A DNA stretch of 64,000 bases, taken from the NCBI GenBank assembly GCA_002973575.1, contig PVEQ01000004.1, positions 62,001-126,000 on the forward strand, written 5' to 3'. Within the stretch, counting starts at the first letter, position 1, and the number at the start of each line of letters is the position of its first letter. This DNA comes from Sediminibacterium magnilacihabitans (GTDB taxonomy: Bacteria; Bacteroidota; Bacteroidia; Chitinophagales; Chitinophagaceae). This document shows, piece after piece, positions 1 to 64,000 of the stretch. Made by a program: the position numbers and the translations under genes. A model generated the notes under the pieces. It had not been told where the DNA came from. It searched no databases and saw only the letters and a program-made list of their open reading frames with translations.

Positions 1-836
1 CTTACCTCGTAAGCGCCCTGAACATATTGAACGAAGCGGAGATCAATTTCAAAATGGCACGTAATAAACGCCTGCATGTTGAACTCACACTTATCAAACT
101 GAATTTCCTGCAGCAGGCCATTGAACTGTCGGCAGACAATGGCACAGTGGTAAAAAAAAAGCGCATTGACGGACCGGTTGCATTTCGCGTTCAACCGATA
201 GCGCCTATGTTGTCGAAAATGAACGGTGATGCAGCTCCTGCCGGATCTAAATTATACATTGAACAAAAACCTGCTGCTCCTGCACCGGCTAACTCGCCAG
301 CCAATACTGTTCCCAGGTCTATAACAACTCCTCCCGCAAGCAATTCCAGACCGGTTCCAAAACCTGCTCCGCCACAAGGGAACAAAAAAAACCTGCTCGA
401 TGCTTTGCGTGAAAAATATGGCGATCAGTATGCCATTGAAGAAGTAAAAGAAGCAGAGGTACTGAAAATGGACAAACTGCGTGAGTGCTGGGACGCATAT
501 ACGGCAGAACTGGAACGGCAAAAAAAACATTCTTCAGTAGGCACATTCAAAATAGCTGTACTGACCATTGAAAATGATATCCGCTTTACCGTATCAGTGC
601 CCGCCCTTACAGCTCAAAAATTCGTGGAACAGGAAAGGATGATGCTCATCGATCACCTGCACCAGGCATTCAATAACCGTAGCATTAGTTTTTCCATATT
701 AGTAGATGCTTCAGAAAAAGAAGAAGTGCCGGCTCACATGCGAATGAACAGTAAAGAAAAATTCGAGCGCATCGCAGAACAATACCCGCTGGTGAAAGAG
801 CTGAGAGATAAGCTGAAACTGGAGATCGATTATTAA
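1..836 (+). CDS. dnaX: DNA polymerase III subunit gamma/tau, C-terminal part (5' truncated by window edge)
   Basis: The open frame enters from the left edge (codons in phase from base 3) and stops at 834-836, so only the C-terminal ~278 residues are visible. The first residues (NEAEINFKMARNKRLHVELTLIKL) match the conserved end of the DnaX helical collar domain, which oligomerises in the clamp loader. A Pro/Ala-rich linker of about 60 residues follows, then a tau-like C-terminal domain of about 150 residues, which in the family contacts DnaB helicase and the polymerase. The ATPase domain is off the window. Family assignment rests on the helical motif and on the linker-plus-tail layout; an internal gamma-producing frameshift cannot be judged from this part. 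Confidence 0.85.
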   Translation, partial: YLVSALNILNEAEINFKMARNKRLHVELTLIKLNFLQQAIELSADNGTVVKKKRIDGPVAFRVQPIAPMLSKMNGDAAPAGSKLYIEQKPAAPAPANSPANTVPRSITTPPASNSRPVPKPAPPQGNKKNLLDALREKYGDQYAIEEVKEAEVLKMDKLRECWDAYTAELERQKKHSSVGTFKIAVLTIENDIRFTVSVPALTAQKFVEQERMMLIDHLHQAFNNRSISFSILVDASEKEEVPAHMRMNSKEKFERIAEQYPLVKELRDKLKLEIDY

Positions 837-843
837 AATCTAC

Positions 844-948
844 CGTCATCCCGAGCAACGTCACCCTGAGCGAGTCGAAGGGGCAGCCGAGGGATCTCAT
901 GAAATGTTCGGCAGGTCCCTCGACTCGCTTCGCTCGCTCGGGATGACG
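844..948. repeat. Dispersed imperfect palindrome, family A copy 1
   Basis: Intergenic sequence with inverted ends CGTCATCCCGAGC (844-856) and GCTCGGGATGACG (936-948), and inner complementary parts (CGAGTCGAAGGG-like against CCCTCGACTCG). A related element lies at 49027-49133. It fills the gap between dnaX and the convergent SUI1 gene and could form a long hairpin that stops transcription from both sides. Confidence 0.75.
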
Positions 949-957
949 ATCTGGTGA

Positions 958-1299
958 TTATATTTTTTTAGCTTTGACATACCCATTCTTCATCAACCAC
1001 TGCAATACTTTCTCCCGTTGATCGCCCTGCACAATGATCTCACCATCTTTCGCGCTGCCACCTGTACCACAAAAATTCTTTAATTTCTTACCCAGGTCTT
1101 CTAAATCAACCTGTGTGCCAATGAAACCTGTTACCAGTGTTACAGCTTTACCGGCGCGTTGTTTGGTATCGAGTTTGATCTTCAGTAATTGTTGCGCAGG
1201 CGGCAATGTTTCCAATGCCTCTTCTTCCTGCTCGAAATGAAAATCGGGGTTGGTACTGTACACAAACCCCCTGGTATCCGGTTTATTTTTTTTACTCAT
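958..1299 (-). CDS. SUI1/YciH-like translation initiation factor
   Basis: A 113-residue protein of the eIF1/SUI1 fold. The C-terminal two thirds carry the family pattern: a TLVTGF-type strand, the segment LGKKLKNFCGTGGSAKDG, and a basic helix ending in NGYVKAKK. Bacterial homologues (YciH) are thought to affect start-codon fidelity or to act under stress; that role is not shown here. The ATG at 1299 is chosen over an in-frame TTG at 1314 because the N-terminus MSKKNKPD is typical and a purine-rich GGAATAA lies just upstream. It is the last gene after nadC (15-nt gap), so it is probably co-transcribed with it. Confidence 0.85.
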   Translation of the reverse strand: MSKKNKPDTRGFVYSTNPDFHFEQEEEALETLPPAQQLLKIKLDTKQRAGKAVTLVTGFIGTQVDLEDLGKKLKNFCGTGGSAKDGEIIVQGDQREKVLQWLMKNGYVKAKKI

Positions 1300-1314
1300 G
1301 GTTATTCCGTTCAA

Positions 1315-2175
1315 TCATTCAAAACTGGCTTTGAGGCTCAAGTCCAGGCTCTGTGCCTGGTGAATGAGTCCTCCCACACTGATATAATCCACGCCCGTTT
1401 CTGCATAAGTCTTCAGGGTATCCAGGTTGATACCGCCACTGGCTTCTGTTTCAAAACGGCCATCGATCACCTGTAAAGCCGCACGTATCTGTTCAGGTGA
1501 GAAATTATCGAGCATAATGCGAAACACTTTCCCTTCTCCAATGGCACAAACCTTCTTCACATCATCTACACTCCTGGTTTCCACTTCTATTTTCAATCCG
1601 GGCTTTTTTCGCTGAATATACTCCCACGCCTGGTTGATAGCAGGTTCCAGTCCGCCTGCATAATCAATATGGTTATCCTTCAACATGATCATATCAAACA
1701 ATCCAAACCGGTGATTAGTACCTCCGCCAATGCGAACCGCTTCTTTTTCCAGCAACCGGAAATTAGGCGTTGTTTTACGCGTATCGAGCAGGCGGGTATG
1801 ATAGCCCTTCAATTGCGCCACATACCGCTGGGTGAGGGTGGCAATGCCACTCATACGCTGCATGCAGTTCAATACCAATCGCTCGCATTGGAGTATGGTA
1901 TGCACGGTGGCTTCCACTTCAAACGCCTTCTCTCCCGCTTTCATCGGCTCACCGTCTTTTTTAAAGGGATGAAAAACCACATCCTTTTCCACTTGCCGGA
2001 AGATTTTTTCCGCTACTGCCACACCTGCCAGTATGCCATCCTGTTTGATCTTTAAAACCGCTTTCCCTTTTTTTCCGGCAGGGATCACGGCCAGGGTGGA
2101 ATGGTCTCCATCTCCTATGTCTTCCCGTAAAGCTTCTTTTACAAGGTGCTCCAATTGTTGATCGAATGATTGCAT
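1315..2175 (-). CDS. nadC: Nicotinate-nucleotide pyrophosphorylase (carboxylating), quinolinate phosphoribosyltransferase
   Basis: A full-length 286-residue QPRTase, which converts quinolinate and PRPP to nicotinic acid mononucleotide, CO2 and PPi in cytosolic de novo NAD synthesis. Visible markers are the N-terminal EDIGDGDHST segment, the RKTTP motif inside LDTRKTTPNFR, IGGGTNHR, the KDNH loop, and a C-terminal EASGGI / GVDYISVGGL barrel end. All are standard active-site elements of NadC. The SUI1-like gene follows at 15 nt, suggesting a two-gene transcript. No nadA or nadB is in the window. Confidence 0.95.
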   Translation of the reverse strand: MQSFDQQLEHLVKEALREDIGDGDHSTLAVIPAGKKGKAVLKIKQDGILAGVAVAEKIFRQVEKDVVFHPFKKDGEPMKAGEKAFEVEATVHTILQCERLVLNCMQRMSGIATLTQRYVAQLKGYHTRLLDTRKTTPNFRLLEKEAVRIGGGTNHRFGLFDMIMLKDNHIDYAGGLEPAINQAWEYIQRKKPGLKIEVETRSVDDVKKVCAIGEGKVFRIMLDNFSPEQIRAALQVIDGRFETEASGGINLDTLKTYAETGVDYISVGGLIHQAQSLDLSLKASFE

Positions 2176-2192
2176 GGCTGCAAAACTAGGAT

Positions 2193-2220
2193 TAAAATAA
2201 AGAACCCCGCCGAAGCGGGG
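2193..2220 (-). terminator. Rho-independent terminator for the DUF4783 gene
   Basis: On the minus strand a 6-bp GC stem, CCCCGC/GCGGGG (2205-2220), closes on a UUCG tetraloop and is followed by the T-rich run TTCTTTATTTT. It lies just past the stop of the minus-strand gene at 2259 and ahead of nadC, so it separates the two transcripts. Confidence 0.85.
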
Positions 2221-2258
2221 CCCTGTCTGTCAGTTTATGAGAATGATGAAAGTCCGGA

Positions 2259-2645
2259 CTAACTGATACGTATCGTAATGATCTGGTAGCGATTGTCTTT
2301 CTGCTTCAGCATTACGGTGATGTTGTAATTCTTGTTGCTTGTTTGTAATTTACCGGTGAGGTACATGGTATTACCCAACTCGCGGTCTGATTGCTTATCG
2401 AAACCTTTCACGCCGTTTTCAGCAAAAAATGACTTAAGCGCTATAGAAGCCTGGTTTTTTCCCATGTTTTTCACTTCATCTTTGTCCAGCAACTTCATAT
2501 CGATAAAATCATCAAAGTGATCGGCTATTCTATCGGCATTGACCGATTTAAAAGCCTGAACCACAGCATCAGCCCCGGGTGACTGGGCAGGAACTGCCAG
2601 TGACACCATCAATGCCCATACCGTTAATAAAAACATCTTTTTCAT
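2259..2645 (-). CDS. DUF4783 domain-containing exported protein
   Basis: 128 residues with a signal peptide (MKKMFLLTVWALMVSLAVPAQS). The mature part resembles the DUF4783 family, small Bacteroidota proteins with an NTF2-like fold: an initial helix (DAVVQAFKSVNADRIADHF), a DEVKNMGKNQA helix, and a strand-rich C-terminus ending in NRYQIITIRIS. The function is unknown. The ATG at 2645 is preferred over an upstream in-frame start at 2699 because it places the signal peptide at the N-terminus. It is divergent from gpmI (119-nt shared promoter region) and is closed by a good terminator. Confidence 0.8.
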   Translation of the reverse strand: MKKMFLLTVWALMVSLAVPAQSPGADAVVQAFKSVNADRIADHFDDFIDMKLLDKDEVKNMGKNQASIALKSFFAENGVKGFDKQSDRELGNTMYLTGKLQTSNKNYNITVMLKQKDNRYQIITIRIS

Positions 2646-2764
2646 GATATTCAGTGTTATCTTACCTTTCAAATTGCCAAAAACATGCCAAATTTGCACG
2701 CAGCGTGTTCGACGCTAAAGTTAATATCAATTCATCAAACCCAAACAGCGTAGTTTTAAACAAG

Positions 2765-4285
2765 ATGAGCAACAAAGTAATCCTGGTGATCATGGACGGA
2801 TGGGGACTCGGTAAAGTTCCTTATGCCGACGCCATTCAACATGCAAAAGTTCCTTTTGTAAGTTCTTTATATCAAAAGTATCCTAATACCACATTGATAA
2901 CTTGTGGGGAAGATGTGGGTTTGCCCGACGGGCAAATGGGCAATAGCGAAGTGGGGCACCTCAACCTCGGTGCCGGCCGCATCGTGTACCAGGAGTTGCA
3001 ACGCATCAATGTTGCCATACGTACCGGTGAATTTGCAAAGAATGAAGTGTTGTTGAACGCTATCCGTTATGCCAAGAACAATAACAAGCCTTTGCATTTA
3101 CTCGGACTGGTAAGCGATGGCGGTGTGCATTCCCATACCAGCCATTTAAAAGCCATCTGTGATGTATGTAAGGCAGAAGGACTTAACCAGGTGTTCATCC
3201 ATGCGTTCACCGATGGAAGGGATACCGATCCTAAAAGCGGACTGGGCTTCATCACTTCATTGGAAGAACATTTGAAGCAATCTGCAGGCACCATCGCTTC
3301 CGTAAGCGGACGTTATTATGCGATGGACAGGGATAAGCGATGGGAAAGAGTGAAACTGGCTTATGACTGCCTGGTAAAGGGAGAAGGCCCTGTTGCTACC
3401 AGCGCCATTGCAGCCATTGAGCAATCTTATGCAGCAGAAGTGACCGATGAGTTCATCAAACCCACCGTGATCGTTGACCAGGCGCAACAACCATTGGCGC
3501 TGATCAAGGATGGCGATGTGGCGCTCTGCTTCAATTTCCGTACCGATCGCTGCCGTGAGATCACAGAAGTGCTTACACAACAGGATCATGCCGACTTCGG
3601 TATGCGCAAGCTGAACCTGCATTACACTACCATGACCCTCTACGATCACAAATTCCAGAACGTAAACGTGGTGTTTGAAAACGATAACCTCAATAATACA
3701 TTGGGTGAAGTGTTGGCGGCCAATGGTAAAAAGCAGATCCGCATTGCGGAAACAGAAAAATATCCCCACGTTACTTTCTTCTTCAGTGGCGGGCGGGAAG
3801 ATGTTTTCCCCGGCGAATCGCGCATCATGGTTCCTTCCCCCAAAGTAGCGACTTATGATTTACAGCCCGAGATGAGTGCTTTTGAAATAACCGATAAACT
3901 CATTCCTGAAATAGAAAAAGAATCGGCCGATTTCATTTGCCTCAACTATGCCAATACCGATATGGTGGGACATACCGGCGTATTCACAGCGGCCATCAAA
4001 GCGGCGGAAACAGTAGACGCCTGTGTAAAAAGAGTGGTGGAAGCCGGATTGGCACATGGCTATACTATTTTCCTCACAGCCGATCATGGCAATGCTGATT
4101 TTATGATCAATGAAGATGGTAGTCCGAATACAGCACATACCATGAACCCGGTTCCATTCTTCATCATCGACAAAGAATGGAAAGGCACTGTTAAAAGTGG
4201 TAAACTTGGCGACCTGGCTCCTACTATTTTAACAGTGATGGGATTACCTATTCCGAAAGAAATGACGGGAAATGTTTTAATTTAA
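2765..4285 (+). CDS. gpmI: 2,3-bisphosphoglycerate-independent phosphoglycerate mutase
   Basis: 506 residues, full length for the Mn-dependent iPGM family, which interconverts 3- and 2-phosphoglycerate in glycolysis and gluconeogenesis. Visible are the N-terminal metal motif MDGWG, the catalytic-serine segment GNSEVGHLNLGAGR, the DGRDTDP loop, RYYAMDRDKRW, FNFRTDR, a YPHVTFFFSGG stretch and the second metal cluster (NTDMVGHTG, TADHGNAD). The ATG at 2765 begins MSNKVILVIMDGWG; earlier in-frame starts would add an unrelated 37-residue leader. The gene is followed by a family B repeat directly after its stop codon. Confidence 0.95.
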   Translation: MSNKVILVIMDGWGLGKVPYADAIQHAKVPFVSSLYQKYPNTTLITCGEDVGLPDGQMGNSEVGHLNLGAGRIVYQELQRINVAIRTGEFAKNEVLLNAIRYAKNNNKPLHLLGLVSDGGVHSHTSHLKAICDVCKAEGLNQVFIHAFTDGRDTDPKSGLGFITSLEEHLKQSAGTIASVSGRYYAMDRDKRWERVKLAYDCLVKGEGPVATSAIAAIEQSYAAEVTDEFIKPTVIVDQAQQPLALIKDGDVALCFNFRTDRCREITEVLTQQDHADFGMRKLNLHYTTMTLYDHKFQNVNVVFENDNLNNTLGEVLAANGKKQIRIAETEKYPHVTFFFSGGREDVFPGESRIMVPSPKVATYDLQPEMSAFEITDKLIPEIEKESADFICLNYANTDMVGHTGVFTAAIKAAETVDACVKRVVEAGLAHGYTIFLTADHGNADFMINEDGSPNTAHTMNPVPFFIIDKEWKGTVKSGKLGDLAPTILTVMGLPIPKEMTGNVLI

Positions 4286-4320
4286 TGGCTCGATGGCTCA
4301 ATACGCAATGGCTCAATGAA
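4285..4320. repeat. Intergenic repeat family B, copy 1 (ATGGCTCRATGGCTCAAT units)
   Basis: Directly after the gpmI stop codon, the unit ATGGCTCGATGGCTCAAT is followed by ACGCAATGGCTCAATG. The same words recur, with their inverse complement, at 30545-30652. No coding sense is visible. Confidence 0.7.
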
Positions 4321-4356
4321 AGACGTGAGATTTTATTAACACAAGTTATTTAGCTT

Positions 4357-4851
4357 ATGAAAATATTGAAAAGGATTGGACTGGTATTACTGGTTTTATT
4401 GGTGATATCCCAGGCTTTCAGACCCGATAAAAACAAATCTGGCGATACTACCAACAGCATTGATAAAACTTATCCTGTGCCTCACGATGTGCAGGTAATA
4501 CTGGCCAAAGCCTGTAATGATTGCCACAGCAACCTTACCCGTTATCCCTGGTATGGAGAAGTACAGCCCGTTGCCTGGTGGCTCGGCGATCACATAAAAG
4601 ATGGTAAACGCCACCTCAACTTCGATGAATTCAGCAATTACCGCATTGGCAAGCAGTATAAAAAGCTGGATGATTGTATTGATGAAGTGAAAGAAGGCGG
4701 AATGCCCATCGAATCATACACTCTTATACACAAAGATGCCGTGCTTACCGATGCAGAAAAACAAACGCTCATCAATTGGTGCGCCGGTATCCGCGACAGC
4801 ATCAAAGCAAAATATCCGGCTGATAGTCTTGTTATCAAACGCAAAAAATAA
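4357..4851 (+). CDS. Haem-binding domain protein, membrane anchored
   Basis: 164 residues with an N-terminal hydrophobic segment (residues ~7-21) that could be a signal anchor. The mature part contains a single CxxCH haem site (CNDCHSN) followed by RYPWYGEVQPVAWWLGDHI and HLNFDEFSNY. This pattern matches the Bacteroidota haem-binding domain family (Haem_bd), in which one c-type haem is held in the periplasm. A later EGGMPIESYTLIHKDA stretch with TDAEKQTLINWC is also typical. The electron-transfer partner is unknown. It is a single gene ended by a strong terminator. Confidence 0.85.
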   Translation: MKILKRIGLVLLVLLVISQAFRPDKNKSGDTTNSIDKTYPVPHDVQVILAKACNDCHSNLTRYPWYGEVQPVAWWLGDHIKDGKRHLNFDEFSNYRIGKQYKKLDDCIDEVKEGGMPIESYTLIHKDAVLTDAEKQTLINWCAGIRDSIKAKYPADSLVIKRKK

Positions 4852-4860
4852 GACAGCCCA

Positions 4861-4900
4861 TAAATACAAAAGCCTCCTGTTTAGGAGGCTTTTGTATTTA
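4861..4900. terminator. Bidirectional intrinsic terminator
   Basis: A perfect 17-bp inverted repeat (4861-4877 with 4884-4900) encloses a 6-nt loop, TGTTTA. The stem has a GCCTCC/GGAGGC core flanked by A and T runs, so a U tract is produced on either strand. It lies between the haem-binding gene (+) and the convergent DUF2442 gene (-). Confidence 0.9.
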
Positions 4901-4914
4901 TGATTTATGGGTAA

Positions 4915-5223
4915 TTAATCCTTCCTCTTGTGTGACCAACTTACGTTGAGTTCCTTTAGAAACCCTTTCAAACTAAGATCTTCGTCTACTTCCGGCCAAT
5001 GGATTCCGGCGCCATTTCCAATTAAGCTGAAATTTTTCAATTGTTGAACAGAGGCCTTTTTAAGATTTGGGTACTGATGGGTTCGAACAACAAAAGTGGT
5101 ATCATTCGTCAGGTGAATAAACATTTCCCTGTACGTTGGACTAAATTCCAATGATTGAATCTTCAAACCTTCATTATAAATGAGGTTTTCAATAGCATCA
5201 TATTTATTGTGAGAAGTAATCAT
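4915..5223 (-). CDS. DUF2442 domain-containing protein
   Basis: 102 residues. The layout is that of DUF2442: an early strand IQSLEFSPTYREMFIHLTND, FVVRTHQYPNLKKAS in the middle, and the end GAGIHWPEVDEDLSLKGFL. DUF2442 genes very often pair with DUF4160 genes in small two-gene modules suspected to be toxin-antitoxin-like; this is unproven. Here the partner lies immediately upstream but is frameshifted. The start codon of this gene lies inside the restored 3' end of that partner (overlap 5204-5223), the arrangement expected for translational coupling. Confidence 0.85.
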   Translation of the reverse strand: MITSHNKYDAIENLIYNEGLKIQSLEFSPTYREMFIHLTNDTTFVVRTHQYPNLKKASVQQLKNFSLIGNGAGIHWPEVDEDLSLKGFLKELNVSWSHKRKD

Positions 5224-5442
5224 TCCACTTTTGTTGTAAAATTACGAATTTGTTTGAAATTATTTCCATGATCTGACGTTCTTCTTTTAAGGAAAAGCCG
5301 TCTGTATAAGCAATATAATCTCAGGTTCCAGCCATATCTTTCCTATAGCATTTCCCCTTTTTACATGGATATGCATCGGCTCTTCATTTTCGTTGCTATA
5401 AAAAAAGAAACGAAACCCATTCTCTAACAAGACAGTTGGCAT
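5204..5442 (-). pseudogene. DUF4160 family gene broken by a single frameshift
   Basis: From the ATG at 5442 the protein begins MPTVLLENGFRFFFYSNENEEPMHIHV, an unmistakable DUF4160 start, and continues to KIWLEPEI before running into a stop at 5287. Moving to another frame at about 5315-5316 restores the family's C-terminus: IAYTDGFSLKEERQIM, then LQQKWNDYF, ending at a TAA at 5204-5206 that overlaps the DUF2442 start. A one-base deletion explains this. It may be a true pseudogene or an assembly error. A programmed shift is unlikely, since no slippery heptamer is present. An in-frame start at 5505 would add an untypical leader. Confidence 0.8.
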
Positions 5443-5558
5443 GCCGCAACTTACCTTGTAAGTAGATTGGCGCATTAAGTACTTTCCGCAAAAAACAGTA
5501 ATCAAGCCTTCATTGCAGAAAGTTTTTAATTTTACCTGCTAACTTTTAATTACACAAC

Positions 5559-6197
5559 ATGTTGATCCGAAAAGCTGTTTATCTTGTTTCCAGTCCATCT
5601 TTTGACAAATGCCCTAAGGCCGACAGGCCCGAATACGCATTTATTGGCAGAAGTAATGTAGGCAAGTCATCGCTCATCAATATGCTGGCCGCTAACCAAA
5701 AACTGGCCAAAACATCCGCTTCACCCGGCAAAACCCAACTGATCAATCATTTTGATGTAACCAGTGCGGCTGCTGAAAAAGCGCCGTCAGAGAAATGGTA
5801 CCTGGTAGACCTGCCCGGCTATGGATTTGCGAAAGTCTCGCAATCGAGCCGTAGAAAATGGGAGCAAATGATTGAAAACTACCTGCGTAAGCGCGAAAAC
5901 CTCACCATGGTCTTCGTGCTCATCGACAGCAGGCACAAGCCGCAGAAAATAGACCTTGAGTTCATCAGCCAACTCGACAAGTGGCAGGTGCCTTTTTCGC
6001 TTGTATTCACTAAATCGGATAAAGAAAAACCAGGCGTTGTAAAAGCCAATGTACAGGCTTTCTTTGATGCCCTGCTGGAGACCTGGCAGTTCCTCCCCAG
6101 GCATTTTGTTACGAGTTCAGAGAAAAAACAGGGAAGAGATGACATTTTGCAATTCATTCAAGAATGCAATCGGGGGAAGTTGGGAGTTGTTAGTTGA
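5559..6197 (+). CDS. engB: Ribosome biogenesis GTPase YihA/YsxC (EngB)
   Basis: 212 residues, the usual length for EngB, a small GTPase that assists 50S subunit assembly. G-motifs are all present: G1 GRSNVGKS at 30-37, G2 region around SASPGKTQ, G3 DLPGYG at 84-89, G4 TKSD at 151-154 and a G5-like TSSEK near the end. N- and C-terminal flanks (AFIGRSN, FVTSSEKKQGRDDIL) are also typical. The last codons (GVVS and the TGA stop) are formed by the left arm of repeat family C, so the repeat has entered or replaced the extreme 3' end. Confidence 0.95.
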   Translation: MLIRKAVYLVSSPSFDKCPKADRPEYAFIGRSNVGKSSLINMLAANQKLAKTSASPGKTQLINHFDVTSAAAEKAPSEKWYLVDLPGYGFAKVSQSSRRKWEQMIENYLRKRENLTMVFVLIDSRHKPQKIDLEFISQLDKWQVPFSLVFTKSDKEKPGVVKANVQAFFDALLETWQFLPRHFVTSSEKKQGRDDILQFIQECNRGKLGVVS

Positions 6198-6254
6198 TAG
6201 TTGTTAGAAATAAACTTTATCTAACAACTAACATCTATCATCTAACAACTAATT
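6185..6254. repeat. Intergenic palindromic repeat family C, copy 1
   Basis: Left arm AGTTGTTAGTTGATAGTTG is followed by a complementary right part holding AACAACTAACATCTATCA (6223-6240). The same 18-mer occurs exactly at 62097-62114. The repeat forms the stop of engB and ends at the stop of the convergent YkuK-like gene. Confidence 0.75.
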
Positions 6255-6722
6255 GACTACTTTGTCTGCACAGCAGCTACTGGCAAAAGCTTCCGGTTTG
6301 GCCTTGAAAGCAAAGCCCATACCCAGGATGTAACCCATGGCTTCACGCAGGGCATCATTGCTTTTGAAGTGCGGGTTGGTGTTGATGTCCGCATGCACTT
6401 CCATATCCACCTGGTACTTAATGAAGAGGTTGCATAGCTCGTAAGCTATTTCAACACTCTTGGCTACCTCAACCAGCATCCTTTCCTTGATGTGGAATTT
6501 CTGCTTGGTTTTTTCATTGTGGATGTACATAAAACCGCCATTGTGCTCCCGAAGAAAAACGATCACAGTGGCAAATTCGGTGTCATCTCCTTTTACCTGG
6601 CTATCGGTTCCAATACAAACTTTCAGCCGGGTGCCATTTGCCGTTTCTCTTTTGATGGCCTCTTCTACCGCATTTTTGATCGGTAGCTGAATGGTTTCTC
6701 CATTGAATTTTCTCCAACGCAT
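6249..6722 (-). CDS. YkuK-like ribonuclease H-fold protein (DUF458)
   Basis: 157 residues resembling the YkuK/DUF458 family, predicted to adopt an RNase H-like fold. Features include an initial RWRKFNGETI segment, the acidic strand CIGTDSQVKGDDTEFATVIVFL, KERMLVEVAKSVEIAY, and MEVHADINTNPHFKSN, where the Asp residues would be candidate metal ligands. No activity is established for the family, to my knowledge. The end FASSCCADKVVN carries adjacent cysteines. It is a single gene, convergent with engB. Confidence 0.8.
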   Translation of the reverse strand: MRWRKFNGETIQLPIKNAVEEAIKRETANGTRLKVCIGTDSQVKGDDTEFATVIVFLREHNGGFMYIHNEKTKQKFHIKERMLVEVAKSVEIAYELCNLFIKYQVDMEVHADINTNPHFKSNDALREAMGYILGMGFAFKAKPEAFASSCCADKVVN

Positions 6723-6825
6723 ATAAAGAAGGTTTTTGTAAGTTACCGATTAATTGGCGGAGAAAGAGCAACATAAAAATATCTTATTGTTAACAGACGT
6801 GGAAAAACCTGGCATTTCCGGGAAG

Positions 6826-6833
6826 TAACTTTG
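6826..6833 (+). promoter_or_regulatory. Candidate Bacteroidota -7 box (TAACTTTG) for the ABC exporter gene
   Basis: TAACTTTG fits the Bacteroidota -7 consensus TAnnTTTG, about 60 nt ahead of the ATG at 6895. No convincing -33 element was found at the usual spacing. Confidence 0.4.
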
Positions 6834-6894
6834 TCATTTTTTGGAGATTTGTACGGAAATTGACGGGTAAGAACATACCATCAAACCCTTACGA

Positions 6895-8685
6895 ATGAAA
6901 TTACTCTTACAATACCTCAAGCCTTATAAATGGCTGGTAGCATTGGCTTTATTGCTGGCCGCCATCAACCAGACCTTCTCTCTTTTCGATCCCATGATCT
7001 TCGGTAAGCTGATAGATCAATATGGCATGCATGTTAAAATTGCAGCCGACGGCACTACGCGCACCGAAAGTCAGTATATCAACGGCATCATGTTCATGCT
7101 CCTGCTGCTGGTGGGTACTGCCATGGTAAGCCGCATCGCCAAGGCCTTCCAGGATTATGTGGTGAATGTGATCATACAGAAATTCGGAGCTCGGATCTTT
7201 ACCGATGGACTCAAGCATTCCATGCGATTGCCTTACCAGGAATTTGAAGACCAGCGCAGCGGTGAAACACTTTCCATCCTTACCAAAGTGCGAGCCGATA
7301 CTGAAAAGTTCATCGGGTACGTCATCAATGTACTGTTCAGCATTATCGTAAGCGTGATATTCGTGTCTATCTACGCTACCAGGCTCCACTGGTCCATCAT
7401 ACCCATTTACCTGGGCGGCGCACTGCTGATCGCTTTTGTGACCAACCTGCTCAGCAAGAAAATTAAGACCATCCAGAAAAAGATCGTCAAGGAAACCACT
7501 TCACTGGCGGGTTCTACAACTGAAAGTCTGCGCAATATTGAACTGGTGAAAAGCCTGGGACTTACCAACCAGGAAGTGAGCCGGTTGAATACCAACACCT
7601 ATAAGATACTCGGACTGGAACTGAAAAAAGTGAAGAGCATCCGTTCGCTCAGTTTCATACAGGGCACCATGGTGAATTTATTGCGACAGGTAATCACTTT
7701 CACCCTCATGTGGCTGATCTTCAGACAGGTGCTCACCGTTGGGCAATTGATATCATTACAGTTCTACAGCTTCTTCATCTTTGGTCCGTTGCAGGAAATT
7801 GGCAGTATCATCATGAGTTATCGTGAGGCCGAAGCCTCACTCATCAACTTCCATAACCTGATGGAAAAAGAAGCAGAACCAAAACCTGCTCATCCCCGTC
7901 ATGTAGGTGTGGTTGAAGAGTTGGAGTTCAGGGATGTGGTATTCAAACACCAGACAGCACAATACAAGGCACTCGATGGTATTTCTTTCGATGCCAAAAA
8001 GGGAGAGACCATTGCATTTGTTGGCCCTTCGGGCGCAGGGAAAAGCACGCTGGTAAAACTGTTGGTAGGATTGTACCGCCCGCAGGGAGGACATATTTTA
8101 TACAACGGCGTGAACGGCTTGGAAATAAATTTCGATGAGATGCGCAACCAGATCGGTTTCGTAACACAAGACACGCAATTGTTTGCCGGCACCATTCGCG
8201 AAAACCTGCTCTTCGTGCATCCCGAAGCCAGCGATGCCGACCTCGCAGAAGCCTTGCATAAAGCCAGCTGTGATAACCTGTTGCAAAGAGCGGAAAAAGG
8301 GATCGATACCATGATCGGAGAAGGCGGACTGAAACTCAGTGGTGGTGAGAAGCAAAGGCTTTCCATTGCCCGTGCCTTGCTGCGCCATCCACACTTACTC
8401 ATTTTCGACGAAGCCACTTCTGCACTCGACAGCATTACCGAAGAAGAGATCACCAATACCATCCGCAGCATCTCGTTGGAAAAGGAACAGATCACAGTGA
8501 TGATCGCCCACCGGCTGAGTACCATCATGCATGCGCACCGTATTTATGTATTGGAAAAAGGACAGGTAGTGGAAACAGGAAGCCACGAACAGCTTCTCGC
8601 AGAAAAAGGATTGTATTATGCTATGTGGAGGCAGCAGATCGGTGAGCGCAAGATCATGAGCAAAGAACCGGCCCTGGTCAATTAG
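6895..8685 (+). CDS. ABC exporter, fused permease and ATPase (type IV exporter fold)
   Basis: 596 residues. The N-terminal half has about six hydrophobic segments with the usual coupling-loop region (QRSGETLSILTKVRADTEKF). The C-terminal ATPase domain shows Walker A GPSGAGKST at ~377-385, Q-loop VTQDTQLF, signature LSGGEKQRLS at ~480, Walker B LLIFDEATSALDS at ~501 and the H-loop AHRLST. This half-transporter would act as a homodimer in the inner membrane. The substrate cannot be told; homologues include lipid and drug exporters. It stands alone, with no second half-transporter beside it. Confidence 0.9.
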   Translation: MKLLLQYLKPYKWLVALALLLAAINQTFSLFDPMIFGKLIDQYGMHVKIAADGTTRTESQYINGIMFMLLLLVGTAMVSRIAKAFQDYVVNVIIQKFGARIFTDGLKHSMRLPYQEFEDQRSGETLSILTKVRADTEKFIGYVINVLFSIIVSVIFVSIYATRLHWSIIPIYLGGALLIAFVTNLLSKKIKTIQKKIVKETTSLAGSTTESLRNIELVKSLGLTNQEVSRLNTNTYKILGLELKKVKSIRSLSFIQGTMVNLLRQVITFTLMWLIFRQVLTVGQLISLQFYSFFIFGPLQEIGSIIMSYREAEASLINFHNLMEKEAEPKPAHPRHVGVVEELEFRDVVFKHQTAQYKALDGISFDAKKGETIAFVGPSGAGKSTLVKLLVGLYRPQGGHILYNGVNGLEINFDEMRNQIGFVTQDTQLFAGTIRENLLFVHPEASDADLAEALHKASCDNLLQRAEKGIDTMIGEGGLKLSGGEKQRLSIARALLRHPHLLIFDEATSALDSITEEEITNTIRSISLEKEQITVMIAHRLSTIMHAHRIYVLEKGQVVETGSHEQLLAEKGLYYAMWRQQIGERKIMSKEPALVN

Positions 8686-8691
8686 TCCTGT

Positions 8692-9150
8692 TCATTCTTT
8701 TTCAAAACGGCGCTTGATATAATCGATCACGGAAGGGTCGGTTAAGCCTTCCATATCGCTCAGTTCCAGTTCAAGTGCTTTAGTGCTCAATTGAATTTCC
8801 ACCAATGATAAAAACAGCGAAAGGGCAAAACTTACCAGGCTGATGCCGAATACGATATCGGCTGCTCTGAGGTAGTTGTTATAAATAAGGAACATACAAA
8901 CGATGGCGTTCAAAAAGCTGAGCACGCCCAGCGCCTGCATATTTTTGATCAGCTTCAGCCGGTAACGGATGTTCCTGATCTGCCCGTGGATAATATGTTT
9001 TTGTTCGTGGTTCTGGTATTTATCGTGCAGGCTCCTCACCCGGTTGGACAGCGCCAGGAAACGGTTGGTGTACGCAAGCATCACAAGGCTGATCGCGGGG
9101 AACAGCAAAGCCGGTGTATTGATGGTAATATCCATACTACCAATGTACAA
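8692..9150 (-). CDS. DUF2721 domain-containing membrane protein
   Basis: 152 residues (137-147 if a later ATG such as 9135 is used). It fits DUF2721: an N-terminal hydrophobic helix (INTPALLFPAISLVMLAYTNRF), a basic cytosolic stretch (RVRSLHDKYQNHEQKHIIHGQIRNIRYRLK, shown in part), and two more membrane helices around LGVLSFLNAIVCMFL and IVFGISLVSFALSLFL. The C-terminus is acidic and helical. The function is unknown. It ends 6 nt from the convergent ABC exporter, so the two 3' ends nearly touch. Confidence 0.8.
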   Translation of the reverse strand: MYIGSMDITINTPALLFPAISLVMLAYTNRFLALSNRVRSLHDKYQNHEQKHIIHGQIRNIRYRLKLIKNMQALGVLSFLNAIVCMFLIYNNYLRAADIVFGISLVSFALSLFLSLVEIQLSTKALELELSDMEGLTDPSVIDYIKRRFEKE

Positions 9151-9161
9151 AATGAATTCTT

Positions 9162-9190
9162 AAAAAGAAACGCTGTCGTGGCAGCGCTTC
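9162..9190 (-). terminator. Intrinsic terminator after the TonB receptor gene
   Basis: On the minus strand GAAGCGCTG (9190-9182) pairs with CAGCGTTTC (9175-9167) around a 6-nt loop, with one G-T pair, and a run of five T follows. It lies between the receptor stop (9215) and the DUF2721 gene and would prevent read-through. Confidence 0.8.
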
Positions 9191-9214
9191 TTTCATTCAA
9201 CCCTATATTACCTA

Positions 9215-11704
9215 TCAGGATTTCTTTAAGTTATAACTAATGGGAAAGCTCAGCTTGAAGGAAATATTCCGCCCCATATTGTAAATACCATTGCGGCCGG
9301 TGAAATTGCCCGGATAGGGTTCAAAATATTTAAGCCTGCTCAGGTGATCCTGGTAACCTGTATTCAGCAGGTTATTGCCCAGGATATAGATGCTTACCCA
9401 GGGGTTACCATTCCTGTTAATGAGGCTTCCTCCAAAACCTGCATTCAACAAGGTATAACCTGGTGTAGCCTTCTCCGTTCCATAGGCGGTGAAGACCCTG
9501 TTTTGTGCGGCATAATATTCTGCTTGTACTTTCACAAAGCCGTGTTTGATACCAGCGTTTTTGATATCAAAATCAAAGCGCAGTTCCGAAACACCATGTA
9601 CTGGTGGAATGAAGGGCAGATAGCGGGTACTATCCGCATCTTTTGCTCCGGCACTCTTGTTTTGGGCATACACAATGGAAAGGCTGTTCTCAAAATGCAA
9701 CGCCCTTACAGGATGCAGGTCAACACTCAACTCGCCACCATACAGATGGGCCTTGCCCGATTGGTATTTGAAAGTCTGGTTACCAGCTACTATCACCGAA
9801 TCCTGTCCGCTCGCAGCCAGCAATTTCTGGTTATAAATATAATTGCTGATGCTGTTATTGAACAGGTTCAGTTGTATCACTGCGTATTTAGATGAATACA
9901 CGAATCCCAGGTCTTGCTGCAAGCTGAACTCAGGCTGGAACTTGTCGTTACCGATCTGGTAAATATTGGTTCCGGGATGCACGCCATTGGCGGAGATCTC
10001 TGCAATATTGGGCGCCCTGAAACCCCTTGCCAGATTGAACTTCATGGAGAATTTTTCAGAGAAATTATAAGTGGCTCCAATACTTCCGGAGAAGCCATTG
10101 AACGTATGGCTGTATTTATTGAACACTGCTGTGTCTGCTGCCGTAACCGGTCCGTAATACACTTTGCCAAAACCAGTTGCCGGATCGGGTTTGGTGTAAA
10201 GTGCATTGTTGTTGAATGAACGGATATCATAACGCAATCCTCCCGCAATATCCAGCTTGCCGATGCTCTTCTTCAACAAAGCAAAAGGTCCGAAATCGAA
10301 TTGTTTGTAAGAAGGAATGATGAAGTCGGTTCCTTTTTCAACATGATTTTCCTGGTACATGCTATTGATACCGATGCTGGCATTCCAGTTGTTCTTTTCT
10401 GCGAAATGATATTTCACGTCGTACGTGTAAGAATTCAATTGCAGAAACAATCCGGGGATGGTAAATAATACCGGGTGGCTGTATTCCCTGCGCACACTCC
10501 GCTGGAATCCCAGATTCAGGTCCAGCCGGTCGTTGCCAATGATGAAATTATTATTGAGGAATGCACGGTAGTGCTGCACATGCTGGTGTATTGTGTTGAT
10601 ACTATAACTGTTCAGTTGAGATGCAGGTACAATGGGTCGAACAGTATCTGCTTCCGTGATCTGTTTGGTGAAAGCCCTGGTAGCACTGTCGCGACTACCA
10701 TCGGGTATCTCCTGTAAATTATCGAACAATACCAGGTTCAGGTGAGAGTATCCCCATTTACCATGCAAACCAAGAGACGCATTCGCATCGGTTTCACTGA
10801 ATCCGGTACCATACACCCTTCCATCGTATTTGTTCTGGTAATTGGTAGCTTGTTTGTGAGAGATCTGTCCCGACCATTCAAAACCATTTTTGGCAGCGCC
10901 CAGCATAGCCGAACCACCCAGGTATTTGTTATTGGTCTGGTATTCCATGGTAACATTACCGATCATTTTTCCCTCTGGCGCTGAAGGTACAGGTATGAGG
11001 TTCACCACACCTGCCAACGCATCGGAGCCATAACTCAGGCTGGCCGGTCCTTTGATCACTTCCACTTTGTCTACTGCATAGGCATCTACTTCAATACCGT
11101 GCTCATCACCCCATTGCTGGCCTTCCTGCCGGATACCATCGTACAACGTGAGGATACGGTTATAACCCAGTCCGCGGATAAAGGGTTTGGATACATTCGG
11201 GCCGGTAGTTACGGCACGGATACCCGGCACTTTGGCAATGGCATCGATGGCATTGGTACTGAGGTTCGAAGTCAGGTAATCGTGACTCACCGTTACAATA
11301 GGAACCGGATTTCGTTTGATCTGTGTGGCTTTGGAAGTTCCGGTAACCACCACTTCACTGATCTCGGTAGCGCTTTCTTCCAACTGAAAATCCTGGTTTA
11401 CATCACCCCTGATCAACACATTTTTGGCAATGCTTTTATAACCTTCAAATTTTACTTCTACTAAAAAAGTTCCTGCGGGCAGTTTTTTAAACTCATAATG
11501 CCCGAGCGAATCTGCCGCAACACCCAGTTTTAGGTCAGGGATCAATATCGCTGCCCCGCGCAATGGCTGGTGGGTTTTGTTATCGGTTACCACCCCTTTC
11601 AGGGTTTCATCACCAAAAAAAACAGCAGGTTTTGCGGTTGCAATGATGAAGGGAAAAATATTTACACACAACAAGAGGCTGAAAAATTTCATGACCTTTT
11701 TCAT
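9215..11704 (-). CDS. TonB-dependent outer-membrane receptor with carboxypeptidase-regulatory-like domain
   Basis: 829 residues. A signal peptide (about 25 residues) precedes a CarboxypepD_reg-like beta-sandwich (LKGVVTDNKTHQPLRGAAILI to KNVLIRG). Then come the TonB-box-like EISEVVVTG, the plug domain (VPGIRAVTTGPNVSKPFIRGLGYNRIL, in part; IKGPASLSYGSDALAGVVNLI) and a 22-strand-type barrel ending in the aromatic segment NISFKLSFPISY. Such receptors import iron complexes, B12, metals or other ligands. The ligand is not evident; the small upstream gene at 11799 hints at metal or siderophore uptake but does not settle it. Confidence 0.9.
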   Translation of the reverse strand: MKKVMKFFSLLLCVNIFPFIIATAKPAVFFGDETLKGVVTDNKTHQPLRGAAILIPDLKLGVAADSLGHYEFKKLPAGTFLVEVKFEGYKSIAKNVLIRGDVNQDFQLEESATEISEVVVTGTSKATQIKRNPVPIVTVSHDYLTSNLSTNAIDAIAKVPGIRAVTTGPNVSKPFIRGLGYNRILTLYDGIRQEGQQWGDEHGIEVDAYAVDKVEVIKGPASLSYGSDALAGVVNLIPVPSAPEGKMIGNVTMEYQTNNKYLGGSAMLGAAKNGFEWSGQISHKQATNYQNKYDGRVYGTGFSETDANASLGLHGKWGYSHLNLVLFDNLQEIPDGSRDSATRAFTKQITEADTVRPIVPASQLNSYSINTIHQHVQHYRAFLNNNFIIGNDRLDLNLGFQRSVRREYSHPVLFTIPGLFLQLNSYTYDVKYHFAEKNNWNASIGINSMYQENHVEKGTDFIIPSYKQFDFGPFALLKKSIGKLDIAGGLRYDIRSFNNNALYTKPDPATGFGKVYYGPVTAADTAVFNKYSHTFNGFSGSIGATYNFSEKFSMKFNLARGFRAPNIAEISANGVHPGTNIYQIGNDKFQPEFSLQQDLGFVYSSKYAVIQLNLFNNSISNYIYNQKLLAASGQDSVIVAGNQTFKYQSGKAHLYGGELSVDLHPVRALHFENSLSIVYAQNKSAGAKDADSTRYLPFIPPVHGVSELRFDFDIKNAGIKHGFVKVQAEYYAAQNRVFTAYGTEKATPGYTLLNAGFGGSLINRNGNPWVSIYILGNNLLNTGYQDHLSRLKYFEPYPGNFTGRNGIYNMGRNISFKLSFPISYNLKKS

Positions 11705-11798
11705 ACGCGATGAGATTATAAACAGAATGATGAAAACAACCGGTTGTGCAGTAATGCAACTTTCCGGCTAAATCTTAGAATGAGGATATTATACTACT

Positions 11799-12149
11799 TT
11801 AAGCGTTCAACGCAGGAGGGCCGCGAAGAAAAGACACGTCCGGAGCGGTAGAGTAGGTAGAAACGAACTGTTGGTCCTGGTAAACAACGAACACAGGAAC
11901 AATTGCATAATTAATGGTTGCAGATTGATAAACAAAAGGCGTTTGCACCACCAATTGTTCACAGGGACAATGATAACCTGCCTTACTCAATTGGCTGGCG
12001 CCTGTGTTTTCCCTGGGAAAATTCATGGCAGTCGCGTCCTGGTGGTTGGCAACCAGGTTGTGCAGGAATTTTTTAGGGGTGATGCTGAAAGCGAAAAGCA
12101 ACAGCAACCATCCTGCCAGTAAACGATGTATGACCGATAAGGAGCGCAC
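11799..12149 (-). CDS. Small exported protein preceding a TonB receptor; function unknown
   Basis: 116 residues starting with GTG; an in-frame TAG lies two codons upstream and the next Met is at residue 42. An N-terminal hydrophobic segment (LLAGWLLLLFAFSI) looks like a signal peptide or anchor. The mature part has a YHCPCEQ motif with His and Cys residues and ends in FLRGPPALNA. Short proteins with a Cys/His motif and an RGPP-type end are often found ahead of TonB receptors (DUF2946-like in Proteobacteria). The resemblance is in pattern only. It lies 94 nt upstream of the receptor on the same strand, so joint expression is likely. Confidence 0.6.
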   Translation of the reverse strand: MRSLSVIHRLLAGWLLLLFAFSITPKKFLHNLVANHQDATAMNFPRENTGASQLSKAGYHCPCEQLVVQTPFVYQSATINYAIVPVFVVYQDQQFVSTYSTAPDVSFLRGPPALNA

Positions 12150-12170
12150 TAACTATTTGTTACATTGTTG

Positions 12171-12178
12171 CAAAAATA
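12171..12178 (-). promoter_or_regulatory. Candidate -7 box TATTTTTG for the 12149 gene and TonB receptor
   Basis: On the minus strand TATTTTTG matches TAnnTTTG, 21 nt upstream of the GTG start at 12149, which leaves a short leader. The -33 element was not clear. Confidence 0.4.
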
Positions 12179-12193
12179 AGAAATAAGGTTGAT

Positions 12194-13912
12194 TTACAAT
12201 ACTCCTTTTTGTATTTGTTCCACAGCATAGTTCGCGGCTCTTGCTGTCAGCGACATGTACAGGATGGACGGGCTTTGATTGCCTGTGCTGGTCATGCAGG
12301 CGCCATCGGTAACAAATACATTTTTACAATGATGTAGTTGATTCCATTCGTTGAGCAGCGAGGTGGCGGGGTCTTTGCCCATGCGCACCCCACCCATTTC
12401 ATGTATATCCAGACCGGGAGGCTGCCTGTTTTCGTTTACCACAATATTTTTAGCTCCCGCGGCTTCCAGCATTGCTTTTCCCTGTTCGATAAAGTCTTTC
12501 ACCATTTTATCATCATTCTCATCATAGTCTACAGATGTTACCAGCAAGGGAATACCCCATTGGTCTTTTTGATCTTTGCTCAATCTTACATGATTGCTTT
12601 CCTTGGGTATGGTTTCACCTTGCATATACATATAAGCACCCCATTTACCGGGTTCACTGATGGCATCTTTGAATGCCGCACCGAGAGGTGACGGCATGTT
12701 TTTATCGTTCAATTTTTCCCGGTATGCTCCGCTGAAAATCACATAACCTCCTACAAAGTCTGTATCTCTTTGGTACACATTCCTGAAATTGGGAATGATG
12801 CATTCCGCAGGCTTGGATACACGATAATATTTGTCTTCAAATCCATCGAATTCGCCGCTCATACCGGCTCTGTAATTATGGAAACCAATATATTTTCCCA
12901 ACAAGCCATTATCATTGCCCAAGCCATGCGGAAAACGTTGAGAAGTTGAGTTCAATAAAATGAGGTTGGTGTTTAAAGCAGAAGCATTCAGGAAGATGAC
13001 TTTTGCATAATAGATTGTTTCTTCTTTGGTATTAGCATCAATGACTTTCACGCCAATTGCCTTGCCCAGTTGTTCATCATATATAACAGAATGCACCACT
13101 GAAAAAGGACGTATCGTAAGGTTACCCGTCCTGGCTGCCCAGGGAAGCGTAGCGGCATTTGAACTGAAATACCCGCCGAAAGGACAACCGCGCATGCAAA
13201 GGTTCCTGCTCAGGCATTGGCGATTTTGTTCCTTATGAATGGCCTGTGGTTCTGTAACCTGCGCCCATCTGCCGGATACATAATGACGCTTAAATTTACT
13301 TGCCAGCACTTCTCTCAAATGCTGTTCCACACAATTCAATTCAAAGGCGGGCAGGAATTCTCCATCGGGCATGGTATCTATGCCTTCTTTGCTTCCACAA
13401 ACGCCAATGAATTGTTCTACGTGACTGTACCAGGGCGCAATATCCTGGTAGCCGATGGGCCATTCGATGCCATATCCATAACGGTGCGGCGCTGTAAAAT
13501 CCATATCGCTCCAGCGTGCGCATGCCCGCCCCCAGGTCAATGACTTGCCACCTACTTGGTAACCCCTTATCCACTCGAATGGTTTCTCTTGTACATATGG
13601 GTGGTCTGAATCTTTCACAAAGAAATGAGCAGTAGTAGCGTCATAACCCGCAGCGCGACTGATATAAGGATTGGCGTCTAACACTCTCCTGGAAAGCGTG
13701 CCCCGGTATGGAAACTCCCAAATGGGCGTGTTCGCCGTAGGATAATCTTTGATGTGCTCTACATTACGCCCGCGCTCCAGCACCAGGGTTTTCAATCCTT
13801 TTTCACACAATTCCTTAGCGGCCCATCCGCCGCTGATGCCGCTACCCACTACAATGGCATCAAAAGAAGTGGCTGCCGGATGATTCGTTGGGATATGTAA
13901 CGTATCAGGCAT
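12194..13912 (-). CDS. GMC-family FAD-dependent oxidoreductase
   Basis: 572 residues. The N-terminal Rossmann FAD motif is VVGSGISGGWAAKEL with an acidic end LVLERG. Further markers are GGKSLTWGR, a CMRGCPFGGY cysteine cluster, and the C-terminal LDIHEMGGVRMG and VTDGACMTSTGNQSPSILYMSLTARAA (in part), which contain the family's usual catalytic region near the C-terminus. Members oxidise alcohols, sugars or sterols, often with a gluconate-2-dehydrogenase subunit 3 and a cytochrome. Neither partner is adjacent here, and no Tat or Sec signal is visible. The substrate is unknown. Confidence 0.85.
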   Translation of the reverse strand: MPDTLHIPTNHPAATSFDAIVVGSGISGGWAAKELCEKGLKTLVLERGRNVEHIKDYPTANTPIWEFPYRGTLSRRVLDANPYISRAAGYDATTAHFFVKDSDHPYVQEKPFEWIRGYQVGGKSLTWGRACARWSDMDFTAPHRYGYGIEWPIGYQDIAPWYSHVEQFIGVCGSKEGIDTMPDGEFLPAFELNCVEQHLREVLASKFKRHYVSGRWAQVTEPQAIHKEQNRQCLSRNLCMRGCPFGGYFSSNAATLPWAARTGNLTIRPFSVVHSVIYDEQLGKAIGVKVIDANTKEETIYYAKVIFLNASALNTNLILLNSTSQRFPHGLGNDNGLLGKYIGFHNYRAGMSGEFDGFEDKYYRVSKPAECIIPNFRNVYQRDTDFVGGYVIFSGAYREKLNDKNMPSPLGAAFKDAISEPGKWGAYMYMQGETIPKESNHVRLSKDQKDQWGIPLLVTSVDYDENDDKMVKDFIEQGKAMLEAAGAKNIVVNENRQPPGLDIHEMGGVRMGKDPATSLLNEWNQLHHCKNVFVTDGACMTSTGNQSPSILYMSLTARAANYAVEQIQKGVL

Positions 13913-13959
13913 AGTGAATGTTTTCCTGTAGAAATATACACATTTATACGTCTTTTAGG

Positions 13960-15213
13960 TCACCACAAAACAAACAATGGTACGGCCCAAAGATTTGTTC
14001 CGAAAGGAACCACTTCTTTACCTGTATATAACACTACCCCACCAATGAAATCGTTTCCCGTAATTGCCTGGAATTCTTTTATCCCTTTAAAATCATCTAT
14101 GGTTACTGTTTCGGATCGTTTTACTTCAATAGCAAAGACAGATCCGTTGGGCTTCTCTATGATAAAATCCACTTCTTTTCCATCGCTTGTTCTGAAATGG
14201 TACAATGAAGCGTTAATATGGCTGTTGTTCAACTGCTTTAAGATTTCCGTTGCCACATAGTTTTCGAGAATATGTCCAAACAATTCGGGTTTGCTGGTGG
14301 CAAGATCGTCGATGTTCCAATCGAGCATGTGACATAAAAGCGCAGTGTCTATGATATATCCTTTAGGTGCTTTCACCAGTCGTTTGCCAATATTCCTGTG
14401 CCAGGGTCTTATATCAAAGGTCAGGAACATCATTTGCAGTATATGCCTGTATGTTTTAGTAGTGGGGGAGGTCAGTCCGATTTCCCTGGCTATATCAGAA
14501 TCATTCAGGAGGCCTCCTGCCCTGGCAGCCAGTATGCGCAATAATTGAGGCAGCAAATAACTTTTCTCCAGTTCTGCAATCTGCTTTACATCCCGTTGAA
14601 TTAAAGTAGCAATGTAATTCTCATACCAACTGTTACGATCTTTGTCATGAGCGATGGCTATTTCCGGGAATGTAGCCAGTTTCATCGCGTCTATCAGGGA
14701 TATTTCACGATTTGTTATTCCGAAAAAATCCATTTCTAATAACCTGTTCAGTCCTTTCCCATCGCCTTTACTCGCCTCAGCAGCAGTAAACGGGTACAGG
14801 GTGAGCACCTGCATACGACCCACCAATGGGTCAGATAGCTTGGGTAAAGCCAGGATATTGGCCGATCCGGTAAGTAGGTAATTGCCAACAGCGCCTTTGT
14901 TAAATAACCTGTCCTCATCAACAATTACTTTCAATGCCCGGAAGACTTCGGGAACCAGTTGCACTTCATCAATAATGAGCGGTTTGGGATACCCGGTTAA
15001 AAAAGCTTCTGGTGCTGCTGAAGCTGCAGCCATAACTGTGGGTCTATCGAAAGTTACATAGGATGCCGGCAGATGGTTTCTTCCGATGTTTTGCGCTACA
15101 TCATTTACAAGTGTGCTCTTACCTGTTTGCCGGGCGCCGTTTAAAAATACGACCGGACTGGTTTTTAATGCGGCTAGTAGCCTGGATTCAATATGACGAG
15201 GTAAAAACATCAT
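13960..15213 (-). CDS. AAA ATPase with C-terminal DUF4143 (nuclease-like) domain
   Basis: 417 residues. The AAA part has Walker A GARQTGKS at 26-33 and Walker B PLIIDEVQ; the arginine-rich middle (LLTGSANILALPKL) is typical. The C-terminal DUF4143 domain includes YFRTSDGKEVDFIIEKPNGSVFAIEVK-like features (HFRTSDGKEVDFI, VFAIEVKRS), i.e. a D...ExK signature resembling PD-(D/E)XK nucleases. Proteins of this family are common, mobile and of unknown role. The start codon lies in the edge of a 19-bp perfect inverted repeat, which suggests autoregulation. The flanking intergenic DNA is strongly AT-rich. Confidence 0.85.
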   Translation of the reverse strand: MMFLPRHIESRLLAALKTSPVVFLNGARQTGKSTLVNDVAQNIGRNHLPASYVTFDRPTVMAAASAAPEAFLTGYPKPLIIDEVQLVPEVFRALKVIVDEDRLFNKGAVGNYLLTGSANILALPKLSDPLVGRMQVLTLYPFTAAEASKGDGKGLNRLLEMDFFGITNREISLIDAMKLATFPEIAIAHDKDRNSWYENYIATLIQRDVKQIAELEKSYLLPQLLRILAARAGGLLNDSDIAREIGLTSPTTKTYRHILQMMFLTFDIRPWHRNIGKRLVKAPKGYIIDTALLCHMLDWNIDDLATSKPELFGHILENYVATEILKQLNNSHINASLYHFRTSDGKEVDFIIEKPNGSVFAIEVKRSETVTIDDFKGIKEFQAITGNDFIGGVVLYTGKEVVPFGTNLWAVPLFVLW

Positions 15214-15276
15214 TTATTGCAAATTTAAAACAATATTTTAAATATTATAAAAAATAATTTTAAATTTGCAATAAAT
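15212..15276. repeat. Perfect 19-bp inverted repeat upstream of the AAA/DUF4143 gene
   Basis: Arms 15212-15230 and 15258-15276 are exact reverse complements (core GCAAATTTAAAA against TTTTAAATTTGC) separated by 27 nt of A/T-rich DNA that itself contains AATATT...AATATT. The left arm begins within the start codon of the gene, so the whole structure covers its likely promoter. It may be an operator. The rest of this gap, to 15456, shows no gene. Confidence 0.85.
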
Positions 15277-15456
15277 ATAGTGCTTTTGTTTAAAATTTTT
15301 AGCACATCTGATCTATAAGTGTTCTTTTTGTTGTCATAGAACGTAATCTGACAGCTTTGACCGGGATTTTTCAACTGTTGGGCGGAATCCACCAACTGTT
15401 TAACGCCATTTACCAGTTGTAAGTAAGCAACTTCTACTTATGTACAGAAACTCGTA

Positions 15457-17022
15457 TTATCGCGCTTTCAACATGGTATGTACCTGCTGGGTAGCCATAT
15501 TCTGTAAGCGGGCATAATAAACGCCCGTAGGGAGATTGCCACTGTCGAACACTATGGTGTAATTACCGGCCGTATAATCTTTATCAACGAGGTTTGCAAT
15601 CACTTTACCGGTGGCGTCCATGATCTGTACCAGGGTATGCCCGCCGGAGGTTTTGAAAGTGATCACCGTAGAACTGGTGAATGGATTGGGGTAGTTGCTG
15701 ATGAGCGTTTCTCCCGAAAGGTTTATCGGCTTTTTGCAGGATACCGTGCTCACCAGTGGAAGCATTTGAAAATTCTTGAGCATGATCTGCTGCAGGTCTT
15801 TTTCATCAACACAAAGCCAGTTAGATAATAAGGTAGCATACACGCTCCTGAAATCGTATTGAAAAGGGAGATTGTCGTTCACACTCACACTGGCTGCAAT
15901 ATTGGGTGTATCGCCCAATACGCCGCCAATCACATTCTTTCCGAAAATAAACATAGGCGCCGCAGATCCATGGTCGGTGCCTATACTTCCATTGCTCTTG
16001 ATACGTCTGCCGAATTCAGAGAAAGTCATGCCTGTTACCCTGTCGTCTACTTTCATGAATTTGAGATCGTCTTCAAAAGCCTTAATCGCATCGCTTACAT
16101 TTTTCAACAAACGGGCATGGTTGCCGGTGGTATTATCGGTACTGTCTACCTGGGCAGAATGTGTATCGAAGCCGCCATAGTTCACCATGTAAATACGTGT
16201 TTGCAAACCGCCGCCGATGAGCCTGGCTACAATTTTCAATTGGTCGGCCAATGAGTTATTGGTAGGATAGGTAACCTGTTGCGTTACTTTCGATGCCGCA
16301 TCTTTGATCACGGCCGCATATTGTTGTGTTTGCTGCGCCACCATGCGCACGAACTTCAACTCTTTACCCGCCGGCGTTTCCGGCGCCGGATCCTGTACAC
16401 CATTGATGAGGTTGTAAAAATTATTGGTATTGCTGATGCTCATACCCATGCTCACTGCCGGTCCCTGTAAAGTCAGCGATGTGATGGAACCGATCTGGAT
16501 AGCCAGCGGGTCGCGCATGCTGGCATTGGGATAACCATTGGGGAAATTAGGATATTCATAATTCAAATAACGCCCAGCCCAGCCACTGTTGACCGTGGTA
16601 TTGCTGTCGCTGCCACTCATCCAGATATCTGTTGCCCTGAAATGCGAAAAATTAGGTTGCGGATAACCTACCGAATGGACCAGTTTTACACGCCCGTCGT
16701 TGAACATATTTTGCAGTCCCGTCATGGCCGGATGCAATCCTACTTTTTGCGTGCCGCTCAAAGACAATACCGATTGCTGCGGAATGGCAATATTGCTCCT
16801 GGCATTGGTATAATTACTATAATACTCGAGGGGAATGACCGTGTTCAGTCCGTCGTTACCCCCACTGAGCTGAATAATCACCAGCACATGGTCTGTTTCG
16901 GTGGTAGGCAGGAACATGCCCTGCATCAACAGGTCTTCAACGCTGAATGCTTTTACCGATAATCCTCCCAGCAGTGAAGGGATCAGTACTCCGGAATTGC
17001 GTAAAAAATCTCTTCTCTTCAT
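15457..17022 (-). CDS. DUF1501 secreted protein with T9SS type A sorting domain
   Basis: 521 residues. The N-terminus KRRDFLRNSGVLIPSLLGG is a twin-arginine-like signal. The DUF1501 body shows VIIQLSGGNDGLNTVIPL, a FSHFRATDIWMSG segment, NYGGFDTHSAQ and MTFSEFGRRI with nearby TDHGSAAPMF, the sulfatase/alkaline-phosphatase-like metal-site residues of the family. The last ~75 residues (ISNYPNPFTSSTVITF, VQIMDATGKVI, LPTGVYYARL) are a type A C-terminal sorting domain, so the protein should be exported and then carried through the outer membrane by T9SS. DUF1800 lies 10 nt upstream in the same operon. Confidence 0.9.
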   Translation of the reverse strand: MKRRDFLRNSGVLIPSLLGGLSVKAFSVEDLLMQGMFLPTTETDHVLVIIQLSGGNDGLNTVIPLEYYSNYTNARSNIAIPQQSVLSLSGTQKVGLHPAMTGLQNMFNDGRVKLVHSVGYPQPNFSHFRATDIWMSGSDSNTTVNSGWAGRYLNYEYPNFPNGYPNASMRDPLAIQIGSITSLTLQGPAVSMGMSISNTNNFYNLINGVQDPAPETPAGKELKFVRMVAQQTQQYAAVIKDAASKVTQQVTYPTNNSLADQLKIVARLIGGGLQTRIYMVNYGGFDTHSAQVDSTDNTTGNHARLLKNVSDAIKAFEDDLKFMKVDDRVTGMTFSEFGRRIKSNGSIGTDHGSAAPMFIFGKNVIGGVLGDTPNIAASVSVNDNLPFQYDFRSVYATLLSNWLCVDEKDLQQIMLKNFQMLPLVSTVSCKKPINLSGETLISNYPNPFTSSTVITFKTSGGHTLVQIMDATGKVIANLVDKDYTAGNYTIVFDSGNLPTGVYYARLQNMATQQVHTMLKAR

Positions 17023-17032
17023 TTGAATGGTT

Positions 17033-18661
17033 TTATGCCAGCTGATATTCAGAAAGGTCCATCAGGTATTTCAACAGATCGCGCACTTTGTTCTTAACAG
17101 TAGTGGTATTGGCCGTATCACCGGGCGTGGAAACATACTGGTTCCACGCACTCGTCCAGTAATAATCGCTGATTTGTCCGCTCAGCAAAATATCCTGTTT
17201 CACCTGCGCTTTGGAAGCGGCCGACAAATCGATCCTGAACAAAAGCCTGGTCAGGTCATCGATGAGTTTGTTCGGATCGCCGGGCTGCGACAATGTTTTG
17301 ATGAACCCTGCGCCGTCTACCATTATTTTCTTACCATTGAACGTATAGCCGCTGTTCATCAGGATATCGCTGAATTGATTGCGCTTGGGAAGCGTGTCGC
17401 TGTTGATCCATGTTTCATAAAACTGCGGCGCCTGGTAATAAGCTTTCCAACCGCTCACATCGGGCGGATCGCCGATGTTCTGTTGCAGGCTGGCAACCCA
17501 GCTCAGGAGATAATTCCAATGTCCGTAATTGCTCACATAATCTGTAAGAGGCGGGAAACTCAATTCCAGTTCCCTGCAAAATCCCACTACAAAATCCACC
17601 GGGCTCTTGATCTGGCACCCTCTGGAGAGTGCGTCGAAGAAGTGTTCACTTTTGAGCAAAGTACTGAGGACCGGCACAATATTATAATTGTTGCTGCGGA
17701 AAATGGCGGCTAACGGAGTAATTACATTCGCTTCTACCGTACTGTCGATATCGTAATAAACAAACCACCGATAGAGGCGGCGGCAAATGTACATGGCCAC
17801 TTCATCGGTAGCCAGTATCATAGAGATCATGGCATCGATCTCTTCATCACCGGCTGTTGCAGTAGTGCGTCCTTGTATTACGGTATTGTTATAGAATGAA
17901 GAGAATTGTTTGCTGTTCTTATCGTGCCGGTTGATGTCGAAATAAGAACTGATGTTCGTTGCGTTATTGCGCCAACCGGTAAGTACGCGTGCTGCAGCTT
18001 TCACATCGGCTTCTGTGTATTGCGATCCCGGTCCCTTTCCGCAGCAGAACAGTTCCTGTAATTCCCTTCCGTAGTTTTCATCAGGCGCCGCCGCCACATT
18101 CTGTTGACCATTCAGGAATACCAGCATACCCGGATCGATGGTCACCGCTTTTACCAGGCTCCTGAAGTTGCCCAGCGCATTGGCCCGCAGCATGGCGTGG
18201 TGCTTGTACACATATTGCGCATAGCTGATCACCCCTGTTTCGGTAGAAAAATGGTTGTGCCAGAAAAAGGTCATCTTTTCCCGGATGCTCCTGTCCTGGT
18301 TCACCATCTGTCCCATCCACCATTTCTTGAAAGAAGCTACCCGCAGGCTGTTCACCGAACCATCGGTATTGGCATCACCCACCCAGGTACTGCCCGCAAC
18401 GATATTACTGTCGGCCGGGTTGGCGGTTGCCGGTGTAGTATATTCTTTAACCGGAGGAGCTGGCAGGGGGGCCTGGGGATTGAGCAATTCATCAACCGCC
18501 TGGGAACAGGTCTTGCCCAGGAAATAGCTGATATCGGCCCGCCTGGCGCCAAACATGGCCCGTTTCAGCAGGTGAATGACTTCGTTTTCGGTCCAGGGAC
18601 CGGAATAAGGCGCCAGTCCTGTTGCAGGAGGCGGAGCTGGAAAATCCATTCTGGACGTCAT
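17033..18661 (-). CDS. DUF1800 domain-containing protein
   Basis: 542 residues. Markers of DUF1800 are HLLKRAMFGARRADISYFLGK near the start, REKMTFFWHNHFSTETGVI, the YARELQELF-type motif (here NYGRELQELFCCGKG) and AARVLTGW. No signal peptide is obvious at the N-terminus (MTSRMDFPAPPPATGL). DUF1800 and DUF1501 genes occur as a conserved pair in many bacteria, and both are uncharacterised. A link to cell-surface or extracellular polymer functions is only inferred. It is the first gene of the pair and is divergent from the ECF sigma gene (136-nt gap). Confidence 0.9.
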   Translation of the reverse strand: MTSRMDFPAPPPATGLAPYSGPWTENEVIHLLKRAMFGARRADISYFLGKTCSQAVDELLNPQAPLPAPPVKEYTTPATANPADSNIVAGSTWVGDANTDGSVNSLRVASFKKWWMGQMVNQDRSIREKMTFFWHNHFSTETGVISYAQYVYKHHAMLRANALGNFRSLVKAVTIDPGMLVFLNGQQNVAAAPDENYGRELQELFCCGKGPGSQYTEADVKAAARVLTGWRNNATNISSYFDINRHDKNSKQFSSFYNNTVIQGRTTATAGDEEIDAMISMILATDEVAMYICRRLYRWFVYYDIDSTVEANVITPLAAIFRSNNYNIVPVLSTLLKSEHFFDALSRGCQIKSPVDFVVGFCRELELSFPPLTDYVSNYGHWNYLLSWVASLQQNIGDPPDVSGWKAYYQAPQFYETWINSDTLPKRNQFSDILMNSGYTFNGKKIMVDGAGFIKTLSQPGDPNKLIDDLTRLLFRIDLSAASKAQVKQDILLSGQISDYYWTSAWNQYVSTPGDTANTTTVKNKVRDLLKYLMDLSEYQLA

Positions 18662-18797
18662 GCCGAGGGGTTTAGGTCTGATCTGAAATCGGTTTTTCGC
18701 AAGAACGTTTAAAATTAATCAACAGATACATTTTGGCCGTACTATGCAGCATAAGAAGGGAAATAATGTCTATATTTAGGGTACACACTTACCCCTC

Positions 18798-19376
18798 ATG
18801 ACAGAACAGGCAATCATTGCTGGCTGTTTACATAATGATTCTGCGGCCCAACGCGAACTGTACAACCGGTTCAGCCCTAAGATGCTGAGCGTTTGTTATC
18901 GCTTCGCACAGAGCCGTGAAGACGCAGAGGATATGTTGCAGGAGGGGTTCATTAAAGTGTTTACCCAAATACATACGTTCCAGAACAAAGGGGCATTTGA
19001 AGGATGGATCAGGAGGATCGTCGTGCATACCTGTATCAACTTCTTGAAGAAGAATAAAAAATTCAATGAGCGGGTTGATCTGGATTATGCCACTATGGTG
19101 GAAGTGCGGGAAGAGACCATTCCATCCATCATGCAGGCCCGGCAGATCATTGAGTGCATCAGGTTATTACCCATCGGATACCGGACGGTATTGAACCTGT
19201 ATGCTATGGAAGGATATAGTCATAAAGAGATAGGTATGATGCTGGACATCGAAGAAAGCACCAGCCGTAGTCAATATACGCGCGCCAAATCGATGCTGGA
19301 GACCATACTGGTAAAGAAAAAAATCATTGAGATGCCTAAAGAAGATTTTCATTGGCTGGCTGCATTTAAAAAATAG
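18798..19376 (+). CDS. ECF-type RNA polymerase sigma factor
   Basis: 192 residues. Sigma region 2 is seen at ~20-85 (SPKMLSVCYRFAQSREDAEDMLQEGFIKVF, in part; GAFEGWIRRIVVHTCINFLKK) and region 4 at ~125-180 (RLLPIGYRTVLNLYAMEGYSHKEIGMML, in part; ESTSRSQYTRAKSML). It would direct RNA polymerase to a small regulon. A gene for a membrane-anchored protein follows at 39 nt and is the natural anti-sigma candidate, though no classical anti-sigma zinc-finger motif is seen in it. Confidence 0.92.
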   Translation: MTEQAIIAGCLHNDSAAQRELYNRFSPKMLSVCYRFAQSREDAEDMLQEGFIKVFTQIHTFQNKGAFEGWIRRIVVHTCINFLKKNKKFNERVDLDYATMVEVREETIPSIMQARQIIECIRLLPIGYRTVLNLYAMEGYSHKEIGMMLDIEESTSRSQYTRAKSMLETILVKKKIIEMPKEDFHWLAAFKK

Positions 19377-19415
19377 CAGTGGTTGATTGACCGATAGATT
19401 GATGCCGTGTTTGTT

Positions 19416-20876
19416 ATGGAAAACCAAAACTACAGAGACGAACTTGAGCAGTTTTTACACGACGAAGTAAAACAGCACCGGATATATCCTTCCGACCATG
19501 TCTGGAAGAATATTCGCACGGAGTTACATGGAAACCATTCCTGGCCGGCGCTCAGCTTTTTTGCCCTTTTCATCATTACCGCACTCACCCTTTCCACTTT
19601 ACTTATTAACCATCCTGCAAGGTTCGCCGCGCATACACTGCTGGTTAACGGGCAGATGAAAAACAACCTGGCAGCATCGGCAGATCATACCACCAGATCA
19701 GTACAAGAAAATTATTTCACACAGATGGCATCCGGACATGTCACTGCAGCTACACTCGAGGAACTGGCCAGCAGACAAACGGCAACACTGCCGCAGCCCG
19801 AAACTGTTCCTACGGTCGGATATGATGCTGTAGCCACCGCTGCAACAGAAAAGACCATGGCAACCATCACTGCCAAAACAACAACCCTCAAGCCTGCCGC
19901 ATCTTTGGTTACATCAGCCCAAAGCAACAAAACCCGTTCGTTGAGTACGTCTTCATCCACTGCTCCTACAGATAACAGGCAGGATGTGGATACAGCCAAT
20001 AGTCTTGCTGCAAGTGAGAAAGCAGCTCCTGCCACTACCACTGAAACAACAACGCCACCGGTTACGGAGAACACACACAAAGCCTCTGCTTATGCTTACA
20101 ATCCGCCTGTTGTTATCAACCAGAAAAGGAATTCCAGAGTAGGCATCCAGTTCTACCTCACGCCTTCTACCAGTTATCGCAAACTCACCGATGAGAAACT
20201 GAAAGAGATCATACAACCTGCCAGCAATGCTGTTAACACGCCCCTGAGCCAGAACAACAGCTCTGACGTTAACCAGGTAGTGCGTCACAAGCCTGCTATC
20301 GGACTCGAATTTGGTTTTGCAGTGCTGTATAATATGAGCAACCGCCTCAAGTTCAAAACAGGGGTGCAAATGAACATCAGGCAGTATTATATCGAAACAT
20401 TCCAGTCGCCCACCAGCGATGTGGCTACCATATCCCTGATCAATTACCGTGGTATCGAAAACATCAACCTGTATTCACCCTATCATAACAATTCGGGGTT
20501 GAGCGCAACGCAACTCGATAATAAACTGTACCAGGTATCTATTCCGCTGGGCATACAATGGGAGATATTCAATGGAAATCATTGGGGCGTGAATACAGAA
20601 GCTTCTGTACAACCCACTTTCACACTCAACAAAAAAGTGTACCTGTTGTCTACCGACCTCAAGCATTATGCCGACGGCGGTTCATTCCTTCGCAAATGGA
20701 ATGTAAATACAGGTGTAGGCATCAACCTTACGTATAAAACAAGAGGCGCTACCATCCAACTGGGGCCGCAGATCCGATACCAGCACCTACCCACTTATTC
20801 CAACCTCTACCCCATCAAGGAATACCTGCTTGATTATGGGTTGAGACTGGGTATCACAAAACAACTTTCGAAATAA
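19416..20876 (+). CDS. Predicted envelope-spanning protein: cytosolic N-terminus, TM helix, linker and outer-membrane barrel-like domain
   Basis: 486 residues from the ATG at 19416 (a GTG at 19407 is also possible). The first ~40 residues contain YRDELEQFLHDEVKQHRIYPSDHVW, a motif I associate with sigma-linked proteins in Chitinophagaceae-like genomes. A single membrane helix spans ~44-64 (PALSFFALFIITALTLSTLL). Then comes a Ser/Thr/Ala-rich linker to about residue 230, and a strand-rich C-terminus resembling PorT-like beta-barrels (GLEFGFAVLYNMSNRLKFKTG, in part; GVGINLTYKTRGATIQLGPQIRYQHL, in part). The pairing with an ECF sigma gene suggests trans-envelope signalling. The function is inferred from layout. 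Confidence 0.7.
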   Translation: MENQNYRDELEQFLHDEVKQHRIYPSDHVWKNIRTELHGNHSWPALSFFALFIITALTLSTLLINHPARFAAHTLLVNGQMKNNLAASADHTTRSVQENYFTQMASGHVTAATLEELASRQTATLPQPETVPTVGYDAVATAATEKTMATITAKTTTLKPAASLVTSAQSNKTRSLSTSSSTAPTDNRQDVDTANSLAASEKAAPATTTETTTPPVTENTHKASAYAYNPPVVINQKRNSRVGIQFYLTPSTSYRKLTDEKLKEIIQPASNAVNTPLSQNNSSDVNQVVRHKPAIGLEFGFAVLYNMSNRLKFKTGVQMNIRQYYIETFQSPTSDVATISLINYRGIENINLYSPYHNNSGLSATQLDNKLYQVSIPLGIQWEIFNGNHWGVNTEASVQPTFTLNKKVYLLSTDLKHYADGGSFLRKWNVNTGVGINLTYKTRGATIQLGPQIRYQHLPTYSNLYPIKEYLLDYGLRLGITKQLSK

Positions 20877-20899
20877 AACCCATATGCATGATTCTTCTG

Positions 20900-20927
20900 A
20901 CCACTGCTGTAAGGGCAGTGGTTTTTT
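20900..20927 (+). terminator. Intrinsic terminator after the sigma/anti-sigma-like pair
   Basis: ACCACTGC (20900-20907) pairs with GCAGTGGT (20915-20922) around a 7-nt loop and is followed by a run of T. It lies between 20876 and the lipoprotein gene at 20955. Confidence 0.88.
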
Positions 20928-20954
20928 ATGCAGGTGATTGGATAATTTTGTAGG

Positions 20955-21542
20955 ATGAAAAAATCAGTCCCTGCTCTTTTAGTTTTTTTGATAGCAGTAT
21001 TATCTGTTGCTTGTGGTCACCATGCCGCGCCTGCCAGTCCGCAAACAGCTTCAGCAGACACAACCGGTTTCTTTGCATTGCCCGTTTTTTTCAAAGACCA
21101 GTTGGCTTATGCACAATCGCTTCATACGCCCATCTACCGCGTCACCATCAAAGACGGCAAAAAAGATTCTGCTTCACTGAACCAGGAAGCATTTAAACAG
21201 CTGGCAGGTATTTTTCTCAGCAAGGATATCTCGGCGCCCAATATTAAAGTGCTGTACCGAGAATCTGTTTTTCGCGACCTGGGTACAAAAAGCTATACAC
21301 TCAGTTACACAACTGCCCACGATAACGCCATCATCCGGGAAATAAATATATTACTCGATGAAGAAAGCAATAACGTTAAACGGGTTTTTATCAGGAGCCA
21401 GTACAACAAAGGCGATACCAGTATCACAGAACAATGCAACTGGAAAGCCTACAAAAGTTTCCAGGTGAACCGCTATCTCCACGCAGGCCATTACAGTTCT
21501 ACCGAATTGAATTACGTTAACTGGAACAACGACACGCCGTAA
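20955..21542 (+). CDS. Putative lipoprotein of unknown function
   Basis: 195 residues. A type II signal peptide is visible, with lipobox LSVACGHH (Cys at ~20), so the protein is probably lipid-anchored in the envelope. The mature part has alternating strands (PIYRVTIKDGKKDSASL, KSYTLSYTTAHDNAIIREINILLDEE, in part) and ends with NYVNWNNDTP. No known domain is recognised. It lies 10 nt ahead of uvrC and may be co-transcribed with it, but no functional link is evident. A TAATTTTG box at 20943-20950 just upstream of the ATG could be a -7 element with an almost leaderless start. Confidence 0.75.
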   Translation: MKKSVPALLVFLIAVLSVACGHHAAPASPQTASADTTGFFALPVFFKDQLAYAQSLHTPIYRVTIKDGKKDSASLNQEAFKQLAGIFLSKDISAPNIKVLYRESVFRDLGTKSYTLSYTTAHDNAIIREINILLDEESNNVKRVFIRSQYNKGDTSITEQCNWKAYKSFQVNRYLHAGHYSSTELNYVNWNNDTP

Positions 21543-21552
21543 ATGCACCAAC

Positions 21553-23361
21553 ATGACCGCAGATCAATTTCAGCAACTGGCTTCTACCATTCCGCAACAG
21601 CCCGGCGTTTACCAGTACTACGACGAGGGTAATACTTTGTTGTATGTAGGCAAGGCCAAGGATCTGCGCAAAAGGGTCTCGTCTTATTTCGTTAAGAACC
21701 TTACCAGTTATAAAACTCATGAGCTTGTAAAACGCATCCATCGCATTGCTTTTACCATTGTAGATTCAGAACACGATGCATTCCTGCTGGAGAACTCTCT
21801 CATCAAGGAATACCAGCCACGCTATAATATCATGCTCAAGGACGATAAGACCTATCCTTTCATCGTTATCAAAAAAGAGCCTTTCTCACGTGTCTTCTTC
21901 ACACGAAAAAAAGTGAACGACGGGTCTGAATACCTGGGACCATTTACTTCGGTAGGCAGGGTAAGGGAACTCATCAATTTCATCCGCCAATATGTTCCGT
22001 TGCGCACTTGCAAGCTCAACCTCACCGAGCAGAATATCCGGAAAGGCAAATTCAAAGTATGCCTTGAGTACCACCTGGGCAATTGCAAAGGACCATGCGA
22101 GGGTTTACAGTCAGCCGCAGATTATGCAGAGGGTTTGCAACAGGTACGTAATATCCTCAAAGGGAACCTGGGCTCGGTAGTTGGACAGTTCAAAGCGGAG
22201 ATGCAAGCGCTGGCAGCCGGGCTCCAGTTCGAAAAAGCAGAGCTGGTAAGAAAAAAAATAGACCACCTCGAGAACTACCAGGCAAAATCTGTGGTGGTAG
22301 GCAGTCATTTTGCCGATATGGATGTATTCTCTATTGTGAAGGAAGACAACCTGGCTTATGTGAATTACCTCATGGTACAGAACGGCGCTATCGTGCAAAC
22401 CCATACAGTTCCGCTGGAAACAAAGCTCGAGGAGACAGAAACCGAAGTATTGTCGTTTGCGGTAGCCAGGCTCAGGGGTACTTTCAACAGTACGGCCAAA
22501 GAACTGGTGGTTCCCTTTGCCATTGAAGTGGAAGAAGAAAACCTCACACTTACCATACCCAAAGCGGGCGAGAAGAAAAAGCTGCTGGAGTTGTCTGTGA
22601 AAAACGTGGATTATTTCCGCGAAGAACTGCGCAGAAAAAAAATACTGCACCTGGAAGATAAGAGCGACGAAGAAAAAGCGAAAGTGTTGTACGAATTGCA
22701 GGATTTCCTGCAGTTACAGGAGCCCCCTCTGCACATCGAATGCTTCGATAATTCCAACTTTCACGGCAGCTACCCGGTTTCGGCCATGGTATGCTTCAAA
22801 GACGGGATGCCCAGTAAAAAAGATTACCGGCATTTCAATGTGAAAACAGTTGAAGGGATCAACGATTTTGCCACCATGAAAGAAGTGGTGTACAGGAGGT
22901 ACAAGAGGTTGCTGTCAGAAGCAGCGCCCATTCCCCAACTGGTGATCATTGATGGAGGAAAGGGGCAACTGGGCGCGGCCATGGAAAGCATTATCGAACT
23001 GGGACTGGTGGGTCGCATGACGGTTGTTGGGCTGGCTAAAAACGAAGAAGAGATCTTTTTCCCTGGCGATAGCCATTCTATCAAACTTCCCTGGAACAGC
23101 GACAGCCTGAAACTGGTAAGGCGTATTAGGGATGAAGTGCATAATTACGGCATCAGCTTTCACCGGAACCAGCGGTCAAAAGGAACATTTAAAAATGAGC
23201 TGGAGCAAATACCCGGTATTGGTAAGCAGACCGCCCTGCAGTTGCTGAAAGAATACAAATCGGTGAAGAAGGTAAGGGAGGCCGGTATGGATTCACTGGC
23301 CGCATTGATCGGCAAGAAAAAGGCGGCGTTGGTGACAGCGTATTTTAACGCAGAAAATTAA
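21553..23361 (+). CDS. uvrC: Excinuclease ABC subunit C
   Basis: 602 residues, full length. The order of domains is as in UvrC: GIY-YIG nuclease at ~15-92 (GVYQYYDEGNTLLYVGKAKDLRKRV, in part), a Cys-containing segment (CKLNLTEQNI, CLEYHLGNCKGPCEG), the UVR helix pair at ~205-240 that binds UvrB, the RNase H-like nuclease half (HIECFDNSNFHGSYPVSAMV, in part; VIIDGGKGQLGAA), and the helix-hairpin-helix end (LEQIPGIGKQTALQLL). It makes the dual incision in nucleotide excision repair. No uvrA or uvrB is nearby, as is usual. Confidence 0.96.
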   Translation: MTADQFQQLASTIPQQPGVYQYYDEGNTLLYVGKAKDLRKRVSSYFVKNLTSYKTHELVKRIHRIAFTIVDSEHDAFLLENSLIKEYQPRYNIMLKDDKTYPFIVIKKEPFSRVFFTRKKVNDGSEYLGPFTSVGRVRELINFIRQYVPLRTCKLNLTEQNIRKGKFKVCLEYHLGNCKGPCEGLQSAADYAEGLQQVRNILKGNLGSVVGQFKAEMQALAAGLQFEKAELVRKKIDHLENYQAKSVVVGSHFADMDVFSIVKEDNLAYVNYLMVQNGAIVQTHTVPLETKLEETETEVLSFAVARLRGTFNSTAKELVVPFAIEVEEENLTLTIPKAGEKKKLLELSVKNVDYFREELRRKKILHLEDKSDEEKAKVLYELQDFLQLQEPPLHIECFDNSNFHGSYPVSAMVCFKDGMPSKKDYRHFNVKTVEGINDFATMKEVVYRRYKRLLSEAAPIPQLVIIDGGKGQLGAAMESIIELGLVGRMTVVGLAKNEEEIFFPGDSHSIKLPWNSDSLKLVRRIRDEVHNYGISFHRNQRSKGTFKNELEQIPGIGKQTALQLLKEYKSVKKVREAGMDSLAALIGKKKAALVTAYFNAEN

Positions 23362-23379
23362 CAGTTTATTAATAAAAAA

Positions 23380-23410
23380 GGGGCCAGGATAAAAATCCAG
23401 CCCCGCTTTT
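23380..23410 (+). terminator. Probable terminator after uvrC
   Basis: GGGGC (23380-23384) pairs with GCCCC near 23400-23404, extended by AGGA/TCC past a small internal loop, followed by GCTTTT. The stem is imperfect, so confidence is moderate. Confidence 0.6.
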
Positions 23411-23513
23411 AAAATCCAATATCCTATGAAAAACCGAAGTAAAGATAAGGAAAGCATTTAATTAATACAATCAACTGGCCCTAATAATTTATAATGTAAA
23501 CATAATTTTTGCG

Positions 23514-23543
23514 AAAAAAGGGGTCTTTTAAGCCCCCTTTTTT
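23514..23543. terminator. Bidirectional terminator between uvrC and gldN
   Basis: AAAAAAGGGG (23514-23523) is complementary to CCCCTTTTTT (23534-23543) around a 10-nt loop. A/T runs on both sides give a U tract whichever strand is read. It lies between convergent genes. Confidence 0.8.
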
Positions 23544-23564
23544 CCCTTGTTATATCAAATAATA

Positions 23565-24605
23565 TTAATACGACCACAGGTCCTGCTCATAATTGAACAG
23601 CCTTTCTTTGATCTTATCACCCTCCAATAAACGGAATAGCGGGTCTCTGATCAGGCCACTAAGGAATTTATCGGTGGGATTGTTGTTACTGGTCTTGATC
23701 ACATAGCTGGAAAAGAAGCGGCTTTCGAAAAGGTCTTCCCAAGTCATACGGCTGGCGAAATTTTTAGGGTTGTACACCAGGTATTTGGTCAGCGTCTGGC
23801 GCAGATCGGGATAATGTATCCAGAACAGCGTTTTGCTGGTGGGTTTGTTGTTGACCATGATCTTGGCTACCGGAGCAATACCAATGATCCGGCAGAACAG
23901 GCGGCTTGCTTCCTTATCGAATATCCATTGTTCTTTCAGTCTGAAAGTATAAATAGAATCGGGATTCGGTGCATACTTGGTATCATAGATCACAGTGGTA
24001 TCGTACACATTGGGATTGTTGGCGTTCTGTACCAGCTGTGTATCCAGCGTACCTTTCAGTAATTTAGAAACATCATTGTATTGCAATGGCTTTGTAAAAC
24101 GGTCATCACCCCCTTCGGCAGAGAAAGCTACTACGCTGTCTTCACGAATGGCTTTCAACAGAATCGCAAAAAAACGCTGGTCGCCCATTTCATCTTTGCC
24201 GGGATACATGAACGTCTGGTTCATTTTTTCCCTGGCATCGATCTCACGCCAGATCATCTCGCTGTACAGCCAGTCGTCTTCACGCAAGTGCTCATAAGCC
24301 AGTGGCTTTTTCTCCCTCGTAATGGTCCTTTCCACGGCAGTGTTATTCCTCAGGTTCCTGGGGGTTGTTTCTTCAAAACCTCCTACCGTAGTAGTATCTA
24401 CTGTTTTCTTAGGTTTCAGCGAAGTATCAACAGCAGTAGCATTGGCTTTACTCAGTCCGGTTACTTTGTTGGTAACCGTAGAGGGCTGCTGGTTGGTACT
24501 TGGAGGATTGTTCGCAGGCTTTTTCTTGCCAAAGTTGAACTGTCCCATAGCACTGCTGCCTATCAGTACCGCAGCCAAAACCATAAGGGAAGTGATTCTT
24601 TTCAT
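23565..24605 (-). CDS. gldN: Type IX secretion / gliding protein GldN (PorN)
   Basis: 346 residues with a signal peptide (KRITSLMVLAAVLIGSSAMGQ). The body matches GldN: REDDWLYSEMIWREIDAREKMNQTFMYP (in part), RFFAILLKAIREDSVVAF, KEQWIFDKEASRLFCRIIGIAPV (in part) and the end DKIKERLFNYEQDLW. In the T9SS, PorN/GldN joins PorK/GldK in the periplasmic ring. It is the last gene of gldKLMN, 9 nt after gldM. A Thr/Lys/Pro-rich stretch (residues ~28-75) forms a flexible N-terminal linker. Confidence 0.95.
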   Translation of the reverse strand: MKRITSLMVLAAVLIGSSAMGQFNFGKKKPANNPPSTNQQPSTVTNKVTGLSKANATAVDTSLKPKKTVDTTTVGGFEETTPRNLRNNTAVERTITREKKPLAYEHLREDDWLYSEMIWREIDAREKMNQTFMYPGKDEMGDQRFFAILLKAIREDSVVAFSAEGGDDRFTKPLQYNDVSKLLKGTLDTQLVQNANNPNVYDTTVIYDTKYAPNPDSIYTFRLKEQWIFDKEASRLFCRIIGIAPVAKIMVNNKPTSKTLFWIHYPDLRQTLTKYLVYNPKNFASRMTWEDLFESRFFSSYVIKTSNNNPTDKFLSGLIRDPLFRLLEGDKIKERLFNYEQDLWSY

Positions 24606-24614
24606 AACTCACTG

Positions 24615-26165
24615 TTATTGCAAAATGAATGTAATATTCTGATCCAGTTTACGTGTTCCGCCACCCGGTTCAATCAATTTGATCTCTCCTATCGTTACCG
24701 TTGTTCCCGCCTGGCACCGCTTGATCAGGGCACTGGCGCCACCGCTGAAAGCGGGGCCTGTAACCTGTGCGAATTCTGGTTCATCAAAACCTTTACCGGT
24801 GCAGATCACCATGTAAGACTGCACCTGGAACTTAATGCCTTCAAAAACGAAATCACGTAAGTCGGCAATCACGCCTGTCTGTACCCTGAACACATTTGCA
24901 GTCATGGTACCACCCGCACTACCGCCTACAATGGCGATCGGGTCGGGAATCCTTTTCACAGGTATTGTTACCTTTTGTGTTTTCTTTCCATCCGAAGCGA
25001 TCACATTCACCGAACCCAGTTGGTTAGGTTTTACGATATACTGTCCGGGGCCGGCTTTACTAAATGCCACATTCGTGCCTTCCACATTTACCTGTACTTT
25101 TTCATCACCACCACTACCAGTAACACTCAGGGGGTTCTCTATGCCTTTATAGAATACCCTTGTCCTGTCGGTTGATATCACCATACCAGCAGGTACACCT
25201 ACTGTATATTTCACTTCCTTTTCCACCACTGCCGGCGTACCGTCGGGCTTATAATAAGTGATCCTTACTTTTTTAGTGTTTGCACCAGGAGAGCTTACGG
25301 TAGCTTTGTATTCAGCCGCTCCATCTGCATTCAGGGGTACATTGGTACCATCGACGGTGATGGTAGGCTTGGCTGCTTTACTAAAAGCACCCATACCTGC
25401 TGTGATCACCAGTTCTTCACCTGGCATCAGGTACTGTGAATTGGTTCCGGCGAAAGCTTTGAATTCATCATATACGATCTCCACTTCACCTACTTCTTTG
25501 TGGCAGTACTCAACCACCTGCGCTTCACTGTTCTTCACATCGTTCTGAAATTTGCTCATGATCGTCAACGCCGCTATAGAAGGGGTCATATGAAAATAGG
25601 TAAATGCCCAGTCATCCTTACCGCCTTCATTTTTTGTCGGAGGGATGCTCAGATCGAGTGGCAGGTTAGGCCCTACATCTTTTTTAATGTCGGGGTCGAT
25701 AGCGAGCAACTGATCTCTGAATTGCTTCAATTTAGCAAACAGCTCATTTCCTTTTCCTTTTCCGTTAGGGGGCATAGAAACCAGCAAACGGGTAGGTGCA
25801 TCGAGATCATCTTCTTTAAAAGATTCCTGGCCGTTCTCTGTTTTCAGTCCCGATTCTTTTTTCAGATCCAGTTTCAGTCCTTCAATATAGTTGTAGACTT
25901 CATCTGCGAGGACCTTTGCTTTTTCTGCTTTAGGCATCCATATCGCAGCTTTTTCATGGGTTTTAGGGTCATCGAATTTTCTTTTGAACGATTTGAATAC
26001 ATCAGTATTCTTTCGTTCTACAATTTCTGTGGCAGTCTTCAAACTGTGGTCAACTGTCTTGAACGCGTTGAGGATTTCAGATGATACATTCAGTGCCAGC
26101 ATTGCCGTAAGCACGAGGTACATGAAATTGATCATCTTTTGCCGCGGTTCCTTGGGTAGTGACAT
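24615..26165 (-). CDS. gldM: Type IX secretion / gliding motor protein GldM (PorM)
   Basis: 516 residues. One N-terminal membrane helix (INFMYLVLTAMLALNVSSEILNAF, in part), preceded by SLPKEPRQKM, is the diagnostic GldM start. A long helical section follows, then successive Ig-like periplasmic domains (for example ELVITAGMGAFSKAAKPTITVDG, in part; YIVKPNQLGSVNVIASDGKK, in part) and a C-terminal domain with RDFVFEGIKFQVQSYM. GldM spans from the inner membrane to the GldK/GldN ring and, with GldL, transmits proton-motive force. It is third in the operon, 59 nt after gldL. Confidence 0.95.
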   Translation of the reverse strand: MSLPKEPRQKMINFMYLVLTAMLALNVSSEILNAFKTVDHSLKTATEIVERKNTDVFKSFKRKFDDPKTHEKAAIWMPKAEKAKVLADEVYNYIEGLKLDLKKESGLKTENGQESFKEDDLDAPTRLLVSMPPNGKGKGNELFAKLKQFRDQLLAIDPDIKKDVGPNLPLDLSIPPTKNEGGKDDWAFTYFHMTPSIAALTIMSKFQNDVKNSEAQVVEYCHKEVGEVEIVYDEFKAFAGTNSQYLMPGEELVITAGMGAFSKAAKPTITVDGTNVPLNADGAAEYKATVSSPGANTKKVRITYYKPDGTPAVVEKEVKYTVGVPAGMVISTDRTRVFYKGIENPLSVTGSGGDEKVQVNVEGTNVAFSKAGPGQYIVKPNQLGSVNVIASDGKKTQKVTIPVKRIPDPIAIVGGSAGGTMTANVFRVQTGVIADLRDFVFEGIKFQVQSYMVICTGKGFDEPEFAQVTGPAFSGGASALIKRCQAGTTVTIGEIKLIEPGGGTRKLDQNITFILQ

Positions 26166-26224
26166 GCTTGTTAATTTTTACAAATTGATTTTACAATAGT
26201 GTTGTGTCATCATAACAAGCGGCA

Positions 26225-26974
26225 CTAAGCCCTTCCCTGCATGGCGGTGAGCATATTACCATACACCTGGTTCAGTTTGCCCAGGTTGTTGGCCAGTATT
26301 GTGATCTGTTCTTTGGCTTTCAGTGCATCGTCTGCGCTGCCCGACATGGCTGCAGAAGCCTGTGTGAGCTTGCCGTAGAACTGGTTCATCGCCTTAAGGT
26401 GATTGTTACTCTCCTGTAATTCCAATTCATAAATAGTATTCAGAGACGACAGGTTTTTGGTCAACACCTGAACCTGGTCGTGAAATTGTTTGGTATGCTC
26501 TGTAGCAGCATTGAAACCGGCCAGAGAGTTGGTTACATGTCCTACTGCATCTTTCACCAATCCCAGCGCATGGGCTGCTTCTTTTGTTTTGGCTGAAAAA
26601 TCACCGGTTGATTTTACTACATCGCTGATCTCTCCCATATTATTTACGGTAGTCCCCAGTTTCTGGAAACCGGCGCTCAGCTTGGAAAGGTTGGCAGGGG
26701 TTATATCGGCTTCCTGGAGCATTTTCTCCATCACACCAAGGGCAGGATTACCAGCCATAGCAGGTTCTGAAGAACCATGTGTAACATCTGGCGGAGGCAA
26801 TATCGCATACACGATGAAAATCATAGCTTCTGTAGTAAGACCGATTTTCAGCGCCCAGTCGGCCCATGAAAGGTGTAGGATCTTAGCCATCGCGCCAAAG
26901 ATTACAACGGCAGCGCCAAGACATACAATTACGTTTACAATTCGGTTTGTAGAGGGGGAAATTCCAGAGGCCAT
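26225..26974 (-). CDS. gldL: Type IX secretion / gliding motor protein GldL (PorL)
   Basis: 249 residues. Two N-terminal membrane helices (IVNVIVCLGAAVVIFGAMAKIL and the segment TTEAMIFIVYAILPPP) are followed by a long helical cytosolic region with many heptad-like Leu/Ala positions (LSKLSAGFQKLGTTVNNMGE and onwards). The pair of helices, with GAMAKILHLSWADWALKIGL between them, is typical of GldL, which forms the rotary inner-membrane motor with GldM. It is second in the operon, 51 nt after gldK. Confidence 0.93.
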   Translation of the reverse strand: MASGISPSTNRIVNVIVCLGAAVVIFGAMAKILHLSWADWALKIGLTTEAMIFIVYAILPPPDVTHGSSEPAMAGNPALGVMEKMLQEADITPANLSKLSAGFQKLGTTVNNMGEISDVVKSTGDFSAKTKEAAHALGLVKDAVGHVTNSLAGFNAATEHTKQFHDQVQVLTKNLSSLNTIYELELQESNNHLKAMNQFYGKLTQASAAMSGSADDALKAKEQITILANNLGKLNQVYGNMLTAMQGRA

Positions 26975-27025
26975 AGGTTTCTGTTTTTGGGGTTTGGATT
27001 TGTTATTGGATTTGGATAAGCTTAG

Positions 27026-28309
27026 TTATTTGTTTCTCCACTTGGGTGCCAGGTCAATCACGCAGCGGAAACCGATATAGGATTTGGCAGTATCCTGGTA
27101 CTCATAGTTCCGGGTACCTACCTGTAAATAGTAGGCGATGTCTTTCCAGCTTCCTCCGCGCACCACTTTTCGTTTCATATTGGGCAGGTCGGAATCTTTG
27201 GCATCGAGACGTATATCGGGATTCATATCGGCCATGAAATTATAAGCGCCTTCGTAGTAGTACGAGCCGGTCCATTCAGCCACATTGCCCGACATGTTAT
27301 ACAAGCCATAATCATTGGGCCAGTATGCTTTGGCAGGAACGGTATAGAAACCGCCGTCTTCTGCGTAGTTACCACGGCCGGGTTTGAAGTTGGCGAGCAG
27401 ACATCCTTTTTTATTGCGCAGGTAGTAGTTACCCCAGGGGAACATAGATTCTGTACGGCCGCCCCTTGCTGCATATTCCCATTCCGCTTCACTCGGCAGG
27501 CGGAAATCACCGTCAACAGCCATGTTGTGTTTTTCCAGGTAAGTATTCTGGTAATGTGTTCTCCAGTGACAGAAAGCCATTGCCTGTTTCCAGGTAACAC
27601 CCACCACAGGATAACCACCATAAGACGGGTGAGAATAATAGCTCTTGGTCATGGGCTCGTTATACGAGTAAGAGAAATCCCGCATCCATACCAGGGTATC
27701 GGGATATACAGGCTGGTCTTTTGTTACGATGAAATTCTTCCGGGCAATACCTGCGTTCTCACGCTTGGCTGCTTCGGCCAGGTCGAAATATTCCATGTGG
27801 TAGACCAGTTTGGCAGGATCGATGCCCGGACGTCTGTACAAACGATTATCGGGAGCCAGGTTCAGTTCATTCAGTTTTTCGATGGTAGACCTGTCGTATT
27901 TGATGGTAGCCACTTTTTTCCAGTCAACCGCCATGGTATCTTCTTTGTTGATACCCGATCCGAACAGGATCTTGAAAGCCAGGGAGTCACGCACCCAGTT
28001 TACAAACTGTCTGTACTGGTTATTGGTGAGTTCCGTAGCATCCATCCAAAAACCTGGCATGGAAACTGTACGGTTACGATTGGTGTAGCTGAAGCTGATG
28101 TCTTCATCGCTGGGGCCCATATGAAATGCTCCCGGCGGAATGTAGACCATTCCAAGCGGAGGACGCATGTTTTGTTTTGCTGAAGGTGCAACGCCATGCA
28201 ACTGCCCGTCATCAGGCAACCCCTTGGCTTTCCCGCTTTTCTTGAAAAAGCAGGAACTCAGGCTTAAAGACAGCATGGCCATGGTAATTGTAGTCAAATA
28301 ACCTTTCAT
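27026..28309 (-). CDS. gldK: Type IX secretion / gliding lipoprotein GldK (PorK)
   Basis: 427 residues. A lipoprotein signal (LSLSLSSCFF, Cys at ~20) is followed by an FGE-sulfatase-like (SUMF1) fold: GMVYIPPGAFHMGPSDED, FWMDATELTNNQYRQFV, YPVVGVTWKQAMAFCHWR, FRLPSEAEWEYAARGG, MSGNVAEWTGSYY and RKVVRGGSWKD. This is the GldK form, a structural part of the T9SS periplasmic ring, not a sulfatase-activating enzyme. It is the first gene of the operon; the -7/-33-like promoter elements lie at 28338-28370. Confidence 0.95.
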   Translation of the reverse strand: MKGYLTTITMAMLSLSLSSCFFKKSGKAKGLPDDGQLHGVAPSAKQNMRPPLGMVYIPPGAFHMGPSDEDISFSYTNRNRTVSMPGFWMDATELTNNQYRQFVNWVRDSLAFKILFGSGINKEDTMAVDWKKVATIKYDRSTIEKLNELNLAPDNRLYRRPGIDPAKLVYHMEYFDLAEAAKRENAGIARKNFIVTKDQPVYPDTLVWMRDFSYSYNEPMTKSYYSHPSYGGYPVVGVTWKQAMAFCHWRTHYQNTYLEKHNMAVDGDFRLPSEAEWEYAARGGRTESMFPWGNYYLRNKKGCLLANFKPGRGNYAEDGGFYTVPAKAYWPNDYGLYNMSGNVAEWTGSYYYEGAYNFMADMNPDIRLDAKDSDLPNMKRKVVRGGSWKDIAYYLQVGTRNYEYQDTAKSYIGFRCVIDLAPKWRNK

Positions 28310-28337
28310 AAGATAATAAACTGATTTATGACAGTGA

Positions 28338-28370
28338 CAAATATATGTTTTGCGTTGACAGTTACGCCAA
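28338..28370 (-). promoter_or_regulatory. Candidate promoter of gldKLMN
   Basis: On the minus strand TATATTTG (28345-28338) matches the -7 consensus TAnnTTTG exactly. A TTG lies 22 nt upstream (28370-28368), near the -33 position. This would give a leader of roughly 20-25 nt to the gldK ATG. Confidence 0.55.
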
Positions 28371-28495
28371 CACCATCTTTAATTCTCCATAATTTTTAAA
28401 TGGGTAAAACTAAATTGTCAATGTGTATCAATTAGGATTTTACAATAGTGTCCCCAGAGTCGACACTGGCAACAAGCAAATTACCGTATTCTTTG

Positions 28496-30532
28496 TTACA
28501 TTTTTGCTAAAAAATCTACTACATCTGTAAAGGGATCACTACATGCCCGGTTTTTGCATAGGTAGAATTTCACTGCATCCTGTCCTTCCAACAGCTTTCC
28601 TTTCAACAACGGGAAAACACCCTCTTCGGTTTCCCCGGTCTGGATGATTTTATTGGGGATGTATTTCTTCATCACTGGAGCGATAAATTGCTTTGAACGC
28701 TGCCCCGTAATGATAATTTCATTGGTTCCCCGGATCAATTCCTGGAGACACAAGGCCCATACCGAGAAAGAATTGGGGTATTGCCGGATGGCACGGGAGA
28801 GCGGCTGCAACATTTCTTCTACCCGTCTTTCCCATGCTTCCTCCTCGAAAACCTTCGATAAATACCATAAGTTACGGGCCATTACGGCGTTTCCACTGGG
28901 GGTGGCTCCGTCGTAGACCTCTTTTTTGCGCAGGATCACATCTTCCTGGCCTTGCGGCGTATAGAAAAAGAAGCCGGTTCCCTGCTCCGAGAAAGCGGCT
29001 ATCGCATGTTGCAGCAGCGACCGGGCTTTTAACAGGTACCCGCCCGTGCCGGTAATCTCCTGCAAATGCAGGTAAGCTTCTATCAGGTAGGCATAATCAT
29101 CCAGGAAAGCGGGTATCCTGGCCCTGCCCCCCTTATAAGTATGGTACCAGTTGCCCTGGCCATCGCAAAGCTGGCTTTCCAGGAACCGTATATGGGTCTC
29201 GGCCCGCTGCAGGTACTGCGGATTGCCCAATGCCGCATAGGCTTTGCTGTATGCTGTGTTCATCAGGGCATTCCAACCCAGTAATATCTTATCATCAAGT
29301 TGAGGTCTTACCCGCTTTTCCCGTTCAGAAAGCAGCTTTTGCCTGTCGGATTCGAGCAACCGGAGCATGTCGTTGATTTCCATGCCTCTCTGTAGTGCTG
29401 TTTTTTCCAGCGGCTCTTTTACCCAAAAAATATTTTTATTTTCCCAGTTTCCGGCGGCCGTTACCCCATAAATTTCACAGAAAAGGGGGGTATTTTCACC
29501 CAATGCTGCCTCTATTTCAGTCAGGTCCCAGGTATAAAATCGGCCTTCCTCCCCCTCACTGTCGGCATCCAATGCACTGTAAAAACCCCATTCAGGCGAG
29601 GTCATTTCCCTTTCGATAAATGCCAGCGTTTCCCTGATCCCCCTTGCGTATTTTTCTATTCCGGTCAGCTGATAGGCTTCCGCCATTACGCTAACCAGCA
29701 GGGCATTATCGTACAGCATTTTTTCAAAATGAGGCACCAGCCATTCATTGTCGGTACTGTATCTCGCAAACCCGCCACCCAGTTGGTCGTAGATACCGCC
29801 ATCGAGCATTTTATCGAGGCTCAGCAAAGCCTGCTGCAAAGCCGCTTCGTTTTTGGTGAAATGAAAATGCCGCAGCAAAAAGCAGATCGACTGGCTTTGC
29901 GGAAATTTAGGCGCCTGCCCGAACCCACCCCATACTTTATCGGCATTACCGAGTATATTCTTTGCGATCTCTTCTTCATTCGCAGCATCATATAAGGCGT
30001 CTGTAGCAGATATAGTCCGGTCCATGCCAAATGCATTGGATTGCAGCAGGTGTTCTGTAAGCTTGTGGGCCTGCTCTTCAATCGCTTCTTTTTTTGCAGA
30101 AAAAGCCTGCCGGACACCTTCCAGTACTTCAGACCAGCTCGCCCTGTTATGGGCTCTTACCGGGGGAAAATACGTACCGCCATAAAAAGGCTTTTTATCC
30201 GGTGTAAGGAATACATTCAAAGGCCAGCCTCCGCTGCCGGTCATGGCCTGTACTGCATCCATATAAATATGGTCCAGGTCGGGCCGCTCTTCGCGGTCTA
30301 TCTTGATATTGATAAAATGCGCGTTCATGAAATCCGCCACAGTTGCATCCTCAAAACTTTCTCTTTCCATTACATGACACCAGTGGCAGGCGGCGTAGCC
30401 GATACTCACGAGTATGGGTTTGTTTTCCTGCTTTGCCCTTTGCAGCGCTGTTTCGCCCCAGGGATACCATTCCACCGGATTATGTGCATGCTGCAACAAG
30501 TAAGGACTGGTTTCGTGTATAAGATGATTCAT
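28496..30532 (-). CDS. Thioredoxin-domain protein of the DUF255/YyaL family
   Basis: 678 residues. The N-terminal thioredoxin-like domain (~1-165) starts with the conserved [16 protein letters not shown] and carries the redox motif CHWCHVM, then [13 protein letters not shown] and [13 protein letters not shown] six-hairpin glycosidase-like region follows ([65 protein letters not shown]). The family (YyaL, human SPATA20) is widely conserved but its role is unsettled. Only the first two Cys positions (C-x2-C) support redox activity. It stands alone, and a family B repeat lies between it and the next gene. Confidence 0.88.
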
Positions 30533-30544
30533 GGCGAATGTGCA

Positions 30545-30652
30545 AATGGCTTAATAACTCAATGGCTCAATGTTACGCATTTAATATCAAGTAAAATGGC
30601 CCGATCGCCCATTTTACATTGAGCCATCGAGCCATCGAGCTATTGAGCTATT
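30545..30652. repeat. Intergenic palindromic repeat family B, copy 2
   Basis: CTCAATGGCTCAATGT near the left is answered by ACATTGAGCCATCGAGCCAT on the right, with TAAAATGGC...GCCCATTTTA in the middle, so the whole 108 nt can fold back. The words match those after gpmI at 4285-4320, including ACGCA beside the unit. Confidence 0.75.
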
Positions 30653-30658
30653 AAATTT

Positions 30659-31147
30659 TTATTGCTGTTTTGCAGCAGCTTCTTTTTTCTTTTTATTATG
30701 ATCGATGATCGCTCCGGTTCCTGCACCAGCTCCTGCGCCAAGCACAGCTCCTACTATCGCGCCTTCGCCATGCTTTTTATCAACGATGGCTCCGGTTACA
30801 GCGCCTACACCGGCACCGATGATGGCGCCTTTAGCAGTACTGCTCATACCTTTTTTCTTAGGTGCGGCAGCAGCGGGTGCAGTTCCTTCTGCATCAGCAT
30901 AACGGGGACTTACATTTGAAGATCCGCTGTGGTGTTTGGAAGCAGCAGCAGCAACGGCTTTCAGGGAGTCGGCTGTTTTTTGTTCTTTCGCAACGATGCT
31001 TTTGAGCGAGTCAACTGTTTTCAATGAATCCATCATTCGCATTTTCGCTTTGGCCACTTCGTCTTCCAGCTTTGCAGCATTGTTACCACCATTGCCACAA
31101 GCGGCGAGTAATGAACCGAATAATAAAATGGATAATACTCTTTTCAT
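30659..31147 (-). CDS. Lipoprotein with coiled coil and glycine-zipper domain
   Basis: 162 residues. Lipobox LLAACGNG (Cys 17). A short helical part repeats the word DSLK (MMDSLKTVDSLKSI, TADSLKAV), suggesting a coiled coil. The C-terminal half is a glycine zipper: KGAIIGAGVGAVTGAIVD, then GAIVGAVLGAGAGAGTGAII (in part), followed by a Lys-rich tail. Glycine-zipper proteins insert in or associate with membranes, e.g. the YMGG-type family. The role is unknown. It lies 22 nt after hemD on the same strand, possibly by chance. Confidence 0.8.
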   Translation of the reverse strand: MKRVLSILLFGSLLAACGNGGNNAAKLEDEVAKAKMRMMDSLKTVDSLKSIVAKEQKTADSLKAVAAAASKHHSGSSNVSPRYADAEGTAPAAAAPKKKGMSSTAKGAIIGAGVGAVTGAIVDKKHGEGAIVGAVLGAGAGAGTGAIIDHNKKKKEAAAKQQ

Positions 31148-31169
31148 ACAAAGGGGTTTTTAAGGATGA

Positions 31170-31970
31170 TTACTTTTTAGCTTCAACACCTATACCCAAA
31201 AAATAGTCCAACGCTGCTACCATACTCGGACGCTGGGGCATTGGCGCTTTGATTCCCAGTGTGAGGCCCGCGTCTTCCACGGCTTTGGAGGTGTTATTAC
31301 CAAATGCTCCAATGACCGTGCCATTTTGCTTAAACTCTGGAAAATTATCAAATAAACTTTTGACGCCACTGGGTGTAAAAAAACAAATGACATCGAATTC
31401 GCAGCCTTTCACTACTTCCCTGATGTCATTGCTGATGGTCCTGTACATAAAAGCCAACTGATAAGCACATTTGTTTCCCTTCAACCAGTTCACGATCTCA
31501 TTATCCTGCTGGTTCTCACTGCACACATACAGGAACTGTTCGTTCTCTTTGTGCTTGTTCACTACATCGAACATGCTCTTATTGGTGCCGTCGGCCCCAT
31601 AAAAAACTTTTCTCTTCCGGTAAAGGATGAATTTCTGCAGGTACAGCGCCACCGCTTCTGTAATACAGAAGTACTTGGTGTCCTGGCCAATCACCACCTT
31701 CATCTCTTCGCAGGTGCGAAAAAAATGATCGATGGCGTTCCGGCTGGTAAACACTACTGCCGTAAACTGTGAGATGTCGATCTTTTGTTTGCGAAAGTCG
31801 CGTGCAGGTATCCCTTCCAACCTGATGAAAGGCTGAAAAACCAACTCAACCTGGTATTTTTTTTCCAGGTCGAAATAGGGCGATTTATCACTTTCAGGTC
31901 TGGGTTGTGAGACAAGAATCCGTTTCGCTGATTTAACCGGACCTGCATTTTTAGCGCCGCTTTTTGCCAT
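31170..31970 (-). CDS. hemD: Uroporphyrinogen-III synthase
   Basis: 266 residues from the ATG at 31970; an in-frame TTG at 31994 is less likely. HemD closes and rearranges hydroxymethylbilane to uroporphyrinogen III in haem and corrin synthesis. Family marks are weak as always, but visible: RILVSQPRPE, FTAVVFTSRNAIDHF, FLYVCSENQQDNEIVNWL, VICFFTPSGVKSLF and IGAFGNNTSKAVEDAGL. A Lys/Ala-rich stretch (MAKSGAKNAGPVKSAK) precedes the fold. The DUF4271 gene ends 26 nt upstream; hemD next to DUF4271 is a common Bacteroidota arrangement. Confidence 0.85.
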   Translation of the reverse strand: MAKSGAKNAGPVKSAKRILVSQPRPESDKSPYFDLEKKYQVELVFQPFIRLEGIPARDFRKQKIDISQFTAVVFTSRNAIDHFFRTCEEMKVVIGQDTKYFCITEAVALYLQKFILYRKRKVFYGADGTNKSMFDVVNKHKENEQFLYVCSENQQDNEIVNWLKGNKCAYQLAFMYRTISNDIREVVKGCEFDVICFFTPSGVKSLFDNFPEFKQNGTVIGAFGNNTSKAVEDAGLTLGIKAPMPQRPSMVAALDYFLGIGVEAKK

Positions 31971-31996
31971 GCTCCGTAGTCTAATATTTTGCAAAA

Positions 31997-33061
31997 TTAA
32001 AACCTTCCGTCAATATAATTGATCAATACCTTATAGATTAATAGCAACGGAAGCACCTCAACGGCACAAAGGTAGAGAAAAAAGTGTAATGCATTCACTT
32101 TCAGGTTATTCCGGATAGCGGTAAACGAAACTATGTATCTGTACAAAAAAAGCAGTACGATCACACCCCCTGAAACCGTCAGGGTCACTTCTGACAGGGG
32201 TTTGGCGGCAAAAGCCACGAGGAGGGCAAAGGGGATCAGCACGATGCCGATGGTTTTATTCACCAAAAACACAATAAAAACATAACCCGCGGCCGACTCG
32301 CGGCTGTTGAAAACCCATCCCGAGAACAGCAGGAACAGGTATTTCCCAAGGTAAACAACCACCAATACCAGGGCTCCATAAATGACCAATTGCCAGAAAG
32401 ATACCATTGCCCACTGCTCATACCGGATTACCAGGGCCGCATATAAACTCACACTTATCACAAACAGCAGGTTGGTGAGCAGTGAAGCCAGGTTGTCTTG
32501 CAGCAACTGTTCCTTGGTTTGTTTCAGCCGCAACGAAGTCTGGAAAAAAGAATTGAAGAGGTTCTTAAAATAGCGGGGATATACCACTTTCAGGAAAGCA
32601 AAGAAAAATACAAGTCCCGCCATCACATAAAACAATTGGTCTTTCGATTCCCGCTTGCGGTAATCCATCAGCATATACACTGCCGGCTTGTTTTCCGGCA
32701 GATAGGGATTGTGCATGAAACGGGCATAGGTAGAAGTATCGATAACGGGCAAGGCTACATCAGCAGTTGCCTTCGCTTTGCGGATAGAATCCTGCCGGAG
32801 GCTGTCAGCTTTCAAACGCAACGTGCTGTCTGCCGGCGCACTTGCCCGGTTCACCACTACGGCAGGTTTGGGCAAAGGGGAAGATGAACTATCTCTTACT
32901 ACGGATCGTACCGGAACCACCGTTTCTTTAGGGGTCAGGCTTTGTGTATCGTTACTCTTTTGTAAAGTACTCTCTGGCCTGGTTTTCGGCAAACCGGAAT
33001 CGGTCTGTGCAAAACAACCAAGGGTCAGCACCAGGAGAACTATCAATAACGTCTGCTTCAA
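31997..33061 (-). CDS. DUF4271 domain-containing membrane protein
   Basis: 354 residues if translation starts at the TTG at 33061, which gives a good signal peptide (LKQTLLIVLLVLTLGCFAQ). The open frame extends to 33202, but that would overlap the divergent hemW start. After a Pro/Ser-rich exported stretch come HNPYLPENKPAVYMLMDYRKRES and about seven membrane helices (e.g. LFYVMAGLVFFFAFLKVVYP) characteristic of DUF4271. The function is unknown; the genomic tie to hemD is conserved. A non-ATG start is unusual, so the 5' end is uncertain. Confidence 0.75.
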   Translation of the reverse strand: MKQTLLIVLLVLTLGCFAQTDSGLPKTRPESTLQKSNDTQSLTPKETVVPVRSVVRDSSSSPLPKPAVVVNRASAPADSTLRLKADSLRQDSIRKAKATADVALPVIDTSTYARFMHNPYLPENKPAVYMLMDYRKRESKDQLFYVMAGLVFFFAFLKVVYPRYFKNLFNSFFQTSLRLKQTKEQLLQDNLASLLTNLLFVISVSLYAALVIRYEQWAMVSFWQLVIYGALVLVVVYLGKYLFLLFSGWVFNSRESAAGYVFIVFLVNKTIGIVLIPFALLVAFAAKPLSEVTLTVSGGVIVLLFLYRYIVSFTAIRNNLKVNALHFFLYLCAVEVLPLLLIYKVLINYIDGRF

Positions 33062-33139
33062 AAAATGGATTTGCAACAAAAATATTGAAACGGGTGCATA
33101 AGTCTGAAACAGTATTTTTGTTTCTTTAACCGGACGGCT

Positions 33140-34267
33140 ATGGCAGGTATTTATATTCATATTCCATTTTGCAGAAAGGCCTGTCATTATTGTAATTTTC
33201 ATTTTTCCACTTCATTGAAGCAGATGCCTGCTATGGTCAGTGCCATAGAACAGGAGATATTGATGCGTTGCCGTTACCTCAACGGTGAAAAGATCGATAC
33301 CATCTATTTCGGTGGAGGTACTCCTTCCTTGCTGCCGGAAGCAGCAATAGCATCCCTCCTGACCTACCTGGATTTTCTTTTCCAGGTTGACGAAAATGCA
33401 GAAATCACCCTCGAAGCCAATCCCGATGATATTTCCAAAACCAAACTGAAAGCATGGAAACGGGCAGGTTTCAACCGGCTCAGTATAGGTGTGCAATCTT
33501 TTTCCGACAGCAGCCTGCAATGGATGAACCGGGCACATCATTCGGCACAATCGGTTGAAGCCGTTGAACTCGCCCAGGCCATCGGCTTCAGCAATATCTC
33601 CATCGACCTCATTTACGGCGTACCCGGCATGAGCGATGCAGATTGGGAACAGGATGTTCACAAAGCGATTGCCTTGCAAGTACCCCATCTTTCCTGCTAT
33701 GCGCTTACCGTAGAACCACGCACGGCGCTTGATAAGATGATACGGACAAAAAAGTCGGTGGATATTGATGCCGACACCCAGGCAAGGCAGTTCAGCATTC
33801 TCACACAGAAACTGGCAGAAGCCGGCTTTGAACATTATGAAATTTCCAATTTCGCCAAGCCCGGGTTCCGCAGCAGGCATAACAGCAGTTACTGGCAAGG
33901 TACTCCTTACTTAGGCTTGGGGCCTTCTGCCCATTCGTTCAATGGTACCAGCCGGCAATGGAATACGTCCAATAATGCACTCTACCTATCCTGTATCAAA
34001 GAAGAAATCGTTCCCTGCGAGCAGGAAATCCTATCGTCCGTTCAACAATTGAATGAATACATCATGACAAGCTTGCGTACCATTGAGGGTATTGATCTCA
34101 ACAGGGTCGCAACCAGGTGGGGCAATGCCCAAATGGATGCTTTGCTCCTGACTGCCGGGAAATACCTCGAATCCGGGCGTCTTACACAAATCGATCAACG
34201 GTTACAATTAACAGAAGAAGGCAAATTCCTGGCCGATGGCATTGCAGCCGATCTTTTCTCAGCGTAA
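33140..34267 (+). CDS. hemW: Radical SAM haem chaperone HemW (HemN-like)
   Basis: 375 residues. The radical-SAM cluster motif CRKACHYC (C11, C15, C18) follows GIYIHIPF. YFGGGTPSLLP, EANPDDI, RLSIGVQSFSD, DLIYGVPGM and the HNxxYW motif (RHNSSYWQGTPYLGLGPSAHS) are standard. The short length and the HNxxYW motif favour the haem-chaperone subfamily HemW over true coproporphyrinogen dehydrogenase HemN. The 3' end overlaps the convergent gpsA by 9 bp. It is divergent from the DUF4271-hemD pair. Confidence 0.92.
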   Translation: MAGIYIHIPFCRKACHYCNFHFSTSLKQMPAMVSAIEQEILMRCRYLNGEKIDTIYFGGGTPSLLPEAAIASLLTYLDFLFQVDENAEITLEANPDDISKTKLKAWKRAGFNRLSIGVQSFSDSSLQWMNRAHHSAQSVEAVELAQAIGFSNISIDLIYGVPGMSDADWEQDVHKAIALQVPHLSCYALTVEPRTALDKMIRTKKSVDIDADTQARQFSILTQKLAEAGFEHYEISNFAKPGFRSRHNSSYWQGTPYLGLGPSAHSFNGTSRQWNTSNNALYLSCIKEEIVPCEQEILSSVQQLNEYIMTSLRTIEGIDLNRVATRWGNAQMDALLLTAGKYLESGRLTQIDQRLQLTEEGKFLADGIAADLFSA

Positions 34268-35263
34268 CAGGCTTTCTATTTTTTTAAACCCCTGCGCCGC
34301 CGGAACCTGTTCCCATAGTATTTCATAAATAGCAGTAGCAATGGGAATGGCTGCATGGATGGAATGGTTCATGGTAAAGATGCATTTGCTTGCATTGTAT
34401 CCTTCCGCTATCATATTGAGTTCGAGTTGCGCCGCTTTTACAGAATAGCCTTTGCCAATCATGTTGCCAAACGTACGATTGCGGCTATATAATGAATAGC
34501 AGGTAACCAGCAGATCACCCAGGTAAACAGAAGCGGCGTAATTGTGCGATTGTTCGGCGAATGGTCCTTTGTCGTTCGATTGCTGCAGGAAAATTTCCAT
34601 TTCATTGGCGCTATTGGCAATGTACACGCTTAAAAAATTATCGCCGTACTCCAAGCCGTGTGCAATACCTGCTCCCAATGCATAAATATTTTTCAGTACG
34701 GCTGCATACTGCACACCCAGTACATCGGTGTTCACCACCGTATTCAGGTAATCGGTTTTGAAATGTGCGGCAATGGCTGCCGTAGCTTCCGGCTGTTGCC
34801 CCGAAAAAGTAAGGTAAGATAATTTTTCGGCGGCTACTTCTTCCGCATGACAGGGACCCAGTAAAGTGAAATAGCTTTCTAATGGAAATGAAAAAGCCTC
34901 AGAGAGATAATCATTGAGCAGCCGGTTGCCGGAAGGCAGTATCCCTTTCACTGCCGAAACAATTTTTTTATTGCGCAGTTGTTGTGGGCTAAGTGCTTCG
35001 AGACTGCTTTCAACATAAGCTGATGGAACCGCGATCACCAATACATCTGAACCAGTTACCACAGCCTGTATATCGCTGCTGAGTTGCAGTTGCGCATTAT
35101 TGAAATAAGTGCTGCTGAGATAATGCGGGTTATGCCTTCGTTTCTCTATATAAGAGATGGTATCGTTGTTACGCACCCACCAGTTGACGGTATTTCCGTT
35201 GTCAGTAAGAATTTTTGCGATCGCCGTTGCCCAGCTTCCGCTACCGATGATACCAAATCGCAT
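34259..35263 (-). CDS. gpsA: NAD(P)H-dependent glycerol-3-phosphate dehydrogenase
   Basis: 334 residues. An N-terminal Rossmann motif, GIIGSGSWATAIAKIL, is followed by VNWWVRN. VIAVPSAYVESSL, SAVKGI, TLLGPCHAEEVA, the catalytic lysine region AVLKNIYALGAGIAHGL and the GLGDLLVT equivalent (VYLGDLLVTCYSLYSRN) are all present. It reduces dihydroxyacetone phosphate to sn-glycerol 3-phosphate for phospholipids. It overlaps the convergent hemW by 9 bp. The gene after the adaptor/TolC pair, it is probably separately transcribed. Confidence 0.95.
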   Translation of the reverse strand: MRFGIIGSGSWATAIAKILTDNGNTVNWWVRNNDTISYIEKRRHNPHYLSSTYFNNAQLQLSSDIQAVVTGSDVLVIAVPSAYVESSLEALSPQQLRNKKIVSAVKGILPSGNRLLNDYLSEAFSFPLESYFTLLGPCHAEEVAAEKLSYLTFSGQQPEATAAIAAHFKTDYLNTVVNTDVLGVQYAAVLKNIYALGAGIAHGLEYGDNFLSVYIANSANEMEIFLQQSNDKGPFAEQSHNYAASVYLGDLLVTCYSLYSRNRTFGNMIGKGYSVKAAQLELNMIAEGYNASKCIFTMNHSIHAAIPIATAIYEILWEQVPAAQGFKKIESLLR

Positions 35264-35305
35264 ATTGATGCCAGCTGTTGATCGGCAAAAATACGTTTTT
35301 CGTAC

Positions 35306-36664
35306 CTAGTTCTTCTTCTCTTCAAACAACTTGTCTTTAGGGACCACTTTTACCAGGGTTCCGTCTTTCAGTGTTTTACTTACTGTACTGTATGGGCCCG
35401 TGATCACTTCTTCTCCACCCTGGAGTCCACTGGTGATCTGAATATAATTCAGGTCCTGTATAGAAGATTTTACCGGTGTTTTTTTCACTGTATTGTCTTT
35501 CTGCAATACAAATACCACTTCCTGGATATTATCATCTGCGTTGACAGATTTAACGGCAGATGCATCGCTGGCCGGCTTATCGTCTTTCTTTTCTCCCGGC
35601 GCCTTATCGCTGCTCTTATCCCTGGTGGTAACGGCATTCAGCGGCACCGCCAGCACTCCAACATTGGTTTTGGTTTGTATATCGGCGCTCGCGCTCATAC
35701 CCGGACGGAAGGGAAATGCCTTACCTGCTTTTACAATATCTGCATAACTATCGGGCAACAAACGGATATGTACTTTGTAATTGGTAACATCGGTGCTGGT
35801 AGTGGTAGTGGTTGCCACATTCGGGTTGGCGATCTTATAAACAATGCCCCTGAATTTGCGGTTGGTATAAGCATCTACTTCTACAAGCGCGGTATCGCCC
35901 AACTTTACTTTGGGGATATCGTTTTCTCCTACATCTACCCGCACTTCAATGCTGCGCATATCGGCAACGCGCATCATTTCTGTACCGGCCATCTGCGCTG
36001 TACCTACCACGCGTTCTCCTTTTTTCACCGCGAGCAGACTGATCACTCCGTCCATCGGCGCTGTGAGTGTGGTACGTGAGAGGTCTTTATTTGCCCTGGC
36101 CAACTGCGCTTCTGCACTGCGTATCGATGCCTGTCCGCCTTTCAACCCTTCTTTTGCTGCGTTGTAGTTGGCTTCCGCAGAGCGGTACGCCTGCTCGGCC
36201 TGGTCGAATTCGGAACGGGAAATCACTTTATCGGTGTACAACTTTTTCTGCCTGTCGTAACTGGCTTTTGCATTATCCAGTGTGGCTTTCAATCCCTCAA
36301 TACCTGCCGATGAGTTCGACAGTTGCGCCCTGGCTTGTTCTACGCCTGCCGCTACCTGGTCGCGCTGGGTAGAATAAATATCGGCATATATCCTGGCAAG
36401 TATCTGTCCTTTTTTCACGCTATCACCTTCGTTCACATTGAGTTCTACGATCTCACCACTGATATCCGGACTCACTTTTACTTCCACTTCGGGATACACT
36501 TTGCCACTGGCATTCACCGTTTCAATAATGGTGCGTGTACTTACTTTTTCAGACGATACTTTGATCCCTTCGTCTTTACCAATGATACCAGCTTTCTTCA
36601 TACCCACGAAGGCAGCAATGACGGCTACCAGTATGATGATGGTCCAGATTAGTTTCTTATTCAT
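35306..36664 (-). CDS. Periplasmic adaptor (membrane fusion) protein of an efflux system
   Basis: 452 residues. One N-terminal membrane helix (IWTIIILVAVIAAFVGMKKAG, in part) is followed by a lipoyl-like half-motif (VSPDISGEIVELNVNEGDSVKKGQILARI, in part), a helical hairpin (~90-205, rich in QARAQL/AEANYNAA), the second lipoyl half (LTAPMDGVISLLAVKKGERV, in part) and barrel and membrane-proximal domains. The overall look is MacA/HlyD-like. It follows the TolC-family gene at 28 nt. No pump (ABC or RND) adjoins, so the inner-membrane partner is unknown. Confidence 0.9.
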   Translation of the reverse strand: MNKKLIWTIIILVAVIAAFVGMKKAGIIGKDEGIKVSSEKVSTRTIIETVNASGKVYPEVEVKVSPDISGEIVELNVNEGDSVKKGQILARIYADIYSTQRDQVAAGVEQARAQLSNSSAGIEGLKATLDNAKASYDRQKKLYTDKVISRSEFDQAEQAYRSAEANYNAAKEGLKGGQASIRSAEAQLARANKDLSRTTLTAPMDGVISLLAVKKGERVVGTAQMAGTEMMRVADMRSIEVRVDVGENDIPKVKLGDTALVEVDAYTNRKFRGIVYKIANPNVATTTTTSTDVTNYKVHIRLLPDSYADIVKAGKAFPFRPGMSASADIQTKTNVGVLAVPLNAVTTRDKSSDKAPGEKKDDKPASDASAVKSVNADDNIQEVVFVLQKDNTVKKTPVKSSIQDLNYIQITSGLQGGEEVITGPYSTVSKTLKDGTLVKVVPKDKLFEEKKN

Positions 36665-36692
36665 ATGCTCAGGTGTTTCGGTTGTTTTGATA

Positions 36693-38156
36693 TTATAATT
36701 TCAAGCCTACGCCTTTGTAAAATTCCAGCAATTTCATTTTGAATACATAGTCGTACTGGTTGCTCAGTTGCTGCAATTTGGCTTTCAGCAGGTTGTTTTG
36801 GTTGGTTAGCAAATCAATCGAACTCAACAAACCCACCTCATAACGTTTGAGTGCAAAATCGTATGCTTTTTGCGCGCTCATGACTGCTTTCTGTCCCGCA
36901 TTGAATTTTTGCAAAGCAGCCGTAGCGTTGGTATAGGCTGTATAAATATCCTGTTTCAGTTTCAGATCGCTCTGACTTCTTTGCAGTTCTGCATTTTGCA
37001 GGTTCAGTTTGGATTGCTGGTATGCAATACGGTTTTGTCCGTTGTTGAAGATGGGTATCGAAATACTCATCCCAACGTTTTGTCCGAAGTTATTATCTAG
37101 CTGCTTGCCCCATCCCTGCCAGATATCTCCAAAGTTGCGGGTGCCTTGTGAAAATTTATAGATCGGATTTTGCAGGTAATAGTTTACATTATTCACTGTT
37201 ACAATGGGCTCCGCTCCTGTAATGGGTGTATACCCCAGGAAAGTGGCGCCGTTGGTATATTTGAAAGAGTTTGAAAAGTTGGTAGACAGGTTGAAGCCCA
37301 GGTTGAGGGTAGGATAAAAACCGCCTTTGACTGCTGCGATGTTTTTCTGTGCGGCTTTTATTCTGAGTGCATTCCCTTTCTGCAAAGGCTGGTTCACGAG
37401 TGCCAATTGATATACTGCCTGTGGTTGCATATCGGCAAAGGATTCCAATGGAATTTTATCTACCGGCGGGGTTTCAACGCCAAAGATCACATCGGGGTCA
37501 AGGCCCAGTAATCCACGCAGGCTGATGAGGTTTTGTTCATAGGAAGTTTTGGCTGCGATATAATTGCTGCTGTCTGTTGACAATTGTGCTTCAATTTCCG
37601 CCAGGTTCAACTCCGGCAAGATCCCTGCATCTACTTTCTTTCGGGTCATTTCAAATTGAGCATTGGTTTGGCTGATCTGTACCTCACTGATGTTGATCTG
37701 CTCTTTGGCTGCCAGTACCTGCAAATAATAAGTGCATACATTCAATGCAACGTCATTGGCGGCTTTGGCAACATCGGCCAACGCAGCCTGGGCGCTGAAT
37801 GAAGAAGCCTGCATGGTGTTACGTAACCTTCCGTTGTTGTATAACTGTATACCTCCGTTTACGCCAAAATTCTGGTACAGGAACTGGGTAGTGGCAAAAC
37901 CATTGGTAGTGGGGTCGATCGAACGTCCGAAACGCACACCCGTAGAAGAATTACCTGATACGCCCGGATAAAGGTTCAATTTTGATTGTTTCAGTTGTAA
38001 TGCACTGATCCTTGCCTGGATATCGGCCTGCTTAACAGAAATATTATTGGCCATTGCATAATCCACACACTGACGCAGGTTCCACCTGTCGGAATCATTC
38101 TGTGCGTTTGCCTGCAAGAACGCTACACCACAAAGAAGGATAATCAGTTTTTTCAT
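36693..38156 (-). CDS. TolC-family outer-membrane efflux protein
   Basis: 487 residues from the ATG at 38156, which gives signal peptide MKKLIILLCGVAFLQANAQ; an earlier start at 38192 would add 12 residues. Two TolC-type repeats are seen: WNLRQCVDYAMANNISVKQADIQ (in part) with LYNNGRLRN, and later MSISIPIFNNGQNRIAYQQSKL (in part), each followed by long helices. It forms the outer-membrane channel for the adaptor at 35306-36664, in the same transcript. The C-terminus ends LEFYKGVGLKL. Confidence 0.92.
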   Translation of the reverse strand: MKKLIILLCGVAFLQANAQNDSDRWNLRQCVDYAMANNISVKQADIQARISALQLKQSKLNLYPGVSGNSSTGVRFGRSIDPTTNGFATTQFLYQNFGVNGGIQLYNNGRLRNTMQASSFSAQAALADVAKAANDVALNVCTYYLQVLAAKEQINISEVQISQTNAQFEMTRKKVDAGILPELNLAEIEAQLSTDSSNYIAAKTSYEQNLISLRGLLGLDPDVIFGVETPPVDKIPLESFADMQPQAVYQLALVNQPLQKGNALRIKAAQKNIAAVKGGFYPTLNLGFNLSTNFSNSFKYTNGATFLGYTPITGAEPIVTVNNVNYYLQNPIYKFSQGTRNFGDIWQGWGKQLDNNFGQNVGMSISIPIFNNGQNRIAYQQSKLNLQNAELQRSQSDLKLKQDIYTAYTNATAALQKFNAGQKAVMSAQKAYDFALKRYEVGLLSSIDLLTNQNNLLKAKLQQLSNQYDYVFKMKLLEFYKGVGLKL

Positions 38157-38240
38157 ATCTAACAAAAATAACAGTTTCCCATCCACACCCATAATTTTTA
38201 GACAAGCGGAAAAGAGGCTTGCAAACCGCAGTTAAAAATG

Positions 38241-39416
38241 TTATGAAAGGTGCGAAATGGCTTTAAAAGCTGCTTCCAGATCGGCCAAAAGGTAATCGCC
38301 TTCCTCCAATCCTACATACAACCGCAGACTTCTGTGCTCAGGGTCCGCTGCATTAAAAGCAGCCGGCTGCAGGCCTGCGCATTTGGGTATGATCAGCGAT
38401 TCATAACCACCCCAGCTCACCGCCATGAGAATATGTTGCAGCGATTCGCAAAAAACTTCGATGGTTTCCCTTTTATCAGTTTTGATAAAAAAAGTAAGAA
38501 GGCCACAGGCGCCCTTCATTTGTTTTTTTGCCAGCTCGTACTGTGGAAAGCTGGGGTCGAGCGGGAACAATACTTTTTCTACCCGCGGATGTGCATGCAG
38601 GAAATCCACTACCTGCTGCGTGGTACGGCCGATGCGTTCAAGCCTTGCCGGCAAAGTACGTAGCCCCCGGATCAACAACCATGCATTGAAAGGTTGTATA
38701 CCCGATCCCACCGTCATATATTCACTGTTGAATATTTTTTCCATCTTTTCTTTGCTGCCGCTGAGCACACCGGCTACCACATCGCTGTGCCCGCCTATGT
38801 ATTTAGTGGCGGACTGTAACACCAGGTCAATACCCAACTTAATCGGCTGCTGGTATAATGGCGAGCAATAACTGTTATCGCAGATGGTAACAATGTTGTG
38901 CTTTTTTGCGAGTGCCGCAACAGCCGCCAGGTCTTGCAATTCAAACAACCAGCTATTGGGCGATTCGAGATAGATGACGGTGGTATTCGGCTGTATGGCG
39001 GCTTCAAAATGCTTTATATCTGTGCCATCCACATAAGTGACCGTTACCTGGAAGCGGGGCAGGATCACATCGAACATCCGTTGCGCCCATGAATAAGGTT
39101 TCTTTACACTAACGATATGATCGCCGCTTTTTACCTGCGACAATACCGCGGCGAAGATCGCCGCAGCCCCGCTGTTGAATACCAGGCAATCTTCAGCGCC
39201 ATCGAGCGCCGCCAGTTTTTTGCGCAATATTTCTACCGTAGGATTCAGTCCGCGGCTGTACAACCAGGTGCTGTATTCATCCTCAAATGCGCGGCGCATA
39301 TCGGCCACTTTGCGGAATGCAAAATTGCTGGTCTGCACGATCGGCGGCGCTATCGAACGGAAATATTCGTCGCGGTCTTCGCCCAACTCATTCAGTATAT
39401 ACGACAGATCTGTCAT
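38241..39416 (-). CDS. PLP-dependent trans-sulfuration enzyme (Cys/Met metabolism family)
   Basis: 391 residues. PIVQTSNFAF and YSRGLNPTVEILRKKLAALDGAEDCLVFNSGAAAI (in part) are the substrate-site and early motifs of cystathionine gamma-synthase/lyase-type enzymes. ICDNSYCSP corresponds to the PLP pyridine-Asp site, and the Schiff-base lysine lies in SATKYIGGHSDVVAGV. The exact reaction (gamma-synthase, beta/gamma-lyase or methionine gamma-lyase) cannot be told from sequence alone. The start codon overlaps the stop of the upstream permease gene by 4 bp, so the two are translationally linked. The permease may bring in its substrate or a related amino acid. Confidence 0.85.
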   Translation of the reverse strand: MTDLSYILNELGEDRDEYFRSIAPPIVQTSNFAFRKVADMRRAFEDEYSTWLYSRGLNPTVEILRKKLAALDGAEDCLVFNSGAAAIFAAVLSQVKSGDHIVSVKKPYSWAQRMFDVILPRFQVTVTYVDGTDIKHFEAAIQPNTTVIYLESPNSWLFELQDLAAVAALAKKHNIVTICDNSYCSPLYQQPIKLGIDLVLQSATKYIGGHSDVVAGVLSGSKEKMEKIFNSEYMTVGSGIQPFNAWLLIRGLRTLPARLERIGRTTQQVVDFLHAHPRVEKVLFPLDPSFPQYELAKKQMKGACGLLTFFIKTDKRETIEVFCESLQHILMAVSWGGYESLIIPKCAGLQPAAFNAADPEHRSLRLYVGLEEGDYLLADLEAAFKAISHLS

Positions 39417-40738
39417 TGTTTTTCTTTTTGAATCTTTGAGAAATGGAAATAGAGCACCATAAAAGCAGCCAGTACCAGCACGCCCGTCAGTGCAGTATAA
39501 GGTGTTTGCAAAGCAATGCTGATGCCTACGAATAAATAGGCCGACATAAAGACAAGCGGCATCAACGGGTACAGTTTCATTTTATAAATACCAGTGTTAT
39601 CCAGTGCACGTGTGCGTTTGCGCAAAACAAATATGGTAGCGCTGGAGGCTACCATGCCAAAGCAATCGAGAAAGATGGCGAAGTTCAATATCTTTTCAAA
39701 GGTCTGGGCAAAGAAAAGGATCACGATACAGGTAGCGGAAAAAGCAGTCAGTGATACAGTGAATACTCCGTTTTTTTCGCTTGTCCTGGAAAACAGTTTC
39801 GGCAATGTACCTTCCGTACTCATGGCATACATTACCCTGGGGTTGCTCATCAGTAATGCATTGACATAAGCAAGTACACCAAAAAAGAGCAGAAAAGAAA
39901 ATACATTGGCGCCTCTGTTACCAAACGTTTTTACCATTACTACGTAAGCGATCTCCCGCTCACCCTTCATGTTATTGAACCCGATGATATGGTAATAGCT
40001 CAGGTTTACCAGTAAATACAATGCAATGATGATGGCAATACCAATGAAAATACCCCTTGGAATATTCCTGGCAGGCTGACTTACCTCACTGCCGAAATTG
40101 ATGGTCTGCTGGTAGCCTCCATAAGTAAATGAAACAGCAATCAGGCTCACACCCAGGCTTTGTATCCAACTCATAGAAGAAGCAGGAGCAATATTCGCTG
40201 TTACTGCCTGCGGCTGGTGTGGAAAAAACAAGGCAAGGATCAACACTACGATCATGCTTATTTTAATGAGCATCAGTACATTTTGCACACGGGAACTCAT
40301 CTTTAGCCCTGCCAGGTTGATCAGGTAAAAAATTACGATAGCAACGCAACTGACCAGGGCTTTATCTACATCGGTCCAGGCTACCTGTGGGAACAGCTTG
40401 GCAATATAGCCGCTGCCGATCAATGCTACGCCACTCAGGCTGGCAGCATTACTGATGAGGATGATGCAGTTGATGGCAAAAGCGATACTGGGGTGATAGG
40501 CATAAGAAAACACTTTATAATATCCGCCAGTAATGGGATAGCGGCTCCCGATCTCGGCATAAGTAAGCGCTCCGCAGAGTGCAAAGAATCCACCCAATAC
40601 CCAGGCTGTAAAATAAACCGACGGTTCAATGGCATCCTTGGCGCTGGTTGCTGCCGTTCTGAAAATGCCCATCCCGATAACGAGTCCTACCACAATCATG
40701 GTAAAACTGAAAAGATTCAATTGCTGTTTCCCCTGCAT
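39413..40738 (-). CDS. APC-superfamily amino-acid permease
   Basis: 441 residues with about 12 hydrophobic segments. The N-terminal part FTMIVVGLVIGMGIFRTAA is the APC glycine-rich helix 1, followed by YFTAWVLGGFFALCGALTYAEIGSRYPITGGYY (in part), typical of the LAT/amino-acid transporter branch. SVSFTYGGYQQTINFGSEV corresponds to the substrate-lining helix 6 region. It lies upstream of and overlaps the PLP enzyme by 4 bp. The substrate is unknown; an amino acid fits the neighbour. It is divergent from the B12 riboswitch unit. Confidence 0.88.
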   Translation of the reverse strand: MQGKQQLNLFSFTMIVVGLVIGMGIFRTAATSAKDAIEPSVYFTAWVLGGFFALCGALTYAEIGSRYPITGGYYKVFSYAYHPSIAFAINCIILISNAASLSGVALIGSGYIAKLFPQVAWTDVDKALVSCVAIVIFYLINLAGLKMSSRVQNVLMLIKISMIVVLILALFFPHQPQAVTANIAPASSMSWIQSLGVSLIAVSFTYGGYQQTINFGSEVSQPARNIPRGIFIGIAIIIALYLLVNLSYYHIIGFNNMKGEREIAYVVMVKTFGNRGANVFSFLLFFGVLAYVNALLMSNPRVMYAMSTEGTLPKLFSRTSEKNGVFTVSLTAFSATCIVILFFAQTFEKILNFAIFLDCFGMVASSATIFVLRKRTRALDNTGIYKMKLYPLMPLVFMSAYLFVGISIALQTPYTALTGVLVLAAFMVLYFHFSKIQKEKQ

Positions 40739-40793
40739 GGCGTCGATTTTATTTCAGTTGACTTTAAATGTAGGAAATTGATGGATATCCCAC

Positions 40794-40801
40794 TACATTT
40801 G
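40794..40801 (+). promoter_or_regulatory. Candidate -7 box TACATTTG for the B12 unit
   Basis: TACATTTG matches TAnnTTTG and ends at 40801, immediately ahead of the riboswitch, so transcription would begin just where the aptamer starts. A good -33 element was not identified. Confidence 0.5.
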
Positions 40802-40802
40802 C

Positions 40803-40990
40803 ACCGTAGTTGGTCCCCGAAGGGTCGGGGTTAAAAGGGAAGTCCGGTGCAAATCCGGCGCTATCCCCGTAGCTGTAAGCGCTATTCAACTGCTGATACT
40901 TCTGCCACTGTTCATAAGAATGGGAAGGCCATCAGCGGAGCGCAAGCCAGAAGACCTGCCAGCAATAGGTTTCATTCAAGGCTTTCGGGT
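40803..40990 (+). promoter_or_regulatory. Cobalamin (B12) riboswitch
   Basis: The aptamer has the conserved segments in order: GGGAAGTCCGGTGCAAATCC with GGCGCTATCCCCG, GCTGTAA, TGCCACTG, TGGGAAGGC and the B12 box AAGCCAGAAGACCTGCC (within 40942-40960). All core elements of the AdoCbl-type aptamer are present. It ends about 100 nt before the ATG of the BtuB-like receptor. Binding of cobalamin should lower expression of the downstream unit. The platform could act on translation or transcription; no clear terminator hairpin is visible, so translational control is favoured. Confidence 0.93.
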
Positions 40991-41090
40991 GAAAGGCATG
41001 GAATGTAAATGCTGTCTGCAGCAGCAATTTATATTTCTTCTTTTTTCAATTTTCCTGAAAGCTCATTGTTCAACTTAAAACAAACAAACA

Positions 41091-43046
41091 ATGAGCAAAA
41101 CATCGACGCTCTTATGCATGCTTACTGCTTCCCTGCTGGCAGGACAAACAGCATTTTCACAACAGGATTCTATCCGAACGGGACAACTCGATGAAGTGGT
41201 GGTTACCGCCAACAGGGTGAGTCTCAAACAATCACAAACCGGCAAGATCGTAACGGTCATAGACCAAAAAATGATTGCCAATAACCAGGGCAGAACACTT
41301 GCTGAATTACTCAATACCCAGGCAAGCTTTTTCATCAACGGTTCGAACAATACGCTGGGAACCAACCAGGACCTGTATTTCAGGGGTGCCGGTGTAGGCA
41401 GTATGCTGATCGTAATAGATGGTACGCCGGTATATGATCCTTCAATGAGCAGCAATTCTTTTGATCTGAATAATATTTCGCTGGACCAGGTGGAAAGGAT
41501 TGAAATACTGAAAGGTGGACAAAGCACCCTCTGGGGTAGCGATGCCGTAGCCGGTGTGATACAGATCTTCATGAAAAAAGGAAGCGGTAAAAAAGCCAAC
41601 GTCAATGCTTCCGCTGCCTATGGCACTTACAACACATTCCGCGCAGGAACAGGTTTGAGCGGGCGGCTGGATAAGCTCGGTTACAATGTACAGTATAGCT
41701 ACGTTAAAAGCGATGGGATGGCTTCTGCCTATGATAGCACAGGCACAAAAGGTTTCAAGAAAGATGGATTTGAGCAGACCAATCTGCTTGCCGAACTCAA
41801 TTACCAGCTCAGCAACCGCTTATCGGCAAGGGCTTTTGGCAATTTCGGCATTTACCGAACCGATTTGCCCGGCGGGGCCTTCACCGATGAAAAAGATTAT
41901 ACCGCTAAAAACAACCACCAGTTGAGCGGGTTCTCTCTGCATTACCACGACAACAACGGATTCAGCTGGAACCTGATGGGCAGTTACCAGCAGGCCAAAA
42001 GGTTGTTCGTGAACGACAGCACTTACACTGCCGCTTATACCAAGTATTATTCCGGAAACTATATTGGCAACTCTTACGTGCTGGAGACCAACGGCAACAA
42101 AAAATTCAATGCGCATGTACAATGGGTAGGCGGTATCCAGTATACACGTCAGAATACGACCCAATCATCCCTGTACATCAGCACGGGTGTTCCCGCTTAC
42201 AAGTCTTCCTCGGCATTGGGTAAAGACAGCACGTATACCAGCCAGTTTTCGGCTTATAGTTCATTGTTGCTGACAGATCTTGGTGGCTTCAATTTTGAAG
42301 CGGGCGGACGCATCAACCATCATTCCATCTATGGCAACAACGCTACTTATACCATCAACCAGTCTTATAATATTGATGAGAACACCAAATTGTTTGTAAA
42401 CATTTCTTCTGCTTACAAAGTGCCTTCTCTCTACCAGTTGTACAGCGAATACGGTAACAAAGGATTGAAACCGGAAAGCAGCACCACTTATGAAATAGGC
42501 GTGCAAACACAAAGCAATAACAAAAGACAGAGTTTGCGTTTCGCGGCATTCAAAAGGGATATCCGTAACCTCATCATCTTTTATACCGACCCGGTAACCT
42601 ATGCCGGTCAGTATATCAATCGCGATGAACAGCACGATTATGGCTTTGAAGTGGAAAGCAACACACAATTGGCTTCTTTCGGAACCTGGAGCAATAACCT
42701 CAGCTTTATCAACGGGCAGGGTGTTGAAAGCGGTAAGAAAACAGACAACCTGTACCGCCGTCCCAAGTTCGTGTTCAACAGCAGCCTTACCCTGCAGCCT
42801 TGCAAGGCGCTGACAGTTATTCCTTCATTCAAATATGTAGGCGCCCGGTTAAAAGGGCCTTACGATGCGGGTCCGGCTGAACAACCACATTATTATACCA
42901 TCGATTGCTATGCGGGATATGCTTTGTCCGGAAAAATTAAAGTATTTTTGGACTTCCATAACATCACCGATCAGCAGTATTTCGACATTGTTGGTTATAC
43001 CAGCAAACGATTCAATATGATGGCCGGTTTCAGTGTTAAACTATAA
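41091..43046 (+). CDS. btuB: BtuB-like TonB-dependent cobalamin receptor
   Basis: 651 residues. Signal peptide ~1-23 (ending AFSQQ), TonB box-like DEVVVTANRVSL, plug domain (ELLNTQASFFINGSNNTLGTN; GVGSMLIVIDGTPVYDP; RIEILKGGQSTLWGSDAVAGVIQI, in part) and a barrel of about 500 residues ending NMMAGFSVKL. It lacks the carboxypeptidase-regulatory domain found in the receptor at 9215. Placement directly under the B12 riboswitch and the plug sequence support corrinoid import across the outer membrane. Next gene at 23 nt. Confidence 0.9.
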   Translation: MSKTSTLLCMLTASLLAGQTAFSQQDSIRTGQLDEVVVTANRVSLKQSQTGKIVTVIDQKMIANNQGRTLAELLNTQASFFINGSNNTLGTNQDLYFRGAGVGSMLIVIDGTPVYDPSMSSNSFDLNNISLDQVERIEILKGGQSTLWGSDAVAGVIQIFMKKGSGKKANVNASAAYGTYNTFRAGTGLSGRLDKLGYNVQYSYVKSDGMASAYDSTGTKGFKKDGFEQTNLLAELNYQLSNRLSARAFGNFGIYRTDLPGGAFTDEKDYTAKNNHQLSGFSLHYHDNNGFSWNLMGSYQQAKRLFVNDSTYTAAYTKYYSGNYIGNSYVLETNGNKKFNAHVQWVGGIQYTRQNTTQSSLYISTGVPAYKSSSALGKDSTYTSQFSAYSSLLLTDLGGFNFEAGGRINHHSIYGNNATYTINQSYNIDENTKLFVNISSAYKVPSLYQLYSEYGNKGLKPESSTTYEIGVQTQSNNKRQSLRFAAFKRDIRNLIIFYTDPVTYAGQYINRDEQHDYGFEVESNTQLASFGTWSNNLSFINGQGVESGKKTDNLYRRPKFVFNSSLTLQPCKALTVIPSFKYVGARLKGPYDAGPAEQPHYYTIDCYAGYALSGKIKVFLDFHNITDQQYFDIVGYTSKRFNMMAGFSVKL

Positions 43047-43069
43047 TAACTAACATCAAATCAACCGAT

Positions 43070-43678
43070 ATGTCGCTCAACAAAATCAATCCGCGCGTTT
43101 CTTTGCTTTTAGTGTTCATTGCCCTGACGGCCGGCTTACGCGTTTTTTCCGCTACCTCAGCAGGAACACAAGCTGCGCTCAACAACTTCACGCCCATTGG
43201 AGCCATGGCTCTTTTTGGAGGCGCCTACTTCCATACCAAATGGAAGGGTTATTTCTTTCCGCTGCTGGCGTTGTTTTTGAGTGATGTGATCATGATGAAG
43301 TTTGTATATGGAGGAACCGGATTGAGTAATGGTTTGTTGTACAGCGGGTGGTACTGGACTTATGGCGCTTTTGCGTTGATGGTGTTGATCGGATCGCTGA
43401 TTAAAAATGTAAGCTTTAAAACCGTGATTGCCGGCGCAGTTGGCGCTGCACTGCTGCACTGGATCGTTACCGATTGTGGTGTATGGCTGGGCGGCGGTAC
43501 CGATATTACCACAGGTCTTCCCTATACGCGCGACTGGAACGGATTGGTGAAATGTCACATACTGGCCATTCCTTTCATGAAAAATATGCTGATCGGGAAC
43601 CTGGTCTACGGCGCTGTGCTCTTTGGAGGTTTTGAATGGCTGCAGAAAAGATACCCGGCATTATTATCCATGCAATAA
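43070..43678 (+). CDS. DUF6580 family membrane protein, putative transporter component
   Basis: 202 residues with about five membrane segments. The text is typical of DUF6580: NFTPIGAMALFGGAYF, FFPLLALFLSDVIM, LLHWIVTDCGVWL and NMLIGNLVYGAVLFGGFEWL. The size and helical layout resemble the substrate-binding (S) components of ECF transporters, though no S-component signature is certain. Under the B12 riboswitch, between receptor and binding-protein genes, it is a candidate for inner-membrane corrinoid entry; this is inference. It is followed by a hairpin that may partly terminate transcription. Confidence 0.8.
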   Translation: MSLNKINPRVSLLLVFIALTAGLRVFSATSAGTQAALNNFTPIGAMALFGGAYFHTKWKGYFFPLLALFLSDVIMMKFVYGGTGLSNGLLYSGWYWTYGAFALMVLIGSLIKNVSFKTVIAGAVGAALLHWIVTDCGVWLGGGTDITTGLPYTRDWNGLVKCHILAIPFMKNMLIGNLVYGAVLFGGFEWLQKRYPALLSMQ

Positions 43679-43686
43679 GTTGTTGC

Positions 43687-43718
43687 AAAAGCCTTCCGCT
43701 CGGAAGGCTTTTGTTTTC
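43687..43718 (+). terminator. Intrinsic terminator-like hairpin after DUF6580
   Basis: A 12-bp perfect stem, AAAAGCCTTCCG (43687-43698) with CGGAAGGCTTTT (43701-43712), closes on a 2-nt loop (real loop 4-6 nt) and is followed by GTTTTCC. Located within the presumed B12 unit, it could end the transport transcript or attenuate the enzyme genes downstream. Confidence 0.75.
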
Positions 43719-43738
43719 CTTACCGATCAAAAAGAGTT

Positions 43739-44677
43739 ATGGTTGCATTATCCTTTCTTCCGGCGGCCACCCGCATGATCTATGATATGGGATTGCAGGA
43801 GTTGCTGCATGGCGTTACGTTTGAATGCTTTCCTCCTGCCCTTGCAGAGAAGCCTAAAGTAGTACGCTGCTTACTCGAAGGCCATCACTATTCAAGCCAG
43901 GAGATCGACCGTATATTCTCTGCATCCAAAGCACAGGGCAAGAGCCTCTACTATGTAGATGAGCCGCTCTTGCAGGAACTGAAGCCTGATCTGATCTTCA
44001 CACAGGATGTATGCGAGGTATGCCAGATAGATACGGCCTGTACCCATGCAGCTATCGCCAATCTGGACCACCAGCCGCTGCTTGTTCCACTTACACCACA
44101 AAATCTCGATGATGTATATCACACGGCCGTTGTCATTGCAGCTGCTTTGGGGAAAGAAGAAGCGGCTTACGAATACCTCGCATCGCTTAAAAAAAGAACC
44201 GATGGCATACTTGATACTTTGCGGGCCCATCGCATGCCTTTGAAACGCGTTATGCTTTTCGAATGGATCGACCCTATTTACAATTGCGGGCACTGGATAC
44301 CTTACCAGGTAGCGCAGGCAGGCGGCATCGACATGTTGAGCAACCCTTCGGGCGATTCCATCGTTACACAATGGGAAAGGATCGTGAAGTATGATCCGGA
44401 GGTGCTGGTGATTGCACCCTGTGGCTTTGAAGTAACACGTGCCAAAGAAGAGTTGCACCTGCTTACCCAAAAACCGGAATGGGCTTCTTTGCAGGCAGTT
44501 CAGCACAGGCAGGTTTTCCTGGTCGATTTTGACCTTTTTACGCAGCCCAGCGCCAGCACGCTCACAGATGGTATTGAATTACTGGCTGCATTGTTCCATC
44601 CTGCATTGTTCAAAATACCCGCTCATTTAACACACAAATACCTTTCCTTATACGGAGAGAAAATAATGGCATCATGA
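43739..44677 (+). CDS. Cobalamin-binding protein (BtuF-like, no visible signal peptide)
   Basis: 312 residues. The start VALSFLPAATRMIYDMGL and the ECFPPAL segment resemble the N-terminus of BtuF/FecB-like helical-backbone binding proteins, normally SLLPSATE...L with a C-P motif. DLIFTQDVCEVC, MLFEWIDPIYNCGHWIPYQVAQAGGID (in part) and VLVIAPCGF follow. It lacks an export signal, so it may be cytosolic, or the true start may differ. The stop overlaps the cobU start by 4 bp, so it belongs to the enzyme operon. The role in corrinoid binding is from family and context. Confidence 0.8.
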   Translation: MVALSFLPAATRMIYDMGLQELLHGVTFECFPPALAEKPKVVRCLLEGHHYSSQEIDRIFSASKAQGKSLYYVDEPLLQELKPDLIFTQDVCEVCQIDTACTHAAIANLDHQPLLVPLTPQNLDDVYHTAVVIAAALGKEEAAYEYLASLKKRTDGILDTLRAHRMPLKRVMLFEWIDPIYNCGHWIPYQVAQAGGIDMLSNPSGDSIVTQWERIVKYDPEVLVIAPCGFEVTRAKEELHLLTQKPEWASLQAVQHRQVFLVDFDLFTQPSASTLTDGIELLAALFHPALFKIPAHLTHKYLSLYGEKIMAS

Positions 44678-45180
44678 TCATTTTTGTAACCGGCGGCGCC
44701 CGAAGCGGTAAAAGTCGCTATGCACAGGAACTGGCGCTTTCTATGAGTAATAACCCGGTATACGTGGCAACAGCAAAAGATTGGGGAGGTGATTTCAGCG
44801 ACCGCATCAAAAGACACCAGGGCGACAGGGGCCCTGAATGGACCAGCTATGAAGCGCAAAAAGAAGTGAGCGCTTTACCCATCGGTGAATGTGTATCGGT
44901 GATCGATTGCGTAACACTTTGGCTGACCAATTTCTTCATCGATTTTAAAAATGACATTGACCAATCACTCATTGCCTTCAAAAAAGAAATTGATGCGCTG
45001 GACAAAATGAATGGCACTTTCATTATTGTGAGCAATGAAATTGGCATGGGTGTCCATGCCGAAACTGAAATAGGCCGGAAATTCACAGACCTGCAGGGTT
45101 GGGCCAATCAATATGCTGCTGCAAAAGCTGCCCGGGTAGTGTTGTTGGTAAGCGGCATTCCTGTTACCATTAAGACATAG
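44674..45180 (+). CDS. cobU: Adenosylcobinamide kinase / adenosylcobinamide-phosphate guanylyltransferase
   Basis: 168 residues. Walker A VTGGARSGKSRYAQELA at the N-terminus, RIKRHQGDRGPEW, the VIDCVTLWLTNFF segment, and FIIVSNEIGMGVHAETEIGRKFTDLQGWANQ (in part) are the CobU hallmarks; the His in RHQ-type position is the guanylylation site in the family. It phosphorylates adenosylcobinamide and attaches GMP, giving AdoCbi-GDP for CobS. Starts inside the stop of the upstream gene (ATGA overlap), and bluB follows after 5 nt. Confidence 0.95.
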   Translation: MIIFVTGGARSGKSRYAQELALSMSNNPVYVATAKDWGGDFSDRIKRHQGDRGPEWTSYEAQKEVSALPIGECVSVIDCVTLWLTNFFIDFKNDIDQSLIAFKKEIDALDKMNGTFIIVSNEIGMGVHAETEIGRKFTDLQGWANQYAAAKAARVVLLVSGIPVTIKT

Positions 45181-45185
45181 ATCGT

Positions 45186-45830
45186 ATGCAGTTTAATATC
45201 ACAGATACCGAAATACTAAGAAACATCATCCTTCATCGCAGAGATGTAAGGGGAAACCGTTTTTTATCAACCCCCGTTTCATCAGCTGTAATGGATCAGT
45301 TGTTGTTCGCATTTGAACATGCTCCTTCTGTGGGATATTCTCAGCCATGGCAACTGATCGTTATTGAAAAAGAAGCAACCAAACAGGCTGTCAAAAATAT
45401 TTTCACTGAATCGAACGATCATGAACATGTTCGTTTTGATAGCGACAAAGCAAGCCAGTACAAGCGTTTGAAGCTGGAAGGGATCGTAGAAGCGCCCGTT
45501 AACATAGCTGTCTTCTATACGCCGCCCAGGCAACCGGTATTAGGGCAGACAATGATGCCAGAGGTAGGCTTGTATAGCGTTGTTTGTGGTATCCAGAATA
45601 TGTGGTTAATGGCCCGATCATTGAATGTTGGGATGGGATGGGTAAGCATACTGGAACCGGAAAAGATAAAAGAAGTACTGCATGTTCCATCACACCTGCA
45701 ACTGGTAGCGTATTTATGTATTGGCTATGTGAGCAAGTTCGACGAATTACCCGAATTGGAACTCTTGGGATGGGAACGCAGGAAAAATCAAGCTGAATTC
45801 ATACATCACGAAACATTCAAGCAACCCTGA
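45186..45830 (+). CDS. bluB: 5,6-dimethylbenzimidazole synthase
   Basis: 214 residues of the nitroreductase-like BluB family, which breaks down FMNH2 with oxygen to give 5,6-dimethylbenzimidazole, the lower ligand of B12. Visible are HRRDVRGNRF, HAPSVGYSQPWQLIVI (the aspartate and serine region used in catalysis), TPPRQPVLGQTMMPEVGLYSVVCGIQNMWLMARSLNVGMGWVSIL (in part) and LCIGYV. A general nitroreductase is less likely given the operon. It implies aerobic DMB synthesis; 5 nt after cobU and 1 nt before the PP-loop gene. Confidence 0.93.
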   Translation: MQFNITDTEILRNIILHRRDVRGNRFLSTPVSSAVMDQLLFAFEHAPSVGYSQPWQLIVIEKEATKQAVKNIFTESNDHEHVRFDSDKASQYKRLKLEGIVEAPVNIAVFYTPPRQPVLGQTMMPEVGLYSVVCGIQNMWLMARSLNVGMGWVSILEPEKIKEVLHVPSHLQLVAYLCIGYVSKFDELPELELLGWERRKNQAEFIHHETFKQP

Positions 45831-45831
45831 T

Positions 45832-46566
45832 ATGCTACCTTATCGATCTTATTTTAACTGGAGTGGAGGAAAAGACAGTGCGCTGGCTCTTTATCATGCA
45901 TTGCAACAACCCGCCTACAGCATAGAAAGACTGATAACCAGTGTGAACAGCACCTATAACCGTATTTCCATGCATGGAGTGAGGGCAGAACTGCTGGAGC
46001 AACAGGCCGGCGCCTTGGGTATACCACTACAACAATTACGGATGTCAGACCAGCCTACGATGACGGAATACAACCAGGCGATGGCAGCATTAACTGCTGC
46101 ATTGTATAAAGAAGGATTTACCCATTCTGTTTTCGGCGATATTTTCCTGGAAGACCTTCGCAAGTACCGAGAAGAACGGCTTGCAGAGCAACATATAAGC
46201 GCGTATTTCCCGATATGGAAAAGAGATACTACTGAGCTGATACATGAATTCATTGACCTCGGCTTTAAAACCATTACCGTTTGTGTTAAATCGGAACTGC
46301 TGGATCAAAGTTTTGTGGGCCGTGTTATTGACAAAGATTTTCTGAAAGATCTTCCTTCCAATGTAGATCCTTGTGGCGAGAATGGCGAGTTTCACACATT
46401 CGTTTTCGATGGTCCCCTATTCAAACAACCCATTCCATTTACACTGGGCGAAAAAGTATTCAGAGAATACCAGGCGCCCAAAGACCAGGATGATAATTGT
46501 TTTTCAGGTACAGCCAACCGGCCTGCATCTATGGGATTCTGGTTCTGTGATCTTTTACCCGTTTAA
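45832..46566 (+). CDS. Dph6-like PP-loop ATPase (diphthine-ammonia ligase family) in a cobalamin operon
   Basis: 244 residues. The ATP-pyrophosphatase motif SGGKDS is at ~11-16 (FNWSGGKDSALALYHAL), followed by MHGVRAELLEQQAGALGIPL, SVFGDIFLEDLRKYREER, and the C-terminal DPCGENGEFHTFVFDGPLF typical of COG2102. In eukaryotes and archaea Dph6 amidates diphthine on EF2, a modification absent from bacteria, so the bacterial protein must do something else. The gene lies 1 nt after bluB and 11 nt before cobT. An amidation or adenylation step on a corrinoid or lower ligand is conceivable but unproven. Confidence 0.85.
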   Translation: MLPYRSYFNWSGGKDSALALYHALQQPAYSIERLITSVNSTYNRISMHGVRAELLEQQAGALGIPLQQLRMSDQPTMTEYNQAMAALTAALYKEGFTHSVFGDIFLEDLRKYREERLAEQHISAYFPIWKRDTTELIHEFIDLGFKTITVCVKSELLDQSFVGRVIDKDFLKDLPSNVDPCGENGEFHTFVFDGPLFKQPIPFTLGEKVFREYQAPKDQDDNCFSGTANRPASMGFWFCDLLPV

Positions 46567-46577
46567 TTTCATTCATC

Positions 46578-47609
46578 ATGTTACAAGAACAACTGCAACA
46601 GGCCATCAACAATAAAACCAAACCATTGGGCGCACTGGGTGTGCTTGAAACGATCGCATTACAAACAGGCATGATCCAGGGAACGCTTCGCCCTGTCATC
46701 CGCCATCCGTATATTGTTGTTTTTGCAGGTGATCATGGCATCGCCGCAACCGGACTCGTCAACCCTTATCCGCAGGCCGTAACGGCGCAGATGGTGTTGA
46801 ACTTTTTGCACGGAGGCGCTGCCATCAATGTGTTTACCAGGCAACATAACATCGAGTTGATAGTGGTGGATGCTGGTGTGAATCACGATTTTACCCAATT
46901 GCCCGATCATCTTCATTTCATTCATGCGAAGATTGCACAAGGCACACATAATTATCTAGAAGGGCTCGCCATGAGCCGCGAGCAGGCAAATGCAGCCATT
47001 GCAAAAGGAAAAGAAATTGTACACCAGCTGGCCACCAAAGGATGCAATTGTATTGGCTTTGGTGAAATGGGTATTGGCAATACTTCTTCTGCTTCACTGA
47101 TTATGAATGCGTTAACAGGTTTATCTATTGAAGCCTGCACGGGGCGTGGAACCGGCGCATCGGATGAACAATTGCAAACAAAGATCCGTACGCTGGAAAC
47201 AGTGGCACAAAAGCATCACCTGAAAAATTATGACAAAGATGCCATTAGCCTGTTATCGAAAGTGGGTGGTTTTGAAATTGCCATGATGGCCGGCGCATAT
47301 TTGCAGGCAGCCGAAGAAAAAATGGTGATATTGGTAGACGGATTCATTGCAACTGCTGCTCTTCTCATTGCAAAAGAACTGAACCCTGTTGTATTGGATC
47401 ATTGCATTTTTGCACACCACAGCGGTGAGCAAGGCCATGAGAAAATGTTGCAACACCTGAAAGCCAGACCTCTATTGCAATTGGGCATGCGGCTGGGTGA
47501 AGGAACGGGCGCTGCCCTGGCAATTCCACTGGTGCAAAGTGCCGTTCATTTTCTTTGTGAAATGGCCAGCTTTGAAAGCGCAGGAGTAGAAAAAAAGAGT
47601 GAAGACTAA
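46578..47609 (+). CDS. cobT: Nicotinate-nucleotide:dimethylbenzimidazole phosphoribosyltransferase
   Basis: 343 residues, family length. KPLGALGVLETIALQTG, VVFAGDHGIAATGLVNPYPQAVT (in part), NFLHGGAAINVF, IGFGEMGIGNTSSASLI, TGRGTGASDEQL, DGFIATAALLIA and the C-terminal GMRLGEGTGAALAIPL, where the conserved Glu is the catalytic base, are all seen. It makes alpha-ribazole phosphate from DMB (from BluB) and nicotinate mononucleotide (a NadC product). It lies in the middle of the operon between the PP-loop gene and cobS. Confidence 0.96.
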   Translation: MLQEQLQQAINNKTKPLGALGVLETIALQTGMIQGTLRPVIRHPYIVVFAGDHGIAATGLVNPYPQAVTAQMVLNFLHGGAAINVFTRQHNIELIVVDAGVNHDFTQLPDHLHFIHAKIAQGTHNYLEGLAMSREQANAAIAKGKEIVHQLATKGCNCIGFGEMGIGNTSSASLIMNALTGLSIEACTGRGTGASDEQLQTKIRTLETVAQKHHLKNYDKDAISLLSKVGGFEIAMMAGAYLQAAEEKMVILVDGFIATAALLIAKELNPVVLDHCIFAHHSGEQGHEKMLQHLKARPLLQLGMRLGEGTGAALAIPLVQSAVHFLCEMASFESAGVEKKSED

Positions 47610-47614
47610 TCAAT

Positions 47615-48409
47615 ATGGAACAAACGCAAAACAAAACAGGATTGAAACACCAATGGCATGTTTTTCTTACTGCCGTGATGTTCCTTACGCGAATACCTGT
47701 TCCGCATAATATTGACCATAGCAGCGGGATGCTGCAGAAAGCTGCCAGGTATTTTACCTGGGTAGGACTCGTTGTGGGTGTTATAGGCGGCGGGGTATTT
47801 TTTCTGTTGAATAAATATTTACCCGGTTCTCTTTCCATTGCTTTTTCGATGCTGGCGACTATTTTGGCTACCGGCGCTTTTCATGAAGACGGTTTTGCCG
47901 ATTGCTGCGATGCTTTTGGAGGGGGATGGACTAAAGAAAAGATATTATTGATCATGAAAGATAGCCGCCTGGGTACTTACGGTGTAGTAGGATTACTGGG
48001 TGTGCTTGGCTTTAAGTTTTTGTTACTTTCTTCTCTTATCGTGCTTTGCGATCCCTTGCATTTAGCATTACTGATAATAGCGGCACACAGTACCAGCAGG
48101 CTCATGGCCATTGGCATCATGCAATCTTATTCGTATGTGCAGGATACCGATACCAGCAAAAGCAAACCAATTGCGAGCCGCAAGCTCACAACGCTTGAAT
48201 TATTGATAGCGGTATCGGGCGCTTTATTGCCTATGTTGCTGCTAAAGCCTGCGCTCTGGCTGGTATTATTACCCATGGGCATTGCATGCTGGTGGGCCGG
48301 GCGGTATTTCCATAAATGGATCGGCGGCTATACCGGCGATTGCCTCGGCGCCACACAACAATTAACGGAACTGGTGTTTTATTTATCGGTATTTTTCATT
48401 ATCCGTTAA
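47615..48409 (+). CDS. cobS: Adenosylcobinamide-GDP ribazoletransferase (cobalamin synthase)
   Basis: 264 residues with six or so membrane helices. The key acidic motif is FHEDGFADCCDAFGGG, followed by KILLIMKDSRLGTYGVVGL and the C-terminal WIGGYTGDCLGATQQLTEL, all CobS signatures for Mg-dependent joining of AdoCbi-GDP and alpha-ribazole (phosphate) at the inner membrane. The N-terminal VMFLTRIPVP is also characteristic. cobS follows cobT by 5 nt and precedes the phosphatase by 11 nt. Confidence 0.96.
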   Translation: MEQTQNKTGLKHQWHVFLTAVMFLTRIPVPHNIDHSSGMLQKAARYFTWVGLVVGVIGGGVFFLLNKYLPGSLSIAFSMLATILATGAFHEDGFADCCDAFGGGWTKEKILLIMKDSRLGTYGVVGLLGVLGFKFLLLSSLIVLCDPLHLALLIIAAHSTSRLMAIGIMQSYSYVQDTDTSKSKPIASRKLTTLELLIAVSGALLPMLLLKPALWLVLLPMGIACWWAGRYFHKWIGGYTGDCLGATQQLTELVFYLSVFFIIR

Positions 48410-48420
48410 TTTGCACGATT

Positions 48421-49026
48421 ATGGATATATACCTCATCCGGCATACCACTCCCGCCATCGCCAAAGGCATCTGTTACGGGCAAACAGATCTTGATGTAAC
48501 CGACAGTTTTCCGGAAGAAATGTTGCGCACCAAAGCCCACTTACCACAAACTGTGAGCACTGTTTTCAGCAGTCCTTTGCAACGTTGCAGGAAATTGGCG
48601 GAAGCCCTTTTCCCACAGTATCCCATTCATTTTCACGATCATTTGAAAGAATTGGATTGCGGCGCCTGGGAAATGCAACCCTGGGATGATATCCCTAAAG
48701 AAGAGATCGATCCCTGGATGAAAGATTTTGTGCATGTAGCAGTACCCAATGGTGAAAGTTATACCAGGATGCACAAACGTGTGGTCGATTGTTTTGAACA
48801 AATACAACAGCTTCCGGGTCCTGCTGTGATCGTAGCCCATGGCGGCGTGCTTCGCAGCATCCTCTCGCATATTACCCATACACCATTGAAAGAATCATTC
48901 GACGCTTTCACACTGCATTATGGTTGTGTGGTCAGGCTCTATCAAAACGGGGTGGGCTTTGCGCATGAAGTACTGTACAACCATTCGCTGGAAGGAAAAG
49001 AATGGCACAGGCCAAGTAAAAATTGA
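48421..49026 (+). CDS. cobC: Alpha-ribazole phosphatase-like histidine phosphatase
   Basis: 201 residues from the ATG at 48421; an earlier in-frame start at 48316 would overlap cobS by 94 nt. Histidine-phosphatase marks are YLIRHTTP (R7, H8), FSSPLQRCRKLAEAL, ELDCGAWEMQPWDDI and VIVAHGGVLRSIL (second His). In the CobC family it removes the phosphate from alpha-ribazole 5'-phosphate or cobalamin 5'-phosphate. The membership is based on fold and operon; general phosphoglycerate mutase-like proteins look similar. It is the last gene of the B12 unit, and a family A repeat follows directly. Confidence 0.85.
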   Translation: MDIYLIRHTTPAIAKGICYGQTDLDVTDSFPEEMLRTKAHLPQTVSTVFSSPLQRCRKLAEALFPQYPIHFHDHLKELDCGAWEMQPWDDIPKEEIDPWMKDFVHVAVPNGESYTRMHKRVVDCFEQIQQLPGPAVIVAHGGVLRSILSHITHTPLKESFDAFTLHYGCVVRLYQNGVGFAHEVLYNHSLEGKEWHRPSKN

Positions 49027-49133
49027 TCGTCATCCCGAGCGTCATTCCAACGTCATCCCGAGCGAAGCCGAGGGATCTGTCTGAGTGTGAAGCAGCCCCT
49101 TCGACTCACTTCGTTCGCTCAGGGTGACGATCA
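49027..49133. repeat. Dispersed imperfect palindrome, family A copy 2
   Basis: ATCGTCATCCCGAGC at the left, a second CGTCATCCCGAGC shortly after, and GCTCAGGGTGACGAT at the right. Inner words GCCGAGGGATCTG and CCCCTTCGACTCA match those of the element at 844-948. It starts at the cobC stop codon and could end the B12 transcript. Confidence 0.75.
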
Positions 49134-49171
49134 ATAAAATATCTTTTTTATCTTTAGTCAAACTGCATCCG

Positions 49172-49750
49172 ATGTCTCTCAGCTTCGATCAACTCCTTAC
49201 TGTTACTTTCACTTTGTTTGCCGTGATTGATATTGTGGGGTCGATCCCATTGCTCATTGCCCTGAAAGAGAAAATGGGCGGCATCAAAACAACACAGGCA
49301 ACGCTTGTTTCAGGATTGCTGATGATCGGGTTTCTATTTGTGGGGGAACCGTTTTTGAAAACATTGGGACTGGATGTACGTTCTTTTGCGGTGGGTGGTT
49401 CGGTAGTGATTTTTTTATTGGGGTTGGAAATGGTACTCGGACATGAGATTTTCAAAGGCGATAAAGACACCAATGCCGGCAGCGTGGTGCCCATTGCTTT
49501 CCCAATCATTGCCGGCAGCGGCACGCTTACAACCATCATGTCGCTTAAAGCGAACTTCGAAACCGTTTATATCTTATCGGGCATCCTCATCAATCTCCTG
49601 GTAGTGTACCTTGTTTTACATTCTTTGAAATTCATCGAACGCATCCTGGGTCCCGCCGGTTTGTTGGCTATCCGTAAATTCTTTGGTGTGATCCTGCTGG
49701 CCATTGCGGTAAAAATATTCAGCAGCAATATTGCTGCATTTGGGAAATGA
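49172..49750 (+). CDS. MarC family integral membrane protein
   Basis: 192 residues, six membrane helices. VIDIVGSIPLLIAL near the start, a central FLLGLEMVLGHEI with the short loop KGDKDTNAG, VVPIAFPIIAGSGTLTTIM and the C-terminal FGVILLAIAVKIFSSNI are typical of MarC. The family has no firm function and was wrongly linked to multiple antibiotic resistance. The ATG at 49172 is favoured over one at 49124, which lies in the repeat. Its stop overlaps the start of the DUF2752 gene (ATGA). Confidence 0.88.
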   Translation: MSLSFDQLLTVTFTLFAVIDIVGSIPLLIALKEKMGGIKTTQATLVSGLLMIGFLFVGEPFLKTLGLDVRSFAVGGSVVIFLLGLEMVLGHEIFKGDKDTNAGSVVPIAFPIIAGSGTLTTIMSLKANFETVYILSGILINLLVVYLVLHSLKFIERILGPAGLLAIRKFFGVILLAIAVKIFSSNIAAFGK

Positions 49751-50103
49751 ACCGTTTTACCATCACCATATCAACTTATTATACCAGGGCCTTTCGGTGG
49801 TGCCGGGCGCGAACAGAGCTATTGTTTTGGTTGATGGCATTGCTGCTGTTGTTTTTTTTGCCGGAAGGTGGTACCGGCATTTCGCTTTGCCCTTTTAAAT
49901 GGATTGGTTTCACGGGTTGTCCGGGTTGCGGCATCGGCCATGCGATCCATCACGCCCTGCACCTGAACCTGCGCGATTCCTTTTCCAGTCACCCAATGGG
50001 AATACCTGCAGTAATTATTATATTTATCCGTATCAAACAATTACTCTATCCTACAAACCAAACAAATGAAACCCAACCTTATTACCATGATCCCCGCCCT
50101 TGA
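49747..50103 (+). CDS. DUF2752 domain-containing membrane protein
   Basis: 118 residues. Two membrane segments (LLFWLMALLLLFFLPEG; GIPAVIIIFIRIKQLLY) flank the DUF2752 core CPFKWIGFTGCPGCGIGHAIHHALHLNLRDSF (in part). The three Cys (C-x9-CPGCG pattern) are conserved in the family and may bind metal or be redox active. The function is unknown. It starts inside the marC stop and overlaps the TM2 gene by 38 bp, so the three genes form one unit. Confidence 0.88.
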   Translation: MNRFTITISTYYTRAFRWCRARTELLFWLMALLLLFFLPEGGTGISLCPFKWIGFTGCPGCGIGHAIHHALHLNLRDSFSSHPMGIPAVIIIFIRIKQLLYPTNQTNETQPYYHDPRP

Positions 50104-50419
50104 AGGCGAAGAATTGGTTCACCTGCAAAGCATCACCCGTGAACTGAGCGATGAACAACTGCAAAGTTTTATCGCTGTATACAACGGCAAACGCCGTAAA
50201 ACCGACGATATCCTGATAGGTTGCATATTAGGTTTCGTATGTGTAGGTGGCATACAACGTTTCATGGTAAAACAGAACGGCATGGGTTTATTGTATTTGT
50301 TCACCGGAGGCTTGTGCCTGATAGGCACGATTGTTGATCTTGTGAATCATAAGAAACTCACTTTTGAATACAACCAGCAAATGGCGAGAGAATCCCTGGC
50401 GATGGTACATTCTTATTGA
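50066..50419 (+). CDS. TM2 domain-containing protein
   Basis: 117 residues, of which ~50-100 form two membrane helices in the TM2 pattern: KTDDILIGCILGFVCVGGIQRFMVKQNGMGLLYLFTGGLCLIGTIVDLV (shown here in shorter words: ILIGCILGFVCVGGIQRF, MGLLYLFTGGLCLIGTIVDL). The N-terminal 45 residues (LEGEELVHLQSITRELSDEQLQSFI, in part) are helical and cytosolic. TM2/DUF2752 pairs are common in Bacteroidota. The role is unknown. The start lies 38 bp inside DUF2752. Confidence 0.88.
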   Translation: MKPNLITMIPALEGEELVHLQSITRELSDEQLQSFIAVYNGKRRKTDDILIGCILGFVCVGGIQRFMVKQNGMGLLYLFTGGLCLIGTIVDLVNHKKLTFEYNQQMARESLAMVHSY

Positions 50420-50498
50420 TTGCCTTATTGTTAAAACAATGATGATCCTTTTGATAAATGCTTTGAAAGGAGTAATTTAACAGGAAAACCCACTAATT

Positions 50499-50852
50499 AT
50501 GAAAGCGTTTTTGTTAAGTATTTGTTTAGCATTTGTACTTGTTGGTTTCGCACAGCAGAAACCGGCAACCACTGCATCTGCTGCCCCTGCCACTGCAGAG
50601 AAAGCAAAGCACGTACAGAATCCCGCTGCATGGGCCTGTCCGAAGTGTTATGCCATTACCAAGGATGGCGGTCAGTGTGCCAGCTGTAAGACAGACAAAG
50701 TGCAACTTGGCACTTATTATTGCACCCATTGCATGAAAGGTACCGGAGCCAAAGCAGGTAAATGTCCTGCCTGCGGCATGGCCACCACACAAATGACCCG
50801 CAAGCTCTGTGCAGAGCATACAAAAGGCGCGGCCATGAAAAAAGCTTCCTGA
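50499..50852 (+). CDS. Small exported Cys-rich protein with zinc-ribbon-like motifs
   Basis: 117 residues. A signal peptide (MKAFLLSICLAFVLVGFAQQ) is followed by a Thr/Ala/Pro linker and then four CxxC-type pairs: CPKC, CASC, CTHC and CPAC, with one more single Cys (KLCAEH). The repeated pattern suggests one or two zinc ribbons or another metal site, in the periplasm or surface. The exported location is unusual for zinc ribbons. No family name is certain. A strong terminator follows. Confidence 0.75.
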   Translation: MKAFLLSICLAFVLVGFAQQKPATTASAAPATAEKAKHVQNPAAWACPKCYAITKDGGQCASCKTDKVQLGTYYCTHCMKGTGAKAGKCPACGMATTQMTRKLCAEHTKGAAMKKAS

Positions 50853-50863
50853 TCGAATGATCG

Positions 50864-50913
50864 CCAATAAAAAAGCCCGCCTTCGTTAAAGCTATGGCGG
50901 GCTTTTTTATTGG
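50864..50913. terminator. Bidirectional intrinsic terminator
   Basis: A perfect 18-bp inverted repeat (50864-50881 and 50896-50913) encloses a 14-nt loop. The stem is GCCCGCC/GGCGGGC with A6/T6 outside, giving U tracts both ways. It lies between the Cys-rich gene and the SMR gene; the SMR promoter box starts just behind it. Confidence 0.92.
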
Positions 50914-50914
50914 C

Positions 50915-50922
50915 TACCTTTG
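50915..50922 (+). promoter_or_regulatory. Candidate -7 box TACCTTTG for the SMR transporter
   Basis: TACCTTTG fits TAnnTTTG exactly, 17 nt ahead of the ATG at 50939. A separate -33 is not apparent; the terminator stem lies in its place. Confidence 0.5.
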
Positions 50923-50938
50923 CACGAATTACCTCAAT

Positions 50939-51268
50939 ATGAACTGGATTATTTTAATCATTGCCGGGTTATTCGAAGTAGGTTTTGCTTCATGCCTGGG
51001 TAAAGCCAGGAGCAGCAGTGGCACCACCGCTACCCTTTGGTATGCAGGTTTCCTGGTCTGCCTCACCATCAGCATGTACCTGCTCATGAAAGCCACGCAG
51101 AGTTTGCCACTTGGCACTGCTTATGCAGTATGGACAGGTATCGGTGCAGTAGGAACCGTATTGGTAGGTGTTCTTTTCTTTAAAGAACCTGCCAACTTCT
51201 GGCGCATATTTTTTCTCATTACGCTGATCGGGTCAATTGTAGGTTTGAAAGCAGTATCGCAGCATTAA
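50939..51268 (+). CDS. SMR-family transporter, SugE/Gdx type
   Basis: 109 residues, four membrane helices. The first helix includes IIAGLFEVGFA with the essential membrane Glu (E13). SLPLGTAYAVWTGIGAVGTVLVGVLFF (in part) and LIGSIVGLKAV near the C-terminus are as in the SMR family. The wording is closer to SugE/Gdx (guanidinium exporters) than to EmrE. It would export a small cation in exchange for protons as a dimer. The ATG at 50939 is favoured; an upstream in-frame start at 50894 lies in the terminator stem. Confidence 0.88.
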   Translation: MNWIILIIAGLFEVGFASCLGKARSSSGTTATLWYAGFLVCLTISMYLLMKATQSLPLGTAYAVWTGIGAVGTVLVGVLFFKEPANFWRIFFLITLIGSIVGLKAVSQH

Positions 51269-51363
51269 AAATCTGGCCAAAGCTAGATATGGAAATTGCG
51301 CCAACATGAATTATTGGTAAATTACCTTGATTTTTTCAAAAAAGATTATTATACACTTTCTGT

Positions 51364-52137
51364 ATGAAGATTGCTGGCTTTATTCTGTCATTACTGATAA
51401 GTGCCGCTTGTATGGCACAACTACCTATACTCGAATCGAAAGTTTATACCTGGGATAAATGCAATGCCGTGATAAAAAAGACTTCAGGAATGGAGAAGCT
51501 CATCTTCAATGGTAATGGTGGTAAGTTATCTCTCCATAGTATGAAGGGTATCATTCTTTACAAAGGGAAGAAATTGAATTATCCGTCAGACAATAATGGC
51601 CCTGAACGGTTCTTCATCATCAAAAAGGGACCCGTTTCCGTGCAGCTGTCAGGGATAGAATATACCATCGACAGGGGTTCGGTGATTGTATTATTACCGG
51701 GTGATGCACTAACAATCCTCAACAGTAATAATACCAATGCAGAACTCTATGAAATGACATACCATTCGATCGCTGCTCCTGATGCAGAAAGAGGCAGAAA
51801 AGCCGGAGCCTCATTTGTGATGAACTGGAACGATATGGTCTTCAAACCCCATGATAAGGGTGGGGTACGTCAATTATTCGATAGGTCAACAACGATGCTC
51901 AATCGCTTTGATATTCATGTTACCCAACTGAACAAAGGGTTTAAAAGTCATGAGCCGCATACACATGCCAATGAAGAGATCATTCTTATGCTGGAAGGAA
52001 ACGCAGAAATGCAGATTGGAAACGAACACCAGAAAGCCAACCCTGGTGATGTAGTATTACTGAACTCAATGGTATTACACAACCTCACCAATATAGGAAC
52101 AACGCCCTGCCTGTATTTTGCTATCCAGTGGAACTGA
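51364..52137 (+). CDS. Exported bicupin-like protein
   Basis: 257 residues with a short signal peptide (MKIAGFILSLLISAACMAQ). The C-terminal cupin shows HEPHTHANEEIILMLEGNAEMQIGN (in part) and NPGDVVLLNSMVLHNLTNIG, with His and Glu ligands for a metal. The N-terminal half (MKGIILYKGKKLNYP, SVQLSGIEYTIDRGSVIVLLPGD) looks like a second, degenerate cupin. Two-cupin proteins act in oxalate, sugar or ligand metabolism; the substrate is unknown. The gene is the last core gene before the island edge at ~52190. Confidence 0.85.
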   Translation: MKIAGFILSLLISAACMAQLPILESKVYTWDKCNAVIKKTSGMEKLIFNGNGGKLSLHSMKGIILYKGKKLNYPSDNNGPERFFIIKKGPVSVQLSGIEYTIDRGSVIVLLPGDALTILNSNNTNAELYEMTYHSIAAPDAERGRKAGASFVMNWNDMVFKPHDKGGVRQLFDRSTTMLNRFDIHVTQLNKGFKSHEPHTHANEEIILMLEGNAEMQIGNEHQKANPGDVVLLNSMVLHNLTNIGTTPCLYFAIQWN

Positions 52138-52189
52138 TGTCATACCCGATCGAAGTAACGTATTGATTATCAATATATTGAAGTATATC

Positions 52190-52206
52190 TGTGGCCTCAC
52201 CAGCAA
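52190..52206. repeat. att-like site: imperfect copy of the tRNA-Arg 3' end (left island edge)
   Basis: TGTGGCCTCACCAGCAA matches 15 of 17 bases of TGTGGCCTCGCCAGGAA at 60779-60795, which is the 3' end of the tRNA-Arg gene on the minus strand plus flank. The pair brackets the low-GC cargo region. The gap 52138-52466 also holds the iterons (52320-52363) and the terminator (52414-52455), and I see no gene in it. Confidence 0.6.
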
Positions 52207-52319
52207 ATAATATGTAAAATTAGTGTCTAGATGGGCATCTGATTGATTTTGAGTTGATCCGGCATTGATTATACTTAAATATACATTAAAATATAAATAA
52301 GACACGATAAACCACATTA

Positions 52320-52363
52320 AAAGTGGGCTGGTGTGGGAATAGTGTGGGCTTGATGTGGGTTTG
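52320..52363. repeat. Four 11-bp iterons (RTGTGGGNNTG-like)
   Basis: AAAGTGGGCTG, GTGTGGGAATA, GTGTGGGCTTG and ATGTGGGTTTG follow each other without gaps. The 11-bp period places the GTGGG core on one face of the helix, as at binding sites for integrase arms or regulators. Confidence 0.75.
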
Positions 52364-52413
52364 ACCCGAAGCAAGTACGCTTGAATTACCTGTCATTCGC
52401 CGTACAATGCCCC

Positions 52414-52455
52414 AAAAAAGCCGGAATCTCCACATATCCCTTTTATAGATTCCGG
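52414..52455 (-). terminator. Intrinsic terminator of the AbiE-like operon
   Basis: On the minus strand CCGGAATCT (52455-52447) pairs with AGATTCCGG (52429-52421) over a 17-nt loop, followed by CTTTTTT. It lies 12 nt past the toxin stop codon. Confidence 0.8.
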
Positions 52456-52466
52456 GGTTTGGATGG

Positions 52467-53423
52467 CTACAACCGATCGAGAAACAGATGAATTCGATTC
52501 AGGATTTCATCAAAAGGCGGTTGCCCTTTGTAATACAGAGCTGAGGTCAATTCGTATCGCTTTCGCAAGTTATCCCGTATAGCCCGATCATTCAGCAAAA
52601 AAGCCTCATTTTGGCCCAGAGGGGTTATAAGGTCATCTTTGGGAAACCGCCGCTCTTTATGCTCCTTATAGGCCTCCGTACCGATGAATTCCTGTACGGC
52701 TTTATCAGCTAAGAGTGAATATACGTCGAAATATTGGCGCATATAATTGGTTGCCGTTTCCCCCGTATTCATCTCCTTTCGGAATTTAGTAGCGATCGTT
52801 TGCAGCTTTTCAACAAATGTATACCGGTAGTCATAACAGGCAACATCAAATGCCCGGTTATCAATGATATCAATACCGGAGGTGGCTTTTGCCCTATCCA
52901 ACGCCCAGGAGGTGATGGTTACCGGCATGTTCGGGGTCACGGTGTCATAGCCCGCTTCCAATAAAATGCCGTCTTTCACCCCTCCTATGCTTCCGGTCAG
53001 CTTTTTATAATATAGCCGGATTCCGCCGCTATTGTAATTTTCGGGATTATCAAACAAAGTATCCCGCTCTATGCTTACAATGCCGTCGATCTTTATTTCC
53101 CTTGCCAGTCGATCGTAATAGCTCTTTTTCTTTTGAATATTCGCCGGCTTATTGTTTTTGGGATTTTCATTGATCCCTAGTTCCTTGGGCGGGGTAATAT
53201 GGATATCTATATCCTCGGAAAAACGACTAATCAGGCCAAACCCCTTCGACAATGAAGTGCCACCTTTCAATTGGAAATCATATCCTTGTTGTTTCAATCC
53301 ATATAATACATGCATGATCCAGTAATCTTTTTCGATCAATCCGGAAAGGATATTCGTCTCACTTTCCAGTATCTTCAGCAAGTCTGGAAAATCTTTATGA
53401 TTATGCAGATATATTGATGCCAT
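52467..53423 (-). CDS. AbiEii-type nucleotidyltransferase toxin
   Basis: 318 residues from the ATG at 53423. The nucleotidyltransferase core is FQLKGGTSLSKGFGLISRFSEDIDIHI (in part: LKGGTSLSKG and SEDIDIHI), with further VACYDYRYTFVEKLQTIATKF and a C-terminal helical part. In type IV AbiE systems, AbiEii transfers nucleotides (to tRNA acceptor stems in studied cases) and stops growth or phage. It follows the antitoxin gene (stop at 53429) by 5 nt. The whole pair is read toward the left edge and is closed by a terminator. Confidence 0.88.
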   Translation of the reverse strand: MASIYLHNHKDFPDLLKILESETNILSGLIEKDYWIMHVLYGLKQQGYDFQLKGGTSLSKGFGLISRFSEDIDIHITPPKELGINENPKNNKPANIQKKKSYYDRLAREIKIDGIVSIERDTLFDNPENYNSGGIRLYYKKLTGSIGGVKDGILLEAGYDTVTPNMPVTITSWALDRAKATSGIDIIDNRAFDVACYDYRYTFVEKLQTIATKFRKEMNTGETATNYMRQYFDVYSLLADKAVQEFIGTEAYKEHKERRFPKDDLITPLGQNEAFLLNDRAIRDNLRKRYELTSALYYKGQPPFDEILNRIHLFLDRL

Positions 53424-53428
53424 AATTT

Positions 53429-54001
53429 TTATGACAAAATAGACGAGAATATCTTTTTGGTATTGACTGTTCCCCAATAATCAATCATCTGTTTCAGCTT
53501 CTTTTGGTTCATTTCAGGAGCTTTTCCTCTTACATTCTCCAATATTGCGGACTGGTCCTCCGCAAGATGTTTTAAATTGTTTACAAGGTCAACCAGCAGG
53601 AATTCTTTCGACATCTTTTCAGGTACATACGGTTTACGGACGAAGTGGAAAACCCGGTTTCCCAACCTGAAGTCGCCATGTCTCCTGTAATTATACACCT
53701 TCCTCGTATTATATAACTGTGTTGTTCCCACACCCAGTGAATTGTAATCATTCGGCGACATCACTAAAAACCGATCATCTTTCAAAAAACTGCCTATCAG
53801 TTCATTTTCATCTGCCGGGGCATTTCCAAAGACACTCCGCTTAGGCACATAGTAAAGCCCGCCGGATAACTTTTCCAGCATGCCGTCTTCAACCAATTCC
53901 TGTAAATGTCGGTCTACTGAGGTTGACCATTGTTGAAGATCGATTCGGCGATACACCCCCCCAACTTTGAGCCTATTTTTTAAAGCATCGACAGATTTCA
54001 T
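53429..54001 (-). CDS. AbiEi-type antitoxin / DUF6088 family
   Basis: 190 residues. The N-terminus has a winged-helix-like form (LKVGGVYRRIDLQQWSTSVDRHLQELVEDGMLEKLSGGLYYVPK, shown in shorter words: GVYRRIDL, RHLQELVEDGMLEKL, GGLYYVPK). The middle LVMSPNDYNSLGVGTTQLYN and VFHFVRKPYVPEKMSKEFLLVDLVNNL (in part) match AbiEi/DUF6088 antitoxins. It should neutralise the toxin and repress the operon. The start at 54001 follows closely after the candidate operator at 54027-54059 and a TACTTTTG box at 54006-54013. Confidence 0.85.
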   Translation of the reverse strand: MKSVDALKNRLKVGGVYRRIDLQQWSTSVDRHLQELVEDGMLEKLSGGLYYVPKRSVFGNAPADENELIGSFLKDDRFLVMSPNDYNSLGVGTTQLYNTRKVYNYRRHGDFRLGNRVFHFVRKPYVPEKMSKEFLLVDLVNNLKHLAEDQSAILENVRGKAPEMNQKKLKQMIDYWGTVNTKKIFSSILS

Positions 54002-54005
54002 ACCC

Positions 54006-54059
54006 CAAAAGTAAGAAATTAGTGAAAATGAATGATTTTTTTATAAAATTTCATTCATT
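54006..54059 (-). promoter_or_regulatory. AbiE operon promoter and candidate operator
   Basis: Minus-strand TACTTTTG (54013-54006) fits the -7 consensus, just 5 nt before the start codon, so the transcript may be nearly leaderless. The inverted repeat AATGAATGA / TCATTCATT (54027-54035 and 54051-54059) lies at the -33 region and is a plausible AbiEi binding site. Confidence 0.55.
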
Positions 54060-54110
54060 CAGTTTCATAATATGCTGATTATAAGTATATTAAAAGCGGC
54101 TTAAAATGAT

Positions 54111-54828
54111 GTGTTTACAAATCCCCAGGACTATTGGTTTAAGATGAAAAAAAGGGTGAAAAGCGAGGACGGGTTTGAACTGTCGACAATTTGTCGACAG
54201 TTCAAACTGAAGGCCGGTGATGGTAAAATGAGGGAAACGGATATCGCCAATATAAAAGCCCTGTTTCGCATTATACAGTCCATCCCATCCCCTAAAGCTG
54301 AACCATTCAAACAATGGGCTAGCAAAAGTCGGTTACGAGCGCATTGAGGAAATAAATGACCCCGGGCAGGGTCTTGAAAGAGCAAGGGAGAACTGGAAAA
54401 AGCTGGGACGTAGCGAAAAATGGATACAGCAGCGCATGACCGGGCAGGAAACCCGTAATAAGTTAACCGACTATTGGCAGCAAAATGACATTCAAAAAGA
54501 CGAGGAATTTGCCTTTCTGACCAATATCATCCATCAGGAGTGGACAGGACTTACCGTAAAAGACCATAAGAATCTGAAAGGACTTAAAACACAAAATTTG
54601 CGCGACCACATGAGCGAAGCCGAGCTCATTTTTACTGCTTTAGCTGAATTATCCACCCGGCAGATAGCAGAAAGCGAAAAAGCCAAGGGGTTGGCTCAAA
54701 ATGCAAAAGCCAGCAAAAAAGGTGGGGCTATTGCCAAAAATGCCCGGCTGGAATTGGAGAATAAAACAGGTAAAAGCATGATAACTAATGAAAATTTTCT
54801 GCCCCCTTCGAAAAAAAGGAAAAAATAG
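54111..54828 (+). pseudogene. BRO-family / DinD-like antirepressor gene, broken
   Basis: The text NPQDYWFKMKKRVKSEDGFEL, DGKMRETDIANIKALFRIIQSIPSPKAEPFKQW (in part) is the second half of the phage BRO-N domain. The frame then breaks at the GGG run 54316-54318 (one extra G); the next frame restores LAKVGYERIEEINDPGQG, WIQQRMTGQETRNKL, GLTVKDHKNLKGLKTQNLRDHM and GGAIAKNARLELENKTGKS. The usual N-terminal ~45 residues are missing, with an in-frame stop just upstream of 54111. It is therefore a remnant of a phage or island regulator, with two separate lesions. The intact 3' piece alone is 54436-54828. Confidence 0.8.
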
Positions 54829-54861
54829 ATTCAACATCGAATAGCTTTCTATACTCTCGAT

Positions 54862-55773
54862 TTAGAACAAATTAGCATAGGTATCCCATTTTGATATTCT
54901 TTTACCATTCTCAAAATAGAGTTGATACCCGTCCATAAACTCAATTGCAGGATCACCGTTGTAACTGTGCAATCTTCCTTCTTCGTTTCTCGTAACCAAA
55001 TGAGGAAGTTTTGAAATAAGGCATACATTCTCTAAATAAATAATATCAAACACATCATTTAATAACATCTCTTTTACTCCATTAAAAAGAGGGTCATTAA
55101 TTATTTGCAGCCTCGTCACGAAATCATAAAATATCAAAGAATCATAAGTCCAGGGATAACTTTTCCCACGAAAATCAACATACAGATTTAAGGAAGAAAG
55201 CATGAAATCACCATTGAAAACGGGTGATTCGAAGAAGTATTCTTCCCATATAGAATGGCTGATTTTTTTCTTTACATTGTCAATATTACGCTGATGAAAA
55301 ATGTATTCGAAAAAATTCCCTCCGTCAGATTGAATAATATCGGTTTGAAGACATTTTATGTTTTTGTTTAACATATTATATACTTTGTCAAGAATAACGT
55401 CTTCTTGAGAATCAAAATCATAAGCGATGCTAAAACATTGGTTTGTCAGCATAATGTTTTTCCATACTTCTTGCATTGATCTTCGAATCTTTGATTTGTT
55501 TATACTCTCCTTTCCGGCAAGCTTTTTCAATGTTATTTGAGTCATCAGGCAAGCTAAGGGCGAATCCAGGATGATAATCTCTGGACAAGGAAGCTCCCTA
55601 AATTTGAAAAGGTTTTCGAGCACAATTAAACAACTATTTTCGTATTCATCATTATTGCGACAACAAGATCGATTCTTCCAATCTCTTCGAACGCAATCAT
55701 ACAAATCCTTCTGTTCTATAGAAAATTCAGATATCATAGCAAAAGTGTTTTTAAAATGGCAGTTCAGGATCAA
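54862..55773 (-). CDS. Unknown protein with DUF6745-like C-terminus
   Basis: 303 residues; an internal ATG at 55737 would give 291 and avoid the 23-bp overlap with the upstream gene. PEIIILDSPLACLMTQITL, the FYDFVTRLQIINDPLFNG stretch, YLENVCLISKLPHLVTRNEEGRLHS (in part) and DPAIEFMDGYQLYFENGKR read like the DUF6745 family, in which the same order (CDSP, FYDF, RPxxVxRDxxGRLH, GPAL...DG..LY..HG) occurs. No catalytic motif is evident. It is in operon with the 347-residue gene and points away from the WYL regulator. Confidence 0.6.
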   Translation of the reverse strand: MILNCHFKNTFAMISEFSIEQKDLYDCVRRDWKNRSCCRNNDEYENSCLIVLENLFKFRELPCPEIIILDSPLACLMTQITLKKLAGKESINKSKIRRSMQEVWKNIMLTNQCFSIAYDFDSQEDVILDKVYNMLNKNIKCLQTDIIQSDGGNFFEYIFHQRNIDNVKKKISHSIWEEYFFESPVFNGDFMLSSLNLYVDFRGKSYPWTYDSLIFYDFVTRLQIINDPLFNGVKEMLLNDVFDIIYLENVCLISKLPHLVTRNEEGRLHSYNGDPAIEFMDGYQLYFENGKRISKWDTYANLF

Positions 55774-56794
55774 TTATATTCTCATCTTGTTGTAAGATAT
55801 TCCCTAGTGGATCATCCATAGTGTAATAACCTAGGGTTTTCGAACCAGTATCTTCTTCTATAATCATTTTCAATTGAAGCGGAAGTTCAATAATTTCTAA
55901 GTTTCGCATAGCAAAATCTTTTTTTAAGTTAAGCATAAGTACATTTTCCGAAAGATTGGCCCTAATTAGCGAGCTATGCGTATGAAAACGGCTATGAGAA
56001 AGAACCATATCGAATGAATTTCGTGTACAATACAAAATAATACCACACCACTGACCTTCATTACTTTCAAAAATGATATTAAGAAAACAACCATCTCCAT
56101 ACTCATAACATTCAATCTTAATAATAAAAAAATGTGTCAAGGAAATAAAGACAGGCAAACTCTTTCCTCTCTCAAATAGTTTATGCCAGTCTTTGTCGTC
56201 AGCGGTATTTTTTGATCTGACATCTATCTCATGCTGCAGATATGCCTCAACAAATGGAATCTGTAGTTGTTGTAACTTGGCATAAATCTGCAAATTAATT
56301 TGCAGATTGTATTCCCCAGTAAATCGCATAAACTCGCTTAGCAGGTTATCACTATCATCCATAGATTTTTGTAACGCTTCTATTGCTTCTTCTATTGTTA
56401 TTTTTCCCGGGCAGTAAAGTTCCTCGTAAACAAAAACGCAATACGAATGGGTATCAATACCCATATTGGGTAATACATCATCAAAAGGAACCTTACATCG
56501 CTTCCCCATCTCCATCAACTCTTTGTTGGAAAGTATTGGCGCCATTAAATAATCTGAGGCGCAATCAGTTAGCAATCGCATAAATCGGTTGCTTGTATCT
56601 TTGAGATCACCTGAATTAAGTGCTGCGGCTTGAGCAAAACTTGATAGCTGGAAAGAGTTAGGAAGTCCAAATCTTGTTAATATTTCTCTTTCAAGGTCAT
56701 AAATGGGATCCCATTCTTCTATGGCAAAATTATCTTTGCGATGAATAGATTTCAGTAATGAAATATATTTTTCACAGATTAAACATATACTCAT
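55751..56794 (-). CDS. Unknown island protein
   Basis: 347 residues, no recognised domain. The N-terminus has a CLICEKY cysteine pair; the middle is helical and acidic (ITIEEAIEALQKSMDDSDNLL, in part), followed by FISLTHFFIIKIECYEYGDGCFLNIIFESNEGQW (in part), a strand-rich domain, and a C-terminus LGYYTMDDPLGNILQQDENI. The 3' end overlaps the next gene by 23 bp. It starts 61 nt from the divergent WYL gene, so the two may share a regulated promoter. Codon usage is AT-rich like the rest of the island. Confidence 0.6.
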   Translation of the reverse strand: MSICLICEKYISLLKSIHRKDNFAIEEWDPIYDLEREILTRFGLPNSFQLSSFAQAAALNSGDLKDTSNRFMRLLTDCASDYLMAPILSNKELMEMGKRCKVPFDDVLPNMGIDTHSYCVFVYEELYCPGKITIEEAIEALQKSMDDSDNLLSEFMRFTGEYNLQINLQIYAKLQQLQIPFVEAYLQHEIDVRSKNTADDKDWHKLFERGKSLPVFISLTHFFIIKIECYEYGDGCFLNIIFESNEGQWCGIILYCTRNSFDMVLSHSRFHTHSSLIRANLSENVLMLNLKKDFAMRNLEIIELPLQLKMIIEEDTGSKTLGYYTMDDPLGNILQQDENIIDPELPF

Positions 56795-56855
56795 TTTTAG
56801 TATATTTATTAAACAAAGCTATCCCCTCTCGCTCTTACCTATTTAAAGCAGCAAT

Positions 56856-57875
56856 ATGCCGGTGAATAAATCATTCATGGAACGGGTAATAATTTTTGAT
56901 CAATGTCTTCAGCGAAAGCAAAAAGCATGGACAAAAACAATGTTAATAGAAGAAATTAATGCAAAATTGGATGAAAAGGGAGCTTTTGACAGGCGAAAAA
57001 TAAGAAGTACAGGAATCAGCGATAGTACATTCTATGGTATTGTTAAGTATTTAAGAGAACAATACGAAGCGCCCATCGAATGCAAAAAAGGAGAGTATTC
57101 TTATTCTGAAGAATTTCACTTTTCGTATTCTTCACTTACTGTCAAAGAAGCTGAAAGGCTTTCAAAAATGATTGTTTTACTGAAAGAATTAGATGGTGTT
57201 TCCTTGATGGCTGATTTTGAAGAAACGATAGCACGACTTAATTCTGTGGTACAATTACGTTTAGAGGGAAACGATAAAATTATCCGATTTGAACATCATA
57301 CCGTTCAACGAGGAATGAAAGAGTATTTCAATAAGTTATTTGATGCGATCGCATCCAGAACAGAAATCAAAATTCAATATCAGCGTTTTTCCACAGGAAT
57401 TGTGAAGACTTTTAATTTTTACCCGTATCTCCTAAAAGAATCCCACAATCGTTGGTATTTACTTGGCAAAGTAGTGGGAAAGAAAGATATGATTACATTG
57501 GCACTAGACCGAATTGAACAAATAACCCTTTTAACAGAGGAAGCTTTTACGATAGATGATTTTGACCCCGATGTCTATTTTTCTCATACAATCGGTATAA
57601 CAGTAAACAACAATCTCAGCCCTGAATTAGTTAAAATTCGAGTTCATAAATCTCAAGTCCCTTATTTTGAAACACAGCCGTTACACTCGTCTCAACAGAA
57701 AGAAAAGAGTTATGCAAATGGCGACATCCTTTTGAGTTTAAACGTAAAAATTAATATTGACTTGAAACTCTTGTTAATGCAGTATGCAGATGTTTTGGAA
57801 ATAGTAAGCCCTCAATCTCTAAGGGATGAGTTGTATGAAGCGCTTAAAATTGGACTTACGAACAATAAAATATAA
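56856..57875 (+). CDS. WYL-domain transcriptional regulator
   Basis: 339 residues. The N-terminal winged HTH (~1-85) includes RVIIFDQCLQRKQKAWTKTML and ISDSTFYGIVKYLREQYEAPIEC (in part). The WYL domain (~160-235) has FNFYPYLLKESHNRWYLLGKV with R-W-Y-L at ~198-202 and LALDRIEQITLL. The C-terminus (FDPDVYFSHTIGITV and onward) is WCX-like. WYL proteins sense nucleic acids or nucleotides, and several (BrxR, CapW types) control phage-defence genes. Here it starts a plus-strand unit with the NPG protein and DUF2779, and diverges from two unknown genes. Confidence 0.88.
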   Translation: MPVNKSFMERVIIFDQCLQRKQKAWTKTMLIEEINAKLDEKGAFDRRKIRSTGISDSTFYGIVKYLREQYEAPIECKKGEYSYSEEFHFSYSSLTVKEAERLSKMIVLLKELDGVSLMADFEETIARLNSVVQLRLEGNDKIIRFEHHTVQRGMKEYFNKLFDAIASRTEIKIQYQRFSTGIVKTFNFYPYLLKESHNRWYLLGKVVGKKDMITLALDRIEQITLLTEEAFTIDDFDPDVYFSHTIGITVNNNLSPELVKIRVHKSQVPYFETQPLHSSQQKEKSYANGDILLSLNVKINIDLKLLLMQYADVLEIVSPQSLRDELYEALKIGLTNNKI

Positions 57876-57944
57876 TAAGCGATAAGCCAATCCTTCAAAT
57901 AGGGCGGAGTGTCGACACCTAATTTTGACATTAAAAATAAATCT

Positions 57945-58682
57945 ATGAATCAACAAAACAACCCTTGGGAAGAGCTGCTTAAAGGGCCAAATTTCTACTT
58001 CAAAAAGGACAAAGAAATTATCGACAAACATAATAGCAATCTTGGCCCTCACCCATTATTTATTGATCTTGAGCTTTTACCAGAACCCTATATTGGCAAT
58101 CCCAATGCGAATGTTGTCATACTTCTTACAAATCCAGGATCAAATGGTAACGAAAAGGAAGATTATAAAATTCATGGGCTAGTAGATGCTATAAAAAATA
58201 ACCTAACGCATTCCAACAAAGAATACCCTTATTATTATTTACACCCGGATTTTATTCAAAAAACAGGTGGAGGTAGATGGATTTATGAGAGAATGAAGGA
58301 TATAATTGAAAAAGAAGAAATTGATGCCAAAGAATTGTCCAAAAAAATTTTCGCCATTCAGTTACATCCATATCATTCTGCTAGGTTTACTAGGTTTAAA
58401 AAAATCAATGACTTGGAAGGGCAAAAATATTCAATGGAGTTGCTATCACTGGCAATAGAAAGAAAAGCATTGATTGTATTTACCAGAACTCAAAAGGAAT
58501 GGGATAAGGCTTACGAGCAATTTGATTCAAACACTAAAGAATTAAAAAAAATACCCGGGTTAAATTTTATTGAACTTCAATACAGAACAGGTAAAACTCC
58601 AAGGAGTCCCTATTTTAATAAAAAACATATGAAGCAGGAAGATTATGAAAAATTAAAAGAAGCACTCTTAAGAAGCCTATAA
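57945..58682 (+). CDS. Unknown protein with UDG-superfamily-like motifs
   Basis: 245 residues from the ATG at 57945 (a GTG at 57909 is an alternative). NANVVILLTNPGSNGNEKEDY (in part) with N63-P-G, EYPYYYLHPDFIQKTGGGRWIYERM (in part), FAIQLHPYHSARF with H141-P-Y-H-S, and LIVFTRTQKEWDKAY are seen. The NPG strand end and the HPYHS loop resemble uracil-DNA-glycosylase-fold proteins, where the first motif activates water and the second enters DNA. That is a pattern match only; I do not recognise the exact family. It follows the WYL gene at 69 nt and precedes DUF2779. Confidence 0.55.
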   Translation: MNQQNNPWEELLKGPNFYFKKDKEIIDKHNSNLGPHPLFIDLELLPEPYIGNPNANVVILLTNPGSNGNEKEDYKIHGLVDAIKNNLTHSNKEYPYYYLHPDFIQKTGGGRWIYERMKDIIEKEEIDAKELSKKIFAIQLHPYHSARFTRFKKINDLEGQKYSMELLSLAIERKALIVFTRTQKEWDKAYEQFDSNTKELKKIPGLNFIELQYRTGKTPRSPYFNKKHMKQEDYEKLKEALLRSL

Positions 58683-58784
58683 AAAAATTGATAGGGAATA
58701 AAATTCTATGTCTGAAATACTGTATTTGAAAATATCTCATTCAAATACCGGGAAGGCGACAGAATGATAATAAAATGCTGACGA

Positions 58785-60653
58785 ATGATACTCTCGAAGT
58801 CTGACTATAAAATAGCGACCTCGTGTTGCAAGAAGCTGGTTTACAAAAAAGCTTCATATCCCACCATGAATGATGGCAATGAGTATATGGAAATGCTTGC
58901 GCAGGGGGGATATATTGTTTCGAAGTATGCTCAACTCCTTTACCCAATGGGCATTGAAGTCAAAGGAAACTCTATTGAGGAAGCCATTCACATCACCAAG
59001 ACTCTATTAAAAGACAATGAATATATAACGCTATTTGAAGCGACTTTTTTATCAGATGGAAAGGTTATAAGAACTGACATCTTAGAAAAGAAAAAGGACG
59101 TATTGCATATTATTGAGGTAAAATCAAAATCGTATGACAGCGATGATGAGGATAATCCAAAGAAAAAATTTGAAGAATATATTGAAGATGTAGCCTATCA
59201 AATATTAACAGTGAAAGAGGCTTGTCCCGACTATGAAATTCACCCCTATTTACTACTACCCGACAAAGCTAAACGAACTACTATCGATGGATTGGCAGGA
59301 TGGTTTACAATAACCAAAATGGAAGATGAAAGATTTGAAATAGAAGAATTACCTGCACAAGGTGCAATAAAATTTCAAAAACCTTTAATTGAATTTAAAT
59401 ACGAAAACAGTATTGACAAGGGGAAATATATTGACCTGCTTCAAAATGACAATCTATTAACGCTAATGCCTGTTGATAAAGAAGTGAACGAAATGATGAA
59501 TACTGTTGTAAGCAAAGCCAATCTGTATCTTAATATTCTTGAAAATGGCATTCAGCCGAAAGATTATTCTATAAATAAAAATTGCAAGAACTGTGAATTC
59601 AACATAGGGGATGAAATGGGAAAGAATGGCTATCGCGAATGCTGGAAAGAACTTACAGATATCAGCCCGCACATTTTTGACCTATATTTTGGAGGCGCCA
59701 TTGGCAGTCCCTCAAAAGGGTTTTATTTAAATGAATTGATTAATAACAAAAAGGTGTCATTTTTCAATCTTGATATTGAGCGGTTTAAAAACAGTAAAGG
59801 AGAATACGGCTCAAGAGGAGAACGGCAACTTTTACAGTTTGAAAATACCAAGATCAATTCAGAATGGATTAGCAGCGAAATGAAAAATGCTTTGAGCAGG
59901 CTGAAATATCCTCTACATTTTATAGATTTTGAAACATACACGGGTGCTATTCCTTATCACAAGGGAATGCGCCCATACGAATTTATTGCTTTCCAATGGA
60001 GTTGCCATACCATACAAAAACCAGGAGATGCCCCACAGCATTCGGAATTTATCAATAGAGAATATAATTTCCCGAATTTTCGCTTCGCAGAACAACTTAT
60101 GCAAGCAATAGGAACAACTGGTACCCCTGTCATGTGGTCTTCATTTGAAAACACAATACTAAGAACCATCTTGGAGCAAATGGATGTCTACAATTACCAA
60201 AATGATACATTACGTGAATGGCTCACCGGTATTACAACTGACAAAAAGCAAAATAGAACTGGCCGTTTTGTTGACATGAATGAGTTAACGCTAAAATATT
60301 ATTTTCATCCTTATATGAAGGGAAAAACCTCGATCAAAAAGGTATTACCTGCCATTTGGAACAATAATCCCTATCTACATGCTATCCCTTGGTTTGAACA
60401 ATATGTGCCGGCTGATGAAACAACATTAAATCCTTACGATACACTTGCTCCGATTATTGGTGAGCTTGAAAAAGAAGAAGTTGTGAAAGATGGTACAGGT
60501 GCGATGAGAGCTTATAATGAAATCATGTTTGGATCGGCCAACAATCCTGAAAGAAGAGAGCAGCTGATCCAGCTACTATTACAGTATTGCGAACTTGACA
60601 CAATGGCCATGGTGATTATTTGGAAGTACTGGATGGATAAATCTGGGTTGTAA
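58785..60653 (+). CDS. DUF2779 protein: Cas4-like plus DEDD-exonuclease-like domains
   Basis: 622 residues. The N-terminal part looks like a Cas4/AddB-type nuclease: TDILEKKKDVLHIIEVKSKS has D98, E111 and K113 of a PD-(D/E)XK site, and Cys 14/15, 267, 270 and 286 (CCKK; NCKNCEF; ECW) could bind an Fe-S cluster. The C-terminal part is DUF2779 with an exonuclease-like signature: HFIDFETYTGAIPY (D381, E383), MWSSFENTIL, RFVDMNELTLKYY and YCELDTMAM (D605). It is thus probably a dual nuclease. It follows the WYL regulator and NPG-motif genes on the same strand. No helicase is adjacent. Confidence 0.82.
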   Translation: MILSKSDYKIATSCCKKLVYKKASYPTMNDGNEYMEMLAQGGYIVSKYAQLLYPMGIEVKGNSIEEAIHITKTLLKDNEYITLFEATFLSDGKVIRTDILEKKKDVLHIIEVKSKSYDSDDEDNPKKKFEEYIEDVAYQILTVKEACPDYEIHPYLLLPDKAKRTTIDGLAGWFTITKMEDERFEIEELPAQGAIKFQKPLIEFKYENSIDKGKYIDLLQNDNLLTLMPVDKEVNEMMNTVVSKANLYLNILENGIQPKDYSINKNCKNCEFNIGDEMGKNGYRECWKELTDISPHIFDLYFGGAIGSPSKGFYLNELINNKKVSFFNLDIERFKNSKGEYGSRGERQLLQFENTKINSEWISSEMKNALSRLKYPLHFIDFETYTGAIPYHKGMRPYEFIAFQWSCHTIQKPGDAPQHSEFINREYNFPNFRFAEQLMQAIGTTGTPVMWSSFENTILRTILEQMDVYNYQNDTLREWLTGITTDKKQNRTGRFVDMNELTLKYYFHPYMKGKTSIKKVLPAIWNNNPYLHAIPWFEQYVPADETTLNPYDTLAPIIGELEKEEVVKDGTGAMRAYNEIMFGSANNPERREQLIQLLLQYCELDTMAMVIIWKYWMDKSGL

Positions 60654-60693
60654 AATGAATTGTCATAATAGCTTCTGATTATTTATCTGTAAA

Positions 60694-60713
60694 TTGACAC
60701 CAGTTTTGACACC
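60694..60713. repeat. Direct repeat TTGACACC x2 near the tRNA end of the island
   Basis: TTGACACC occurs at 60694-60701 and 60706-60713 (12-bp period), between the DUF2779 gene and the tRNA-Arg. It may be a leftover of recombinase arm sites. Confidence 0.55.
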
Positions 60714-60780
60714 ATGTTTTAACGAGATCACACAAATCATTGACTTACAGCAAATTGCGATAGTTATATTTTTGATATTG

Positions 60781-60852
60781 TGGCCTCGCCAGGAATCGAA
60801 CCTGGATCTGGAGCTTCGGAAACTCTTATACTATCCATTGTACTACGAGGCC
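60781..60852 (-). tRNA. tRNA-Arg (anticodon CCG)
   Basis: Read on the minus strand the acceptor stem is GGCCTCG/CGAGGCC (60852-60846 with 60788-60782), with a discriminator A at 60781. The D-arm GTAC/GTAT, anticodon loop TTCCGAA (CCG, reading CGG) and T-arm CCAGG-TTCGATT-CCTGG all form. The CCA end is not encoded. The anticodon stem has one A-C mismatch at its outer pair. The 3' end is used as the island attachment site (15/17 copy at 52190-52206). Confidence 0.95.
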
Positions 60853-60906
60853 GGTTGGGAATAATGCCCGGAAACCGCGCAAAAATAGGGGAAAGCCTTT
60901 AAAACC

Positions 60907-61431
60907 TCAGATTTCATTCCGGTGATTCCACCAGTTGCGTATCTGGGGAAATGCAATATGGAACCAGGTGGTAAACCGGGCGGGCTCCTCTTTCAGCAAC
61001 TGTGCTACTTGTGAAAAAGATTGGAAAATATAGCTTTCCGCCTCCTGGGGGTTCGGGGTTATCTGGCCATCATAATAACCCACGAATACATGATCAAATT
61101 CATGTTCGCTGAGTCCGTTCACGAATTCCGTTTTATAAATAAAAGTAAATGCTTTTTCCAGCGGAACATCAAAGCCCATTTCTTCTTTCAATCGCCGGGT
61201 GGCTGCCTGCAAAGTATCTTCACCCGGACGCGGGTGGCTGCAACAAGTATTCGTCCAGAGTCCGCCACTGTGGTATTTGTTGATAGATCGCTGCTGCAAC
61301 AACAATTCGCCACGACTGTTAAAAATGAAAACACTGAATGCCCTGTGTAACAACGCCTTTTTATGTGCTTCTATTTTTTCCATCACACCCAACTCAATAT
61401 CCTTTTCATCGACCAATATTACTTGTTCCAT
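60907..61431 (-). CDS. idi: Isopentenyl-diphosphate delta-isomerase type 1
   Basis: 174 residues. The Nudix-type IDI fold shows HRAFSVFIFNSRGELLLQQRS, TNTCCSHPRPGE with the catalytic Cys and metal His, AATRRLKEEMGFDVPL, and EHEFDHVFVGYYDG with the Glu cluster. It interconverts IPP and DMAPP in isoprenoid synthesis. Length and motifs are standard. It is the first core gene beyond the tRNA and stands alone; the short gap after it holds no terminator I can support. Confidence 0.94.
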   Translation of the reverse strand: MEQVILVDEKDIELGVMEKIEAHKKALLHRAFSVFIFNSRGELLLQQRSINKYHSGGLWTNTCCSHPRPGEDTLQAATRRLKEEMGFDVPLEKAFTFIYKTEFVNGLSEHEFDHVFVGYYDGQITPNPQEAESYIFQSFSQVAQLLKEEPARFTTWFHIAFPQIRNWWNHRNEI

Positions 61432-61507
61432 TCATTAAAATTACAGAAACCCAAGGAGAGTTATCAGTTGTGAATTGTTAGTTCCGAGAAGAAAAACCTG
61501 ACATCCA

Positions 61508-62008
61508 TCAACTCCTCTTGATCTGTTTCTTCAGCAACTTACGCGCAAAGTGAATGCGGCTTTTAATGGTACCCAGCGGCTCGTGGAGTGCTTTTGCGAT
61601 TTCATTGTAGCGATATCCTTCAAAATATAAAAGAAAAGGATTGCGGAACAATGCAGGGAGTTTGTATATCGCCGCCTGCATTTCTTTCAGGCTGATAGTA
61701 GAAAGGGCTTCATTGTAAACAGCATGCGCGCCCTGGTTGAGTAAAAATTCATTGGGAGTATGATCGAATATCGTACGCTGTTTAGCCCTGCGCCGATAAT
61801 GGTTGATGAAGATGTTGCGCATAATGGTGTACAACCACGCTTTGATATTGGTACCCTCATGGTATTTATCCTGGTTGGCTAACGCTTTGCACAAAGTTTC
61901 CTGGTAAAGATCACGGGCGTCATCCTGGTCATGAGTCAAGGTAGCGGTGAAAGGCTTCAGGAACTCAGCATTACTCAACAACATCTCGTTAAATTCTACG
62001 GTTGACAT
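61508..62008 (-). CDS. ECF-type RNA polymerase sigma factor
   Basis: 166 residues. Region 2 is in LTHDQDDARDLYQETLCKALAN, NIKAWLYTIMRNIFINHYRR (residues ~25-75), and region 4 in LPALFRNPFLLYFEGYRYNEIAKALHEPLGTIKSRIHFARKLL (in part, ~118-160). No anti-sigma gene adjoins. Its sequence resembles the orphan ECF factor commonly kept as a housekeeping gene in Bacteroidota. It has no signs of transfer, unlike the island to its right-hand neighbour tRNA. Confidence 0.92.
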   Translation of the reverse strand: MSTVEFNEMLLSNAEFLKPFTATLTHDQDDARDLYQETLCKALANQDKYHEGTNIKAWLYTIMRNIFINHYRRRAKQRTIFDHTPNEFLLNQGAHAVYNEALSTISLKEMQAAIYKLPALFRNPFLLYFEGYRYNEIAKALHEPLGTIKSRIHFARKLLKKQIKRS

Positions 62009-62046
62009 AACAGATGCGTTTGATTCCTACCCTAAATTTACGAAAT

Positions 62047-62116
62047 AGTTATTAGCTGGTAGTTGTTAGTTGACAGATACCTAACATTAACATTCCAACA
62101 ACTAACATCTATCAAC
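62047..62116. repeat. Intergenic palindromic repeat family C, copy 2
   Basis: AGTTGTTAGTTGACAG on the left and AACAACTAACATCTATCA (62097-62114) on the right; the latter is identical to 6223-6240. The right arm contains the stop codon of rfbA (62112-62114). Confidence 0.75.
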
Positions 62117-62975
62117 TTCCCCTCAGCCTGCGCAAATACTCTCCATAGCCGCTTTTGGCATATTTATCAGCCAGTTTCGTCAGTTGCTCCCGGTTGATAT
62201 ATCCCATACGGTAAGCCACTTCTTCTATACAGCCTATTTTCTGGCTCTGCCTTTTTTCTATCACCCGTACAAATTCACAGGCATCGCTTAAAGATTCAAA
62301 AGTGCCCGTATCGAGCCAGGCCGTTCCCCGGCTCATAATACCCACTTTCAGCTTTCCCTGTTGCAGGTATTCATTGTTCACCGTAGTGATCTCGTATTCA
62401 CCCCTCGCCGAAGGTTCAATGCTTTTGGCAATGGATACCACTTCATTATCGTAAAAATACAGGCCTGGCACCGCGTAATTCGATTTGGGTGCCTTGGGTT
62501 TTTCTTCTATCGAGATGGCGTTTTGCTTTTCATCGAATTCCACCACGCCATATCGTTCGGGATCGTTCACTTCATAAGCAAAAACAGCAGCGCCGTCTAC
62601 ATCGTTGAAAGACTGCACGAGCTGACTGAACCCGGCTCCATAAAAAATATTATCCCCCAGTATCAGCGCTACTTTGTCATTCCCAATGAACTGCTCCCCG
62701 ATCACAAAAGCCTGCGCCAGTCCGTTGGGCACCGCCTGGGTAGCGTAAGAAAACCTGCAACCCAACTCCGATCCGTCTTCCAGCAGCCGCTGGAACTGGG
62801 TACTGTCTTCCGGTGTAGTGATGATGAGGATATCCCGGATACCCGCCAGCATCAAGACCGATAAAGGATAATAGATCATCGGCTTGTCATAGATCGGCAT
62901 CAGTTGTTTGCTGATGCCTTTGGTGATAGGGTACAAACGTGTACCGGATCCTCCTGCGAGAATAATACCCTTCAT
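62112..62975 (-). CDS. rfbA: Glucose-1-phosphate thymidylyltransferase
   Basis: 287 residues. The nucleotidyltransferase signature is [18 protein letters not shown], with [18 protein letters not shown] (in part), [35 protein letters not shown] (in part) and [12 protein letters not shown]. It makes dTDP-glucose from dTTP and glucose 1-phosphate, the first step to dTDP-L-rhamnose. It is last in the rfbB-rfbC-rfbA order here (3-nt gap from rfbC). rfbD is not visible in the window. Confidence 0.96.
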
Positions 62976-62978
62976 GGT

Positions 62979-63536
62979 TTAAAAGTTAAGTTCGTTTGCA
63001 ATCATTTTCAAAGTGGGCAATACCGTATCTTTTTCCGACAGTAACAGTTGCTCCTGCGGCAGGCCCCAGTCGATGCCTAATTCGGGATCATTGTAAATAA
63101 TCCCTCCCTCGGAAGCTTTGTTATAATAATTATCGCATTTATAGAAGAAGGTTGCGGTTTCACTCAACACTACAAAGCCATGTGCAAAACCACGGGGCAC
63201 ATAGAACTGGGTATGGCTCTCGCCAGACAGTTCAACAGCGATGTGCTGACCGTAAGTAGGCGATTTTTTACGCAAGTCTACCGCTATATCCAGCACCTTT
63301 CCTTCCAGCACACGCACCAGTTTGCTCTGGGCAAATTCGCCATGCTGAAAATGCAACCCGCGCAGCACTCCTTTCTGTGAGCGTGACTGGTTGTCCTGCA
63401 CAAAATCCACGTCAATCCCAGTTTGTTGCAGGAATGTTTTTTTGTTGAAGCTTTCAAAGAAATAACCTCTCTGATCACCGAACACAGTATCATGGATGAT
63501 GAAGCAGCCTTCCAGTTTTGTAGATTCCACTCTCAT
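62979..63536 (-). CDS. rfbC: dTDP-4-dehydrorhamnose 3,5-epimerase
   Basis: 185 residues. FGDQRGYFFESFNKKTF, FVQDNQSRSQKGVLRGLHFQ (catalytic His within GLHFQ), SKLVRVLEGKVLDIAVDLRK, FYVPRGFAHGFVVLSETATFFYKC (in part) and YNDPELGIDWGL are the full RmlC set, with the usual length. It epimerises C3 and C5 of dTDP-4-keto-6-deoxyglucose. It lies 1 nt after rfbB and 3 nt before rfbA. Confidence 0.96.
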   Translation of the reverse strand: MRVESTKLEGCFIIHDTVFGDQRGYFFESFNKKTFLQQTGIDVDFVQDNQSRSQKGVLRGLHFQHGEFAQSKLVRVLEGKVLDIAVDLRKKSPTYGQHIAVELSGESHTQFYVPRGFAHGFVVLSETATFFYKCDNYYNKASEGGIIYNDPELGIDWGLPQEQLLLSEKDTVLPTLKMIANELNF

Positions 63537-63537
63537 A

Positions 63538-64000
63538 TCAGCGGTTGCTATACATTGATTCGTAATAATGTTGATAATTGCCGCTGGTAATATGGTTCAG
63601 CCATTCTGTATTGGCCAGGTACCAGTCGATCGTTTCGGCCAGCCCCTGTTCAAATGTTACCGATGGCTTCCAGCCCAGCGCTTTGTTGATCTTGCCGGCA
63701 TCGATGGCATAACGCCTGTCGTGACCGGGACGGTCTTTGACATAAGTAATGAGTTGCTCACTGGTTCCGGCACTGCGGCCCAGCTTTTCATCCATCAGTT
63801 TACACAACAGTTTCACCAGGTCAATGTTCTTCCATTCATTGAATCCACCGATATTATAGGTCTCACCAGTTACGCCTTTATGAAACACCGCATCGATGGC
63901 TGTTGCATGATCTTTCACATAAAGCCAGTCACGCGTGTACTTCCCATCACCATAAACCGGTAAAGGTTTTCCATTGATGATATTGTTGATGAACAATGGT
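63538..64000 (-). CDS. rfbB: dTDP-glucose 4,6-dehydratase, C-terminal part (cut by window edge)
   Basis: About 154 C-terminal residues are visible; the 5' part lies beyond base 64000. FINNIINGKPLPVYGDGKYTRDWLYVKDH (in part), TYNIGGFNEWKN, VKDRPGHDRRYAIDAGKI and LGWKPSVTFEQGLAETIDWYL (in part) match the end of RmlB, an SDR-family enzyme that dehydrates dTDP-glucose to dTDP-4-keto-6-deoxyglucose. It is the first seen gene in the rfb cluster on the minus strand. The NAD-binding Rossmann start is off the window. Confidence 0.94.
   Translation of the reverse strand, partial: PLFINNIINGKPLPVYGDGKYTRDWLYVKDHATAIDAVFHKGVTGETYNIGGFNEWKNIDLVKLLCKLMDEKLGRSAGTSEQLITYVKDRPGHDRRYAIDAGKINKALGWKPSVTFEQGLAETIDWYLANTEWLNHITSGNYQHYYESMYSNR

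Follow-up and report, generated by a model that had tools for sequence, protein, structure and literature searches.

A predicted Brig-type glycosylase gene between WYL regulator and DUF2779 nuclease genes on a tRNA-Arg island of Sediminibacterium magnilacihabitans

A genomic island at a tRNA-Arg gene of Sediminibacterium magnilacihabitans appears to carry an anti-phage module built around a Brig-type DNA glycosylase, with a WYL protein for control and a DUF2779 nuclease, a reading to which we give a probability of about 0.55. The island lies in a window of 64 000 nucleotides (contig PVEQ01000004.1, positions 62 001–126 000), the whole stretch of DNA that was analysed. Three plus-strand genes, for the WYL protein (gene 1), the predicted glycosylase (gene 2) and the DUF2779 protein (gene 3), were confirmed and are separated by 33 bp (genes 1 and 2) and 102 bp (genes 2 and 3). 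Defence by Brig glycosylases is known already; what is new is a divergent Brig-type locus with a gene set undescribed in the open-licence literature, in which no description of a WYL–DUF2779 or Brig–DUF2779 system was found either. The features of the locus are listed in Table 1.

Table 1. Features of the island and its insertion site, with positions in the window
Feature	Position	Strand	Basis
WYL-WCX transcription regulator, 339 aa (gene 1)	56856..57875	+	Pfam WYL 2.9e-12, WCX 6.8e-9
Predicted Brig-type UDG-superfamily DNA glycosylase (gene 2)	57909..58682	+	NCBIfam NF047634 antiviral_Brig1, fold matches, motif alignment
DUF2779 protein, 622 aa, predicted Cas4-like + DEDDy exonuclease-like (gene 3)	58785..60653	+	PF11074 4.6e-28, active-site conservation, weak PADLOC Cas4b/Cas4
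ORF P4, 347 aa, no known domain, candidate Brig-associated protein	55751..56794	-	Homologue neighbourhoods
ORF P5, 303 aa	54862..55773	-	DUF6745 weak, E=0.007, under Pfam cut-off; start overlaps P4 end
AbiEi/AbiEii type IV toxin-antitoxin pair	52467..54001	-	AbiEii Pfam 9.9e-27; PADLOC AbiEi 1.8e-84, AbiEii 7.5e-70
Small ORF, 130 aa, C-terminal half of PADLOC candidate PDC-S13	54436..54828	+	PADLOC 4.1e-47, profile 146-274 of 286
tRNA-Arg (ccg), insertion site	60780..60852	-	ARAGORN; G010 homology resumes at 60775
Island at 3' end of tRNA-Arg, ~8.6 kb	52190..60778	n/a	Empty site in G010, end repeat

The borders of the island were set by comparison with a close relative (G010), which shares 93–97 % DNA identity with the window in both flanks, joins position 52206 to 60775 and lacks exactly 52207–60774. 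Some 8.6 kb have therefore been inserted at the 3' end of the tRNA-Arg gene, and vertical inheritance was rejected because of the empty site in G010. The tRNA link proposed from the sequence alone is thus borne out and sharpened, and the AbiE system that had been placed next to the trio was confirmed by both Pfam and PADLOC. The island is AT-rich, with a GC content of 36.7 % against 46 % in the flanks; within it, GC is 33–36.5 % from P5 through P4 and the WYL, glycosylase and DUF2779 genes and 42 % in the AbiE/S13 part. A short, imperfect repeat, TGTGGCCTC[A/G]CCAG, is found at its ends (52190 and 60779). No long att repeat was found in a direct-repeat search, and an integrase gene is absent within the 8.6 kb. 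Besides the trio, the island holds the AbiEi/AbiEii pair, the PDC-S13-like fragment, P5 and P4. The latter two (54862–56794) lie outside the part covered by the sequence-only reading and bear on the system.

The product of gene 2 can be firmly assigned to the UDG superfamily as a Brig-related glycosylase of predicted function, because the list of structural matches is consistent and an independent sequence match to Brig1 was found. The NF047634 model matched residues 52–161 (E=4e-8) with 33 bits against a curated cut-off for Brig1 of 230 bits, which makes the protein distantly related to Brig1 but, by this test, not Brig1 itself. Five relatives of gene 2 (L008, L009, L033, L034 and L037) were also matched weakly by this model, which does not match two further relatives found by sequence (L031 and L132), and gene 2 has no Pfam match. 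An AlphaFold2 model from a three-sequence input was of moderate confidence (pTM 0.65, mean pLDDT 58), and its leading matches in the PDB were nearly all members of the UDG superfamily. The best was 4ZBY (147 residues, rmsd 4.8, VIA-align Z 6.2, a value near which a match can be unspecific by itself), the same structure that the authors of the Brig1 study reported as the best match of Brig1 (PMC11078745). The sequence-only reading had guessed at a UDG fold from the NPG and HPYHS motifs, which agrees with these matches, and at a recogniser of DNA bases, in line with the resemblance to a proven anti-phage glycosylase family. PDB sequence searches with gene 2, the DUF2779 protein, A1 and P4 returned nothing usable. 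An identification of gene 2 as thiamine-phosphate synthase was rejected (E=0.17). Matches within the same genus at E ~7e-4 were also rejected; the one in G000 is antisense to an Lrp-type gene, and the whole group was therefore dropped.

Two motifs, N75-P76-G77 and Q151-L-H-P-Y155-H156-S157, are conserved in the relatives of gene 2. The catalytic Asn of the NPG motif, N75, was present in all 11 family members aligned, and the pocket aromatic at W124 is Trp in eight and Tyr in three. The equivalent of Brig1 E147 in the window is Gln151, as assigned by motif and spacing and not by direct superposition. This position is occupied by Glu in L009, L033 and L034 (sequences from Leucothrix and Rhizobium and one from a phage-labelled contig), by Asp in G726, and by Gln in the window, other Chitinophagaceae-like sequences and Streptomyces. 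As immunity was impaired in the E147Q mutant of Brig1, the specificity of the window protein probably differs, and the glycosylases of the Gln branch probably have a base preference or catalytic arrangement unlike that of Brig1. Phages with modified cytosines are the proven targets of Brig, and uracil-rich phage DNA is a possible target. The start of gene 2 is probably the ATG at 57945 (M13), giving a protein of 245 aa, because the homologues begin just ahead of N-P-W.

An earlier statement that no named system fits this locus needs amending, since two systems with this mechanism, Brig1 and Brig3, already have names. Brig1 is an alpha-glucosyl-5hmC DNA glycosylase (Hossain et al. 2024, PMC11078745), with which gene 2 shares the related sequence core, the UDG fold (best matched by 4ZBY), a conserved Trp near the pocket and a defence-island setting. 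It differs from Brig1 in the Gln at E147, in a Gly at the likely position of Q81 and in its score far under the cut-off. In addition, the neighbour of Brig1 is an ADP-ribosyl glycohydrolase gene, whereas here the partners are WYL and DUF2779. Brig3–BapA, a 5hmC glycosylase plus a deglucosylase (PMC13160076), likewise consists of a glycosylase with a partner gene, and the spacing of N75-W124-Q151 in the window (49, 27) is close to that of N50-W100-D127 in Brig3 (50, 27), but the window has Gln for D127 and Gly for E55. BapA is marked by ASCH beta-barrel domains and D101, whereas no ASCH-family match was detected for P4. Restriction glycosylases are sequence-specific restriction-modification enzymes of another fold. 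In these enzymes, cited in PMC12707154, base excision likewise serves as restriction.

The DUF2779 protein reads as a predicted Cas4-like Fe-S nuclease of the PD-(D/E)XK type fused to a DEDDy exonuclease-like domain. Its match to PF11074 reached 98.5 bits against a gathering score of 23.3, and its match to the PADLOC Cas4b/Cas4 HMM was weak. Among 59 homologues, the four Cys of the Cas4-like N-terminal half (14, 267, 270 and 286) are 97–100 % conserved, as are D98 in 83 %, E111 in 75 % and K113 in 80 %, together with Q139. In the C-terminal half D381/E383 are conserved in 98–100 %, D497 in 100 % and Y601-x3-D605 in 97 %. The dual nuclease proposed earlier on the basis of D98/E111/K113, the four Cys and D381/E383 is therefore upheld by conservation, and D497 and Y601/D605, which had gone unnamed, complete a DEDDy site. 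Earlier work had assigned DUF2779, accompanied by a DUF83 (PD-(D/E)XK-like) domain, to the 3'-5' exonuclease clade within the RNase H-like superfamily (PMC3985635). In single instances, a DUF2779 gene adjoins McrC (L025) or lies in a possible operon with a UDG-like gene (L029), which hints at a broader tie of DUF2779 to defence against modified DNA. In one lineage DUF2779 is found in conserved synteny, apparently in a housekeeping setting.

Gene 1 had been read as a WYL regulator of the BrxR/CapW type. That type is marked by a winged HTH, a WYL and a C-terminal domain; in gene 1 the Pfam WYL and WCX models were matched, and the N-terminus was without a match to any HTH model. It is established that WYL proteins regulate defence (PMC9122588, PMC9122589, PMC9122601), among them CapW, which controls a cell-killing immune system (PMC9122588). 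Others, PafBC and SiwR, control responses to DNA damage (PMC11804915, PMC10693628), with ssDNA as the trigger of PafBC (PMC11804915).

When the neighbourhoods of the homologues were examined, the trio of WYL, Brig-like and DUF2779 genes was seen only in this window, a sample of one. Some 60 DUF2779 loci held no further Brig-like gene next to DUF2779, and three genomes that carry other Brig-like genes (Ferruginibacter, Leucothrix and G726; at least one is a possibly incomplete MAG) yielded no DUF2779. Brig-like genes are themselves rare, found in 1 of 395 sampled genomes of the phylum in a single-protein search and in 4 of 202 genomes of the family in a profile search. Viral contigs scanned for relatives of gene 2, P4 and DUF2779 yielded none. 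Two pairs do recur. Of the 59 DUF2779 genes, 13 have a WYL gene no more than two positions away, compared with 59 of the 727 other genes of these loci; in a post hoc test the odds ratio is 3.2 (Fisher p=0.0014), with the caveat that related loci are not independent. The cases span several phyla, several of the pairs are only 1–10 bp apart, and the pair is also present on plasmids of Campylobacterota and Betaproteobacteria. This unnamed pair, found in Bacteroidota, Campylobacterota and Betaproteobacteria, resembles the window in having a WYL gene beside one for a Cas4-like/DEDDy DUF2779 protein, but elsewhere the two are usually adjacent, with no glycosylase gene in between.

The second pair consists of the Brig-like gene and P4, which lie beside or near one another in three lineages. 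A Brig-like gene is about 30 bp upstream of P4 in L132, and in L008 P4 is followed by the Brig-like gene and then, in convergent orientation, by a WYL gene truncated at the end of the contig; the L008 genome, a MAG, yielded no DUF2779. Brig-like genes are solitary in L151 and L152. P4 adjoins the gene for a DUF1643 protein in the closely related L130 and L131 and that for a weakly deoxyinosine-glycosylase-like protein in L138, and its homologues stand alone in L133–L137. Ties to Brig-like or possibly glycosylase-like genes were thus found in about half of the P4 loci, making P4 a candidate Brig-associated protein. No meaningful Pfam or PDB match to P4 was found, and its predicted model had a pLDDT of 39. 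The locus looks like the meeting of two modules, WYL with DUF2779, known from several phyla, and the Brig-like glycosylase with P4. The WYL gene is the element common to the two recurring pairs, which are joined here on one island.

This raises the possibility, which we hold to be a tentative one, that the modules merely stand side by side, the WYL and DUF2779 genes forming a self-sufficient nuclease system into which the glycosylase gene has landed. The many genomes with WYL–DUF2779 but no Brig, and the Brig–P4 or solitary Brig genes without DUF2779, point that way, as does the uniqueness of the trio. However, the three genes share a strand, tight spacing and similar low GC, which argues against this possibility, and in L008 a WYL gene is likewise found next to Brig and P4. 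A host cassette for DNA repair or base maintenance, with a uracil- or damage-type glycosylase and an end-processing exonuclease induced through WYL on damage, would suit the UDG fold, the roles of PafBC and SiwR (PMC11804915, PMC10693628) and the housekeeping-like synteny of DUF2779 in one lineage. It is made improbable by the patchy, rare distribution (the 4 of 202 family genomes), the absence from the close relative and the location on a tRNA island with AbiE. DEDDy enzymes include RNases and AbiE adjoins the trio, so that an RNA- or host-directed DUF2779 effector that aborts infection by killing the cell may also be considered, but nucleases with an Fe-S Cas4-like domain usually act on DNA and the glycosylase points to a DNA target. 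Even with the precedent of CapW (PMC9122588), we regard this as the least probable reading.

The anti-phage module remains the preferred reading, and in its favour is that all the genes lie with AbiE on one tRNA-Arg island absent from the close relative. In it the WYL regulator would adjust expression during infection, probably by sensing nucleic acid, and the glycosylase would excise modified pyrimidines from phage DNA after flipping them out, which leaves abasic sites. DNA broken at these sites would then be degraded by the Cas4-like and DEDDy 3'-5' exonuclease-like domains of the DUF2779 protein, and P4 may help the glycosylase to recognise its targets or extend their range, as BapA does for Brig3. 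Brig1 acts independently of the AP endonuclease, RecBCD and RecJ of E. coli; a dedicated nuclease is therefore not obligatory, and DUF2779 could enhance the defence or act as a system of its own. The earlier idea of a three-gene unit stands as regards the UDG fold, the Brig similarity, the intact nuclease sites, the WYL regulator and the tRNA island, but is weakened because the trio is unique among the genomes searched. The score of 33 against 230 bits, the Gln at the E147 site, the moderate structural model, the 102 bp gap and the housekeeping-like setting of DUF2779 in one lineage also speak against the preferred reading. A more specific version, in which a Gln-type Brig of novel base specificity would supply the DUF2779 nuclease with abasic phage DNA under WYL control and P4 would represent a new Brig-associated family, is speculative.

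The two Brig systems characterised, Brig1 and Brig3–BapA, act on T-even phages, and the class is young. That a divergent Bacteroidota branch carries Gln in the catalytic pocket suggests targets beyond these, with other modified bases in other phages. The row of genes suggests a base-excision defence that carries its own DNA-degrading partner, and the locus offers two testable partners, the widespread and uncharacterised DUF2779 nuclease family and the unannotated P4 family.

Brig-like glycosylases were also found in other genomes (see the table below). In locus L034 the gene encodes Glu at the position equivalent to Brig1 E147, and the phage label of its contig is doubtful because the neighbouring genes look bacterial. 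In a Leucothrix metagenome-assembled genome, a helicase-exonuclease fusion lies two genes from the Brig-like gene. Structure matches to the UDG-like AlphaFold2 model of the window glycosylase (m813165f0053b) include phage family-A DNA polymerases, namely that of phiLo (9qhs) and PolA of an uncultured member of the Caudovirales, and these predicted similarities suggest that UDG-like domains are fused to phage polymerases.

Coordinates of the features in the window and in loci holding homologues
Locus	Source	Positions	Feature
Window	S. magnilacihabitans	54436-54828	ORF, 130 aa, matching PDC-S13
L034	MT836197	10729-11436	Brig-like glycosylase
L009	Leucothrix MAG	1-5263	Brig-like gene and, two genes away, UvrD helicase-DnaQ-type exonuclease fusion (PF00580, PF00929)
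L029	G580	6845-9490	Short DUF2779 protein with overlapping NERD-like nuclease and 'GINPS' genes, and divergent AAA/McrB-like gene
L025	G486	1-3175	DUF2779 gene overlapped by McrC (PF10117)

Within the window, the PDC-S13 match covers the C-terminal half only (4e-47), so that the ORF may represent either a shortened remnant of this candidate system or a piece of it that stands alone. P4, the candidate Brig-associated protein, belongs to an unannotated family whose neighbours also include a DUF1643 protein and one resembling a deoxyinosine glycosylase (L130-L138), and links to glycosylase-like genes are possible.

The short DUF2779 protein of L029 also overlaps a protein whose 'GINPS' motif is UDG-like, and an AAA/McrB-like gene runs divergently from it. 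This is possibly an independent pairing of DUF2779 with a glycosylase-like gene, the UDG assignment coming from the motif alone with no support from Pfam or NCBIfam. In L025 the DUF2779 gene overlaps that of McrC (PF10117 match 3e-57) on the same strand, which indicates that a restriction system against modified cytosine is another companion of DUF2779. Within one Bacteroidota family, the DUF2779 gene lies in a conserved cluster (L104, L107, L109, L113 and L115-L119) with apparent SSB, GldE-like, MurB-like, M48 peptidase-like and PurB-like genes, all named by eye from their sequences. This conservation suggests a cellular, vertically kept role for DUF2779 in that family.
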